Source: Daedaleopsis sinensis
Taxonomy: Eukaryota; Basidiomycota; Agaricomycetes; Polyporales; Polyporaceae
DNA: 64,000 nt
Direction: 5' to 3'
Assembly (NCBI GenBank): GCA_033807695.1
Contig: CM066303.1
Coordinates: 4,030,001 to 4,094,000, forward strand
In this document: positions 1-64,000 of the stretch, piece by piece
Layout of the letters: each line of letters opens with the position of its first letter
How positions within the stretch are numbered: the stretch's first letter is position 1
The notes under the pieces: generated by a model
What the model was told of the DNA's origin: nothing
What the model saw: the letters and a program-made list of their open reading frames with translations, nothing else
Database searches by the model: none
Translations under genes and position numbers: made by a program

Positions 1-1502
1 CGCCTCCTGGGCCCAGACCCCAGGCAAACAAGACCGTCAGTCCGCACGTTGCCGACAATTCGAGCACGAGCGGGGACCTGGCCTTCCGAAAGGCACTGAC
101 CGTGTATACGGCAACGACGGTCCCCGCTCCGTCGTGGTATAAGTGGTGACCCGGAATCATCAACACTACAGGGCAGGTGGTCGACCGGCACTGCATAGTC
201 TCAGCAGGAGGCGCAATTCGAACATCAATCAGTACCTCGGCGGTCGTCCTCAATCCAGCATGGCGCAAGGCTGCAGCGCGCACGATCACCGACATTTCTT
301 AGTCAGACGGCACGGCGGCCGAAAGCATTTTCAAGTTGACGCACTGCGCGAGAAGCTCAAGAGTACTGCGACGCTTCGTGCGCTCGCGCCCAATTCGGGA
401 GCCTTCTAGAACAAGGTATGTCACACCGCAGCTCCCCCCTCCGTGCTCACCACAGACGTAGTTACAATTGTCTACTGGCCCGCTCGGCGGATATGCGCAT
501 CATCAGGCATTCCTCTAGACCTGCTCGTCGTTTCCAAAGGCACCGGGTCCAATCGTTGGAACAATGTGTTGGAGTGTCTTATGTGAGGAGCGACGTAAGT
601 ATAATCACCTGAACCTCGAAGCGCTACCTGGCCTCCTTCTGCGGGCCTGCTGGTACAAGAGGCAGAAGGATATGATATGGCATTGTAACAATGACGCCCC
701 GCCTCGGTCTCAGAAGGATACGATGAGAATCGTTGTTTGTGCGGAGCGCGGTCTTGTATATATATAATGACAGCGTCAGAGGCAAGCTTGATATCATGAC
801 CACAAGGGTGTCACCGGAGGTACCGGAGGAAGGACGTCCGAGTATCCTAGTAGAACTCGCTGCCGTCTGACCAGAGGCTGCGATACAAAATAGACCGTCA
901 AGGTGCAAGAGACCAGCAGCCCTGTGGAAGGTGAGTACTTGAGTGACTAGTTACTCACGGTTAACGGAATATATATCAAGTATGCTCAATGTAGTAAGCC
1001 TGAGTGTGAACTTGCTCAAGCCGCTCATCAGCTGAATGGTCAAATTTTTAGATTGAAGCACGGTAAGAGCACTAGCAGGCTGGCAGCCTGAGGGAAATAT
1101 GATTATGAGAAGATTTGTGCTTCTCTAGAATCAGGGGGCACAACATCGTCCTGACTAGCCTGGAACTGCAAGCTCTGGCCATGGGCTCGAGCTCAAGTCA
1201 AATGAACTCGGAACAATGTTTTTGCAAACCGTGAAACTCCAGAATGCCACCTACTTACCGCATGCGCATCCGCTGTTTTCTACCTATGACCACAATTCTG
1301 ATGATATCAAGGGTCCTAAGGCTGACAGCATTGAATAAGACCACTCAAGTCGCAACATACCCGAAGGTGTAGGTGTCGGCCGGCAGGAAAGACAAATCCA
1401 TCCGCTCGGATCATCTGTTATAATTAAGTTCCTACTAGTACTCGCCTTCAAATCGTACACAGGATTTCACAACTTCCAGTGCCTAGTCACGGTACCCTGG
1501 AG
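1..1502. other. Region without a recognisable gene
   Basis: Only short overlapping reading frames are present, with no domain, splice pattern or repeat that I recognise. The end of the stretch is presumably the promoter of the secreted protein gene that follows. Confidence 0.5.
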
Positions 1503-1510
1503 TATATAAG
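1503..1510 (+). promoter_or_regulatory. TATA box of the secreted protein gene
   Basis: TATATAAG lies 107 bp upstream of the chosen ATG at 1617. It supports a start at 1617 rather than at the in-frame ATG at 1479, which lies upstream of the box. Confidence 0.6.
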
Positions 1511-1616
1511 GCTTCCCAAGCACCGTAAATTCCCCCTCAGAGCCAACGAACCAACGAGCTCTTCCGTCACATCACATCATCTCGACTTCCACTCGTCGCT
1601 GCTCTACACACCCGAC

Positions 1617-2207
1617 ATGGTCACTCTCACCATCTCCTTCGTCACGCTCCTCGCCGCGGTCAGTCTGGCCGCAGGTGCAACTATCCCCGATAGTACTGGA
1701 CCCACCCTGCAGCCCATTCCAGTCGGCACTGCCAACGGATTCTACCAGGGATACGTCCACGAGAACGGTAGCACCGTTTGGGAGTTCCTCGGTACCGACG
1801 CCACCTCGGTCAACCCCACGAACGCGACCATCTCCTCCGGCTCTGCGGCCGCAGTTGCGGACTCCGCGAAGTCTGCGCTCGCCAAGCGCGACTACGTCAC
1901 CTGCAACGGGTACGGCATCAACGCCGACAACGCGAACACCGCGCAGGGCCAGCTCGCGGACTTGTGCGGGAACGGGTACTTCTTCTCCGGGAGGAGCATC
2001 GCGAGCGTGTACGCCGACACCGTCGCGTACGGATGCAACTACGGGAACGGGCAGACGTGCCACAGCGGCGACTTGTGGAACTTCTTTGGGCAGATCAACT
2101 CCGCATGCGGCTTCACGCACGGGTCGACCGCGGGGGCCGGCTACTACGAGGCCACGAGCTGGAAGGCCGCATACGGCCGCGCATCCCAGGGCAGTGGTTT
2201 CTGCTGA
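1617..2207 (+). CDS. Small secreted six-cysteine protein, pre-pro form
   Basis: This single-exon gene encodes 196 residues. Residues 1-20 form a clear signal peptide (hydrophobic core LLAAVSLAAG). A pro-region of about 70 residues follows and ends in the dibasic pair KR at 90-91, a likely Kex2 cleavage site. The remaining roughly 105 residues carry six cysteines (in VTCNGYG, DLCGNG, YGCNYG, QTCHSG, SACGF and the C-terminal GFC), enough for three disulfides. I read it as an exported, processed and disulfide-stabilised protein, but I cannot name the family or a function. Start 1617 is chosen because the signal peptide begins there and the TATA box lies at 1503. The same family appears three more times in the window, always broken (2783-3372, 35091-35490, 35747-35927), so this is the only copy that looks functional. 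Confidence 0.85.
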   Translation: MVTLTISFVTLLAAVSLAAGATIPDSTGPTLQPIPVGTANGFYQGYVHENGSTVWEFLGTDATSVNPTNATISSGSAAAVADSAKSALAKRDYVTCNGYGINADNANTAQGQLADLCGNGYFFSGRSIASVYADTVAYGCNYGNGQTCHSGDLWNFFGQINSACGFTHGSTAGAGYYEATSWKAAYGRASQGSGFC

Positions 2208-2782
2208 GCTGTCGAACATTCAATGTAGTAAGTCTTCTACTGAGGACTTCGGCATCGTAGCGAGTCGCAACTTACCACGCTGTACTCTAGCCGGTATTTC
2301 TGCAGGAAGCGCTTCAATGTTGTAAGGCACCCCGGAGTAGTTAGACTGTCAATGATGTGCTGAAGAGATATCGAGAGTCAGAGTCGCGTCTGGAATTATG
2401 ACTACATCACACACCACTTACTCCCCGCATGGTTGTACCATGCATGACGCATATTTGCACCCGTCTAACTGAGCACACACCCACGTCAGTTGTCTCCGTT
2501 ACTTTCAGAGCCGACACTACTAGCCTGAACTGAGTGAGATAGTAGTACTAGTCCTTGCCGGCCTCTCAACCGCCTAACGGCCTAGTCATCGTAATCCAAT
2601 CCCCCGGATTCAACGGAGGGCCCGACGATCACCGTACTTGAAAGCGAACAAGAGGCGACAAGTCACATTTCAATTTCACGCCCCTTTCTTCCTTCCATAA
2701 GCATCGATCTTTACTCAAATCTCTGTCGAGAAGAGAGGCATTAGGCAAGAGCCGAAGACAATAAAACACGCGCACCCGCTCA

Positions 2783-3372
2783 TCAACAGAACCCACTACC
2801 CCTCGTAGTGCGTCTGTAGGCAGCCCGAGAAATTTCGATGCGGTACCACCCCGCACCCGCGCTCCCTCCGTGCACGAAGCCGCACCTGGAGTTGACGAAC
2901 CCGAAGTAGAGTCACAGGTCTTCGTTTGTGCACATCTGCGAGCACCCGTAGTTGCACCCATAGGCGACGCCGTCGGAGTACGCGCGCCCGATGCTCCGCC
3001 CATCGAAGTAGTACTCATTCCCACACATGTCCGCGAGCAAGCCCTGCGCGACGTTCACCTGGTCCGTGTTCATGCCGTAGCCGCCGTAGTGGATGCTGTC
3101 CCACTTGACGAGCGAACCGTACGATGCATCCGAAGCGGCAGCGAGTCGACGTAGCCGTCCGGATTGACGGTGGCGGCGTCCTCGCCGAGGAACTCCTAGA
3201 TGGTGCTTCCGTTCTCTGCGATCCGCGCGTGGTAGAAGCCGGCGTGGGTGTCGGCGTGGATAGGATCGAGCGTATGCTCGTCGTCGCGGGCAATCCCTGC
3301 CCCTGTGACCAGGCTAGCCGTGGCAAGGAGGGTGGAGACGAAGGCTCGGACGGAGGCAGTGAGGCAGACCAT
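2783..3372 (-). pseudogene. Dead copy of the secreted six-cysteine protein
   Basis: On the minus strand from the ATG at 3372 the reading follows the gene at 1617: a signal peptide, then HAGFYHARIAENGSTI, where the functional copy has GFYQGYVHENGSTV. The next codon, tryptophan (TGG) in the functional gene, is TAG here (3196-3198). The frame is then lost near the point equivalent to residue 80 and resumes in another frame through GYGMN, AQGLLADMCGN and VAYGCNYG. A second tryptophan codon (functional DLWNFFG) has become TGA. The copy ends in RGSGFC and a stop at 2783, like its relative. Two nonsense changes plus one frameshift make it non-functional. The intact ends and similar length suggest a once-complete duplicate in inverted orientation. 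Confidence 0.8.
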
Positions 3373-3955
3373 TTGGGATGACGTGTGGAAGAGGATATGT
3401 AGAGCAGGTATGCGTGAGTCAATCGCATCTCCAGAGCTTTGAAGCTTCTGGGATGGTTAGCTCTGTGGTATACCGACGATGTATTGCAAACTTGAAGAGT
3501 CCTGCTCAAGTTGTAATGTACTACGATGTCGTTGAGTAGTGCCACTGGACCATGCTTAATGATTCTTGAAGCGGGGCTCAGGATGACTCACGTTACACGT
3601 AGGAGGTGAGATCGCTTGACAAATTCAACATTAATAATTTCTAAATATTTGAGGGAGAGCTCCAAGATGTATGTTAGGAGGAGGGATAAGTCGTGGACTC
3701 GGAACTTGAAGAAGTGAACATTCAAAGATTAGTAGCAAGCGCTTACCTCAATGCTTTGCTCAGTTGGTTATCTTATCTAATCGTCCCATTACGTCAGCAT
3801 GACAAGACCTCGCACCGACTCGGAGTGCCAGTGCCACCCTCCTCAACTTGTCGTTATCCTCATCTTCGCCAGCGCTGCTCTTGTTCTCATACTTCGCGTC
3901 TCGACTGCCTCTTTCTGCCTGGGCCGTCTGCTGCTTTGTCTAGGGTCTACGAGGG

Positions 3956-6900
3956 ATGGACACCACAGCTTCAAGCTTTCTACCAACATTGAGCGATGGC
4001 GATGTGCTGCGTGCGTGCCAGGTGAGTTTCCGATTCTGTGTCGCGATGTATGTATCTTGCTTGGAAACTGCGGAAGAAGTGCGACCGGGGTCTTACTCTG
4101 TGTCTCGTAGCTCATACAGCAAACATACGCGCCTCAAAACCATCTCTCTCCGGAAGATCAACGACGCTTGCAGCAGGAACTCTTCGAAATTCAGCGCAGA
4201 CCTGAGGCGTGGGGTCTCATTCTACCATTCCTTGCACATACGGACCCAAACGTGCAGTTTTTTGGCGCACACACCCTCCAGGTCAAGATTGCTCGTGACT
4301 GGTGAGCTCTTTGAAGACGACATCTACAACGTCCTGAAAGGAGCGGGGTAGGGACACCATTCCGCAAGACTCTGCAGAGCAGCTACGAGACATGGTGCTC
4401 GAACTGACAGGGCGTGCGGTCACGTCAGGACAAGCCAAGGTTATTCTCCGTAAACTCTTCGTCGCAGTGCGTGGTGTTCTATCTGTCCCCTCATGTACAA
4501 GAGTCGACGGTCTTGTAACAACAGATCACGTCGCTTGCAATCAAACTTCATCCTGGGCAACTCTCGAGGTGGCCTGATTGGTTGCGCGCATGCATCAGTG
4601 GTCTGTCGAACATGGGTGTCCCGCGCGAACACCTGCTCGACTTTCTCGCGATTGTTGCGGAGGAAATGGAAAGCGCAGATTTGCTACCCCCAAACAAGTC
4701 CGTTATAGTTGCATCTTAGTCCGGTATATTTTCATAACCACTTCTTTCACCAGAGCTCAGATGAATGTTACTCTTGCTGACGCAGCACCAATGGTAGTGC
4801 AAGCCATCCAGGAATGTATTGCCACTCCCGTCATGCAGCGTTCCGTACATGAATTAAGCTCTGCGCTTAAATGTCTCCAAGCTTGGATGTCCATTCTGCC
4901 TGCGAAGTACGTTCCAGTCTCCCGGACAGTATTGCCACTCACCCTGAGCAACTACGCCTAGTGATCTCACCCCTCTGGTTCCGCCCATCCTGTCTCTCAT
5001 GGTGCCTCACGTACAGTCGCTCCTACCTGACTTTGACGAGCAATCGTTTGTCCCCGCCTCAGATACGCTCCAAGAGCTGCTCACGAGATCTGCACTCGCT
5101 GAAGGCGCAGGCACCAAGACTGTAACAGAGCCTTTGTTGCTGTGGCTCGACCGGTATGGCAGCGCAATAGTCCAATCCTCCGTGAACGGTTCGTTTACAT
5201 TCGTGCTCTCCCTCTCATACTCCACAGGAAAATGTGCTGATTTCTGTCATTCAGAGGGGTTCGTAAGCGAAATCTCACATTCTCTTTGCAAACTCCTCGT
5301 CGCACTTGGGGACCACTCCGCCATGTACTTTGCCAAGAACATTGCATCTCCCGCACAGCTGTCAAACCCACCTCCGTGCCCTTTCCCGACACCGGCCCCC
5401 CTCCCACTGGTCTCGCACCTCGTTCAGAATTTCTTACGGCTTCTCCTCGCGTATACAGCCTTACCCGGATACTACGGTGTCGATGAAGAAGAGAGCGAGA
5501 TGACACTGAGCTACTGGTACCTGTTCCAAGAGGCGCTATGGAGCTCGGAGTATGGCTTCGATGTCGCGGAAGATGGTGATTCAGGCGATCAGGCAGAGGA
5601 GAGGGAACGCGATATGATGCCTGTCGCGAAAGCGGTGTACACGGAACTGGTCGCCGTGCTAAGGCGGAAGGTTGTATGGCCCCCAAGGGCAGTATTGAAT
5701 GGGTGGGCAAGAGGTGCGTAAGCGTATACATGCTACTCGTTATGGTCCTACGATTGAGATGCGCGCTAGATCAGCGAGACAAGTTCATAGCGTGAGTACA
5801 AGACTCCGGAGAGCTATTGCAGGCATCACTAACCAAACGCTCGTGCAGTTATCGACGAGACGTCGGCGATACCCTCATCAACGCGTGAGTCTCGTAGACT
5901 CTAGGATGTTGGACTGACATTGATCCACCCATATGCTTAGATACTACGTCCTCCGTGACGACATGCTCACGTTCTACGTCAACGAGATTACCAAACAACT
6001 ATCGTCAAGACGAGATGTTGATGGCTGGGAGGTCAATACGTCCCCTACATGTCTGATACTCGATCTGAATTATACTCAGGAAATCGAAGCGATCCTACAC
6101 TGCGTCATGGCCGTTCAAGAAGCCGTACCAGTCGAAGACTCCCCTCAGCTCCGACAGATCTTCGGGCCAGAGATTCTCGGCAGGCTGCCCCTCGTGGGGG
6201 AAGAGCGTCTCCGCAGGACAGTCCTCCACCTCATAGGTAGGTTTTCTGATACCTCGACCATGTACGAGCACGCAACTCAGTTGTGGTCGTGTTTGCAGGA
6301 AGCTACGCCTCATGGTTTACGACGCAGCCCGCGCAGGCGCCCGGTTCTCCAACCCGGTCCCCTCTCATGGGCGCGATCCAATATGTAGTGCCCGCGCTGA
6401 CTGATCCCGCATTGTGTCTGTCGGGTGCGAACGCGCTCCGCGACCTATGCGATGCGAACAGAACGGCACTCGCCCCGCATATAGGCGCGTTCGGCGAGCT
6501 GCACGCTGGGCTAACCGGGATCCCAGTGAGTGCCTACTAGCTCGCTCTACTACTATTGTTGAGTTCCCCCTGACGCAGGACACGGAGAAAGCCAAGGTGC
6601 TGCAGTCCATAGCGAGCGTCATACAGGCCTTGCCTCCCGCAGAGGGGATCCCTCCGGTCGAAGTGAGGCGCCCTACTTTGCGGTGAGTCACTATAGGTTG
6701 ATTGATTTTCCGCAGGCCATCATCAGCCCAGTTGTCACCAAGCTCTTTGAAGCGCTACAATCTGCTAGTCAAGTGAATATGCTAATGTCTGTCCCGAGTA
6801 TCTGTGCTAACGCATAGGGCTACTACAGCTGCCCGAAGAAGCACGCGCGATGGCCGTCCACCAGCTGGAGACCTTGACGGGAGTCGCGCGAGGCTTGACG

Positions 6901-8264
6901 AGAGTGACCGACTCGCTACTTGCCCTGGACGACTCGCCCGATGTGCAAGCAGCTATGGAGGAGATGAGCAGAGCTAGGGAAGATCCCCGCGTTGTCAAGC
7001 TGCGAGAAGCGATCCTGTCTGGGGTCCGCTCGACTGTCGAGCTATGGTCCACAGACGCGACCATCAGCGATGTGAGGCTGTTTTTGCTCCCTTCTCACCA
7101 TCTGTGCTGATCGTGTACTCGCATGGAGACACTGAGCGACCTCTTCAAGGCGATCACAGCTTTACCATCCGACGTCTCCGTCATCTCCTTACCGCCAGGC
7201 CCTCTTCTAGAGCTCGTATGCCTAGCAGCGCAGCGGCAACTGACAGCAGTGTGGCTTTCGCTGGCGGCGATGTTGGTGATACAGCTCAACCCGCCCTCTC
7301 TAGTCCCGAAGACGTTCAAGTCAGAGCCTAGTACTGAAGCGTCCGAAGTCGCGCGAAATGTACTTCAGGTCCTGCTGCAGACCTCTCTGAACGCGTTCTC
7401 CCAGCCAGGAGTGATGGTATCCGTACGTACTTGTTCCAGGACGTATCACCATACTAGCTGACACATAGCTGTAGAATCCTGATGTTGTTCAAGCATTCTT
7501 CGGCTGTATGGAGGCGGTGAGTCGAATCACCGACTCCACAAGTGTCACGTCACACTGACCCAGTGGCTCCAGTTCGTTCACCACTTCCTCCCAGTCTTCT
7601 ATCGTCTCCCCTCGGATCTCTTCAATGCGCTTATCCAATGCGCGATCAGTTCCCTTTCATTACAAGAACGGTACTCACTCACATCTGCCGGTCTTTTCCT
7701 AGTATGCTCTGTTTCTCCCGCACTCTCGCCCTTGTTTCTGAGACAACTTCTTGCTCCCACTAGAACTCCCTCATCACTCGTACCTCTGCAAACGACGACC
7801 TCGCGAGCGCGAAGGCTGCGTTCGGTCAAGCCCACGGCCAGCTCATCATGCGCGCCGTGTTGTTCGGCTTCGCAGGGGTGGCACCCCGCTCGGCCATGCC
7901 AAATCTCTCCGAGCTGCTGTTGACGATCACAGGAAAATACCCCACAGAGAGCAAGCAGTGGATAACGAACGTGCTCTTCGCCGTATGTCTATTCTCCCCC
8001 ACCGTTCTGTTGTATTCCTCATCAATCGATGTCGACACAGAGCGACTTCTACCAGAGTCGAGTCGATTCTGAGGCCAAAAACAAGTTCATCAAGAACGTC
8101 TTCAGGTGCGTGCATACTCACCCTGTAAACTTGCGATCGGTGCTGACGACTGTCCTCGCAGCGGCCGCTCAAACAAGCGCGTGCGCGAAGCAGCCCAGCA
8201 GTTCACGCTCGTCGCGCGCGGGCTCGAAGGGTCCTCGTTCGGATACGCAACCGGGCAAATGTAG
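3956..8264 (+). CDS. Importin-13/Kap122-like nuclear transport receptor
   Basis: Importin-beta superfamily karyopherin, predicted to carry cargo through nuclear pores under Ran-GTP control. I place 21 exons: 3956-4021, 4111-4301, 4352-4466, 4525-4697, 4754-4906, 4962-5188, 5255-5713, 5770-5791, 5849-5884, 5941-6031, 6080-6236, 6299-6525, 6579-6662, 6716-6772, 6829-7071, 7129-7416, 7475-7516, 7564-7701, 7764-7982, 8056-8105, 8162-8264. The sum is 3141 nt, an open frame of 1046 residues; human IPO13 has 963. The N-terminus has the importin hallmark PNVQFFGAHTLQVKIARDW. Other recognisable blocks are SLCKLLVALGDHS, DQRDKFIAYRRDVGDTL (split over three exons) and the C-terminal GYATGQM. The protein is all helical HEAT-like repeats with no signal or membrane segment. 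The exon 16 acceptor (a GGAG context at 7128) is the weakest splice call. The family assignment is confident; the exact orthologue (Kap122 versus another) is not. Confidence 0.9.
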
Positions 8265-8431
8265 TCATAACCCATCTCTATAGCGGTCGACACATCGCAT
8301 CGCATCGATATCATACGGACCAGCGTAATCAGCATCCAGGCCTAGGAGTATAGCACACGCGTCAGGAATGTATCACTGTAAGAAGTCCAATCCCGCTTCC
8401 AGAAGCGGTCCCCCGAGACAGCCATGGCCCA

Positions 8432-11009
8432 TCAGTAGCTCTCCGAATCCCGCCTACTGAGCTTAGACCGCCTGCGCGAGAGCGTCGTCGCCCGGGAATG
8501 GTTCGTCTTCCCCTTCGTCTTCGTCCTCGTCTTCTCGCGCCCGACAGCCATCTCCATCGCGCGCTTGCGGCGCTCGCGCAGGACCCGCTGCGCGAACCGC
8601 TCCCCGTCTGTGAGCGTGGCCGAGGCCGCGCTCGACGTGCGGGACATGTCGGACCCGACGGACGTCGCGGACTCCTGCGAGGACGACTGGCGCGTGACGA
8701 GCGCCGGGCGGGGCAAGCGCGAGTGCCACTTGTACTCAGGCTGATGCCTCGGTTCGTGCTCCTTTTCGTTCTCGTTCTCGTGTTCGTGTTCGTGCCGGCG
8801 CTCGTGTTCGCTGGCGGTGACGTATTCTGCAACGGGCGCGAGTACGACGCGCTCGCGAGAGTTGTAGGACTCGGTCGAGTACACGCTGCTCGCCTTGCTC
8901 GCCGCGCGGGGAGACTCCGTTGCGCGGAGCCACGGGTGGCTTCCCCCCGTCACGGGCGGGATGTGCACGTTGTCATCCGCGAACGGGTCCTCAGCGGACG
9001 ACGCCGAGTCTGAGCGCGTCGATCGGCGGGCGCGATGGATGGGGGCGGGCGTGAACGCGTCCGCCGGCGGGGCGTTGGTGGTGACGGGGCCAGTCGCGGA
9101 GACGACGGCGGTGTAGGCATTGTACAGGTTCGAGCGGATGGACGACGCCCAGCCGTCGTCCGTCGCCCCCCGGAGGGCGGCAGGCGCGGGAGTTTGCACC
9201 TGCCACTGCTTCGAGTCTCCGGGATACGGCAGCGTGTCGTCGAGGGAGATCGTCTGCCACTGGTGAGGCCGATACGACGGGGTGTCCGCGTTCCACGAGT
9301 TGGGGTGCTCCGACCTGCCTGACTTGCGCGTGCGCAGCGGTGCCCAGGGCGTAGTCAAGCCCTCGCCGTCGACGCCCTTGTAGCACGGGCGCTGGGGCAT
9401 GGACGGGGACGAGCCCATGGGGGAGGAGACGGGGAAGACGGGAGTGCCAAACTCGGACGGCGTCCGGTGCACGACGCCGACCGCGGTGCTCGAGCGGCTG
9501 CTCTCGCCCCCCGAGATGTCGCCCGGCACGAGGTTCGTGATCTGGAGGTCGCCCATATCCTGCGCGAGGTCCGGCACACTCTGGTGCGCGGCGTGGCGGC
9601 CACGGGACACGGCCACGAACTGGCCCCCGCTGTTGTGCGAGGGGAGGTGCGTTCGCGCCTGCGGCGGGAGTGTGGGCGGGTTGTGTGTGTAATTGCTGGA
9701 GACGGGCGAGCGGGTGCCGTACGCGGACGAGCGATTCTGGCGGGGCGTGCGCGGCTCCGAGACGTCCTCCCAGGGCTTCATGGCGCGGCGGCCACGCCGC
9801 GCATTGGCGTTGGGGCTCCTCCGGTTGCCGTGTCCGAAGTCCATGCGGATGCCCAAGCCACGTTCGATCGTGTCCTCTTTCCCGTGCGGGTCGTCCTTCC
9901 ACGGCCAGGTTTCAGCCGTGCTGGTCTCGCGGGCTTTGCGACGCGCGAGCTTGCGGCGACGGAGCTGGTAGATGACGCCCGCCGATATCACGAGGACGGC
10001 GACACCGAAGATCGATCCGACCACAATGCCGAGGTTGCGCGGGGCTTGCGGGTTTGCGAGGTTTTCGTTGTGGTCGGGACCGACGGGCGTGGGCGCGGCA
10101 AGGATGGCCGACGACGACGCGAGGATGGCCGACGACGACGCTAGAGCGGCTGACGACGACGCAAGGGCGGCCGACGACGAGAGGGCGGCCGACGACGCGA
10201 AGGTGGCTGACGATGCATGGGTCGACGACGCGGGGGTGGCCGACGAGGACGCGAGGGTGGTCGACGATGACGCGAGGGCGGCCGACGATGCGAGGGCGGT
10301 TGACGATGCGGAGGCGGTGGGCGACGCGGGGGTGATCGACGACGCGAGGATGGTCGACGACGCGAGGGTGGTCGACGACGCGAGGGTGGTCGACGACACG
10401 GTCGAGGGCGGAGTGGTCGACGAGAGGGATGTGGCCACTATCGACGATGATAGACTGGATACAACCGTGGTACTCTCGATGGTGTCGGTGGTTGCAGACG
10501 TCAGGAGCGCAACCGAACTGAGCGCGGTCGTCGAAGGTGCGAGGACAGCAGTGCTTGTGATCACGGGTGCCGCCGACGACAGGGCAGTGACACTGGCGGC
10601 CTCGGTGTTGATCTGGAGGGTGCACACGAGCAAATTAGTGTGGTTCACGAGAATTTGTACGAGCTGCACCTACCTGCGCGCTAGCTGTAGAGATAGCACT
10701 CCCGAGTTGGCTTGTGGAGCCTTGGAGGCTCGAGGCATTCTCAACTTCGGTTGCAGCGACAGTCTGAAGTATAAATCCAAGTCAGCTTTTCTGTCTCATG
10801 GCGCCAGGTGGGTAAACACATACCTGGCTGCTAGCAGCACTAGGAGCGAAGCCGTCTTCCTCAGAGGCGACCATCTCCCCGTCCGGGTCAAGGAAAATAT
10901 TAGAGACGAGGTGGATGTTTCCCATCTGGCGGCTCCTGTGCCTTCGAGGCTGGGTATGGCCCCGGGCGCGAACGCGCAGAGGCCGAGTGTTCGTCTTTCC
11001 AGAAGACAT
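8432..11009 (-). CDS. Ser/Ala/Thr-rich single-pass membrane protein
   Basis: Exons 11009-10824, 10763-10674 and 10612-8432 join in phase to 818 residues. After a short conserved-looking segment (GNIHLVSNIFLDPDGEMVA) comes a long Ser/Thr/Ala/Val stretch with an imperfect repeat of the type LASSATLASS. One membrane span at about residues 283-305 (GIVVGSIFGVAVLVISAGVI) is followed by a basic stop-transfer YQLRRRK. The tail is a long polar region rich in Ser, Arg and Pro. This layout resembles fungal cell-wall sensor or mucin-like proteins: an O-glycosylated ectodomain outside, one span, a disordered cytosolic tail. That comparison rests on architecture, not on a named domain. The first in-frame ATG (11009) gives no signal peptide, so the true start probably lies in an unplaced upstream exon between 11010 and 11290. 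Confidence 0.65.
10090..10420 (-). repeat. Imperfect short tandem repeat coding for Ala-Ser-Ser units
   Basis: The plus strand reads as a run of GACGACGC, GAGGGTGG and GAGGGCGG units every 15-24 nt. On the minus strand this encodes repeated LASSA/ASST motifs in the ectodomain of the membrane protein. The unit stays a multiple of three, so the frame is kept. Such tracts often vary in length between strains. Confidence 0.7.
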
Positions 11010-12200
11010 GATGAGGGTGAATGCGCGTAAACGCGAAGGGGTCTGGATCCGAAGGTCGAAGTGTGCAGCGAGCAAAGTATAGGCAGAAAGCAGAGCGCAC
11101 CGGGCGCAGACGAAGGTGAAGATAAAGCAGGTGCAGAAGAGCGAAAGCAAAGCAAGGGAATTTGGCCAGCAACGAGAACTAGACCGGGGTATACGCAGGA
11201 GTGGACTGCCAGTGCGCAGGCGGACTTACCCTCGTCGAGCTGCGGCACTGGGGCTGACATGGCACGCCTGCCCGCGGAAGTGTTCAAGTCAGGAACACGG
11301 CTTGTCTGGTGCGTGTAGTCTAAGCCGCGCTGACAGGCGGATTCACAATAGCCGTCAGCGCGGCTTCACAACAGCAGCGACCTGTCCTCGTTGGGACTGG
11401 GACTGATTGCTGGGCAAATTTCTTGAATGTCGTTAGCGGAAGCACGGTTGCGAACGCGCCCTCAAGCCTCTGGCCTCAGTTATAATGGGGCGGTAGACGT
11501 CAACGCTGAGCTGTAAGTATGAGTAGTGGAATCCTGATGTAGACCCATTTTTGAGGGGGGGCTGAGACGGTGCACGAGCTCCGGGTCAGTTGTGTTCAAA
11601 TTACAGTTTCTCCAGCACCGTCGACGTCGTCTACGCAGCTCGCAAGCAAACAGCGTTTGATCTAGGCTTGAGATCAATGCAAAAACCACTCACGAATAAG
11701 TATCGCATCGCAGACGAGTGGAAGCGTGCATGGTGTGTCGACGTTCCAACGGTGGTCGTTGTACCGTACGCAAGGCTCGATCTCAGATTAGACGCGGGTA
11801 AGCGACGCCTAGTAATCGTCCGAGTCCCCCTGGCACAGGGTAGTATGTAGTGTGCATCCGGTTCTCTATTATGATAAATAGAATACAGTGTGCATCGATC
11901 GCGCAGACACAGACCCGATCCAGTTGAACACAGTAACAACACTGTACACTTACATTTTGCGCCGGGTACTGGGAGCACGGATAACCCTATACATATATGT
12001 GGCTATGGGCATCGCCCGGGACCATCGACCGTCCGACACAGCAAACACAGCAGACAGACCTGAGACAAGGCACAGGAAGCAGAGCAAACCGACACTTCCT
12101 CCTCCAGACGACCCCTTCTTCCCTTCTTCTCCTCCAGCCCCACCGTCGCAACGCATGAACCGCCACGCACCTACACCTACACGCGCCCTCCGATTTCGCC
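11010..12200. other. Intergenic region between membrane protein and velvet gene
   Basis: This holds the likely 5' exon and promoter of the membrane protein gene and the 3' flank of the velvet gene; both are on the minus strand. A 13-bp perfect inverted repeat lies at 11322-11334 and 11354-11366. No gene is recognised. Confidence 0.45.
11322..11366. repeat. Perfect 13-bp inverted repeat with 19-nt spacer
   Basis: AAGCCGCGCTGAC at 11322-11334 is repeated in reverse complement as GTCAGCGCGGCTT at 11354-11366. It lies upstream of the membrane protein gene and could be a paired factor site, an RNA hairpin or the scar of a small inverted-repeat element. Confidence 0.7.
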
Positions 12201-15200
12201 TCACCCCGAGTCCTCCGTGATGATATTCCCGATACTCAGCGGGTTCTTCTTCCCGCCGCCCCCAGCCCCGGTCCCGCCCTGGCTCCTCTCCCCGCCCGCA
12301 CCCCCGCCCGCACTGCTCCCAGGGGACGGCGACGCCCCGCCCACGCGCAGCGGCGCAAGCTGGATGCGCTGCAACCCCCCCGCCGCAGCCGGGGGAGCAG
12401 GCGGGTACCCGCTGTACTCGCCCGCCCCAGTGCCCGTGCCAGCAGGTGGGGCGCTCCCATATGCCGGAGGGGGCGGGGGCCCGCCGTACGCTGGGGCACC
12501 GCTCCACGAGCCCTGCGCTTGTGCCTGCGCGCCCTCTGGGGACCCGCCGCCAGAGACAGGAGGGGGTGGGGGAATCGGGTACCCGCTGTACCCCTGCGAC
12601 GTGTGGTGGTGCGGCGGCGAGCTGAGCTGGTAGTGCCCCGTGTGCGCCCCGTGCGCCCCGTGCACATGCGAGGGGTGCGACGAGTGCGAGGGGTGCGAAG
12701 AGTGCGAGTGCGAGGGGTGTGAGGAGTGCGTGTGGGCGGGGGGCGGCGCGCGCTGGTGCGGGGGCTGCCCGGCGCCCGGGGGCGCGTACGAGTACTGCGT
12801 GGGCACGGCGTACGCCGCCGCGCGCGCGTACCCGCCAGCCGGGCTCGCGTACTCGCTGCCGTATGCGGGCGGCGCTGCCTGCGCCTGCGCCTGCGGGGAC
12901 GGCGGCTGCGTGTGGTACGCGTGCGCGTGTGGAGGCGGGGGTGGGGGCGCGGATGCGTGGTGCGGGTGCTGGGGGTGCTGCTGCTCGTAGTACCCGCTGT
13001 ACGCGCCCTGCTGGTGTGCGGGCGGGGGCGGCGGTGCGTAGCTGCCGTAGTCGTACCGCGGCGCCCCAGGTGCGGGCCCGGGCCCAGGCGCAGGTGCTGG
13101 CGGATGGTGCGACGCTGAGGGAGGGGGCGCGTAGTGGTGCTGTTGTGGCTGGGAATGGTGCGCGTATGGATCGTACTGCGCCGGAGGCGGCGGCGGCGGC
13201 CACGACTGCGTCGGGGCGGGGGCGGGGCCCGGGCCGGGCGCTGCAGACGCGGTGGGCGGGCTGTACGACGGATACGGCGCAGGCGGCGGCGGCGGCGGAT
13301 GGTGCGAGTGCTGGTGCGGAGGGGGCGGGGGCACCGAGTAGTGGTGCGCGGGGGGCGCGTAGTGGTGCGACGGCGGGGGAGGTGCCCCGTGCGCATGGGG
13401 GTCGTAGTGGTACGGCCCGGGTGGTGGCGGAGGTGCAGAGTAGCGGTGGTCGTAGGCTGCAGGCGGAGGAGGGGGCACAGACCCGTAATGAGAATGTTCG
13501 CCGCCCGGCGTCTGGGACGGGCCTGGGGCGGGCTGCGGGGCTGCAGATGCGTGCGGCGCGAGAGTAGGGTCGATAGCCCCCCAGCCGACGTTTGGGTTGG
13601 AGGGACCTGCGTCTTCGACCATGGCATCGTCTCCGCGCACACGTTTAGCCCCACGTCCGTCAGAGCTCTCTCTCCTGCTGATGCTGCCGCTGCCGCTAGG
13701 TCCAGCGATGCTTCCACCAGACTCTCTCCTCTCTCGCTCCCTCTCCCTATCGCGCTCACGGTCCCGGTCTCTGTCACGGTCGCGCTCGCGCTCGCGCTCC
13801 CTCTCTCGGTCATCTTCGTCGTCGTCGTCGTCTAGTGGGACAGGGACAGGGCCGAAGGCGCCATGCGGTATGGGAACGGGTCCCATCGGGATCGGAATGG
13901 GCGTGTCAAGAGCGGGGACAGGACGCTTCCTCACGCGAATGTCCTTCCGTATGCGGATTTTGATGCCCTGGTCGGCCAAAGAGCACGAGAGAGGGGTCGA
14001 TTCTGCCCGTGTCGCGGTGAGCAGGCAGCACGCACAGGAGGACACACGGCGGCCTACCTTCCATTCCGGGGAACTTCTTCGCGGTATACACGTAGAACGG
14101 CGCGGAGAAGACCGACTTGCAAAAGTACACCGTGTTCCTGCGGACGGGGGTCAGTGCACAAGCCCCGGGGGCGGCTAGACGTGGACTTACCCAACGGTCT
14201 CGTACAACGTCAGCTTCAAGCGGTAGCTGCCTTCTGTCCTGACACTCAAGTCGGGGAACACGAAGAACCCTGCATCCGCGTTCTGGTTCTCGCTGTCCTT
14301 CAGGTGATAGAGAGACGACACCACTGAGCCGGTGGTGCAGCGTGTCTTGCCGTCCTGGAACGATTGCTGTCAACAATCAGCTCGACACCGGCATGCGCGG
14401 GCTAGCTGCGCGGAGAACGCGAGAGGACCCGTGGACATGGCGCGACGGGGCACGCGGTGCAGATACGGTAACCGTCAGGTTGACGAGCCAGCGCAGGGTA
14501 CACTTTAGATTGGCCGAGATCACAACAGCGGGATCTTGGGCGGAGATGGCGTATGGGTTCCCCGAGATGTGTAAACACGCGCTAATCGAGACGCAGATCC
14601 CGTATGCCCTGCGCACCCGACGCATAGCGCCGCTCCTCGCAGCGTCGCACAGTCGTTACATGACTGTATGCGCGACGCCGCGATTTCTATACTCACCTTT
14701 CAACCCGCATGCAGTCAGTCAGGCGAGGGCGCGGTTACAGTCTGTTACGGGGACATCGCAAGTGGGGCGCACACAGTCACGACGGCGCAAATAGTCTCCC
14801 CATCGCGCGGCCAGCACGCGCGATGGCAAAACAACGGTCGGCGACGGTTACTGGACTCGAATTTCACCAGACGATCAGGGTACGTCTCTCTCTCGCTCAC
14901 CCCACTGGTTCCCTATTTGAGACGCGCCCTAATGAGCTGGGCACGAGACTACCCCGACACATTTGCGGGACAGACTCGTCGCACGAGCCCGGTCCTTTCA
15001 ACGCGCGCGTCACGCATCGTATTTCGGGACGATACGGTTCTCGTGGGGAATGCGGGAAGCGGGAAGCCGCGTGTGAAGCTGAACGGAGAGAACGGGAACT
15101 CACCTTCAGCCAATGCAGCTCCACGTCTTCGTCGGGCTTTGCGAGGCATGCGAACATGAAGTAGTAGGGGTTTTGGAGGAAGCTCTGTGCCGAGGGCACC

Positions 15201-15877
15201 GCGAGCGAGTCTGGTAGCACGACGTGTCAGAAACGGGTGCACGCTCGCAACATACCACGAGGACAGGCAGGAGGTAGAACGGGTCTTGACTGAGGGAGAC
15301 ATGGGGGTGCAAGACGGGTTGAATAGTATCGTAGACAAGCAGACCCGCGGAGGAGCATCGAACACGTCCGGAACTGATATGCTCACCTGGCGAACTCGCT
15401 CTGGATGAGCTGGACTGTGGACGGCGCGCGGTAGGGTCGACGACCCTGAGTTGGACGATAGGAGGGGGGTCAATTGGGCGTCGATCAGCTACCGGGACGA
15501 AACTGTGAGCGCGGAGTGCTAGGGGGGTGCTGGAGGAATGGACCTTTACCGCCTACGCCGCACATGCGAGCCTGCTTGGGCTCCTGCCGCATCGTGAGCT
15601 CATACTCTCTGGGGTCGTGTGGGCGGGCCATCATCGGGCGGGTGTCGGTGAAAGCGGGGGCGGGCGAGGGGAGCGTGGGGGAGGTGGCGGTCGCGGAGAG
15701 GACGATATATGTCGGGGCGAGGGAGAGTGAGTATAACGACGGATACGAACCCATGGGTTTGGGATGGGGGCTCGGTGGGAAGCGCGAGAGAGGTGATCGG
15801 ACTCACAGTCTGTCTCTGTCGTACGGCGAGTGCACAGGAAGCTTTGCGTGCACGAACTGGTGCTGCTCCTCGTCCAT
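12201..15877 (-). CDS. Velvet-domain transcription regulator (VelB/VosA type) with long tail
   Basis: Velvet factors are fungal DNA-binding regulators that coordinate development and secondary metabolism, acting as dimers in the nucleus. Exons I can place: 15877-15807, 15608-15544, 15488-15387, an unresolved stretch, 15184-15104, 14354-14191, 14137-14058, 14002-12201. Splicing gives YELTMRQEPKQARMCGVGGK then DRRPIDPPPIVQL, FLQNPYYFMFACLAKP, GSVVSSLYHLKD, DAGFFVFPDLSVRTEGSYRL, SAPFYVYTAKKFPGME and ADQGIKIRIRKDIRVRKRP. These are the signature blocks of the velvet domain in order. About 560 residues follow: an acidic/RE-RD run, then a tail rich in Pro, His, Tyr, Ala and Gly, ending NPLSIGNIITEDSG. 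The velvet subtype is uncertain, closest to VelB or VosA. The residue in LSCSLADQ is usually Arg (LSRSLA). The start is the first ATG in the open frame; an upstream exon is possible. Confidence 0.85.
14355..15103 (-). other. Unusually long intron of the velvet gene
   Basis: The donor after HWLK (GTGAGT, 15103-15098) and the acceptor before the DGKTRC exon (CAG at 14357-14355) are both convincing and lie 749 bp apart. Most other introns in the window are 45-70 bp. I see no velvet-like coding block inside it. It could hide an extra exon, an alternative promoter or a non-coding RNA. Confidence 0.6.
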
Positions 15878-17773
15878 CGCGGCGTCCTGGGCGGCGGCGG
15901 CGACTGGGGCGAGCTCGAAACGCGCGGGGGCAGGTCGACGTCCAGGTGTGAACGCCTCTCGGCCCTCCCCGACGCTTTGGCTCCATCATCTCTCATCGAG
16001 ATTACACCCTTCTGATATCAATTAGATAAGCCTTTTCTTACTCGCATACAAACCTTGATAGAAGTCCTTCTTACAGGTTACTTATAAGTACTAGGCGCCA
16101 TCCGCTGTGCTGGCACCTCTCAACCCAGCTCCGTGGTCCCGGGTCCTCCTCCTCCTCCTCCCCCCTCATCGACTCCGAGCTTGCGCCATTCTATAGCTTG
16201 CAGCCGACGGCCCGTTTCATGACGACCGCACCTCATGCGTTCTCACTCTGATCGTACCGGCCTGCAGAAGCACAGAAACCAAAGAGAGGCGACCTCTGTC
16301 TCCATCCAGCGAGTGCCTTGCCGTGGCCCCGAGACCCAGGGCCGCGGACCTGGATCCCAGCTACGAACCTTCCCAGCGAGCGCACGCGCGGGCCCTTCGC
16401 ATTCACAAGCAGCGGCAGGTCTGAGGTCAGTAAAGTATTCGTGTTAACGTTCTGGGTGCGTCCACCCCCACGGCACGCTCACCATGCTCTCGCCGTCCAT
16501 TCACCGTACTTGCTCAGTGACGTCGACGCATGAAGCGATCTGCGGGATGCGCACGTACGCTCGGCGTGCGGCGTACGTTGCCGCCTGCGGTGACGGTCCT
16601 GCGCACGAGAATGCGACGGCTCGACGGCGGACCTGCGGCGCGTGCGCTCGTGCCCACGGGGCGTGCAGCGTGCAGCGTGCACGGACCAGGACCTGGCCGC
16701 CCGACTCCGAATCGGGTTTCTCAACTCGAAGACCCCGGCATACCGGCTTCTGCGCCCGCCCTATGGCCGTCGCCACCCGTGCCATAGTCATGACCTGAGC
16801 GAGTCGCCAATATGTGCAACGTCCTCCTGTGCATCCGAGCTAGGGTCATGTCGAGGCTAACGTGGACCCGTACGCTAGCTGCTTCAAGTTGATCATGGGC
16901 ACACACACGGAATACACTCAAGGTTCGCCTCTCATGCACATGCGCCTTGGGTCTCCCGCACCCGTCCGGGGGACCGTTCGCAACCACGTACGCGTCTGCA
17001 CACCGGCCGCGCGACCAGCCGCGTTCGCACCCCTCGCCGTGTGCCGTCACGGCCCACGGTCCACGGGGTGAGGGAATCCGACTCAGAGGAGCACCGGCGA
17101 TTCGTCACGGTGTGCACGAACTGGACCCCGTCCTCGAGGTTCTTCAACATCAACGAAATTCTGCAGGCGGCGCCGAGTCCGGTGGAGCGCGCGGCGGGGT
17201 CCCGACAGCCTGGTGGTTATCCAGCATAGTGCGGCGCGACGCCCAGGCTGGCCACACGTGGGCATCATGCATGCGAAAGCGGCAGGCACGCATCCATCTG
17301 TGTAAGATACAGCACCTACTTACCTCGCTCGCTGTGATTCGCCCTGCCATATACGGTAGAAGACGTCAAGCGTCATGCACGGACTCGTGGACTCGGATCT
17401 TGATATGTGCGTCCCCTTGCCTCTTCGCGGCGACAGCTTGAAGACTTCTTCAGACGCAAGCACTGAAGCAGAGCGTCATGATGATACCTAGCTGACTCAG
17501 CCCATATCACGTCTGGACAACGCTGCTCGACAGTGTGGCGGAGATGAGCAATGACATGGTAGGTACGTACTTATCGAAGACGCCACGTCAAGTGTTATGT
17601 GACGCATGCAACGACTTCCTACGTCTACGTATACATTGGTGTGTGTCGGAAGACAATGACATGGATCGCGCGCGGCGGTGTGCTCACCCCGCGTCGAGTC
17701 GGAGCTCGACCAGGCATACGAGCTACAGCACGCCCCGGACTACGAGTACCACATGCGCGTGCGATATCATATA
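15878..17773. other. Upstream region of the velvet gene, no gene assigned
   Basis: This stretch of about 1.9 kb lies between the end of the polymerase gene and the start of the velvet gene, both on the minus strand. Short frames around 17040-17160 look mildly coding-like on both strands, but I cannot join them into a gene. A pyrimidine-rich block (CTCCT repeats) occurs at about 16145-16165. It probably includes the velvet promoter and possibly a missing 5' exon. Confidence 0.4.
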
Positions 17774-20700
17774 TCAGCTGCGGATGCGCTGGTGCGGCTC
17801 TTGCCACGGCACGCCTGTCAATTTCAGTGGTAAGTGTCAGCTCAGTCGACTGCATGTCAACGATGCAGTATATATCGTGTCTGAGGTACGTACCGAGGAT
17901 CTTGAATATCTCCTCCTCCGTCTCGGACGCGACCAGCGTGCCTGTGCGTAGTCGTCAGCATGCCGTCGCCACAAGATATATGGGCGTAGTAAAAGGAAAA
18001 CAAGGGTGCGCGCGCATCGTCGGCCATCGCGGTCCGCGACGGCAAGACGGCGGGACGCCACCGCATAATAGAAGAGAAGAGAAGGTGGGATGTGCAGGTG
18101 CAGGTGAAGGGAGAAGTGGAAGTCGTGGCCAGTCAAAGTGGCAAGCCGGCCGGCCTAGACAACATTGCAGCACGTCGGACGCACCTTGGTTCAGCTTCTT
18201 CCGGCGGTCCTTCGGGTCCCGGATGACGCCCGCGTAGAGCCCGCGCTGGTTGAGCGAGTACCCCATCTTGTTCGCCTTGAGCCGGAGCGAGCGGTTGAAC
18301 TGCGCCGTGGAGAGATCACATTGATGTTGAGCACAGGCAGGGGAGCTCGGACGCAGAGACCGGACACTCACGATGTCGTCCCCGGTGTAGTACATCAGTG
18401 CCGCGCCCCTCGACGACCACGGCACAGTCAGGAAATCTGCGAACCGTCACAGAGCATTCGTCGTGATCAGGATCAAGGCGAGAGCAGACGAGCAGGGACA
18501 CGCACCGATCCTCCGACGGAGGCTCTTCTCGTCTCTCCTACACAGCCCGCGGTAGCAGAGCTCCAAGTCCTCAAAGTCCTCCGGGAGGCTGAGGTCCTCC
18601 GTGGCCACCCCCTGTCTGTGCAGCTCTGCGAGCAGGCGCCGCAGAATGCCTGCAGGAGGGAGCATGCGGGATCAGCATTTTGTTGCCGCTTTCCTTGGGA
18701 GGGATCGCTCACCTCGATGCGTCTTCCCGTCATCTGTCGGGCGGGTGATGAGCACGTCGATGTCCCCGCAGTCGGCCTTCCCTCTACCAGGTCTACACGT
18801 CAGCACCCTGGGCCGCATGCAGAAAAGGAACCATCCAGGTGGCGGCCAACGCACCTGCGGAAACTGCCCATGACGCGGATGAACAGCTTTGGGTCGAACC
18901 GAAGGGCTGCGAGCCGCTCAATAAGCACCTGTCCCCCATCTCACACTTAAAGCCTAAGCTTGATCCCCGCGCACCTGTCGCCTCCACGATGTTGTAGATC
19001 TCCTGCACCTCCGCGCGCGGGATCCGCTGGTTGATGTCTGTCGCAACAGGAACCCACGTCTGAGGCTGAGCGCGCTCTGATGGTGCACGCGCACGCACCG
19101 TCGTAGTACCGCAGCCCGATCTCCTGCGCGGCGGAGAGCTTGATGCCGCCCTTCCTCGCGGCGACGTCCTCGAGCGTCCTGCAGCCACTGTTGTACCACA
19201 TCTGCGCGGTCTTCATCCCTGCATATGTACGTCAGCCAATCACGCCACGGGGACCCGATGCAATCAGAGAGCATGTACGCACCAACGCCGTAGATGCCTA
19301 TGAACTTCCAACACACGATCACGTCGTCCGTGAGCTCGGCCTTGATCCTCTTCAGCTGTCCCGTGTTGATGATCTCCATGATCTGCACGCGCAGAACGCA
19401 TCAGCACAAGGACCAGAGCAGTCCCCTGGACACGGCAGATGCCAATGGGGAAGGAGTCCGGAGGGCAGACGAGTGAGTGACGCAACGGGGCGGACGCGCA
19501 CCTTGGCAGCCGTCTTCTTGCCAACCTTCGGCAGCTTCTCCGCCTCCGCCGCACTCTTGATTCGCGTCGGGTATTTGCGCAGCTGCCCGATGGCTGGATT
19601 ATGTAGGGCAGACGAATGAATGCGAATGTGGGGTTGTAGCTATGAGCCACGCCAGCGAGAGAGAGAAAAGTGAACCGACGCACCGTTGCCGAGCGCACGG
19701 ACCTTCCAAGGTTGGTCCTCCCCGAGCTTTGCCTCGTGTAGTGCCTTCAGCTCCTCCAACTGGGGCGCGATGAGTCGGCGGGACAACAAACGGGGCGGGG
19801 TATGCGCACCTTCTTGATCACGTCTGCGTTCGGGCATGGGCCGTCGTACCGCCGCGCATTCTTGTCGTCACATAGGTACTGCACGCCGAGCAGAGTCCAT
19901 TAGCGTGCGAAGACGTTCGACGGAAGCAGCAGCTAGTGCAGCCGGAGGCAGAGATGGAGACGATAGGTGTAAGAGGAGGAGGCACCAGTGGGCGGAGACG
20001 GATCGTGGATGTAGTTCGGTAGAATGTGATAGAAGGGCAGAGAAACAGGAATATAATATCCAACACTCACCCCGCCCTTTTTCTTCTGCGGCACGGACCC
20101 ATCTCCAGGCTCTTTGGGCTTCTCCGTCGAGTCTGCCTCGTCGTCAGAATCGTCTTCGGCCGGGTAGATCAGGCCATATTTCTAGCGGTGAACAGCAAAG
20201 AAAAAAACGCGTCGTCGGTCAGCTCGCTCCTAGCACAACCCGCCGCCGTCGTACAGCCGCGCCGCTGGCCAGACCCAGCCCAACACGACACGACAGCACC
20301 CGGATGGCCAGCGGTCAGCTGCGACTCTGCACTCACCTCTGCTTCTGCCTCGGCCAGCGCCAGCGGATAGAACTCTGCCAGCGGGTCGTCCGGCTCGTCC
20401 TCGTCCGCTTCGCTCGCGGGCGCAGTCGTTGGGGCGAGGGCAGGGGAAGAAGGCGGCGACGGGAGGCCGCCCGGGGCGGCGTGCTGGACAACGCTCCCCG
20501 CGGCAGCCTGCGGGGCAGACACTTTCGACCCCCCCGACCGCCCACGGCCAGCGTCCGCTTTGAGTTTATCCTGTGTGAACTCCCTGCGGAAATGGGATGC
20601 GGGCGTCAGCGGGAGCCGTCAATATTCAATGGCGAGGGAGACTGGACTGCAGCACTGCAGCCTGCAAACGGGAGAGACGCACGAGATATGGCTGACGTCG

Positions 20701-22529
20701 TCTTCGCCCTCGCCTTCGCTGTCGCTGTCCAGATCCGCGCCCGCTGCCCGCTTCTGGCCCTTGTCCTGCTTCTGGTTCGAGTTGAGACTGTGTTGTTTGG
20801 CGACCACCGAGGAGGTGGACACGAAGCCGCTCGCCGTCCGCCCGGCCTCGCCCCACGGCGTCCTGCCCGCATCGAGGCGCGCCTCATCCTTGAACGACAG
20901 GTAGTTGCACTCGTAGTCCATCTTGTACTGGAGCTCGTACGCATCTTCGCCCTCTACACCCGTCCCCTCCCCCGCGACCTTCACCATGGCGGGCTTGCGG
21001 GCGTGCCCGCTGAGCACCCACTTCCAGTTGACGACGGGGATCGTCGCGGGGATGCTCGCGAGGCGCGGGAGGCCGATCGCGGCGAGGAGCGCTCCTGCGT
21101 CTGCGCTCGCGGTGACGATGTGCGTGATGCGCGCGGGGTCGTACGTGGGCACGAGCTCACCGCCGTGCTTGACGATCTGCGAGGGACGGAAGCGGTGTGC
21201 GCGCGCACCAGCTGTTGGTTAACTTTCTGCAGGCGCTAGAGACAGATACCGATATGCTAGACGGGGACGTGGACGTGATGCGGGGATTGGGGGTGACAAG
21301 AATGGGGGTACTGTGATACGGGGAGGCGGTAGAGGGGATATGGCGGACGTACCAGCTCCATCTTGTTCCTGGTGCCCTCGCTGGCGTACGTCCGGTCGCC
21401 TCCGTAAAAGAATATGCGCGTGCCTTTCAGAAACTGGGCCGGCTGCTTGCCCTTGCCTTTACTCTTACCCGGGCCCTTTTCCGTCGCATCGGGACCATCA
21501 GCCATAGCCATCTGCTTGGCACGGTGTGTCTCGATGACGAGCTTCGCGTACTCAGTGGGTGTGTACATGGGCTGGTTCTTGCCCTTCTTCTTCTGCACGC
21601 TCGACGTACTGGGACTGCTTCGGCCTTTCTGAAGGGCCTTGCCTGGCTTCTGATTCGGCTTCTGCGGGGGCTGCGGGCGCGCAAGTGCGGTGAGAGGCTT
21701 CATGCTGGGCTGGGCCTTGTCCTTGTCCTTGTCCTTGGACTTGACATTGCGGGGGGCTGCTTCCGCCTTCTTCGTCGATTGCGCGGGCACGGGCGCCGTG
21801 CTGGGTGGGGTTGTGATGTTGCTCGTGTCTGCGGGCAAGGGGCGGGGTTCGAACTCGGGCAGCTTCCTCTTCACGTCACTCGTGTCACCCGCCGGGATTT
21901 TCTGGCCTCCGTCATCGAACGCTACGGATGCAGAGTCACACACGGAGAGTTCTGGCTGATCATTGCGGCACACAGGCGCGTTCTTACGAGCGCGCGCGTC
22001 ACTCTTCGTCGCCGCAGGAAGTGCGGGAGGGGGCGAGAACTTGTTGACAGCATCCTTCTGCGGTGCGTCATGGATTGCTGATGCGGAAGGCGGAGTGCTG
22101 TGCGATGGCAAACAGCAGGTCAGCGAATGGTCAGAACACGTTGCGGGGGACGGACCTCTGGCGACCATGTGTAACGAGAACCGGTGGCGCGTCGGCAGCA
22201 GCGTCAGTCGGAGTTGGCAAGTCATCGGTGCTTTTCGACTTCTTGCGCGGCCGTCGAGAGAGATCAGAGCCGGTGTTGTCGGCCTTCCGCTTACCGGCAC
22301 CCGCATTCTGAACATGGTCAGTCGGCGGACCGCCCGACGCTTGGGCGACAGCGGGATGGGGCTTCAATGTTGTAGCACCCTCCCATGGATCCGCAGCGGG
22401 AAGCATTTTGACTTTCTGTGCTTGAATGCGCGATTGCGGATCACCAGTGTTAGGCAGTTCATGTGCCTTGGGCGGTGGTTCTGAGCGTCCGTAGCCCTCT
22501 AATATGGCTATCATATCCGCCAGCGGCAT
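17774..22529 (-). CDS. Family X DNA polymerase with BRCT domain (Pol lambda/Pol4-like)
   Basis: A gap-filling repair polymerase for base excision repair and end joining, expected in the nucleus. Firm exons include 22529-22156, 22097-21353, a BRCT exon from 21176, then 18928-18855, 18783-18713, 18649-18506, 18436-18372, 18299-18185, 17941-17894 and 17814-17774; those between 21000 and 18930 are approximate. The first roughly 345 residues are a basic disordered region (KSKDKDKDKAQ, KKKSKSTDD). The BRCT domain follows (NKMELIVKHGGELVPTYD to VVNWKWVLSGH). The catalytic core shows the helix-hairpin-helix region (PKVGKKTAAKIMEII), the metal-binding GDIDVLITRP with two aspartates, and a third aspartate in IDFLTVPW. 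It then shows MYYTGDDIFNRSLRLKANKM, GYSLNQRGLY and the C-terminal LGVPWQEPHQRIRS. The junction near 18960 is not solved cleanly. The start is the first ATG of the first open exon. Confidence 0.88.
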
Positions 22530-22791
22530 GGTTGTCGTGATAGTCGCACCCAAATCGAGTGCGCCAGGGCTTGTGCGACTGACAAGAAACGTGTCAGCTC
22601 AATCAGCAGGCGGGGAGGCGAGACATATGCATGCAAGGGCTCCACGACCGGCCGCCGGGTCAATGCCCTGAGCGCGATACAGGGGTAGCGTGAGATGAAG
22701 ATATAACTCAAGCCGAACTGTGGCGAGCCGCGTCGGTGGTCGAGTGTCGAAGGAGTACGCGTGATGACAGTCAGCAAGCGCAGGTGAGGAA

Positions 22792-22860
22792 GGTTACTGA
22801 ATAGTGGGGCCCGGTGTCCTTGTTCAGAGTGACGAGAGGCGCTATGAGGCTCTCACATGC
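22792..22860 (+). repeat. Direct repeat, copy 1
   Basis: A 69-bp segment starting GGTTACTGA and ending GGCTCTCACATGC. It is repeated at 23080 with about 80% identity by eye. A further shared CGCGTCGGTGGTC lies shortly upstream of each copy. Confidence 0.65.
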
Positions 22861-23079
22861 GTGATCCTAGTCTCTACCCCGCCATTCGAGGACGATTCTC
22901 TGCTTAGTCGAAATCTCCGGCGAAAATACGAGCAGAGAATCGCCCTCTAACGTGTAGTGACTTTCGTACAGACAGCTAGGGGTATATCTTGAGCAGACAT
23001 CCCACTCGCCGCAGCCGACTCCGAGAGCTGCGAGGTACTCTGCAGCATGACCTGCAAGTGAACCCCGCGTCGGTGGTCA

Positions 23080-23148
23080 GGTTACTGAGCTGTGGAGCCT
23101 AGTATCCTTGTTCAGAGGGACGGGCAGCGCTATTAGGCTCTCACATGC
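23080..23148 (+). repeat. Direct repeat, copy 2
   Basis: Second copy of the segment at 22792, the same length without gaps and 288 bp further on. Function unknown; the divergence suggests an old tandem duplication or a small repetitive element. Confidence 0.65.
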
Positions 23149-24968
23149 GTTGTCTACGACGGGGAGGGTGCCTTCTATGGTCACTCCTGGTTATAGGAAA
23201 CCCTGCCGCCAGAGGGTCTAAAGCATGAAAATTCTGAACATACCTCGTCTGTATCCGGACCAGATAGTCGGCATAGCTTTCGGACGGTCTGTTCATGAGT
23301 TCATCTTGCTCGGCAAAGAAGAGGTCGATATCAGACAGCATTTCACGGTCCCGAAGGTGGACGAGTTCAAGAAGAGGATAGTTGTGGTTCAGAGGCAAGA
23401 GCCATAACGCCATAGACGCGCGTATGCCTCGATGTGGAATTGTGACTCACCGCCACCGGCACCTGGATTTGATGTTTTCCCGATGCAGTCTGACGCCGAC
23501 TTTACGACAAAAACTCGACAAGAACGCTACCAGAACGCTGCATCCTTCCACCCTTTCGCCACGCTGACAATCTCAGGTACGTGTGCCCCATCTTCGGCGC
23601 AGGAAGAGCCCCCGCATGTTGCGAACGTGTTGTTCAGAAGTAGACTACGGATGTCACGCGCACGGGGCAACGTGTTATCGCGATCCAGGGGACCGTGCGC
23701 AGCGTGTGTGTCTTAGAAGTGCTTTGAGCACCGAGCGAGTCGGCGCATGATGGCGACCATCAGGCCATCCCAATAGCGGGCTTCAGCTTGTGAGTCACGG
23801 CTAGCGAGGTGCACGCTGATCGGGCTATTCATCTGGGAGAAGCCGCCGAGCGAGGTGAGGTGATGGACGTGCCCGATGTCCGACTCTTGCGGAGAAGACT
23901 GTCCGCGCCTCTCCCCATGCATGCCTTCGTGCCGACGTTAGAAGGCTGGACGCCTCTTTGGGGTGCGCCTAGGGAAGTACGTTTGTACGTTGCGAGCAGC
24001 AGGAGTATATATGGTACCACTCGCGCCCACGGCGGGGCATCAGAGAATGTGGACACCTGGGAAAATGGAGACACATGTGTTCTAGCCTTATCGAGAGACG
24101 GAGGTCGAATGCTGGCCACGCAGCTGGCACTCGCAGGGAGACGGAAAGGGAATTCGGAATTGTGGGAGGGCCTGAGCCGCCTGACAGCCTTCTTCCGCGA
24201 CGTTGACGAAGGGCGAGAGGGAGGTGGTCTCCCGTAGGCAGACGATGAGGACGATCCGTCCCCATCTCGTTGTGTTTGAGTCTCTGTCCTGTCCATTTCA
24301 TTGCACCCCCTTCCCTACAGGCTCGGGGCCGTGGGCCAACGTCGACTATCAGTATGACGTCCATGGCATCGTTCCCGCAGTACTTGTACAACAGAGGGGG
24401 GCGGGAGAGTGATGGGTGCGATATGAGCTGGTGTGGGCGATGCCCCGCGATTGGGATGGCGGGCGAGCGAGCGGAGGTGCTCGCGGGGTTGGATGATGCA
24501 GCGGGAATCAGTCAGCAGCAAAAAAGCTTCCGCGCGCGCAGTATGGGATCTGAAGCCATCATCTGATCTTTGTATGGCAAGTAAACCCCGTCGCTAGGCT
24601 CTAGCGTCGGCCGCGTTTGTGGCTCCGACGTGTTCTCGTGCCTCTTCTGGGACGGGACGAGCTCTCTTCCTCCCCGCACCTCTCGTTATCCCAGGCCGTC
24701 GAACAGCAGCCGCCTTCGTCGTGGACGCGGACCGCCCGCTCTCCTGCACCTTGTCGATCCCAACCATCCCCTGCGCCGTCCCCGACGAGCCCCGTCCGTC
24801 GCGAGCACACGCGTTCCGCAATTGTCTTCCCCGTCCTGACACACTCCGCCGCTGAGTTAACGTCGCTGTTGGCGCGGTGTCGGAGTTGTTATTGGACATA
24901 CTATATGGGCCTGCTCCCACATCAGCACGCCTCCATCCATTTTTCACTTCGCGCCCTCCGTCCCTCCT

Positions 24969-26455
24969 ATGGCCATTCAGCTCTTCCGTCCTCCTCACGT
25001 TCCTGATCCCTGCGACATGCCGTCCGACGACCCCTGCGACTCCGACGACGACCGCTCCGTGTCTGACACCTCGGACGACGTCGTCGAATTGTCCGCCGAC
25101 GAGATTCCTGAGTACTTTCAGGAGCGGGGCGGCAGGCTCTTCCATTCTCATGGTGGCTGCCCGTATCCCTTGCCCGTGGATGGGGAAGAGCAGCATGTGA
25201 GCCGAACACCCTGCTTCCTCTGTCACCGCACTGATCCTGGTCGCGCCCAGAGACAAGACGGGATACACCAGCTCTTGCGCAGGCTCATCGGAGATCCTGC
25301 CGTAGGGCCCGTGCGCGACGTCCTTGTCCACGCCCCGGGCGACCAGCAGCGCGTACTCGATCTCGGTACTGGCACTGGCACCTGGTCCGTCCCAACCTCT
25401 CCTAATCTCCAACTCTGAACTCTGTTCTCACACTTTCCTAGGGTTCTCGATATGGCACGCGAGTTTCCCAACGTCAAGTTCTACGGCGTCGACATCGGTC
25501 CGTCCTTTTCTCTTCCGCGCCGGGGGCACCATGCTATGTAACACCGTGTCTGGATTCGGTTCAACGCAGGTCGTGAGTGTACATCTACACAACCTAGACG
25601 AGGGCGCCCGCTTCGTCTAGGTTGTCTAGGTGTGTTATTACGACCTTAAGCGACCACGACTCTCCACGCAGTGAATGTGTCTTGCGTGGCACTCAACGAT
25701 CCACCGTAGTCGTTCTGCGATAGAGTTCAAGTGTCTCGTTACATGTAGCACTGTCCCCGGTGCCGCGCGCACGCCCCGCCACTAACCGCTTCCCCTCCGC
25801 AGTGCCCATCGCGACGCGCTACCCGCCGCGCAACGTCCAGTTTGAAATGCACGACATCAAGGACCACTTCCGCTACGAGACCGGCAGCATGGACCTCATC
25901 CACGCGCGCTCCATCACCATGGCCGTAGGTCCGCCCGCTCCTCCGCTCGCGCACTAGCTCACCGCGTCGTAGATCCGCGACTACAGCGCGCTCCTGCCCG
26001 AGATAGCGCGCATGCTGCGCCGCGGCGGCCTCTTCGTGTCCTGCGAATGGGGCCGCTTCCCCGCGATGGCCGACGGGAGCGACGTCGGCGACCGCGCTCC
26101 GCACGCTGCCGCGTTCTTCGCAGCGGTCCAGACGACGCTGCGCGAGCGCCGCGGGATCCCGCACATCGCCCCAGAAATCCCGCGCCTGCTCGAGGACTCG
26201 GGGTACTTCACGCAGATCGTGCCCCGCCGGTACTACATGCCCATCGGGGACTGGCACGCGGACCCGGACTTGCGCGAGCTCGGCCGCGAGTACCGCGACA
26301 TTGTCCACGTGTACGCCCGCTCGATGCGCTCGCTCCTCCTCGAGGGTCGGTGGGCTGCCCAGGCCGACGCCCTCATTAACGAGTTCGTGGACGAGACCTG
26401 GAGCGTTCGTGGGATGGTGTCCACCCTGTTTACTGTGCACGCTCGCCGTGGTTAG
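24969..26455 (+). CDS. Class I SAM-dependent methyltransferase (possibly LaeA-like)
   Basis: Transfers a methyl group from S-adenosylmethionine to an unknown acceptor. Exons 24969-25196, 25251-25384, 25442-25497, 25803-25924 and 25973-26455 join to an open 340-residue product. An acidic N-terminus (SDDDRSVSDTSDD) precedes EYFQERGGRLFHSHGG. Motif I is VLDLGTGTGTW, split across exons 2 and 3 at the tryptophan. The motif II region is FYGVDIVPIATRYPP, followed by MDLIHARSITMA and the post-motif strand MLRRGGLFVSCEWG. There is no signal or membrane segment. The overall pattern fits the UMTA/LaeA-like fungal methyltransferases, which include regulators that work with velvet proteins and also many unrelated enzymes, so the role is open. 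The 304-bp third intron is long for this genome and contains a perfect hairpin. Confidence 0.85.
25589..25625. repeat. 13-bp perfect hairpin inside an intron
   Basis: ACAACCTAGACGA (25589-25601) and TCGTCTAGGTTGT (25613-25625) form a perfect stem around an 11-nt GC-rich loop. It lies within the 304-bp intron of the methyltransferase gene, the only long intron of that gene. Confidence 0.75.
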
Positions 26456-26784
26456 TTTTTGCTCCGAATCGTTCGACTCCCCTGTAAATCGCAAATCGCT
26501 CTGTCTTGTTGTCGTATGCTCTCGTCGTTCGTCTCCGCTATGTAGCTCCTTGCCCTTGTAGTATGCCCACTATGTTGTCGTGAAAATATATGCCATATGC
26601 CCATGCACATCGAGCGACCGAGGCGCACAGCGACACTGCACCGGGCGAAATGCAGGCGCGCCTATTGGCGGAGGCGGCTCGGTACAATCCGGAAAGGCAG
26701 CAGGCGCCGGCAGGGCAACTTGCGCTCATCCCCGTCGTCGTCGTCCTCCACCTCCTGGACCTCTATTTCTCTCATAATCTCCCC

Positions 26785-28335
26785 ATGCTAGCTGCCAGAG
26801 CGTCGGCCGCACGCAGTGCGTCGCGCATCGCCCGCAATGCACGCAAATTTGCCACCGTCGTCGAGGCTGCTGGCGTGAAGGTCGCCGCCGCCGACAACGG
26901 CGAGCCCACCACCGCTGTCACCGTCCTCGTCAAGGCCGGCAGCCGCTACGAGCCCAAGCCCGGCGTCGCGCACGCCCTCAAAAACTACGCGTTCAAGGTG
27001 TGTCCTGGCCGCCCACATGTGCAGAAATCCGGATCCATGACGAGTTTTGCCAGAGCACGGACAAGCGGTCGACCCTGGGCACCGTGCGGGAGGCCGAGCT
27101 CTACGGCGGCGTCCTCTCCTCAAGTCTCTCGAGGGAGCATTTGGCGGTCACGGCCGAGTTTCTGCGCGGCGACGAGTGAGTGCCTCTCTTCCGTGTTCCC
27201 TCTTTGCCATGTCACACCACGCCCGTGCCAACCCACTTCCCGCCCCCTCCTTCCGCAGAGCGTTCTTCGTCGACGTCCTCTCCTCCTTCCTGACCTCGGC
27301 CAAGTTCACCCGCTACGAGCTCTCCGAGTGGGTCGCCCCGACATGCGCCGCCGAGTCCGCCGCGGCGCTCGCCGACCCGGCGACACACGCCCTCGAGCTC
27401 GCGCACGCGCTCGCCTTCCGCTCCGGGCTCGGCAACTCCGTCTTCGCCACCCCGGGGCACCACGTTACCGCCGCAGACGTGCAGGCGTACGCCGCCGCCG
27501 TCTTCGGCGCGGGCAACGTCGCCGTCCTCGGCACCGGCATCTCCCCCGCCGCGCTCGAGAAGCTCGTCGCGCAGTCGCTCGGTTCGTTCGCCCCCGCCGC
27601 CTCCTCTGCCCCCGCTGCTTCCCCGGCGAAGTACTTTGGGGGGGAGACGCCCGTGGACGCGCACAGCGGGCCCCAGACGGTCTTCATCGGCTTCGGGGCG
27701 GCTGGAGCCCCAGCAGCCGAGCTCGCAGTGCTTGCCGCGCACCTCGACCCGACCCCGTCCGTGAAGTGGTCGCAGGGGACGTCCCCGCTCGCGGCGGCCA
27801 TCCCGGCGGGCTCGTCCGTCAAGGCCGTCCTGCTCCCGTACTCGGACGCGGCCCTCGTCGGGCTGCTCGTGCAGGGCCCGACGGCTGCAGACGTGAAGGC
27901 CGCGGGCACGGCCGCGGTCGCGGCGCTCAAGGCTGCTGGGTCGCTCAAGGACGAGGAGCTCCAGAAGGCGGTCGCGAAGGCGAAGTTTGCTGCTGCGAGC
28001 GCGTATGACGCGCGTGACGGCCGCGTTGCTGCCCTCGGGCCCAAGGTGAGTTCCGTGTGGTCCTCTGGTGCGAGCGGGGTAGCTCACGGGTCTGGATCCC
28101 CGCTGCAGATTCTCTCCGGCACCACTGCCTCCATCGCCGACACGCTCTCCTCCCTGGAGAAGGTGAGCGCCGCGGGATACGCCAAGGTACGCCCCCGCCG
28201 TCTCGTGCATCATCGCCTGGCCGCTCAGTCGTTCCCGTGTCACAGGCTGCGTCGGCGCTCCTCAAGAGCAAGCCGACGTATATCGCCGTGGGGGACAGCA
28301 CGTCGCTGCCGCACGCGGACGAGCTCGGCCTCTGA
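26785..28335 (+). CDS. QCR2: Cytochrome bc1 complex core protein 2 (QCR2), mitochondrial
   Basis: Core subunit 2 of ubiquinol-cytochrome c reductase (respiratory complex III), a catalytically inactive member of the M16 peptidase family that sits on the matrix side. Exons 26785-26997, 27054-27175, 27259-28045, 28109-28186 and 28246-28335 give 429 residues without a stop. The N-terminus (MLAARASAARSASRIARNAR) is rich in Arg and Ala with no acids, a mitochondrial targeting peptide. Family blocks follow: VTVLVKAGSRYEPKPGVAH, LKNYAFKSTDKRSTLGTVRE, LGNSVFATPGHHVTAADV and PQTVFIGFGAAGAPAAELAV. No HxxEH zinc motif is seen, as expected for core 2. An in-frame frame extends upstream to 26590, but the targeting signal fixes the start at 26785. 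The gene begins 330 bp after the methyltransferase and is transcribed in the same direction. Confidence 0.93.
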
Positions 28336-29818
28336 GCGCGGATGGGCGCGGGGTGCGAAAATAGAGTATAGCGTCTGTCAATACATCTCTCTTTCGGGGA
28401 GCCTCTTGCAGTGGCACGGCCGCGCGCCCTGGTCCGGATCGCGAACCCCGCGACCCGCGGTGTGCGAACCACTCCCGCGACGGTTCCTCGGCCGCAGAGG
28501 CAAAGCTAGAGAGGGTCGAGCGCGGGACGCGGGACGCGGGAAAGTCTATCAGTGAGCACTGGCATTTCCTGTCTTCCTCTTTCTCCCTTTCGAACTCTCG
28601 CTTCTTCTCTTTCTCTCTCCCTCGCGGCGCGGCGGGGTTGCTTCTCCTTTGTGGCGTTCGCGCTTCCCTCCGTCTTTCCCACCTGGGCGTGGAACACTGA
28701 ACAGGACGGGGATCAGTGATACAAGGGGGTCCCCGGACCCCGATGTCGATGACCAAAGCCGAACCTTGCTCATCCGAACGTTACGTTGAACGTTGAACGC
28801 CGGGCGCTTTGGCGCTCTTAGGCTGTTAGCTCGGGCCAGAGCGGGTGTTGCGCATTGCGTTGCTGCTGTACTTCCTAAGGTCTGGGCGAGGTGCATGGTA
28901 CACGGGAGCGCATGTACACTTGACCTTGACCTTGAAAGCTTGACGGACGGTCAGCGTCGATATTGATATTGGTGCCGTCTGTGTGCTGACCGACGTGTCT
29001 GTCGGTCGACAGACGTCATCTTGCGATGCTGATGGTAGCTGCGTCCTGGACGAAGTCTGTCGTAAAAGTCGCCGTGGGCCTCTGCAGGGTCCTCCCGGAG
29101 GGCTCTGTGTCTTCGTTCTTCTGTCCCATCGCGCTTGTTCCAGGGCATTGTCATACGTGGACGTCATGGTTGGCATATCCTGCAAGACACGGGAACGAGA
29201 AGCATACCTTGGTCCATCACGCAAGTGCTGAGCGGCGCGTCTCTGCTTCGCCCGAATGCGTCCCGCGACTCCCGCCGACCTCGAGACACTCGACATCGTC
29301 AGAGTCGATCGATAAAGGTCCCTTGAAAGACAAGCTGTCGACTCCCCGCAAAACATGACCAGCTAGATGGTGCAATCACTTAGCAAACTTCCGACACTGA
29401 GTTTGTTTCGCCACACATCGCGTGCCTTGTGATTGGACGCGTTGACATCCGAGTTATGGACACATCTCTCCCCGTCTTTTCATTCTCTTCTGGACCTCGG
29501 AGACAGACACTATAGCCATCGCTATCGCATCGGAATCAGTGCGGAATAGCCTGGCAGTTCCTCGGGCCTCAAGGCCTGTTGTCCCCTCATGTCCTGCTTC
29601 CTCGTCCAAGAGCTTTCTGGGTCTAAGTGCACCCCTCAAGATCGGTTTGGCCGTCGGCGTATGAGAAGGTGCCACCCTCACTCACTGCGCTCTTTCACTT
29701 AGATTGGGTCACTCATTTCCCGTATCTAGAAGCCGATTACGGGCTGCAGCCGAAACCTTCAAAAACGGCCCTGTATTCCACATGAAGATCTGCCCTTCTT
29801 CTGCCAGCTTCCTGTTCA
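28336..29818. other. Intergenic region, no gene recognised
   Basis: A polypyrimidine tract of about 60 nt (CTTCCTC/TTCTCTTTCTCTC) lies at about 28565-28625. Short repeats of GTTGAAC and TTGACC occur near 28785-28935. Nothing else is recognised; the right end is the promoter of the next gene. Confidence 0.45.
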
Positions 29819-29825
29819 TATATAG
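29819..29825 (+). promoter_or_regulatory. TATA box of the ISG12-like gene
   Basis: TATATAG lies 58 bp upstream of the ATG at 29883 and supports that start over the later in-frame ATG at 30077. Confidence 0.5.
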
Positions 29826-29882
29826 ACCACAGGAACGGCTGTTCCTCGTACTATCTCTTCCGCACGTACCACGACTACGACC

Positions 29883-30765
29883 ATGGCCCCTGGTGTTGAG
29901 TTCCAAGTCCAAGGCGAGTGTCCCTGCCATAGATGATATTGACGAGAGACACATATAATGACCCAATCCCTTTGTAGCTATCACAGAAGATTTTCCAAGT
30001 AAACATCCTCCTCCCTTAGCCAGTCACACCGTGTTCGTGCGCTCAGTCCCCCGCCCGTTCTCCAGCCTACCTTCCCATGCCGAACATCGGCGCGATCGCC
30101 GACTGGGTCCGGGAGCACGGAGGTGCGTTACACTCGCGAGGACTACTACTTTACTTCCCATGAGGTCCTGACGTCCCGGCTTGCAGAGCTCGTCAAGAAC
30201 CGAACACTCGAAGCCGTTGGCCACGCTCAGCAGTACATCGGGGAGCACCCACAAGAGGCCAAAATTGCGCTGATCAGTATCGGCATCGTCGTCGGCGTGA
30301 TCGTGCTCGCCGCCTCCGGCGCTCTCTCTGTGATCTTGAGCACTATCGCTATGATCGTGCGCGCCATCGTTCAGATCGTGCTCGTCCCCTTCCGCGCCCT
30401 TGTCTGGGTTGTGCGCGTCGTCGTCAGATGTCTCACTACTATCTGCTACTGTGCGTACGTTCCGCAAAGAGGCCGAGGGAGGTACAGAGCACTCATCGGC
30501 CCTTTCCTTTTGTAGTGATGTGCGCCCGCCTCGTGCAGGTCGTGGTCTTGCTCCTGCACGCAGTCGGCTTCGGTGCCAATGGAGTCATCGCGGGTACGTC
30601 TCTCACTGTTGCCACCATCCGTGACGAAGCGTAGTCGCTGTACTTACGCCCGGGCTTACAGGATCGTTCGCCGCAAGCGTGCAGTCTGTAGTCTATGGGG
30701 CATTCACGAAAGGGCTCTTCTCAGTGCTGCAGGCGCTGGGCATGACGCTCGGGAGAAAGACGTAG
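29883..30765 (+). CDS. Small membrane protein of the ISG12/IFI6-IFI27 (6-16) type
   Basis: Six exons (29883-29913, 29978-29998, 30066-30122, 30187-30450, 30516-30593, 30662-30765) give an open product of 184 residues. It reads MAPGVEFQVQAITEDFP and TYLPMPNIGAIADWVREHG, then a polar helix, then a strongly hydrophobic region (IALISIGIVVGVIVLAASGAL and further Val/Ile/Leu-rich helices). Near the end is GFGANGVIAGSFAASVQS, which matches the glycine-rich motif of the interferon-inducible 6-16 family. In animals these proteins sit in mitochondrial or nuclear membranes and affect apoptosis and immunity. A fungal role is unknown, so only membrane location and family are inferred. The first intron begins with GC (AAG then GCGAGT), a rare GC-AG intron. 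Without it the N-terminal exon could not be joined. Confidence 0.8.
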
Positions 30766-32728
30766 AAAGCCTCGCTTGCATGCCTACCGAGGTAGACCCG
30801 ACGTCTTCACGAGGCTACTGCAAGTTGGCTGCAAGAGGAATGGGGACGGCGGTGACCATCGTCACCTTCGAGCTGGGTGACTGACCAGTACCCACATAGG
30901 AACGACTATCTTCCGGGAATCAGAAACTGGTTTACGAGCCTACCCTAGTGTGCTGTGCCGGCTTCACTCCGGACTCGGAGGCCGTCGAACACGCGGCGGA
31001 CGTGACTCTTCCTGTGGTCTCCGAGCCATCACGCCAACTCAATCGTCGCCGATACACACTGCTGGCATGTGTTCGTGAATGATTACTCACAACCCACAAG
31101 ACTCGATCGCCATCGTGTTCTCTCACTCGTTCTCTGCTGTATATGTTCATCCATCTCGACTTCCGAGTCCAATATCCTGCCTCGAGTTTCTCCGGTCGTC
31201 TGGTCGTCCGCGCCATGGACCAGGACAACTCTGGAGAGCGTCACCGTGACGTATGCCTTCTCACAGAAAACGCTGCTCGAGTCTGACTTCCTCTTTGCTT
31301 AGTTCCTCCCCGCGATACTCGTATAATATGCGTGACTATAGCAGGCCCACGAAGTCCGCATACACAACGTCCTGAGTTACAGGTCGATCACCGCCATCTT
31401 ATTGCAAAGCTCGTCACTCGGGTGCCACAGGTGCGGGGGTGCCACACCTTCGAGTTCTAGCTCGCCCCGTCCAGCCCAGCATCCTCGAGGCCGGACGACT
31501 ACTTTGCCATGAACCCGTCGCGCATGCGGCGTCTCGCTCGTCCCATGAAGCTGAACAAGTCGCCCCGGGCTGCATCTGCATTGCGCGCTCAGGGGACCTT
31601 CTGGACCACCGCGCCGTCCGTGGAGGTGGAGGTGGAGATGGACACAGGTCCAATGCAGACCCGCCCTGCCGTCTTCGCCCGCGCGAGAAGCCGGCCCCGC
31701 TTCCCACTAGTACATATACTGCACCCGGGGACGCTAGCGCATCAGCATCTACATCCCACATTTATGCCGGCCGGCCTCCTTGGACACCGCGGCGCGTCCT
31801 GATGCGCGTAGAACGGGGTCCGCGGACGGCGCTCCCGCGCTCGACGTGCGTGCTTGCCCGCGGAGACGAGGAAGCGCACGCGCCGTAGCGTCTACCGTGC
31901 TCTGCGGTAGTGCCGGTGTTGTCGAAGCGTCGCGCTCGACCCCGCGTGCGCGTGCGCACTGTCTTGGAGCGACTCGGATGGACGAGGTCGGTGAGACGGT
32001 GGTCACACTGGATAGGCTGAGGCCGCCGTTCGGCACGACGACGCGCCTGCTCGTTGGTCTCCCGTACGTGGCACATTGGCAACCATGGTGGTGGTAGGAG
32101 GACTGAAGTTGAGTAGGCGGTGCTGCCCCCGGCGTGTAGGAGGCGGCCGTCGGACTCCAGCCCAGGATTGACGCTCTTGCATTTGGGTTCTGTCTCGGTA
32201 CGTGTGTGAGCTTCCTCTCGAGCCTCGATAACCGAGGTTCTTTCGCACCGCTATCAGCTAAAAGCACTCAACGTCAACTACGACGCTCGCTGTGCCGCCG
32301 TAGCCATTCGTGATGGTGATCCCGCGTGCGCATACTAGACTTCGCCAATTCAAAACCGTTCAAGTTGAGTAACGTGCTTCATTGTCAGATTGCGCGGTGG
32401 GAGTGAGAGGCCGTAGACTCATGCCGAAACACCGACCGTATCATGATATAGCATGTCGACACATCTCATCCGAAGAAGGGAAGACAGTGGGTCCCACCCA
32501 CATCCGTATTCTGCGACACAGCTATTTCCAGGCGCATGCGAAAATCATGCTGAGCTACCCTTCAAGTGTCGTGCTGGAGAGACGGTCTTCCATGACCAGC
32601 CTGGATGATATATAGTTGTACGGGAATGATCAGCAGATCTACGAGCCAGAGCCCACACTTCCCTGCTCTGTTCGGATGGAAGTGCGATGCGAGACACGCG
32701 AAGCCTGACGTAAAAGTTTGTGTATGAG
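30766..32728. other. Intergenic region, no confident gene
   Basis: Contains a possible small plus-strand frame at 31509-31802 (97 codons, starting MNPSRMRRLARPMKLNK) and an overlapping minus-strand frame at 31749-32267. Neither shows a domain or convincing splice structure. Otherwise nothing is recognised. Confidence 0.4.
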
Positions 32729-32735
32729 TATATAG
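32729..32735 (+). promoter_or_regulatory. TATA box of the multi-pass membrane protein gene
   Basis: TATATAG lies 86 bp upstream of the ATG at 32815. Confidence 0.5.
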
Positions 32736-32814
32736 ACTGAACGTAGGGGAGAGCGACGATGCGTACTTCACTGACTAGTGAACTAGCCTGCCCGACTACG
32801 AAAGTTCTGCTGCA

Positions 32815-34570
32815 ATGTCTTTCGGAGCCGATCCCACTTCTCCCGACGTCACTCCTCCCGACGTGACCGACCCCGCCTTCGTGACATCCGTCCTAAACTT
32901 CACCGACTATCTGTATGACAATTACAGCATCGACAGCTCCGGCCTCACGGCGGGCATCGCCAACTACTGGAGCACCGAGGTGATCTCCACTACATTCTTC
33001 GGTAAGCCGTACACTTCATGACAATATACATGTCTCACCTCGCACGTCTACAGGTGTTCTGTCCGTATGCGCAGGGGCGACCGTGATTGCCCTCCTGTGA
33101 GCACTAGCATCTCACCTCCTCTCAGGTCCTTGGGCCCCATGGTCAGCGTGCTCACCGCTCCTCCTCCACAGCACGAAACGCTCCACGACTCGCTCTAAAA
33201 CGATCCTCCTTACGCTGATCGTGGCCATGTACGCGGTGACCACGCTCTTCCTCGCCACCGGCCTCTACACGTTCTCGCACAGCGCGACGCAGGCGAAGGC
33301 CATCGGCGAGAGCATCGCGGACGCGCTCGGGTGCCTGCAGGACGTCGTCGCGGGGTTCCGGACGGACGACCCGTACAGCTGTGCCACGCAGTACTTCGCG
33401 GAGCCGGCCGCGAGCCGGTTCGCGTTCGCGCAGCCGTGTGCGAGCACCGTCGCGCTTGTGTTCAATGTACGTGCGTGTTTCATTGCATAGAGCACTTACG
33501 TATGCGGACCCCAGGTCGCTGTCGGAGACGCGATTGTGTGGTGGCGCGCATGGGCCGTATGGCAGGGTAACATGACGGTGTGCTGGCTCGGTGTCGTGTT
33601 CGTGGCCACAACGCTGGGTGAGTGCTCCGCGCGGATATCTGCGTACGATCGGCGGCCGCTCACCTAGGTTTCACTGCTGCGCAGCTATGGGGTTGGTAGA
33701 CAGCGTCGACGCGTGCGGCACGAGCTTCGCGGATGACTCGAGCTATTTGATCCTCGACTTGCTGGTCACCCCTGGGTCGCTCTTCGAGGGCGACAAGTAC
33801 GGGATCGCGGTGTCGGTGTTGTCTCTGGTCACGAACGTCGTAGCTACGTATCTGATCGCGTATAAGACATGGTACGACTGCGAGTGGCGAAAGCGTGGTA
33901 TCCTCGCTTACACTGCTATACACAGGCAGCACAGACGGCTGATCCGGGAGCATCTCAAGTCTCAGCGCCGCGTCTCGCAAGTCGAGAGGACGCTCTACTG
34001 GCTTGTTGAGTCGGGGGTGGTTTATACGCTCATATGGGTGAGCTGTCACGAGATGAACAAAAAACGATTAACTCACAACACCGCAGACCGTCGTGGTCAT
34101 CTTCGAGATCCTTCCATTCGAGCAGTTCCTCAAAGGCGGTATTGACACCAATGAGACAATTCTTGAGTTTGTGTCCACATTCAGGCCTGTCGTCGAAGGA
34201 GGTCTGATTCCTATGATTGTAAGCACGTAGCCCTTTGATCATTCAGCTCTTCTACTGACCTGAAACGTTGCGTGCGTGCTAGGCGATATACCCAACCATT
34301 ATCATCCTCCTCGTCGCGCTTGACAAGTCGTACTGCGACACCGTCGTCGTCTCGGCTGGGGAGTCCGGTGCTCCTGCCACTTTCGAGTCGATCGTGTTCG
34401 GGCGTCCGGATGCCACCCGTACCGCTGAGAGCAGTGGATCCGGGAACACCGACGAGCACGAGCCAGCTGCTCAACTAGCTGGAGAGCGTACTTTTGCTGA
34501 TTGCGACGATGCGTCCGAGAAGTTTCCGCCAAAGTTCGAGATTGCGAAGGCATATAATGACGCTGTGTAG
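32815..34570 (+). CDS. Multi-pass (about seven-span) membrane protein of unknown function
   Basis: Exons 32815-33001, 33054-33096, 33172-33466, 33515-33617, 33685-33871, 33926-34037, 34087-34218 and 34283-34570 join to 448 residues with no stop. An extracellular-looking N-terminus contains N-glycosylation sites (NFT, NYS). Hydrophobic segments follow: VLSVCAGATVIALLL, ILLTLIVAMYAVTTLFLATG, STVALVFNVAVGDAIVWWRA, VCWLGVVFVATTLAMGL, IAVSVLSLVTNVVATYLIA, LVESGVVYTLIWTVVVIFEI and IPMIAIYPTIIILLVAL. The roughly 100-residue tail is polar and Ser/Glu-rich. The layout matches the large basidiomycete class of seven-span orphan proteins, often loosely called GPCR-like; I see no diagnostic receptor motif. 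A ligand or signalling role is therefore not supported. Confidence 0.8.
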
Positions 34571-35090
34571 ATGCCTCAGCTATTATCAGTTCTCCATTTT
34601 TCAAGTGTTCATAGACATCAGACATCAATACATGATGGCCAATGTCACAGAGGCTTGCCAGAAGTTGGGAGCAGGAAGAGAAGGAGGGTGACCGGCGCCT
34701 AGATGCAGGACGACTACGTGATCATCTGCAACTCATCGGACTTACATTTTCGCTGCACCAGTGATGTAAGCCTTCGTGTTTCTAACTATTTTGACCTTTG
34801 AAGAAGCCCATCTTCCTGTACAGATGTGACAGGCACTTCAGAATAACCTCGCGAGGCTATTGGACCTGGCCTGCACCTTCACGATGTTTCTCACCTGACT
34901 TTACAGACGCACGCAGCTACAGCCAGCTCGAACTTCGAAAGTGGCAGAGGCTGAGCCTCGTGATAAACTGCCAGCGAAGATCGACCTCCAGCCAACCTCC
35001 AGGCTCCAGCAGTGCGACAGAGAGAACGCACGTGACGAATCCGAACGGTTTACATGGCCTGTTCGAATTCCACACTTCATCATCAGAAAT
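34571..35090. other. Intergenic region with a dispersed repeat
   Basis: Positions 34763-34876 resemble 36480-36580; the shared core includes AACCTCGCGAGGCTATTG. No gene is recognised. Confidence 0.45.
34763..34876 (+). repeat. Dispersed repeat, copy 1
   Basis: Shares GTTTCT, TTTGACCTTT, GAAGCCC, CTGTACAGA and AACCTCGCGAGGCTATTG, in the same order, with 36480-36580. Identity is roughly 75% by eye with small gaps. The two copies flank the broken secreted-protein fragments. Confidence 0.5.
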
Positions 35091-35490
35091 GGTCCCCCGT
35101 CACCTTCGTATCCGCTCTCCTCACCGGGCCTAGTCATAGGAGCCGGGACACTCAGTGACGACGAACATGTGCTTGACTCCATCCCCGCCCGCACCCCCGA
35201 CAGCTTCTACCTCGGCCAGATCGCAGAGAATGGAAATACCATCTGGGAGTTCCTCGGCGAGGCGCCGCTACCGTGAACCATTTGCCGCCGCGCAGGACAC
35301 ATCGTCTGGCGTGCCACTAGTCAAGCTTCAAGCTTCAAGTGTGACATCATTCACTGGGGAGACTGTGCGGACCACGTGAGTATCGCGCAGGGCATGAGGC
35401 TCGCAGACCGTCGGCAGACATGTGCGGGAAACGGGTACTACTGCTTCGATCGGCGGAGCATCGTCGTGCACGACGGTTACCAGCCGACGT
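35091..35490 (+). pseudogene. 5' part of a broken secreted-protein copy
   Basis: From the ATG at about 35090 the signal peptide is readable only by changing frame. The family block IAENGNTIWEFLGEAP then appears and runs into a stop at 35274-35276. A later block (SIAQGMRLAD, then AGNGYYCFDRRSIVV) matches the middle of the gene at 1617. Everything after the equivalent of RSIASVY is missing. The fragment is dead through frameshifts, a stop and 3' truncation. Confidence 0.65.
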
Positions 35491-35746
35491 AACGTTGTGT
35501 GATCAGCTAGATGGTGCACATATGCGTCAAGCATGATACGAGTAAGTGCCAATGTGCGATATAATATTACAGACGCGACTCTGACTCTCGATATGTTTCT
35601 AGCACATCATCGACAATCTAACTACCCCAAGGACCTCGCAACATCGACGTGCATCCCGCAGGAATACCAGCTCGAATATGATGTAGTAAGTCACGACTCG
35701 ATACAGTGTCGAAGTTAGCGGTAGAGGACTCAGCGTGTCCAACAGT

Positions 35747-35927
35747 TCAGCAGAAGCCGCTGCCCTGGGACGTGCGGCCGTACGCGGCCTTCCAGCTCGT
35801 GGTCTCGTAGTAGCCGGCCCCGGCGGTCGAATCCTGCGTGAAGCCGCATTGGGCGTTGATCTTCCCAAAGAAGTTCTTCACGTCGTTGCTGTGGCATGTC
35901 TGCCCCTTCCCGTAGGGGACACGAGTC
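35747..35927 (-). pseudogene. 3' part of a secreted-protein copy on the opposite strand
   Basis: Minus-strand reading gives YGKGQTCHSNDVKNFFGKI, then NAQCGFTQDSTAGAGYYET and the end TSWKAAYGRTSQGSGFC with a stop at 35747. This is very close to the last 58 residues of the protein at 1617. Nothing of the N-terminal half is attached. It starts about where the plus-strand fragment at 35091-35490 ends. Confidence 0.75.
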
Positions 35928-36800
35928 CGTGAGCCTCTCTGCTCATCACCTAACTGGCTGCTCACGAGTATTTAGCGTTGTCGCATGCGACTCTCACACA
36001 AACACCACGTTCGATACCCCGTCATGCGACCGCAGCATGCCGGCACATCCTCCTGCTATAACGGTTCACTAGCTCCCATCTCATTCCCAGATCGATGATT
36101 TTAAGTACTCTTCCTCCAGCCACAAGTTTCGTGTGATGCTCCGCTCTAGCATTACCAACGACGAGGGCCGCCTGCACAATTGTGGGACTTCTGCGAGAAC
36201 GCTAGCGTCGAATGTTGAACGTTGAATTTCGAACTTTGAAGGTCGTACTAGTGACTTCCCGCCAGCGGACCCGCCCAGTTTCGACATGAACAGAAAGTCG
36301 AGAATATCGTTCGCCCGGTAAGTGTGTATGTCGCAAGCCTGTTAACGGAACGAGTTAACCTTCTTTCTGCAGTTGTGTGCCATTGCCAACGACCGGCCGA
36401 CGTCCGACGTCGAATCGGAGCGCACTGTGGTAGAATATCAAATTGATTGGCGCGCACACAGTACTTAAATCTATATCTGATGTGAGTTTTCGCGTTTCTG
36501 CCTTTGACCTTTAACGAAGCCCTGTACAGAGGTTGCCGACGCTCGAGAAAACCTCGCGAGGCTATTGAACCTAGCCTACACGCTCAATAGGGTCGAGCAT
36601 AGGTGAATATGAGCATCAGGGTTTGCGCGCGAATGCACACGTGTCATTCGAAGTGCAACGCTTGCTTACTCCTACGCTGTCAGATCGTCTCTCGTGCTGT
36701 TCCCTACGACTTCTGGCGATATGTCGATGAACGGCTCACAAAATTCTGTCTGTTCTCCACTAGTTGTGATCCTACTACCTCGCTCACTAGTCGCTACTGA
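35928..36800. other. Intergenic region
   Basis: Carries the second copy of the dispersed repeat (36480-36580). No gene is recognised. Confidence 0.4.
36480..36580 (+). repeat. Dispersed repeat, copy 2
   Basis: Counterpart of 34763-34876, with the same order of matching blocks, about 1.7 kb away. Confidence 0.5.
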
Positions 36801-38903
36801 CCTAGAAGGCACCAAACGAATGGTCCCCCTTATGTTGGAAAGTACCCGATACCAAAGTATGTGATCCGTCTACTATCTCGACTTCAGTTCTCATTCAACA
36901 GCTTTATTGTGCAGAACCGGTGGCGACAGCGTATGGATGAGTACACACACCAAGACGCGGGTAACTCATGGGCAAACACGGCGGATGTCGTCAAGACGTA
37001 CAGCGATGAGATGATGGCAACATGGAATGTGGAGATCGACACTCTCCTTGTCTTTGTGCGCTCATCCACTCTACTCTGTGGGTACCGGTACTGAAGTACC
37101 GTCCCCTGACAGGCTGCGCTGCTCTCAGCCATCGTCTCAGCGTTCACTGTAGAGTCGTACCAGCTCCTCACACCGTCTTCACCGGATCCCATCCTCGCTA
37201 CTCTCCAACAAATCAGCGTCCAACTCAACAGCTTCTCCATCAGCCCCCCTTTCGTCAACTCTACTCACGCAGCATCTTATCCTACCGATCCTGAACCATC
37301 TTCTACGCCTCTATGGGCGATATGGCTCAACGCTTTATGGTTCCTGAGCCTCGTGATAAGCATCTCATCGGCGACGATTGGCATCATGGTCAAGCAGTGG
37401 CTGAACGCATACAAGATCGGTCTCTGGGGAACGTCTCGTCAGATCGCACAACTCCGCCAGTACCGCCTCAATAGTCTGAAAAAGTGGCACGTCGCAGACA
37501 TCGTCGCTCTACTCCCAGTCCTCCTGGAAATCTCTCTCGCCCTATTCTTGGCAGGCATCGTGCTGTTCTTGTGGGTACTCCATCGAGCTATCGCTATCCC
37601 TGCAACGATCGTCGTCGGGCTCCTGCTCGTCTCCGTATTTACTACCGTGGTGCTCCCTACTTTCGCCAGTGACTGCTGCTATCTCTCGCCGCCCGCCTTC
37701 ACCGTCAACTACATCTTCGCCTCGCTCGCTCGTTCCGCTAGGGCTGCCCAGAGGATCGCCCGTAGAGTATTTGCTGGGAGATGTCGACCTGCACGGCATG
37801 ACGCTGACCTCGAAGGAGGTGAGAAGATGGGCACCGAAAGGGGACGTCCCTCCGGATCGCTGTCACTGACGTCCACCGTGCGCGGGAGAGAGCTGGTCGC
37901 GGTCGCGCGGAACTCCCTCCAGCTGGACTTTGACGCCGCGCTGACCGCATACACCGTCTCGCTGGACCTCAGCACCTTCGGCCTCGTCGCGCCCGGCCTG
38001 ATCGAGCTCGGCATCTCCGGGTCTGTCAAGTACCTCAAGGCGATGATGGCGGAGATGCAGCGGCACGACATCGCGGGCACGGAGCTCGTGCCGGCCTACC
38101 ACCACTACCCCAACACGTGGAGCACCGCGCTGCTCGTCCACGCTGCCGCCCTGAGCGAGCCCGGGCCTGACCGGGCGGAGTGCGACGCGGCGTGGCGCGA
38201 GCAGTGGGAGCTGTACGTGCAGTTCCTCGAGGCGTCACGGATCCCGCAGCACGACCAGGGTGCGAACATTCTCGTCAAGAACCTCACGAGCGCGATCGCG
38301 GGGGCGGAGCAGAGGGGCGTTGACGTTGGCTCCGCGTTCGAGGCGCTGCGGTTCAAGGTGCGGAGGATGGACTATGCGGACCGACGCTTGGACGAGCGGT
38401 CGCAGATGTGCCGTGAGTCAGACCCTCCCGTCTCTCTATCCTATCGACGAGCAGAACCGCTGACGCTGTCTGGTGTAGTTGCGGTAACTGCGGAACGGCA
38501 TGCGCTTCGCTACGCAGCAGATATTGAGCGACAGCCTCAAGAGAAGTTCATCAGCGCTGTCGAAGTGCTTATTCGAGCTCTACCGACTGCGCCAGTGACA
38601 AGCCATCGTTCGCAGGCGATTCGAGCTTCCGCTCTCCATGGACTATCGGTGCTTGATCGAGGTCTACGAGTACACACAGGTCATGGTGATGGTGGCTACT
38701 CACATCCACCAGAATCCCTCGCCATCGCAATTCGGCATGTGATCGGCGCCCTCCGCCTTCGGGAGCGTGCGCACGCTGCGGAGCTGCTTCCCCCTGGATT
38801 GGCGATCACACTCGAGCGGTTCTGCGACGGTCTTGCGGAAGATAGCAAGGTAGTGATCGGTCTTGACAATGTTTCGTGGGTCCGGAGGATGAGGAGTGGC
38901 TGA
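36801..38903 (+). CDS. DUF6535-type transmembrane protein
   Basis: Exons 36915-37055, 37113-38412 and 38479-38903 join in phase; the first exon(s) and the start codon are not resolved. The N-terminal block WRQRMDEYTHQDAG and YSDEMMATWNVEIDTLLVF is the typical entry to this basidiomycete family. Hydrophobic segments follow: ALLSAIVSAFTVESYQLL, LNALWFLSLVISISSATIGI (then MVKQWL), and LLEISLALFLAGIVLFLWVL with IPATIVVGLLLVSVFTTVV. About 300 soluble, mostly helical residues complete the protein. It is probably an integral membrane protein; the family has no known biochemical role. The last intron is 66 bp, a multiple of three, so reading through it would keep the frame. A frameshifted paralogue follows at 40965. 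Confidence 0.75.
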
Positions 38904-40964
38904 ATGGTACGTGATTGATCATCAGTATCGCGAGGATATGGTTCTCAATTTCATGCCTTAGCCATGATGGACAGGTCACCGAATGATCACAGGACATATA
39001 CTACGAGTGAAAGATCTTCGTACCTGCCTTTGTGAGCTAGGCCGCATTATCCGATTGGGAACTGGCGCAAGCTGCAATTTCTCAATTGATCTTCAGGCTC
39101 CTGTCCACTTTCCTTGTGGACCGGGTTCTTCGATGCTATGCCAGTTGTATGCAAAGAACCTCTGTGCATCACACGATGCCTTCGACATACAATACGAAGG
39201 TGGTTCATAGTTGGCTAATGACTTTGCAGGCTCTAGAACGTCGGTTCGATGTGCGGTACTGAAGCATTGCAGTATTCGAATGACAATGCAATAATAAGTA
39301 ATGAATTTGACATCCAGTACGTATTCGCTCTTTGGATATACAAGCTAATATGACGCTCGACTGAAAGCGATCTTGTGATGGGAAAGGACTGTGAGTGTTT
39401 GATATCTCTCTTCGCATTCTCCAGGTGTAAGCTTATGCGTCTCGGGCCGATCAGTAGCTTACGTGGGCTGTTGAATGTCTGAGCCTCTGTGATTCGCGCA
39501 CGAAGCCATCACTGCTCGCATGGTCCTCCCGAGAGCTCGATATTTATCAGACCCCGCCGACTCCCGCTAAGAGCCGTGGCAGGCAGGTCCTGAGTGATAT
39601 TCGCGACATCGCCCACACGAGATGCATCATGTTGGTAAGTCTAACAATCATCATGCGTATTACTCAAAGTCTCTCAGTCTAACACGCACACATACCGTAC
39701 TTCGTTCTGCTTCAACCTGACGAAGTCTAGACGGTCGCTTTCGTGGTGACTGTTAAACATGTACATGAGGTTGCGTCAAACCGAGAGTCGTTCTCTCCAC
39801 AGATCGCGCTCGACGTGTTCGACCTTTATCGCGGGACTACATGGGTGTTGTCTCTTGGACTTTCTTGAGGCTGTCTAGTCATTCGCGGTGAGTCTGAACG
39901 CACCTCGCGCGCCCGTACTCGAGCTCGAGCACCAACAGCTTCATAAAATGCAGGCCTTGCCCGCAAAGTGTACTCGACTTTCCAAAATATAGATAGCGAT
40001 GTACTCGCTGGGTCGCCTTCCATAGGCGACAGCGAGTGCAAGAAGCCCGTGAGTAGTCCGCTGCAAGTACTAGGACCAGACTACTATACCAATGGCCGCG
40101 ACCGCTCGCACAGCTTCAATGGCTGTGTCAGAGCGGCTTTGGACCCGTATGCGTGTGCGCCTCGCCCAGCTGCACTCACACACCGGCTGGTCGTTCATCA
40201 CAGGGCTCCAGACCACTTGCTCTGATAGCGGCGCCGCTGGGAAGTCCTGTAAGACTTCTCCTAGCCGGTGCACACACTGAGTACCTTCGAGTGCCCCCAC
40301 TGAAGACGTCGTCCCAGCCTGCATGTGGCGTCACGGTGGTGCACCGGGCCCGTTCGATACAAAGTGACCATGACGATGGGTGGGATAGCAGATGCAAACG
40401 TCCTAGCCGATATGGATAAATGGTATGTAGCACCTTAATATGTAGACCTTACTTACTAGTCATTGAGCTTCACTCTGATTATAAATGCGATCTCACATCG
40501 ACTGGTACTAGGAAGAAGTTCTGATTATTCTACTAAATGTCCTTGTGGTCGTTCAGCTGCCAGTGAGCGCCCAGGAGCCAGCTACGCCTGCTCACTTCCG
40601 AGCTCTATCATCCCCTGTTCACTACTATCATACCGGTCTCGACCAAGCTGTCCGCTATGGCAGAAGCAGATCCTGTACCACTGCGCTCTAGAACAGCACA
40701 AGTCTCTACTAGATCTCCGGAGCAGAACCACGATTTGGGAACGATTCAAGAGAATGCATATCATCACGGTGAAGGCAGTACTACAGCCGTACGTCGTAGT
40801 AGGCCCGTAGTCTCTGGTGTGATACTGGCTGAATGAGACGTGGATAGAATGCAGAGACTGTACCAGATGCACTGCCGTCCTTGCCAGGTGACTGGAAGAT
40901 GCCGAGCTCGAAGGTATTAGGTGTGATCATTATCAGTTGCATGTAAGACACTTACCAAGCACAG
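38904..40964. other. Intergenic region between the two DUF6535 copies
   Basis: About 2 kb without a recognisable coding block, apart from a likely first exon of the second copy ending near 40910 (GACTGGAAGATGCCGAG before a GTATTA donor). Confidence 0.4.
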
Positions 40965-43152
40965 GAACGATGGGCAGAGCGGCAGAGCTCCTTCAGATAC
41001 ACAGAAACAGAGAAGTCCGAATCAAGGCGAGAAATTGCGGAAATAGTCAAGCAGTACAGCGATGAAATGGTGAAGCGTTGGAAGGAGGAGATGGATACAC
41101 TACTCGTATACGTGCGTGACTCCGTACCTCCATGACACTGCAACCAACATTCGAGCTTCTTGTAAACAGGCCGGCCTGTTCTCCGCTGTGCTCACAGCAT
41201 TTATCGTCCAATCATATCCGCTCCTCATCCCGCCGCCCCCCGATCCCGTCCTCGCTACCCTCCAGCAGATCTCGCTGCAGCTCAATAGCTTCGTAATTAG
41301 TCCTCCCCTCGTGAGCTCGACGCAACCTGCCAGCACCTTTACAACTGCTCCCGCACCCCCCCCCTGAACGCTGGGCCGTGGTCCTGAACGTGCTGTGGTT
41401 TTCGAGTCTTATATTCAGCCTTTCTGCCGCATCGGTCGCCATCATGGTCAAGCAATGGCTGGCAGAGTACAGCACCGGCATCTCAGGATCTTCCCCACAT
41501 ATAGCAAGAATCCGGCAGCATCGACTGAATAGCCTCAGGAAGTGGAGAGTTGCTGAGATCATCGGCATTCTTCCTATTCTCCTACAAATCGCCTTCAACT
41601 GTTCTTTGCCGGCATGCTGGTCCTACTTCGGCAACTCAATCATACTGTCGCCATTGTTGCAGCCCTCCTTTTTGGAGCTCTATTTGTTCTGACACTCGTT
41701 ACAACCGTTCTTCCAGCTTTCAGCGATGACTGCTGCTACTATATCTCACCACCCGCTATCGGGTTTGCTTCAGCGTTGCTGCCTCTCGCTCGGTCTCTAC
41801 GTAGTCTGGCGGCACGCTTTGCCAGTGAATTGCTAAATAGGCCCGGTTTCTGCCCACCTGATACAAGAGTAGGGTTCTACATAACTGTCTCCGGATCGTC
41901 GACTATCACAGGAAAGGAGCTCATCGCTGTTTCGGCCAATCAAGAGAAACTCGATGCCGATATGGCTACCACGGCATTCACTGCCACTCTGGATCCTCGG
42001 AACATCGCCATCTCTATGCCATTTGTCACAACACTGAAGCCTGAATATGCCTCTTGTTATTTCTCAAGGATCAATAATAAACTGGAACGACACGAACAAT
42101 GGGCCTATATTCACAACCAGGTACCCTGCCATGTACTATCTAGTGGACTATTGGCCATGTCCGCTACTGTCATGGTCAATACTCAGAACTCAGTGGTGGG
42201 ACAATGGGCAGAACAGCTCAGATGGTCTCTACATCGTTATCCAAAACACGACATAAATCCATCCGGCACATGCATGAACATTGTCAGCGCAACTCAAGAC
42301 CTTATGGCTCTGGATTCGAGCCAAATTCCCAGGTCATCTACTGAGCTGTGGTGGTCACTCGCACATTTCATCCACCACAGTGATCATAAAGTAAGTGAGC
42401 AAGCATTAAAGCGCAGTGCGTAACCATCTTGCCAGTTATATCCGGGATATGCTGACATGCCACCAGTTGCAGGTGTTGCAACACTGCGGCTACGTCACAT
42501 TCAGCAAAGCTGTGAAGCAGCACATCGGGAACCTTTACCAGTGTATGGATGGGGGGTCTCCTTGCCGCTTCGCCACACCCTATGTTATCCAGGAAGTGAC
42601 GAAGATTTCATGCGGGTATGGGCCCATCCGCGCTATAGACTTGCAGAGTATATCTGCTCAGCTTTGCCTGCCGCTACAGTGGGCGCCGAATCGGTTTGGT
42701 CTTCGCTCATCCATGCACTTCGAGACATGGTTGCGACCCATCCGAACGCAGACAGATTGCTTATTGATGAACTCAGAGAGGCATTGAATATCAAGAAAGT
42801 GGATGGCTCGGAAAACATTGAGCCCGCCGGAGAGTGGCAAACGGAGATTGAACACTGTCAGTTACGAGTCAATAATTGGATCTCACGAGTAACTCGTAAT
42901 TTGAGCACGGTAAGAGCATCATCCTGGAAGCGTAGGCTCGCAGAGCTGACAATAATTGATATACAGCCGCCTCCGCCAGAGACGGTCCGCCCAGTCTCTG
43001 ACTCCGATGCTGACGGAGCCGGGGCCAAAGTGCCGTCTCAAACTCACCTCGAGTTCGTGACTAGCATATCATGGCAATATCGACATACTTGCGTCTCCTC
43101 TTGGAATCTTTCTAGGCTCTCCGACGCTCTTCCTCCTCAGACTGTCTTTTGA
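40965..43152 (+). pseudogene. Frameshifted DUF6535 paralogue
   Basis: The exon at 40965-41111 reads ERWAERQSSFRYTETEKS and YSDEMVKRWKEEMDTLLVY. After an intron comes AGLFSAVLTAFIVQSYPLL and LATLQQISLQLNSF. At a run of nine C (41356-41364) the frame ends in TGA, while the family sequence continues one frame over (ERWAVVLNVLWFSSLIFSLS, MVKQWLAEY). Near 41590-41600 the frame shifts again, into FFAGMLVLLRQLNHTVAI and FSDDCCYYISPPA. It then runs through an intron at about 42391-42435 to a stop at 43152. The layout is the same as the gene at 36801. Two one-base frame changes argue for a pseudogene, unless the C run is a sequencing error. Confidence 0.7.
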
Positions 43153-46142
43153 TCTTGCTGCTTATGATCGGCCGCTCGACCCACCGGCAGAATCTAGCCC
43201 GGTCCCCTCTTTGCAACTCTCATTAGACGGCGACAACTTGCTTCATTATTCCCCGCCTGCATCCCGGTATTGATTTCACCAGCAGTCTCTGAGTGTGACT
43301 ACTTTATGCCCATTCAGCCGCTCATCCTCTTCCCGTCATTCGGCATGGACATATTGTCTCAACGGGTGTTCGTCTCTGACCATGAGCATGCCGATGATGC
43401 GGCTTTCGGCATAATCATATCCTCTTCCACTATCCTCCCTACAATGGTGCCACCGACTCAGCTCAACAACATTCTTAAGTCGTCTCTAAGTACCCGGCTC
43501 CCTGTGCTGCATATATACCCGTCGACCAGGACCCCATCGCACCATAGACTCGACTACTAGTCTTCAACAGACTCTCACTTCCGAACACCCCATGAATTCC
43601 TCCGCTTCCTTCAACATACTCGTGCTCGTACCTAGCTCGCGACGGTTCGAACATTCGGCCGACTTTCCTCATTCTACCTGTCTTCAACAGACCGGTAGCT
43701 TCCCCGTGTCTCGAACCTGCCCCGTTCGCCCTCTCTTCCGTCCGCCTCCCGACTTCGTCCATCTCTCTAGACATCCTGCCACTCTCGTCAAGTCCCCTCA
43801 CCAAGCTTTCCTCATCGCTCGCATAAGCCCCATCTCTGAGCCCGACCTAGTCCAAATAAGATTGTAAGTCGGTGACATGTACAGCCTCCTGTATTCGCCC
43901 TCGTTCGCTCACCACCTCAATGCGTTGTCCAGCTGCCCGTCCACCTCCGCAGCGGGGCGACCGACTCGCATGCGTGTCCTGTCTGCGATAGACAGTGTGA
44001 CCGGTGTTTTGTTCTTCACAACTCCGATACTAGTGAGCCCGCTTTCCGATCCGCGCATTCGTCAGGAGGCTCAAGTGCTCACTGTTGCGGCTCCAGTTTC
44101 TCCGTCGCATCTCCGAGCCCGTCGCAGGCTGCACGTATTCGCGGGGTGGACGAGAGTCTCAGTGGGTCTGGGCGATTAGCGTCGATGGGACCCGGGGAGC
44201 ACTAGTCCCTGCTGGACTATCCGCGAGGTATGGTTACGCGCACGTCCACTCCACCCAACGTACAACAAGCACACCGGCCTCGCACGCATCCTAATCAGCC
44301 ACCTCCTCGCGCGCGCCGCTCCGGGAGCGCGGGTGCACTTCGCGTCTATGTCGGACGAGCAGCGGGGAACCCGCTCCTCGCTTCTCGCAGCCCCGAGCCT
44401 GATCTACGACGGCGTCCGCAGGAACCCGCACGCTAGCGTACATCGAGCACCCGGTGATGGTCCTGCTCAACGAGAAGGCTCGGAAGAGGCCCAAGTCTCC
44501 GCGAAGGTGACGGCTGCGATGGAGCGGGGGCGGGGAGCGGTCACACGACCCGATATACGAGTCCAGCGACGAGGAGGAGCGACGAGGGGCACACCGTATG
44601 GTCTTGAGACGGAAGCGGCAGTGTCGACTCGGAGTTGTGGTGGTTGCGGCGCCTCGCAAGCGTCGGGGTCAGTGAACATGTATGTATTACCGTATAGCAG
44701 AAGGCGTCATAGTGGATACCGGGTCCTCAGCCGGAACACGCTGCACGAGAGACCCCGCGCGAGTAAAAGTTCGCAGATAAGCTACACCGGGACACCGCAA
44801 TCGATCGCGTACGAGCGCACACCGAGGCTGGCAGACGCGGATGTGCCGATCGCCGTTCGGCAGTCTGCACCTCGCTTCAAGTCGATGCGTAGCCTCGTGC
44901 CTATCGAAAAAAAGGTCGTGAGCGCACTCGCGCAGCCTCGGTCGTCCATACGAGCCGCTGATGCGCCCCATAGTGGCGCCAGCCCCGCTTTTCGCGCCAT
45001 CGCCGATATACGGCGATGCCTACTACGACACGCTGGCCAGGACGGAGTCCCTGCCCTCGGTCTCCCACTCCAGGACCACCACGTCCCCCCGACAAGACGG
45101 TCGGAGGGGACGCCTCACGCGGCCCACGCAGCGCGCGAGCCTCCGGCCTCCAACGGGCGCGACGCCCTTCCCTCCAACGGGCCGCGCCCGTAGGAGTCTT
45201 GCGAGTGTTCCCCGCGGCCCCGGCAGGAGGCTGGGCAGCAGCCTGAGGATCGCCCCGACACCCGAGACCAGAGCGGGCCGCAGTTTAGGTTACAGGCATC
45301 GTGCGGGACCGATGACACGCTAGTCGCAGGCGTAGGCGGCGGTGCAGGGGTCCAGGCGTAGCCGTTCCTGACCGTTCTACGAGACCAGGCGGTAGGACCC
45401 GACTGACGCCCAGGCCGAGGGTTTAGCCACGGTTCCGCCTCCTCGCGGGACTGCGACAAGGCGGGTTCGAGGTAGTTTCAGGAGACACTGGAGAGTAGGG
45501 CAGAGGGTTGCGAGCGGGCGGACCACGCTGGAGGCTCCGGATTGGACGAGGTTCGAGGTACCGCACGGGACGGTAGCAGTAGATAGGATGCCCGCGTACA
45601 GGACTTGTAGCTTCAGATCCCCCATCCCCCATATCCATACAGGCGTGAGCCCAGCGGTCCGACGCTCTCGACGACCTCGCTGTCGAGCCCGTCCTCGGTG
45701 TGATCTCCTTCGAGCCCCGTCCTTCCACGTGCTCCGCCCGTCGTAGTTCCTTGTCCCCTTCTCGGTCCCTCGCTCTCCGACCTTCGACGTGCGCGTCTCG
45801 TCGTAGTTGTTCGTTCCGGCTGCTCGGGAACCAGAGGTCCACCTCGCACCCTTCGGAGAGTCTGCCCGGTGTTGTATCTGCTGGGTTTTCCTAGTAGATC
45901 GCCGGTGCCCTCCCATCACCGCGACACTGACTTTCAGCCTTAGCTTCTTTCTCCACCGTCCTCCGTCTTTCCTCTACACCCATGCGCCGCTCGCACGGTA
46001 CGTGTACGACCACTCATGGGAGCCTCTGCGCAGCCTCGCAATGTGTCAATGTCGGCCTGCGGTGCTTGATAAAACCTCATCGACGTACGGTGCGTGGCTC
46101 GTCTCTCGGTGCTGTCTCGAGGGTGCATGACTTGTCAGCGTG
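43153..46142. other. Gene-poor stretch
   Basis: About 3 kb with short frames on both strands. At about 44435-44510 a plus-strand stretch looks coding-like but is hemmed in by stops. At about 45700-45830 two imperfect copies of a unit containing GTCGTAGTT occur. I see no family I can name; it may be eroded mobile-element sequence. Confidence 0.35.
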
Positions 46143-46436
46143 CTAGACGGCCCATCCTAGCACGCGACGTGCGTGGCATCCGTTGCGCCAGCGGCGCTGC
46201 ATCGGGCGTGTCGTGGCGGACGAGTAGAGAGCTCGTGCACATGGTCGTATCGTGAGCCGTAGAGGATGTGCCTCGGGTGTTGTCTTCCACATCGACGACC
46301 CTCTGGTGAGCCGCGTAGATACGGTACACGGGGCTCACGCATGCGGCATCTGGCGTCCGTTTCCGGGTCTTGCGCAGGTCTGCGGGAGGTTCAAGATGAG
46401 CCAATCGCACGCGTGTGCGGTCTCCTGCATGGCCGC
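46143..46436 (-). pseudogene. 3' part of a host gene split by the retrotransposon
   Basis: Minus-strand exon 46436-46339 (MQETAHACDWLILNLP and onward), a GTGAGC donor, an intron to the CAG at 46305-46303, and a last exon 46302-46143 ending in TAG. The first exon continues in frame the exon that ends at 59133 on the other side of the mobile element, once one copy of the CCGC flank is removed. I do not recognise the protein. Confidence 0.6.
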
Positions 46437-47343
46437 TGATGAGCCTCAGGACCAGCTAGGCCCCGGAAACACCACGCAGCCCATCACTATTCGCGCCCGT
46501 CAGTCAATTCACGCAGTATGAAGACGAGCGGCTTCACAAGGAAGGCGAGCGACTACCGAAGGAGCGAGTACGGAGACATGCCATTCCAAGGGTCGAAGGA
46601 GCCGATGCCGAGCTGCCGGCGGCTGACTGAGGTCGCCAGAGCTCTAGCCAGGACAGAGGAGGCGATCGATCGAGGGTCTGGTCTAGGCGACCGCCACGGA
46701 GTCCAGCAATTGGTACGAAGGTCGTCGGAAGAGGCACGGAAGACAAGGGAGTGAGGGGGACGGCCTTCCGAGGCCTATGAAGACGAGCGGATGGACGTCA
46801 GACGCGATCACGTGGTGACGCGCCGCAAGACTAAGCGCTCTCGTGACCGCGGATGCAAGTCGAGCGGCGACGTGATAGGCTCGGTGCAAACACCTACCTA
46901 ACCACCGGAGTGCGCCGTAGGGGTTCAGGAGAGGAGGATCGCGACGTGAGCGTGGGAGGAGCAGAGTTTCCTATGATTGGACGATTGGTATGATAGTTGT
47001 AGTTTATTTGGCGACGATTTGTACAGTATATAAGCCAGCGGGATTGCAGCCCAGCAAAGCAGCGCAGTAGCTCCAGAGATCGAGTCCGAGTCCAAGAATC
47101 ATCTAGTCGACACTCAATTGAAGACCGTCTGTCTTCAAACCTCCTCTTGCAGACTAGCCTCACCCACGGAAGTTGCTTGACTTCCATCTGAAGTTGCTCA
47201 ACTTCCTTGTCTATCGTCGACGGGCTACGTGAAGAAGAGCGACTACACCGGGAACCTGTCCTCCACCTCGCACCCTACTAGGTAGCTGATCTCGTGCTCG
47301 TTTGGGTGTGTGTTTCGCCCAGCGACCCAGAGTTACCCCATCA
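46437..47343 (+). repeat. 5' LTR
   Basis: 907 bp, beginning TG and ending CA. It matches 58222-59128 base for base wherever I compared, including all embedded frames. A TATATAAG box at 47027-47034 is the probable promoter core. Confidence 0.92.
47027..47034 (+). promoter_or_regulatory. LTR promoter TATA box
   Basis: TATATAAG within the 5' LTR; the same box is at 58812-58819 in the 3' LTR. Element transcription should start some 30 bp downstream. Confidence 0.6.
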
Positions 47344-47346
47344 TTC

Positions 47347-47364
47347 TGGAGCCCACCGCGAGGG
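47347..47364 (+). other. Candidate primer binding site
   Basis: TGGAGCCCACCGCGAGGG starts 3 nt after the LTR end. It has the TGG expected to pair with a tRNA 3' CCA. The matching tRNA was not identified. Confidence 0.4.
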
Positions 47365-47777
47365 GTACAAGAACAGTCTCCACCGGTTCCGGCTCAAGAA
47401 TCCCACGTTTGCGGCCAACGCGGAGCGAACGTATCCGTCGCCTCCATCGACAAACCGAACAGGCTTTAGAGGAAATCGAAGCAGAAGACCCCGAGAGAGC
47501 AGAGCAGCTCACTACCGTGATCGAGAACAACTTCGCGGTTTTCGCAGACTCTCCGCTTACCGAACTAGAGGACGCTTCCGAAGACGAGCAGGAGGACATT
47601 GAAGTTCCGGACCATCCGTTCCTGACTTCAGAATCAATTAGTAACCCAAGACCTACGCTATCACATACCGCAGGGGCCTTCAACCTACCTAGGAACCCCC
47701 TTCCTTCCCTGCTAGCCTACGCCGCTCAAATATTACCTACGGCTCTACCACCCGTAGTACCACCTACAATCCATTCG

Positions 47778-50192
47778 ATGGCTAGCGCAGATCTATCGAA
47801 ATTACCGTTGCGTACGGAAAGGAGTGCGCCTCAATTCGATGAGGAATCTAAGGACACCGTCGAGCGGTACTTTGACGACCTTGCCCGACTTCTGAAGAAG
47901 CATAGCATCACTGATGAACAAGCTTGCAAGGCGGCGGCGGTCAACTACATACCAGCGGGAGTCGCCAAGCGATGGAAGTCCCTGCCGACGTTCTCGGACA
48001 CCCAGAAGACGTATGAAGAATTCAAGACGGAGGTTCTGTCCTTCTACCTCGGGACGGATGCCCAGTACACCTGGACACTGCGAGAATACAATGAAGTCAT
48101 CGGGGAAGCCGTACGAACGGGGATATCCAGCCTCGAAACCTACATGAAGTTCTACAGCAAATTCTATCCCATCTACCGGTACTTGCATGCGAAGACCGAA
48201 CCAGAGCTAACGGAGCGCGACGCGTCGACAGCCTTGCTACGGCTAGTTCCTATGCAGTACACAATGGCGGTATCCGCGCGGTTAGCACACCAGGTGCCTG
48301 CAAAACACAAAGAAGAAGCTTACACGGTCGCGCAAGTTCATGAAGCAATTTCCTATTGTCTGGCGGACGGAGGCCCGTTCGGCGGGATCGGAAGTTGGTC
48401 AACTGCGACGTCCGGTAACCTCGCTCGAGTCAATCCTCCGGCTCCAGCCATGGCCTCCACGGTTACGGTGAAAACCGAGCCGGATCTATCGGCCTTCAAG
48501 CGGGAGATGATCTCCATGATGAGTTCGACCATGCGCGACTTCGTGAGCCAGCAGAGGATGCAAGCCACGCAACCGCCGCAACAAGGGGAACAATACCCTC
48601 CACCACCACAACCTCCCCAGGGAAGGTACCAGCAGCAGCAAGGGGGCCTATACGGACGTAATCCACCCGCTAACGACGAATGCATCTACTGTGGCCTACC
48701 GGGATGTCGGTTGAAGACGTGCCCGAAAGTCGCAGAGGACATGACGGCGGGACTCATCCGGAAGGACGTATACGACAAAATCATCCTACCAGGAGGCGGT
48801 GTGATCCCTCGTAGTCTGCCAGGGAACTGTATGCGCGATAGAGTCAATGCTTGGCACGAAAAGAACCCAAACCAACGAGCGCGAGGAACCATGAGCAACA
48901 TCTATCAGTTCGAGATGCAGGAAGACGAGCGTACCTTGGAAGAGGAGTTAGAAGTCCTCATGCACAAGGCAAACATGGTTAAAGAGCGCATGAACACTCG
49001 CTCGGGACGGCAGGTTTTTGATGGAGTCGAGCTAGAGACGCGGCCTCGACGTATTACGCGCAACTCGGAGAAAGGGAGGGACGACACGCGGGCAGGGACG
49101 CCCGAGCGTGATCAGCCGCCTCACCAGCCGACGAGAGAGAAGGGGAAGGAGAAGGAGAAGCACGTTACCTGGGACACGAGGGCAAAAGAGCCTGAAGAGA
49201 CCTTCCATCCCTATGCGCCGACTGTGGTACCCAGAGGCCAGGAACTGCCGAAGAAGGACGAACCACCGGTCAGAAGGACCGCAGCGATCATCGACCCGAC
49301 TGCGGAAGAAAGAGTCTTCAACCGAAGCTTCGGAGACAGCCAGAGTATCACAGTGTCACCAGCCGAGCTACTCAGTATTTCTCCAGGACTCAGGAAGCGA
49401 GTGCATGAGGCCACAGCTCTCAGGCGAACGCAAGTCAGAGACGAGCAACTGCAGGAAGTGACCAACCGGGAAGGCGAGCGGCCTCGGAACAAGGTACTAG
49501 TGACCGAAGTCGCTGAAGACAAAGACTTCCCGGAAGACAACCTCCAGACAGCAGGAAGTTCATCCTCAGGGACTGGAAGGCCGACGCTTGGATCCTTTGC
49601 ATTCGTAGACCTGGACTATGAAGGCAGCGAGGACGAGGACGAAGAGCCAAAGTCGCACAATGCACCGTATGTAGCTCCGGGACAAGGCTATCCTGCGAGC
49701 AGTCGGCGGAAGTCAACCATCGTAGCCTCGGAATCGGAGAAGCTGAGGTCGCTGTTCACCTGGGTAGCTCGAACGGACACGCCGACAGAGTGTACACTCG
49801 ACGATGGGTCCCAGATAGTCGGTATAAACGACCAAATCGCTTATGCGTTGAAGATCCCCTACGATCCTACCAAGCGAAGGAGGATGATCTGCGCAAATGG
49901 GACGGTCGACATGACACTCGGTCTAGCAAAGAACGTGCCTGTGGAATTAGGTGGCGGGATCGTGGTCTACCTCCAGATGCATGTTGTGAAGGCAGCACCT
50001 TACCAGATCCTCCTAGGAAGGCCGTTCATGACGGTGATGCGTGCGAGGTCGAGCAACTCTATGGATGGCCAATTGTCAATTACCGTCACTTGCCCTAACT
50101 CGAACCGCGAATTGACGCTACCGACCTACGCGCATGGAGACTCTCCGAGTTATGGACTCAGAGTCGAGGGTTTTCGGGCTTCGAGGATCTGA
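47778..50192 (+). CDS. gag: Gag polyprotein with C-terminal retropepsin-like region
   Basis: 804 residues from the first ATG; the same frame is open for a further 156 codons upstream, back into the LTR. The capsid-like region covers about residues 10-200 (RTERSAPQFDEESKDTVERY, AAAVNYIPAGVAKRWKSL). A Gln/Pro-rich linker follows, then a zinc-knuckle variant CIYCGLPGCRLKTC (CX2CX4CX4C, with Cys where His is usual). A charged middle leads to an aspartic-protease-like end with LDDGSQIVGI as candidate active site and ILLGRPFM downstream. It should form the particle, package RNA and process the polyprotein. Its stop overlaps the pol start as TGATG. Confidence 0.85.
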   Translation: MASADLSKLPLRTERSAPQFDEESKDTVERYFDDLARLLKKHSITDEQACKAAAVNYIPAGVAKRWKSLPTFSDTQKTYEEFKTEVLSFYLGTDAQYTWTLREYNEVIGEAVRTGISSLETYMKFYSKFYPIYRYLHAKTEPELTERDASTALLRLVPMQYTMAVSARLAHQVPAKHKEEAYTVAQVHEAISYCLADGGPFGGIGSWSTATSGNLARVNPPAPAMASTVTVKTEPDLSAFKREMISMMSSTMRDFVSQQRMQATQPPQQGEQYPPPPQPPQGRYQQQQGGLYGRNPPANDECIYCGLPGCRLKTCPKVAEDMTAGLIRKDVYDKIILPGGGVIPRSLPGNCMRDRVNAWHEKNPNQRARGTMSNIYQFEMQEDERTLEEELEVLMHKANMVKERMNTRSGRQVFDGVELETRPRRITRNSEKGRDDTRAGTPERDQPPHQPTREKGKEKEKHVTWDTRAKEPEETFHPYAPTVVPRGQELPKKDEPPVRRTAAIIDPTAEERVFNRSFGDSQSITVSPAELLSISPGLRKRVHEATALRRTQVRDEQLQEVTNREGERPRNKVLVTEVAEDKDFPEDNLQTAGSSSSGTGRPTLGSFAFVDLDYEGSEDEDEEPKSHNAPYVAPGQGYPASSRRKSTIVASESEKLRSLFTWVARTDTPTECTLDDGSQIVGINDQIAYALKIPYDPTKRRRMICANGTVDMTLGLAKNVPVELGGGIVVYLQMHVVKAAPYQILLGRPFMTVMRARSSNSMDGQLSITVTCPNSNRELTLPTYAHGDSPSYGLRVEGFRASRI

Positions 50193-53100
50193 TGAACAGT
50201 CAGGGAGAGGTCGCTCTCGTCCTCGACTATGACGCAAGAACGGGTCAAGTTTTCACGACGGCATACAAGGACTTAGAAAACCTAGAAAATTCCACAATTC
50301 AGTCAGCATATCTATCAGCCTGTGACGACTCCGAGACAAAGCAGAAAATCAAAACCATGTTCTCGAAAGTACCGATCCAGGAATCGGAAGGGGATAGAAT
50401 GCGGAGCCGACAACCACATCGCGAAGTCGACCGAGCCCTCTTCCGAGGACGAGCACTCCCAGTATACGCTACGAAAACCAGAGGCAGAAGAGCAGTCAGA
50501 ACCCGGTCTAGGTCCAGCGAAGCAGCAAGAGCGAGCGAGAAAACCGAGCCGAGCGAGCAAGAACAAGAGGCGGAAGGCGAGCAACTTCCAGAAGACGACG
50601 AGCGGCAAGCAGCCACCGAGGACCCCGAGAGCGTACGCAGCTACGTGAAATCGAAGAAGAAGTACAAGCCAGTGGATAAGAAAGTACGACCAGTGATTGG
50701 GGAGCTTCCCAAGCAGTACAGAATTGTACGGGAGATAATCGGCGACCCTCTCGAAGGGATGAAGCCGCTTGACCTCAATCCAAAGCCTTTTGAACCAACT
50801 GGGCGGTACACAGCTGAACGACGCGAGAAGCTCCACAAAGTCAATGCTCACCTATCAGAAGAAGAGCTAGCATTGCTAGACGACATGATGTGCAAACAGG
50901 AGCAGGGATTCGCTTGGGAAGACAGCGAGCGTGGCCACTTCAGGACGGACATGTTCCCACCAGTGAAGTTTGCGGTTGTGCCTCACACTCCGTGGATTGA
51001 AACGAATTTCCCCATTCCACCCGGAACCTACCGACAAATCTGTGAGATCATGAAGAAGAAAATAGAATCAGGCGTATACGAACCCTCAAATGCGTCTTAC
51101 CGATCCAGGTGGTTCTGTGTGCTGAAGAAGGACGGGAGTCTGAGGATCGTCCATAGTCTGGAGCCGCTCAACAGAGTCTCTATTCAACACAGCGGTGTAC
51201 CACCGATACCCGACCACATGGCGGAACGCTTTGCAGGGCGTGCGTGCGGGACGACCTTAGATCTATACGTTGGATACGACGAGAGGATCCTAGACGAAGA
51301 GTCGCGCGACCTCACGACCTTCCAAACGCCTTTCAGAGCCATGCGACTGACGACGCTACCAATGGGATGGACAAATTCAGTACCCATCTTCCATGACGAC
51401 GTGACCTACATATTGCAGCCTGAAATTCCGGATACGACGATTCCCTACATCGACGACGTACCTGTCATTGGACCGGAGTCTTCCTACGAACGGGAAGATG
51501 GTTCTTTCGAGTGTATGAAGGGGAATCCAGGCATCAGGAGGTACATCTGGGAGCACATGCAAGACGTCAACAGGATTGTACAGCGGATGAAACATGCGGG
51601 AGGTACCTTCTCGGGCAGGAAGTTCGTCTGCGCGGCGCGCGACTTCGTAGCGGTGGGACATCGATGCACACCGGAAGGCCGTCTTCCAGAGAGAGGTTGC
51701 GTGGATGCGGTACTCAAATGGGGACCGTGTAAAAATGTTTCCGAAGTACGGTCGTTCCTGGGAACGGTAGGCGTTGGGAGGATCTTCATCAAGAACTTCG
51801 GGAAGAAGGCCGCGCCATTAGTCAAGCTCACGCGGAAGGACGTACCGTTCGAATGGGGAGAGGAACAGGACAAGGCCATGGAGGATCTAAAGACAGCATT
51901 AGTGGAATCCCCGGCCTTGAAGTCGATCAACTACGAGTCGAAGGCCCCGGTAATTCTAGCGGTGGACACCTCTTATATCGCGGTCGGCTACCAGCTGTGT
52001 CAAGAGGATCCGGAAGACCCGCGGAAACGATACTACAACCGCTTTGGATCCATTACCTTGAACGAAAGGGAAGCCAGATTCTCGCAACCGAAGCTCGAGC
52101 TATATGGTCTGTACCGAGCATTGAAGGTGCTCCGCTTTTGGCTGGTCGGTGTACGAAACCTAATAGTAGAAATGGATGCGACATCTACGAAAGCCATGAT
52201 CCAGAATCCGGATGTCGCGCCGAATGCAGTCATGAATAAGTGGATCATTAGCATCAATATGTTTCACTTCGAAATGCGGCACGTACCTGGAATCTCCCAT
52301 GGACCGGACGGTCTCAGCCGACGACCTGCGCAGCCTGAAGACGAACCAGAAGAAGCAGACAACGGAGAATTCGATGACTGGGTGGACAACATGTACGGCT
52401 TTACACACCTCATAAATCCACCTCCACACCTGGGAGACGCTCCTCTACAACACGAGGTTACGCGGAAAACGAGCAACTTCGAGACGGAAGCGATGGGCTT
52501 CAGTGCGCTCATGCAGCAGACAAGCGGGACGGCAGGCAAGCTACCGGACATTCCAGAAATTGACTACGCAATCGTACCGCGCACGGAGGTTGCCCAGAAG
52601 TTTGACCACAGAATAGCGAACGTCTACGAATTTCTGTGCACCAAGAGAAGACCGAAGCTGGTTCAGAAGGAGCTCGATGCGTTCGTCAAATACGCAGGAC
52701 AATTCTTCGTGAAGGATGGCCGACTATGGAAGATAGCGAAGAATGGGAACCACAGGAGAGTACTACCCCCAGAACTACGAGCGAAAGCGTTCGTGAGCAT
52801 GCACGACTTCATAGGACACAGAGGCGTACAGGCGACAATCTCCTTCGTGGCCGAACGGTTCTGGTGGCCAGAAATGAAGGCGGATGTGGCCTGGTATGTG
52901 AGAAGCTGCCACCAATGTCAAATTCGACAAACTACGCGGATCTACATACCACCTTCAGTTTCCTATCCTGCGGCGCCGTTCGTACGAGTTCACGTCGACT
53001 CTATGGACATGCCTGGATCGTACAAGCACTTCTTCCATGCGAGGTGTGCAACCACAAGTTATGCTGAAGGGCGGGCAAGTACAGTCCAAACAGCGAAGGC

Positions 53101-53962
53101 GGTCGGCGACTGGATCTATCAAGACCTGCTGTGCAGATGGGGAGCGCTGTCCGAGATCGTTTCAGACAACGGAAGTCCATGGGTTGCAGCGTTGGAGTAC
53201 CTGGCAAAGCAATACCACGTCAAGCACATACGGATCTCAGGATACAACTCACGAGCGAACGGAATCGTCGAGCGGCCTCATTTCCACGTCCGGGATGCGC
53301 TCTTCAAAGCATGCGAAGGTGATACGACGCAATGGGTGGTGCGGGTATATTCAGTACTCTGGGCGGACCGAATCACAGTACGCAGGAGACTAGGGTGCTC
53401 ACCCTACTACGCGGTAACTGGGACGGATCCAATCCTGCCCATGGACATCACAGAAGCCACGTACCTGCTGCCTATACCGACGAAGCTCGTGTCCACAACG
53501 GAGTTGATCACCAACAGGGCGATGGCCTTGCAGAAAAGACCGGAGGACATAGCGCGGTTGCGGTCAACCGTCTACCGAACACGCGTCCAAGCTGCGGAGC
53601 TATTCGAGAAGGAACACAGCGCAACCATCCGAGACTTCAACTTCCAGCGAGGGAGGCTGGTTCTGATGCGGAACACGGCAATTGAGAAGTCGCTCAACAG
53701 GAAGATGAGACCACGGTACCTAGGCCCTCTAGTAGTGATATCGCGCAACAGAGGCGGCGCGTACATCATTGCAGAACTCGATGGGACCGTCTTCGATCGA
53801 CCCATAGCGGCCTTCAGAATCATCCCCTACCTAGCGCGTGAGGACCCAATCAACTTCAATATTGAGGAACTGGACGCACCACAGAGCCGACTGCAAGAAT
53901 TAGAAAACACAACAGAAAACTACGAAGAGGAAGGATTAGCAGACGACGACGAACACGGCTGA
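50192..53962 (+). CDS. pol: Pol polyprotein: reverse transcriptase, RNase H, integrase
   Basis: 1256 residues in the -1 frame relative to gag. Residues 1-160 are a charged leader. The reverse transcriptase (about 250-450) shows TLDLYVGYDERILDEE and the catalytic YIDDVPVIGP near 416. RNase H (about 585-705) shows VILAVDTSYIAVGYQL, KLELYGLYRAL, EMDATSTKA and a closing DGLSRRP. The integrase has an HX4H...CX2C zinc region (MHDFIGHRG, CHQC) and a DDE triad: D in VDSMDMPG (about 935), D in SDNGSPW (about 991), E in NGIVERPH (about 1026). A GPY/F-like module (RYLGPLVVISRNRGG) follows. No chromodomain is evident. There are no internal stops, so all activities could be present. Start: the ATG overlapping the gag stop. 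Confidence 0.92.
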   Translation: MNSQGEVALVLDYDARTGQVFTTAYKDLENLENSTIQSAYLSACDDSETKQKIKTMFSKVPIQESEGDRMRSRQPHREVDRALFRGRALPVYATKTRGRRAVRTRSRSSEAARASEKTEPSEQEQEAEGEQLPEDDERQAATEDPESVRSYVKSKKKYKPVDKKVRPVIGELPKQYRIVREIIGDPLEGMKPLDLNPKPFEPTGRYTAERREKLHKVNAHLSEEELALLDDMMCKQEQGFAWEDSERGHFRTDMFPPVKFAVVPHTPWIETNFPIPPGTYRQICEIMKKKIESGVYEPSNASYRSRWFCVLKKDGSLRIVHSLEPLNRVSIQHSGVPPIPDHMAERFAGRACGTTLDLYVGYDERILDEESRDLTTFQTPFRAMRLTTLPMGWTNSVPIFHDDVTYILQPEIPDTTIPYIDDVPVIGPESSYEREDGSFECMKGNPGIRRYIWEHMQDVNRIVQRMKHAGGTFSGRKFVCAARDFVAVGHRCTPEGRLPERGCVDAVLKWGPCKNVSEVRSFLGTVGVGRIFIKNFGKKAAPLVKLTRKDVPFEWGEEQDKAMEDLKTALVESPALKSINYESKAPVILAVDTSYIAVGYQLCQEDPEDPRKRYYNRFGSITLNEREARFSQPKLELYGLYRALKVLRFWLVGVRNLIVEMDATSTKAMIQNPDVAPNAVMNKWIISINMFHFEMRHVPGISHGPDGLSRRPAQPEDEPEEADNGEFDDWVDNMYGFTHLINPPPHLGDAPLQHEVTRKTSNFETEAMGFSALMQQTSGTAGKLPDIPEIDYAIVPRTEVAQKFDHRIANVYEFLCTKRRPKLVQKELDAFVKYAGQFFVKDGRLWKIAKNGNHRRVLPPELRAKAFVSMHDFIGHRGVQATISFVAERFWWPEMKADVAWYVRSCHQCQIRQTTRIYIPPSVSYPAAPFVRVHVDSMDMPGSYKHFFHARCATTSYAEGRASTVQTAKAVGDWIYQDLLCRWGALSEIVSDNGSPWVAALEYLAKQYHVKHIRISGYNSRANGIVERPHFHVRDALFKACEGDTTQWVVRVYSVLWADRITVRRRLGCSPYYAVTGTDPILPMDITEATYLLPIPTKLVSTTELITNRAMALQKRPEDIARLRSTVYRTRVQAAELFEKEHSATIRDFNFQRGRLVLMRNTAIEKSLNRKMRPRYLGPLVVISRNRGGAYIIAELDGTVFDRPIAAFRIIPYLAREDPINFNIEELDAPQSRLQELENTTENYEEEGLADDDEHG

Positions 53963-53993
53963 CACTGACGTTGACGAGGACGTCAAATGGAAA

Positions 53994-54007
53994 AAGTGGG
54001 GGGGAGG
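53994..54007 (+). other. Internal polypurine tract (duplicate of the 3' tract)
   Basis: AAGTGGGGGGGAGG lies 31 nt after the pol stop and is identical to the 14 nt that directly abut the 3' LTR (58208-58221). It may be a second plus-strand primer site or the old end of a shorter element. Confidence 0.75.
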
Positions 54008-54412
54008 AAGTCGCTTGACTACGGAAGTCAATTCCTCTACAGGCCGAAGAGCGCTTCAAGAGGCGCTTCGCGCGTCGGTCATCTCGGAGATCACACAAGA
54101 AGAAGAGCAGAAGGCGATGCGATACATTCGGGATACTAGATACAGTACAGATTAAGAAGGACAACAGAAGCTGAGCGCGACGGGATACGGGAAAGAAAAC
54201 CAGAAGGAGACATTACAAAGCCCAGAGCGACAGGAGGGAGACGGAGAGACTAGTCCGTGGGAGACAGAGACGAGCAGAGGAGATATATGCGAAAAACAGA
54301 AAACAAGACAGCGCGAGCCGCACGACGACAGGACGAGACGACGACCAAGCAGGAGATGACAAGAAAAGCTAATAACAAGAAGTCCGTGGACGCGCGCGCG
54401 TCGAAGAAGTCC

Positions 54413-56676
54413 CTACTCGGCGTTGCGAAGAAGCTCGAGGAGATCCTCACGATAGCCATTGGACGCCACCAAGTCCTTGAAGGACCGCACGTCGTCGCAC
54501 CCTTCGATCTTCACGCCAAAATCGAGCTGGGTCTGTCGAGTCTCGCGGCGGGAAAGCTGCCGAATGGACACTAGGTCCTCGACGATGCGCGCGCGTGCGA
54601 GGCTGACCTGCGAGCGAAGATGGTTGACCTTCGCGACGACCTCCGGCGAGAAGCTGACCGGCTCCGGCGACTTGCGCTTGGAAGATGAGGACTTGATCGA
54701 GATCTTGAGGGGCGTCGCCGGTTGGGAAGTCGACTTGGAGGGACTCGGCTTCTCCTTCTTGACGCTGCCAGAAGCGCGAGACGAACGAGGAGGAGGCGTA
54801 GAGTCGTCAGGTTCGGCCTTGCTGTTGCCATAGTCCTCGAGAAGGCGGCCCTTCTCGTCGAGCGACGGATAACGCGTAGGACCCTCCGGGTACGGGTAGA
54901 CGGGGGTGTCCTTCCGGATGGTCTTCGGACGAAGACGCTCCTGGAGCGCGGCCTTGTCGACGGAGAGGAATTTGTGCGAGTTCCTCTCGAACTGGCGGAC
55001 GAAGTCGACGGCGAGAAGACGGTCGGCGGGCGGCAGCTGCGAGGGTTCCCGGAAGGAAAACCCAACGCCGTTGTACATCGCGCCGATGCGGGCGTGCACT
55101 AGAAAGAAGACAAGAAGTCAGCAAGAAGACCAAGAGAAGAAGGGGGAAGGTACTGACCTTTGACCGTCCCCTGGACACTCAGGTGGTCGTACGCGCAAGA
55201 GAAGCTTTTCCCCTTCTTCTTGCAGAAGTTGCAGCGGAACGCGGAAGGGTCCGGACGTCTGCAGGTGACCCCGGCGCGACGGCACTCGTCGCAGTCGCCC
55301 TCGATCTGCACGGCGCTGGACAACTCCACGGAACCTTGGCGAGTGGAAGGAGGCTTCTTGTCGCGCTTCTTGACCCTAGGCGACAACTCGACGACGGGAG
55401 GCGGACGTTTGCGGGGCGAGGTGCGGGACTTCTTCTTAGGAGGCTCCTCCTCCTCGAGTTGGTCGACTTCTTCTTCGCCTTCATCGTCGACCTCGCCCTC
55501 GGCATCGCGGTCGGAATCGTCCTCGGGAGGGGAAACAGCCTTACGCTTTCCCTTGTCGACGGGCTTCTTGGGCGGCTCGCTCTCATCGGTGCTGAAGAAG
55601 AGGGGCGTCTTCTTCCTCTTCAGCGGCAGCTGAGACAGCGGAGGAGGAGGAGGATGGTCAGGCGAGAGGGGGGAGCGTGTGCGGAAACGACGAGGAGAGT
55701 CGCGCTGGGCAGCGTCGGCCAGAGGCTCGTCGTCAGAAGCTTCCTCTTCGGGAACGTACTCGACACCAGTGACCATCGCAGCCAGGAAGGCGTCGCCAGG
55801 AAGCGCATCGGGGTCAGACGAATGCGCGGTCGACGAGGAAGTGGGGCGTGTGACGAGCATCCTCGTGAGACGCTTCTTGTCGAGGACCGGGACGTAACAC
55901 ATGCCGGACAGCAAAGGCAAGAACTGGTCGACGCGAGTGTCGATGGTTTCCCGAGAGGCGCGCATGTCGGGCGGGTAATCGGCGACCTCCATCCAGCGCG
56001 GCTGGATGATCTCGTGGTACCAGTTCACTGCAAGGAGGAGCGGTCTTAGTCAAGCAACAGTGAGGGCGAAGAACGTAAGTACTTACGCTCGAAGAAGCCC
56101 AGCCGAAGGCGGTGAGCCTGGAAGGCGATGTCGATCTCCAGTGGGGACTCCGCTACGGTGCTCGAAACCGCGAACAGCCGCAACCGGCGAGAAGTCAGCG
56201 CGTACGAGCGAAAGAACTCCGAGACCAGGGAGGGCGGCGCGTAAAACTCGAACGTCGGGAGCGCGGCGAGGAGCAGGGGATCCAGGTACCAATTCCACTC
56301 CGGGACGAGACGGTGCTGCGAAAAAGGAATGTGTCAGCAAGGCAAGACTTGGAAGGCCGGGACGGCGTACCAGAGCCATGACGATACGATCAAACATGGC
56401 CTTGAACATGCCATAGGAGAACGTAGCGAGCTGGTCGTCGGTGTACTCTTCCAAGATCGCCCGGAAGTCGCTAATCGTCAGCGGAGCGGCGTCCTGATCG
56501 CGAAGCTCGTCAGGCGTAGTAGGAACGGGCTCCTCACAGCCAAGTCGATCGGATTCACGCGTGAATTGCAACGGGAGCCACTTGAACAGCTCCTTGGGGA
56601 TCGGTCGCCGAGGAGCATCGGAAGACGAGCGAGTGGCGGCGACGTTGGAAGACGAGCGACGGTTGGAAGCGGACAT
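54413..56676 (-). CDS. Antisense cargo gene C: 696-residue protein with Zn2Cys6-type cluster
   Basis: Exons 56676-56371, 56315-56087, 56027-55158 and 55098-54413 have consensus GT-AG borders and sum to 2091 nt, an exactly open frame. The N-terminal third is globular-looking (ELFKWLPLQFTRES, RLVPEWNWYLDPLLL, NWYHEIIQPRWMEVADYPPD). The middle is highly charged, with likely nuclear signals (KRKAVSPP, PPKKKSRTSPRKRP). At about 420-452 six cysteines are spaced CX2CX6CX9CX2CX8C, within the consensus of fungal Zn2Cys6 binuclear clusters. The last 225 residues include a Ser/Lys-rich linker and a helical end. A TTAATAAA box lies 66 bp upstream. A DNA- or RNA-binding role is inferred only from the cysteines and charge. 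The protein is unknown to me. Confidence 0.78.
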
Positions 56677-56741
56677 GGTGGGCGATGGAGGAGCAGACGA
56701 GAGGAGAACGCACGAAGGCGGACAACCAGAAGGTCAAAACG

Positions 56742-56749
56742 TTTATTAA
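56742..56749 (-). promoter_or_regulatory. TATA-like box of antisense gene C
   Basis: TTAATAAA on the minus strand, 66 bp before the ATG of gene C. Confidence 0.4.
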
Positions 56750-56849
56750 GGGCGACAGTCAGAAGAACGTGAAGGGAACCGTGAAGTACAACGTCCAAAT
56801 GCGGTAATCTAAGCGCTCTCCGCGCGACGGCGATCGAGGGCGGCCCCAA

Positions 56850-57504
56850 TCAGTCGCACATCAAAGGAATAGAACCGAAGACTTCATCCTCGTCTGACAG
56901 AGAGGACGGCGACCTTTCCAGCTTCTTGATGGCCGCGCGGAGTGCGGACTGCTCAATACGGACCCCGCGCAGTTCAGCGGCGACCAATTCCAGACGCGCG
57001 AGTACTTCCGAAAAATGAACGCGGTACCGGTCGTCGCGTGCCAGGTCGCGCATGACCTCCAGGAGTTGAAGTTCGTGTTGCAGAGTGGCGTGCACTGAGT
57101 CCAGGAAGTGGAGGCGGTACGGAAGGCGGTGCGTCTGGACCAGGTCGACAAGGAACGCCTCAAGGCCGTTAGAGAAGAAACACTGGTCGATGGCGATGGA
57201 CACGCGGGCAAGTAGGTCGGAAACGTCGACGAGCAGGCCGTCATGCAGCATGCTCCAACCATACTGGGAAGGTGTCAATCAAGCGCGAGAAGCATCAGGC
57301 CGAGAAGCTCACCAAAAGTTGTCCTAAACGGGAAAGCGCGTGTTCATACACAACGCGGGGACAGCCGTGGTCGACGGACACCGTCTCGAAGAACTCGATT
57401 TGCGCAACAATGTGCGCACGAAGCGGGGAGAGGAGTTCAAGGGCCAACTCGCGGTGCGAGCTGACTTGGAGGGCGAGCGTACGCGGGAGGACGGTCGACG
57501 ACAT
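56850..57504 (-). CDS. Antisense cargo gene B: 201-residue helical protein
   Basis: Exons 57504-57313 and 57263-56850, split by a 49-bp intron with a GTGAGC donor and CAG acceptor, join in phase 0 to 201 residues. It begins MSSTVLPRTLALQVSSHREL and continues with amphipathic, Leu-rich helices (LLSPLRAHIVAQIEFFETV, DLLARVSIAIDQCFF, LHFLDSVHATLQHELQLLEV). No motif is recognised and no signal or membrane span is present. It starts 63 bp after the end of gene A and has its own TATAAA box, so it looks separately transcribed. Its size, helix content and single short intron resemble gene A; the two may be distant relatives or partners. Confidence 0.7.
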
Positions 57505-57546
57505 GATGAATGGAAGTTGATGAACTTCGAAGGCAGTTACAGCGGC

Positions 57547-57552
57547 TTTATA
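57547..57552 (-). promoter_or_regulatory. TATA box of antisense gene B
   Basis: TATAAA on the minus strand, 43 bp before the ATG at 57504 and 15 bp past the stop of gene A. Confidence 0.55.
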
Positions 57553-57566
57553 CGACACGCGGCTAC

Positions 57567-58137
57567 TCAAAAGTGGATGTCCTCTCGGAGGCTGGCAAAC
57601 TCCTGATCTATCTCCTCCATTTCCTTTTCGACCTTCCGGATCCGGGCATCAACCAGAATAGACTCCGTGATCAAGGACCCTCCGGCGCGGTTGAGGACGC
57701 GGCGCGCGCAGAGTTGCTTCCGGAGCCGCTGCTGACAGGCAATGCGACGGGCATCGAGATCGGCCCGACGAGCGCACCGACGGGACCGGGCGACAAGCTC
57801 TTGGAAAAGGAAGAGCTGACGGTCAGCCAAGGCAGGCCAGCCCTCGGTGATCGTATTCTCGGTCCGTTTCACGAAGTCCGCGGCAACCTCGCCATCGTCC
57901 CCCAAGGTGATCAAAGTGTCCTGCCATGAAGACAGTCAGCCACGAAGACGAGGGCATACACGCGGAAGGAGGACGACATACCACCAGTTCAGCGATATGG
58001 TCGTAGGAATCGTAGATGATTCCAACGTCCTCTTCAGTACGAGCGGCAGCAAGAGCCTCGAATTCAGAGATCGCGACTTCAAGCTGACGGACAGTCTCCG
58101 TGAGGATGGGGACGTTGAGGAAGATGAAGGCAGACAT
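57567..58137 (-). CDS. Antisense cargo gene A: 169-residue coiled-coil-like protein
   Basis: Exons 58137-57982 and 57920-57567 with clean GTATGT and CAG borders join in phase 0 to 169 residues. The first exon reads MSAFIFLNVPILTETVRQLE and DVGIIYDSYDHIAELVV. The second begins DTLITLGDDGEVAADFVKR and is rich in Arg, Glu and Leu (RQLFLFQELVARSRRCARR, RIRKVEKEMEEIDQEFASL), a likely coiled coil. No known domain is recognised. It is the first gene inside the 3' LTR on the minus strand, its ATG 85 bp from the LTR edge, with its own TATA box. It is therefore transcribed toward pol and against the element transcript. Confidence 0.7.
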
Positions 58138-58172
58138 TGCGAAGGATGAAAACTGAGGATGGAACGAGGGAG

Positions 58173-58180
58173 TTTATATA
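58173..58180 (-). promoter_or_regulatory. TATA box of antisense gene A
   Basis: TATATAAA on the minus strand, 36 bp before the ATG at 58137 and outside the LTR. Confidence 0.6.
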
Positions 58181-58207
58181 CGCGCAAACCGAGGACGGTT
58201 CGAATGC

Positions 58208-58221
58208 AAGTGGGGGGGAGG
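58208..58221 (+). other. 3' polypurine tract
   Basis: AAGTGGGGGGGAGG directly abuts the 3' LTR, the expected plus-strand primer for reverse transcription. Confidence 0.85.
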
Positions 58222-59128
58222 TGATGAGCCTCAGGACCAGCTAGGCCCCGGAAACACCACGCAGCCCATCACTATTCGCGCCCGTCAGTCAATTCACGCA
58301 GTATGAAGACGAGCGGCTTCACAAGGAAGGCGAGCGACTACCGAAGGAGCGAGTACGGAGACATGCCATTCCAAGGGTCGAAGGAGCCGATGCCGAGCTG
58401 CCGGCGGCTGACTGAGGTCGCCAGAGCTCTAGCCAGGACAGAGGAGGCGATCGATCGAGGGTCTGGTCTAGGCGACCGCCACGGAGTCCAGCAATTGGTA
58501 CGAAGGTCGTCGGAAGAGGCACGGAAGACAAGGGAGTGAGGGGGACGGCCTTCCGAGGCCTATGAAGACGAGCGGATGGACGTCAGACGCGATCACGTGG
58601 TGACGCGCCGCAAGACTAAGCGCTCTCGTGACCGCGGATGCAAGTCGAGCGGCGACGTGATAGGCTCGGTGCAAACACCTACCTAACCACCGGAGTGCGC
58701 CGTAGGGGTTCAGGAGAGGAGGATCGCGACGTGAGCGTGGGAGGAGCAGAGTTTCCTATGATTGGACGATTGGTATGATAGTTGTAGTTTATTTGGCGAC
58801 GATTTGTACAGTATATAAGCCAGCGGGATTGCAGCCCAGCAAAGCAGCGCAGTAGCTCCAGAGATCGAGTCCGAGTCCAAGAATCATCTAGTCGACACTC
58901 AATTGAAGACCGTCTGTCTTCAAACCTCCTCTTGCAGACTAGCCTCACCCACGGAAGTTGCTTGACTTCCATCTGAAGTTGCTCAACTTCCTTGTCTATC
59001 GTCGACGGGCTACGTGAAGAAGAGCGACTACACCGGGAACCTGTCCTCCACCTCGCACCCTACTAGGTAGCTGATCTCGTGCTCGTTTGGGTGTGTGTTT
59101 CGCCCAGCGACCCAGAGTTACCCCATCA
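58222..59128 (+). repeat. 3' LTR
   Basis: 907 bp, the same as 46437-47343. It is followed by CCGC, which also precedes the 5' LTR. Confidence 0.92.
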
Positions 59129-59700
59129 CCGCGTACTCGTACCTGTAGACTTTGTCGCGGTCAACCAGTGTCCATGTGGATACGAGACTGAATTCCTCAG
59201 GTTCAACCGCATGCCCCACAGCGGGGGGATAAGTACGTTGTTTGACCTCCGGAGGCTCCCGGACGAGTTCATGCGCACGGAGCGCGTTTGATAGGTGTTC
59301 CAGGCAGAGTGCAAGACAACGTAGCGCAGGTTTGCACGCACCTAATGCGTGCGCTGTCTCCTACACGGTGGCGTGACCTGTGCTTGAAGATGTCAGATTT
59401 GTGGTGAAATGATTATCGGACGCGTATGCGCACAGCACCCGCTTTCTGAGCTTGCGGAGAGGTAAGAAATACGGACCGGTGACCGGCGGTATGGGCACAA
59501 AGCGCATCTTGACGGTGGGAGGGAGCGTGGATGGGACGGATGTGAGGCGAGGCGGGAGTACATCGTGTATGGTCCATCGAACATCGTGTAGCCGCGAATG
59601 CAAGAGAAAGGACTCACCAGTACCGCCTATGTATATCGACCGTGCACCCCACATACATTGTACGTCCCTCGAACTGCAGTTTTGCTGCCGTTCCGGAAGG
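59129..59700 (-). pseudogene. 5' part of the host gene split by the retrotransposon
   Basis: A minus-strand exon is open from about 59350 to the element edge (CLALCLEHLSNALRAHELV, TYPPAVGHAVEPEEFSLVS, VDRDKVYRYEY). It continues in the same frame at 46436. Further upstream, likely exons include MRFVPIPPVTGPYFLPLRKL, preceded by a GTGAGT donor after MYVGCTVDIHRRYW. No family is recognised and the start codon is not determined. The inserted element separates these exons from the last two, so a normal product cannot be made. Confidence 0.55.
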
Positions 59701-61136
59701 TGCATTTGCTTACTTTCTGCGAGAGGTGGGCCGGGGAGGGGCAGGTGCGGGGGAACGCGCAGGGAGCGTTGCACAGAGCAGGAACGTCGTCGAGCACCGC
59801 TAGCGCACATAATCAGAGAGAGCTTGTAGGAGAGGATGCATGCAGCGGCGGCGGCGGACACAACTGCAGTGCAAGTAGAGAGGACGAGCTGAGGACGAGC
59901 CTCGGCAAGCTCGGATCAGAGCGCCCGGGTCTAGACGCGCGTCACATACCGCAAGCGCCGAACCGATGGGACCAGGGCGCCTGCAGACACTGTGTTCGTC
60001 TCTCTTCATGATCTTTGTACCTCCTAAGGCTGCTGCTGTCTACTCGTGTCTACCGCTCCGTTCCTCATGACCGCTTGCTCTAGTATGGTTCTTACTGCGC
60101 TCACTCTCGCCCCGGCCTTTTGCGAGTGTGCACTCCATTCCCTCGACGCGTGTCCTCAGTGTAACTATCTCTATGCGCTTTGCTGCCCGGCCTCCCTGAA
60201 CCTCCTTCTAGACTACTGGAGCCAATTGACGGCTGTTTGTTCTCGTACACCAGGTAAGTGTCATGTCTGCACCCTCCAGATTCTCCCAACACTAGTGTGT
60301 GTACCCTGTGTCAAATACTCAGCTCACTCACTGACACCGTGAATTTGTAGCCTGCCCGGGATAATGCGTGTCGAGGAACTCCATCGGGTACTGCCGCGTG
60401 TACCAGCATTTTCGCAGAAGACAAGTCGGGACGTACTGGACTAGTCTCGGGAGCTGCGGCCAACACCTATGTCAATTCGCAAGAGTTATCCAATTCATGG
60501 TGCTTCAATCATGTAGAAGTTTCATCATTGCGTTGGATACTTTACGTTCGATTAGCAGCAATGGGAATGCCTGCGCACTCAATCTGTCATTTGACGGCGC
60601 TCTCACTCAGCCGCTCTGCCCGCGGCCTCACAGTGTTACACTTGGTCGGGTGCACAACTTTACATTCTACTACGGCTCCCTTCTCATCGTTTGATTCCAA
60701 AAGTAGGAATTGCGTCACGGTCATTGGCTTATTCTATATCGCGGCTAGGGTGAGAGCAGCGAGTTGTGCAAAATGTTCTTCTAGCCCGTGCTCTGTACGA
60801 ACAATGATTCTAAACGAGCCACGGCGTCACATATCGTATACTACTGCCTCGTTGTAAAGGCCGCGAGGCGTTAATACCCCGGTATTAACGCCTAGTGGCT
60901 GTGCTGGCGTCTCGAACCATGGACTACTGCTTATATCATCACTGTGGCTGAAGTACTGTACAGTTATCATGTAGTGTATCCGCGTATCAGGGGAAGAGAG
61001 AGGACAACTCTCTCTTCACCCCCCGTTGTACACGTCTCCTGAATATACAGGCTTGGACGAGTCACGACTAGGGCGAGGAGTAGACTCTGTGCATTTACAT
61101 CTTTTTTGACTCGCCTCGTACTCAATTCTAGGCGAC
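59701..61136. other. Intergenic region and probable 5' end of the next retroelement
   Basis: No host gene is recognised. It contains the 28-bp palindrome at 60866-60893 and a GAAGAGAG/CTCTCTTC hairpin near 61003-61025. Because gag of the next element starts at 61137, the right part is probably its 5' LTR and leader. The LTR edges cannot be set because the second copy lies outside the window. Confidence 0.45.
60866..60893. repeat. 28-bp near-perfect palindrome
   Basis: AGGCGTTAATACC and its exact reverse complement GGTATTAACGCCT are separated only by CC. Confidence 0.8.
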
Positions 61137-64000
61137 ATGTCTTTCTCAGGCGACGCTTCGAATTCCCACCAGGCCGGCAATCCAAACGCGGATCCCACGA
61201 CGAGGACCAATCCCTCGTCGCGAAGCACTCCGGCCGGAAGCTTCGCCACCGCCCCGACAGCTCCCCGGGCCCCGTACGTAACAGACGTACCGGACCAGGA
61301 ACTGGGCCGGGGCGACAACTCAACATCAACGATTTCGCCGACTCCCCGAGGAGGACGGACCACACCGCTGATCCGAGGCGCCCCCGGTGAGTCCCCCGAA
61401 ATCCATCAACCAAATCCAACCATATCCTCGGCCGCGTTCGCGGTCAGTGCGTCGCAGATGGAAGCGGCGGCAGCGTCGAGTGATCGACGCCCCGCCCATT
61501 CCCCTGCGACGACCGAGGAAAGGCAGAACCGGGTGGCAGAAGTTGTCACGCAAAGCCAATTAGCTTTGCGTGAACAAATGTATCTGCGCACCCAACAGCT
61601 TACCGAGCATGGCCACGAGTTAAATCAACTTCAAGCCCGCTCCACGGTAGTGATCCAGGAGTACGCCGATGAGGTACGAGCCGCACACGCCCGTACCAAT
61701 CGCGCACTCCAGGACAACCAAAACATGATCCGCGATGTCGAGCAGACCATCGCGGAGGCGCGACTGCTACTAGGGCTACCTCCACTTTCGGAGATAGCCC
61801 AGCGCCGCAACATGGAGTTCAAGCCAGGCCCCCCAACTAACAATACGGAGCAAGACTCGGCGTCGCACGCGGTAGCCGAGTCTACGAGCTCGCACGCGCG
61901 ACAGTCTGGCGAGAGTCTTGACGAATACGACGCGCGAATCACGCGCGCCGTACGACATCAAGGTCGCAACCGGCAGGCCATCCAGCCGAATGTGGACGAG
62001 GTGCTCCATGCCGCGAACACATCGATACCGTCCGAGAACGAATCGTCGCGCTCAGTAGTCCCGCCGCCCGCGTTTGACGAGTCGAACGTAGATAGATATG
62101 CGTATCTACGTCCCACGTACAATGATATATTAAACGAGCAGCACGACGCTGCACGTATAATGCGCGACGCGCCTAACGCGCCGCGCGGCGAGAACGCGCA
62201 TAGGGGGGAACAAAATAATGTCAGGTTTGTTGCCCCCTCCGGCGAGACAGACAACTCGCGGCAGCCGGCGGGGTCCATCTCGGATGCACTCCGCCCAGGA
62301 GCTGCGAGGTATGGCAATGTCACAATATACACGGCGGGACAACCGATGAGCGTGCTCCAATCGACTGCCCCGCGCGCGGACACCACACCTACGGCGAATC
62401 CAAGAGCGCATCTCGACGCGCTCTTGGAGCAGCTTGTCAATAACATCAGACACAAAGTAGGCAAGAAACTGGTCATCCCGGAAGGGATGAAGCATCCAAA
62501 AATTGAGGTACCATCTAAATATGATGGTGCTAACAACCACCAAGTATTTTATACTTGGTTGGATGGAGTACTGGATTGGATGCGAGCATACAATGTCTGC
62601 GGCCCGGACGCGGACGGATATCGACTGATATACTTGCGCCAGCATCTGAAAGGAGATGCTGACGACTGGTATGCTCAGGAGATAGACCATCCCGACAACT
62701 CGCGCACGCCATCGTTCGAGGAGGCAGTATGCCTCCTGCACGCAAGGTTCGTGCACTCGAGCACGGCTGCTCGCGCGACGGAGGAGTTCATAAAGTGCGC
62801 ATATCGCTCCCAGAATGGAGTGGAGCGATATGCAGCGGACTTACGCCGCCGCGCGCGCGAGATGATCGAGCATCCAACGGAATATGAAATGAAACGGAAG
62901 CTATTCAACGGGCTGCCTGATAACATCCGGCGTAATCTCAGCATTAATCGAGGGATTACTGCTGAGTATAATCGTTGGGATACAATCGTGGAGAATGCTC
63001 GTCAACTCGAGGAGGCATATGCGGGCGCGGACGCGATTGGTCATCACAACGCACCCACATATGTCCGCCCGACGACGAGCGCGAACCAGACAATCCAGCA
63101 CCGTCGAGACCGCGAAACGGGACGCAATCGGCACTCCCGCGAGCGACCGCGATCGCAATCGCGCGACCGTGGCCGTCGCGAGGAACCACGCGAACCGAGC
63201 TCGCGCACACCGACTGCAAAGACACCTTACCGTCCTCCTACCCCCGGAGCAAAACCGCGTGATAACGCGTGTTTCGCCTGTGGCCAAGTGGGGCATTTCC
63301 GCGGTGACCCGTCATGCCCAAAAGCATCGCAGGGACCCGCGAATGCCCGTCCTCGACCCCGTTTCCACTCGCAACGAGTAGAGGACGGCGAGGAATCCGA
63401 ACTGGGACCCGGCCCCGAGCAATGGGGCGGATCCCAGTACGAGAGTGATCATGGCTCACAGGGCGAGCCAGAGGAGGAGGAAAACGGAGAGGACGATGCA
63501 AGCTCGGAAGTAGTACGGGCGCAATCAATGCGAATCATTGATTGCGACTCGGAAACCGAGCCAGAAGAACTGTACGTCCGTGTTTGCGCAATGCGTACGG
63601 AGCCCGATGCAAAGGAGCGTGTGTATGCCATGAAGGCACTCACGCCCCCGCAGGCCCCGAGAGAGCATTCGGCAACAGTACGGCGTAGGTCTACCACACC
63701 GCTCATGGTACAACCCAACCGAAGCGCGAAAGAGACGGCGACGTTGTGCGCACTAGTCGACGTGAACGGGATCATGGCGTACACCCTGTTTGATACAGGG
63801 AGTACGACTGATTCGATCACACCGGAGTTTGCACATATATGCCGTGCTCCGAAAATAATACTGGAGCAACAAGTCACTCTACAACTTGGATGCTCCGGTA
63901 GCCGATCGAAGATCAGCTATGGCACTAGAATACCGGTAAAGCTGGGGCCAGTGGACGATATCGTATACTTCGACCAAGTTAACCTTGATCGATACGACTG
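61137..64000 (+). CDS. gag: Gag-protease of a second Ty3-like retroelement (3' partial)
   Basis: An open frame of about 954 codons from the ATG at 61137 to the window edge, with no stop seen. A long Ser/Pro/Thr-rich N-terminus contains a coiled coil (about 150-215; QLTEHGHELNQLQARS). The retrotransposon Gag capsid domain follows at about 455-620 (KIEVPSKYDGANNHQVFYTW, LKGDADDWYAQEI, RLFNGLP-like KLFNGLPDNIRR). An Arg/Ser-rich stretch comes next, then a zinc knuckle CFACGQVGHFRGDPSC (about 705; CX2CX4HX6C, two residues longer than usual before the last Cys). An acidic region leads to a retropepsin active site LFDTGSTTDSI near residue 884. RT and integrase must lie beyond the window. The product is unlike the Gag at 47778, so this is a separate family. 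Confidence 0.85.
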   Translation, partial: MSFSGDASNSHQAGNPNADPTTRTNPSSRSTPAGSFATAPTAPRAPYVTDVPDQELGRGDNSTSTISPTPRGGRTTPLIRGAPGESPEIHQPNPTISSAAFAVSASQMEAAAASSDRRPAHSPATTEERQNRVAEVVTQSQLALREQMYLRTQQLTEHGHELNQLQARSTVVIQEYADEVRAAHARTNRALQDNQNMIRDVEQTIAEARLLLGLPPLSEIAQRRNMEFKPGPPTNNTEQDSASHAVAESTSSHARQSGESLDEYDARITRAVRHQGRNRQAIQPNVDEVLHAANTSIPSENESSRSVVPPPAFDESNVDRYAYLRPTYNDILNEQHDAARIMRDAPNAPRGENAHRGEQNNVRFVAPSGETDNSRQPAGSISDALRPGAARYGNVTIYTAGQPMSVLQSTAPRADTTPTANPRAHLDALLEQLVNNIRHKVGKKLVIPEGMKHPKIEVPSKYDGANNHQVFYTWLDGVLDWMRAYNVCGPDADGYRLIYLRQHLKGDADDWYAQEIDHPDNSRTPSFEEAVCLLHARFVHSSTAARATEEFIKCAYRSQNGVERYAADLRRRAREMIEHPTEYEMKRKLFNGLPDNIRRNLSINRGITAEYNRWDTIVENARQLEEAYAGADAIGHHNAPTYVRPTTSANQTIQHRRDRETGRNRHSRERPRSQSRDRGRREEPREPSSRTPTAKTPYRPPTPGAKPRDNACFACGQVGHFRGDPSCPKASQGPANARPRPRFHSQRVEDGEESELGPGPEQWGGSQYESDHGSQGEPEEEENGEDDASSEVVRAQSMRIIDCDSETEPEELYVRVCAMRTEPDAKERVYAMKALTPPQAPREHSATVRRRSTTPLMVQPNRSAKETATLCALVDVNGIMAYTLFDTGSTTDSITPEFAHICRAPKIILEQQVTLQLGCSGSRSKISYGTRIPVKLGPVDDIVYFDQVNLDRYD
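61137..64000 (+). mobile_element. Second Ty3-like element, truncated by the window end
   Basis: Identified from its gag-protease frame only. The 5' LTR must lie left of 61137; the sequence TGGACGAGTCACGA near 61053, just after ATATACAGGCT, could be its primer binding site, but this is a guess. Confidence 0.6.

Follow-up and report, generated by a model that had tools for sequence, protein, structure and literature searches.

A 64,000-nt stretch of the Daedaleopsis sinensis genome (contig CM066303.1; hereafter the window) contains an LTR retrotransposon that carries three genes, A, B and C, with predicted introns and opposed to the direction of the element, raising the question of what such genes do and for whom. 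The order of RT, RNase H and integrase in pol and the TG...CA LTRs are those of Ty3/gypsy (Metaviridae) elements, and the 4 bp CCGC is found on both flanks, in this one element, where about 5 bp is the Ty3/gypsy expectation. A gag-asp protease match in the gag-protease frame was weak and under the Pfam cut-off, and Pfam found no match in pol to a chromodomain after integrase, the mark of chromoviruses. As the sequence-only reading had placed it, the module lies between the pol stop and the 3' LTR (Table 1), antisense to gag-pol as in the aORF-3R class.

Table 1. Features of the element in the window (PPT, polypurine tract; distances of TATA-like motifs are from the ATG)
Feature	Position	Strand	Remarks
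5' LTR	46437..47343	+	907 bp, TGATG...CATCA; 100% identity to 58222-59128
gag-protease open frame	47310..50192	+	from ORF list, counted from GTG within LTR end
pol open frame (RT, RNase H, integrase)	50192..53962	+	Pfam RVT_1, RT_RNaseH, Integrase_H2C2; stop 53960-53962
Inverted repeat / possible stem-loop, inner PPT	53970..53987	+	TTGACG-AGGA-CGTCAA
Inner polypurine tract, PPT1	53994..54007	+	AAGTGGGGGGGAGG; exact repeat of 58208-58221; unchanged in 34/34 copies
Gene C	54413..56676	-	696 aa, 4 exons: 56676-56371, 56315-56087, 56027-55158, 55098-54413
Gene C intron 3	55099..55157	-	59 nt; absent from fam3 and fam4
Gene C intron 2	56028..56086	-	59 nt; absent from fam3 and fam4
Gene C intron 1	56316..56370	-	55 nt, phase 0; place common to fam3 and fam4
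TATA-like motif of gene C	56742..56749	-	TTAATAAA; 66-73 bp upstream
Gene B	56850..57504	-	201 aa, 2 exons: 57504-57313, 57263-56850
Gene B intron	57264..57312	-	49 nt, phase 0; place common to fam3 and fam4, by eye also fam2
TATAAA of gene B	57547..57552	-	43-48 bp upstream
Gene A	57567..58137	-	169 aa, 2 exons: 58137-57982, 57920-57567
Gene A intron	57921..57981	-	61 nt, phase 0; place common to fam3 and fam4
TATATA box of gene A	58175..58180	-	38-43 bp upstream; 41 bp outside 3' LTR
Inverted repeat / possible stem-loop, 3' PPT	58185..58202	+	AACCG-AGGA-CGGTT
3' polypurine tract, PPT2	58208..58221	+	adjoins 3' LTR; exact in 31/34 copies
3' LTR	58222..59128	+	identical to 5' LTR

Our gene models reproduced exactly the protein lengths that the sequence-only reading had given. 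All five predicted introns run from GT to AG and their removal leaves open frames, as it had also claimed; across 34 copies of the element, full-length introns with GT..AG filled 162 of the 170 places. TATA-like motifs were found upstream of all three genes, close to the 36-66 bp that had been claimed; as sequence motifs, they are candidates for the antisense promoter expected in the aORF-3R class. With one such motif per gene, the proteins could be made while the 5' LTR is silent. The element would replicate through its sense genomic RNA, where the introns of antisense genes offer no splice sites and would therefore be copied unchanged; this retention follows from established splicing logic. 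The predicted introns are also natural markers by which spliced antisense messages would be readily recognised. Descent of A and B from a tandem duplication was rejected as unsupported (hhalign probability 0.3%), although the two genes resemble each other in the phase (0) and approximate place of their intron.

All three genes were intact in 27 of the 33 other copies of the window element, so most members of its family retain a conserved module, as in the aORF-3R class. Broken copies had deletions, insertions, rearrangements or one splice-donor change, and none had a lone in-frame stop. The sequence-only reading had put its proposal at risk on two counts that sequence can answer, random stop codons in sibling frames and Ka/Ks near 1. 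Instead, no stop-creating variant was observed where 8.7 were expected, and dN/dS was 0.145 for gene A (p 1.6e-7), 0.535 for gene B (p only 0.018) and 0.28 for gene C (p 2.5e-25), all from 29 of 34 copies with five rearranged ones left out; these p values are one-sided binomials on sites, which are not independent events. Within the family, the pair L042 and L054 gave a dN/dS of 1.1 for gene A, resting on two changes. Apparent LTR variability at 410 of 907 sites was discounted as an effect of the truncated LTR of copy L027 (51% identity, 735 columns), and the same copy distorted variant densities in the outer tract and upstream of gene A. Selection, intact copies and sister families together rule out A, B and C as chance ORFs.

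Related elements in the genome with pol/RT identity of 62-73% also carry the module. Its order is the same in the window family (fam1), fam3 and fam4, while fam2 carries B and C, recognised by profile; the fam2 module, genes and PPTs come from one copy (L044) with hand-picked splice sites. Orientation and order are kept, and fam1, fam3 and fam4 agree in the phase-0 places of the introns of genes A and B and of the first intron of gene C. Between families the A, B and C proteins are 25-32% identical where pol is 65% identical, a pace that fits an arms race as well as self-regulation. For fam3 versus fam4, with dS near 1, dN/dS was 0.12 for A, 0.145 for B and 0.40 for C, compared to 0.047 for pol; for fam1 versus fam4, dN/dS was 0.38-0.71 at near-saturated dS.

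One sister family, fam5, lacks the module. It has three RT loci, showing that the module is dispensable for transposition in general, and it offers a natural module-less control; its pol-LTR junction was read from one copy (L045). The RT tree placed fam5 next to fam2 with support of 82/90 and a very long outgroup branch, and the distribution of the module would fit either a loss in fam5 or a single gain elsewhere.

These comparisons bear on whether proteins are the point of the module at all. Antisense transcription could itself be functional, through double-stranded RNA or transcriptional interference, with the proteins incidental; the arrangement is convergent with pol, and passages of PMC7264820 discuss such roles for other elements. 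Coding constraint already makes this unlikely: the frames are intact in 27 of 33 copies with dN/dS below 1, and introns stand at shared places despite 25-32% protein identity. We therefore consider an RNA-only role very unlikely.

The module could also consist of captured host genes that still serve the host, as the sequence-only reading had allowed. Introns and promoter motifs of their own do make A, B and C resemble ordinary nuclear genes, and two weak matches lie elsewhere than at the listed element loci, one to A at C8:558302 (E 1.3e-4) and one to C at C10:3223568 (E 0.016); for gene C, 64 of 107 candidates were scored. The strong homologs in the source genome, however, sit at loci of these elements, and the position of the module is constant among the four element families that have it. 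Service to the host gains no support from the genome matches and is in our judgement highly improbable, and a host source gene is unsupported, those two weak matches aside. Viral contigs gave no match. Comparison of the sequences instead supports the module as the element's own genes, whose introns, kept among copies and families, have come through retrotransposition in each of the four families examined that bear the module, as had been claimed.

Searches with the products returned little. Pfam gave no trustworthy match for A, B or C; IcmW, found for two of three B proteins (best E 0.021), and DUF7623, M and COX7C (E 0.19 or worse) were taken as chance. No match was found in PDB by sequence (a C exon, and A and C profiles) or, for gene C, in the prokaryote library NCBIfam. 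Gene C nevertheless has lysine/arginine clusters and six cysteines at residues 424-456 spaced C-x2-C-x6-C-x9-C-x2-C-x8-C, a pattern that agrees with the spacing rule of the Gal4-type Zn2Cys6 family. The cysteines are invariant in the three families aligned (fam1, fam3 and fam4), and the fam2 spacing differs. The Zn2Cys6-type label that the sequence-only reading had given is thus only partly right: the cysteine spacing fits, and Pfam Zn_clus (PF00172) gave no gene C match at E 1 or better. With nothing trustworthy from Pfam and neither A nor C matched in PDB, DNA binding by gene C would rest on the cysteine pattern. Structure prediction, a check that had been proposed, was informative for gene A, whose exon 2 was modeled by AlphaFold2 as two long helices (mean pLDDT 84.9; no Foldseek hit among viral models at E 0.001), and uninformative for the gene C cysteine region, where the AlphaFold model was poor (pLDDT 58).

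We infer that A, B and C are Ty3/gypsy accessory genes under purifying selection, present also in two sister families and, as B and C, in a third, and give about even chances to their products being nuclear regulators of element transcription or replication. Regulation of the element had been one suggestion of the sequence-only reading and is also our leading inference. Gene C would bind DNA through its Zn2Cys6-like cluster and basic clusters, plausibly at the LTR or the module promoters, with gene A as a helical partner protein, judging from the exon 2 model, and gene B possibly likewise, by analogy only.

Other protein roles have to be weighed against self-regulation. The products could be directed against silencing by the host, be it RNAi, heterochromatin or DNA methylation, instead of regulating the element's own promoter: TATA motifs outside the LTR would let private promoters work under LTR silencing, gene C contains a motif like those that bind DNA, and the three proteins diverge fast compared to pol while purifying selection holds at shorter range. 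Yet self-regulatory accessory proteins are also expected to diverge fast, and none of the three matches a known family, leaving counter-silencing an unlikely account overall. The products could also belong to the particle or the integration complex, with a structural or targeting task as envelope-like or gag-like proteins or as integration-site tethers. The predicted helices in A exon 2 speak for this, and so does position, as env-like genes sit after pol according to passages of PMC7264820. This role appears quite improbable, as A, B and C have no membrane-type hydrophobic segment (the Kyte-Doolittle mean over 19 residues peaks at 1.24) and no family match, and antisense expression would uncouple the products from gag.

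The sequence-only reading was silent on two polypurine tracts with inverted repeats that bracket the module. In all four module-bearing families the module is flanked by two exact copies of a tract whose sequence differs between families, so that, as in a central PPT, a second exact copy lies inside the element. A short inverted repeat precedes each tract, and at 9/9 sites 18-20 nt separate its end from that of the tract. The arms of the repeat covary (seven of seven pairs with two-sided change) and pair in 91% of cells versus 58% in shuffles, the repeat having been spotted by inspection on the same nine sites later used for these counts. The predicted lowest-energy RNA fold (60 nt) includes the stem at only 5/9 sites, and an Rfam search found no match. 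There is no G-U among the stem pairs, and a DNA palindrome is thus as possible as an RNA hairpin. The paired repeat and tract are a candidate cis-element for plus-strand priming, testable in vitro.

The outer cassette has the usual location of a plus-strand primer site, directly next to the 3' LTR; for the inner one, the prediction is a second, central plus-strand start. Alternatively, the inner tract could be a relic of an ancestral 3' end that no longer primes. In the window element it follows the end of pol by 31 nt, a location that would suit the tract of an element without the module, and fam5 has a single tract, before the LTR. A relic should drift, however, and the inner tract is unchanged in every one of the 34 copies; both tracts are also identical within each of the four families, although the sequence differs between them. 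We rate the relic as somewhat unlikely. A more speculative proposal, and an improbable one, is that the covarying repeat and tract, duplicated on both flanks of the antisense regulator module, would start plus-strand DNA at both module ends, making the module and 3' LTR double-stranded first and the regulators transcribable from unintegrated DNA, before landing. If true, a lineage of Ty3/gypsy would have a central PPT, and a retrotransposon would have an early gene block built in.

Central PPTs are known from retroviruses and Ty1, in which the plus-strand primer site likewise recurs within the element; unlike those, the tract here follows pol and is accompanied by an inverted repeat. For Ty3, the model of the superfamily, a passage of PMC5371799 states that no central PPT has been identified. 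Gene C shares its six-cysteine spacing with fungal Zn2Cys6 (Gal4-type) transcription factors, differing in the lack of a Zn_clus match and in the fam2 spacing. HBZ of HTLV-1 is also an antisense gene of a retroelement, spliced and regulatory as described in parts of PMC6237760 and PMC5797633, whereas the introns here are predicted; it is a single basic leucine zipper protein, while the window element has three genes with a different motif and no bZIP match in A, B or C. The HTLV antisense promoter lies in the 3' LTR (as outlined in PMC7264820), whereas here the TATA motif of the nearest gene lies outside it.

Genes in antisense that lie after pol and ahead of the 3' LTR are already described for maize Grande, Retand and Botrytis Boty in PMC7264820 and PMC11963269, which report an own promoter and a nuclear protein for the Grande gene and predicted DNA binding for Retand TRP28, describe the function of such genes as unknown in plant studies, and nowhere use the word 'intron'. 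Compared to Grande and Retand, the fungal element here has three intron-bearing genes (two in fam2) without a match to TRP28 (PF04195), and an inverted-repeat/PPT cassette stands on either side of its module. Boty of Botrytis cinerea, with its antisense gene brtn (Zhao et al. 2011, Virology, as cited in portions of PMC7264820, PMC8365987 and PMC4227169), is likewise a fungal gypsy element with an antisense gene in this position; by description only, brtn is one gene versus three here, and Boty has a chromodomain (PMC4227169, in part), whereas none was matched in the window element. The kind of gene is therefore not new, and the selection tests show constrained proteins in a multi-gene fungal version of it. 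What is new here is the multi-intron three-gene module together with the duplicated inverted-repeat/polypurine cassette.

Gene models placed three genes, A (169 aa), B (201 aa) and C (696 aa), on the minus strand between the pol stop and the 3' LTR of the Ty3/gypsy-type element in the window. A and B each contain one GT-AG intron and C contains three, each 49-61 nt long (47-67 nt when the window element and L044, a copy of sister family fam2, are taken together), and removing them leaves open frames, which bears out the sequence-only reading of three minus-strand genes of these lengths with GT-AG introns. That reading also put a TATA-like box 36-66 bp upstream of each gene; such a motif precedes each start codon at distances near these, 38-43 bp for A, 43-48 bp for B and 66-73 bp for C. 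CCGC is a possible 4-bp target duplication of the element. Elsewhere on the plus strand of the window lie a gene with a DUF6535 domain (37110-38900, E 2.9e-42) and a 963-codon open frame without a Pfam match at E 0.001 (61110-63998); next to this frame, barely beyond the window's edge, comes a distant match to a gypsy RT (C4:4095040, 26% identity). The DUF6535 gene and the intron sizes of 47-67 nt hint at a basidiomycete host.

Features of the module-bearing retrotransposon, in window coordinates
Feature	Position	Details
5' LTR	46437-47343	907 bp, identical to 3' LTR; TGATG start, CATCA end
gag-protease frame	47310-50192	sense of element
pol frame with RT, RNase H and integrase	50192-53962	sense of element
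Inner cassette, inverted repeat and polypurine tract	53970-54007	
Outer cassette, inverted repeat and polypurine tract	58185-58221	
3' LTR	58222-59128	907 bp, identical to 5' LTR; TGATG start, CATCA end

A stretch of gene C matches at least 34 places in the 51.6-Mb genome, window included, and we surveyed the 3' part of the 33 other places of this family (fam1). The frames are mostly intact in these sibling elements, as the sequence-only reading would have it: A in 32/33, B in 28/33, C in 30/33 and all three in 27/33. The damage in broken copies consists of deletions, insertions and rearrangements, plus a splice-donor change in L024; a lone in-frame stop was the cause in none of the 33. Among 170 intron places (34 copies x five introns), 164 are full-length, 162 of these GT..AG, and the six short ones all fall in rearranged copies (L015, L037, L041). 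Two fam1 pol copies, at C6:4147569 and C6:4153987, have shorter open frames, and none of the matches listed places a module where one would be expected on the same strand; they are possibly module-deleted or nested copies.

Selection was tested on 29/34 fam1 copies (L013, L015, L021, L037 and L041 were excluded as rearranged) against a null of observed mutation types, with variants tallied as sites, not independent events. A carried 7 replacement and 29 silent variants against expectations of 22.5 and 13.5 (ratio 0.145), B 27 and 25 compared to 34.8 and 17.2 (ratio 0.535, p 0.018), and C 105 and 167 compared to 188.3 and 83.7 (ratio 0.28), so that the Ka/Ks comparison proposed from sequence alone fell below 1 for each gene. 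Stop-creating variants, summed over the three genes, numbered 0 versus 8.7 expected. Control ratios exceeded 1 in shifted frames and in two of three antisense frames; the third antisense frame gave low ratios (0.157, 0.641 and 0.399, one per gene) because its third positions mirror coding ones. Between sister families fam3 and fam4, with dS near 1, dN/dS was 0.12 for A, 0.145 for B, 0.40 for C and 0.047 for pol; B is the weakest within-family case for constraint, yet is strongly constrained in this comparison. The fam1-fam4 values (A 0.59, B 0.38, C 0.71) carry little weight because dS is 1.3-2.4. Within-family pairs using four further copies gave 11 usable dN/dS values of 0.09-0.40, with one exception, A of fam4 copies L042 and L054 (1.1, on two changes). 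The intron-bearing antisense module is inherited with the element under purifying selection, and its introns survive copying.

Families were sorted by an RT query against the same genome, which listed 96 matches. Among these, RT loci comprised fam1 (34 at 95-100% identity), fam2 (6 at 73%), fam3 (3 at 69-70%), fam4 (7 at 68-69%) and fam5 (3 at 66-68%), with fam3 and fam4 separated by their A and C matches; the other listed matches were a broken locus on C9, a single match at 42% identity and a remainder at 21-29%. Copies of fam4 (L042) and fam3 (L043) carry antisense C, B and A between pol and the 3' LTR in the fam1 order. Identity between fam1 and fam4 is 65% in pol, 32% in A, 25% in B and 30% in C. 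The introns of A and B and C intron 1 match in place between fam1 and fam3/fam4, in phase 0; neither fam3 nor fam4 has C intron 2 or 3. These two introns of the window gene, like introns 2 and 3 of gene C in L044, are apparently lineage-specific, natural examples of introns gained or lost within a retroelement gene whose sequence passes through RNA. All frames are open in L053 and L054 (fam4) and in L055 and L056 (fam3) except C of L056, read in part, which is interrupted with its pieces about 3.7 kb apart.

The single fam2 copy read, L044, has two antisense genes whose profile matches to B (1.5e-8) and C (2e-11) beat all 400 shuffled decoys. Its first antisense gene also weakly matches the A profile (0.0066, against 0.17 for the best decoy), and its first intron, judged by eye, sits where the B intron does; no separate gene A was found in this element. 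Downstream of it (L044 8130-8180), inspection by eye suggests another element's polypurine/LTR junction in inverted orientation, resembling fam5. Three equal-scoring fam2 RT copies (C4:1834378, 1850387 and 1866396) lie exactly 16,009 bp apart, the pattern of a tandem array with shared LTRs. A fam5 element, L045, runs from pol through a polypurine tract to the LTR without the module; the LTR pairs of three fam5 elements have spacings of 7,670, 7,673 and 10,965 bp. The relative at 42% (L046) has no A, B or C match. An apparent degenerate A/B remnant of a family otherwise unseen lies at C8:2882119-2882388 (50-62% identity), and outside the listed element loci are weak matches to A (C8:558302-558613, 28%, E 1.3e-4) and C (C10:3223568-3224020, 28%, E 0.016, one stop).

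An exact repeat flanks the module on both sides in all four module-bearing families (fam1 14 bp, fam4 18, fam3 15, fam2 12). The repeated sequence is a polypurine tract whose second copy adjoins the 3' LTR; the tract is the same within one element and distinct among fam1, fam2 and the fam3/fam4 pair. Random pairs of window stretches of fam1 sizes, skipping draws <1 kb apart, shared at least 14 bp in 2/2,000 draws, a threshold under which the 12 bp of fam2 falls. The inner tract is exact in 34/34 fam1 copies and the outer in 31/34, the misses (L015, L027, L037) having that end lost or rearranged.

An inverted repeat with 5-7 bp arms and a 4-nt loop lies upstream of every tract, and this cassette is duplicated around the module in the window, L042, L043 and L044 and single in fam5 (L045). 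Arms pair perfectly at 7/9 tracts; in fam3 and fam4 the repeat at the inner tract has a single mismatch among seven pairs. From the end of the 18-nt unit to the end of the tract the distance is 18-20 nt (19 nt at 7/9), and the pol stop ends 6-8 nt ahead of the unit in fam1, fam3 and fam4, inside it in fam2 and 132 nt ahead in fam5. An AGGA or GGGA loop with perfect arms occurs at 6/9 sites versus 0.1% of 20,000 random window 60-mers. When 8 distinct rows are counted, the share of paired cells is 91.1% versus 58.5% in shuffles, covariation is 0.816 versus 0.196 (matched by 0/500 shuffles), and 7/7 pairs show two-sided change (matched by 1/500); slid pairings are only 15-45% paired. Weighing against the repeat, all these counts come from the sites on which it was discovered, fam3 and fam4 are close kin, and the lowest-energy RNA fold of the 60 nt contains the stem at only 5/9 sites; among the other four, stem probability is about 0.7 at one site, 0.4 at each of two and 0.07 at the fourth. 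None of the pairs is G-U, so an RNA hairpin explains the arms no better than a DNA palindrome would. Within one element the arms at the inner and the outer tract differ in sequence, an argument against a simple sequence-specific protein site.

Pfam searches with A, B and C yielded no trustworthy match, and nothing matched C in NCBIfam or A and C in PDB; none of the three proteins has a strong hydrophobic segment. Six cysteines of C, whose spacing is Gal4-like, are kept in the three families aligned, alongside several lysine/arginine clusters and a conserved region following the cysteines. Single-sequence AlphaFold modeled A exon 2 as two long helices (mean pLDDT 84.9) and gave no confident fold for the cysteine stretch of C. 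We propose that the module genes would be expressed from private promoters, with C acting as a DNA binder, A and B as its possible partners and the element's own expression or replication as the likely target, while the inner tract may serve as a second plus-strand start. The strongest rival to self-regulation is that the products counter silencing.

Extra ORFs in LTR elements are treated in a bdelloid paper (PMC5408684), in passages that do not report antisense genes. Among the titles listed on antisense genes and polypurine tracts, in a search of mainly openly available literature, none reports a fungal element whose antisense module comprises several intron-bearing genes, or a stem-loop/polypurine tract pair around such a module. 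We rate the find as a variant, itself new, of the already known antisense-gene kind.
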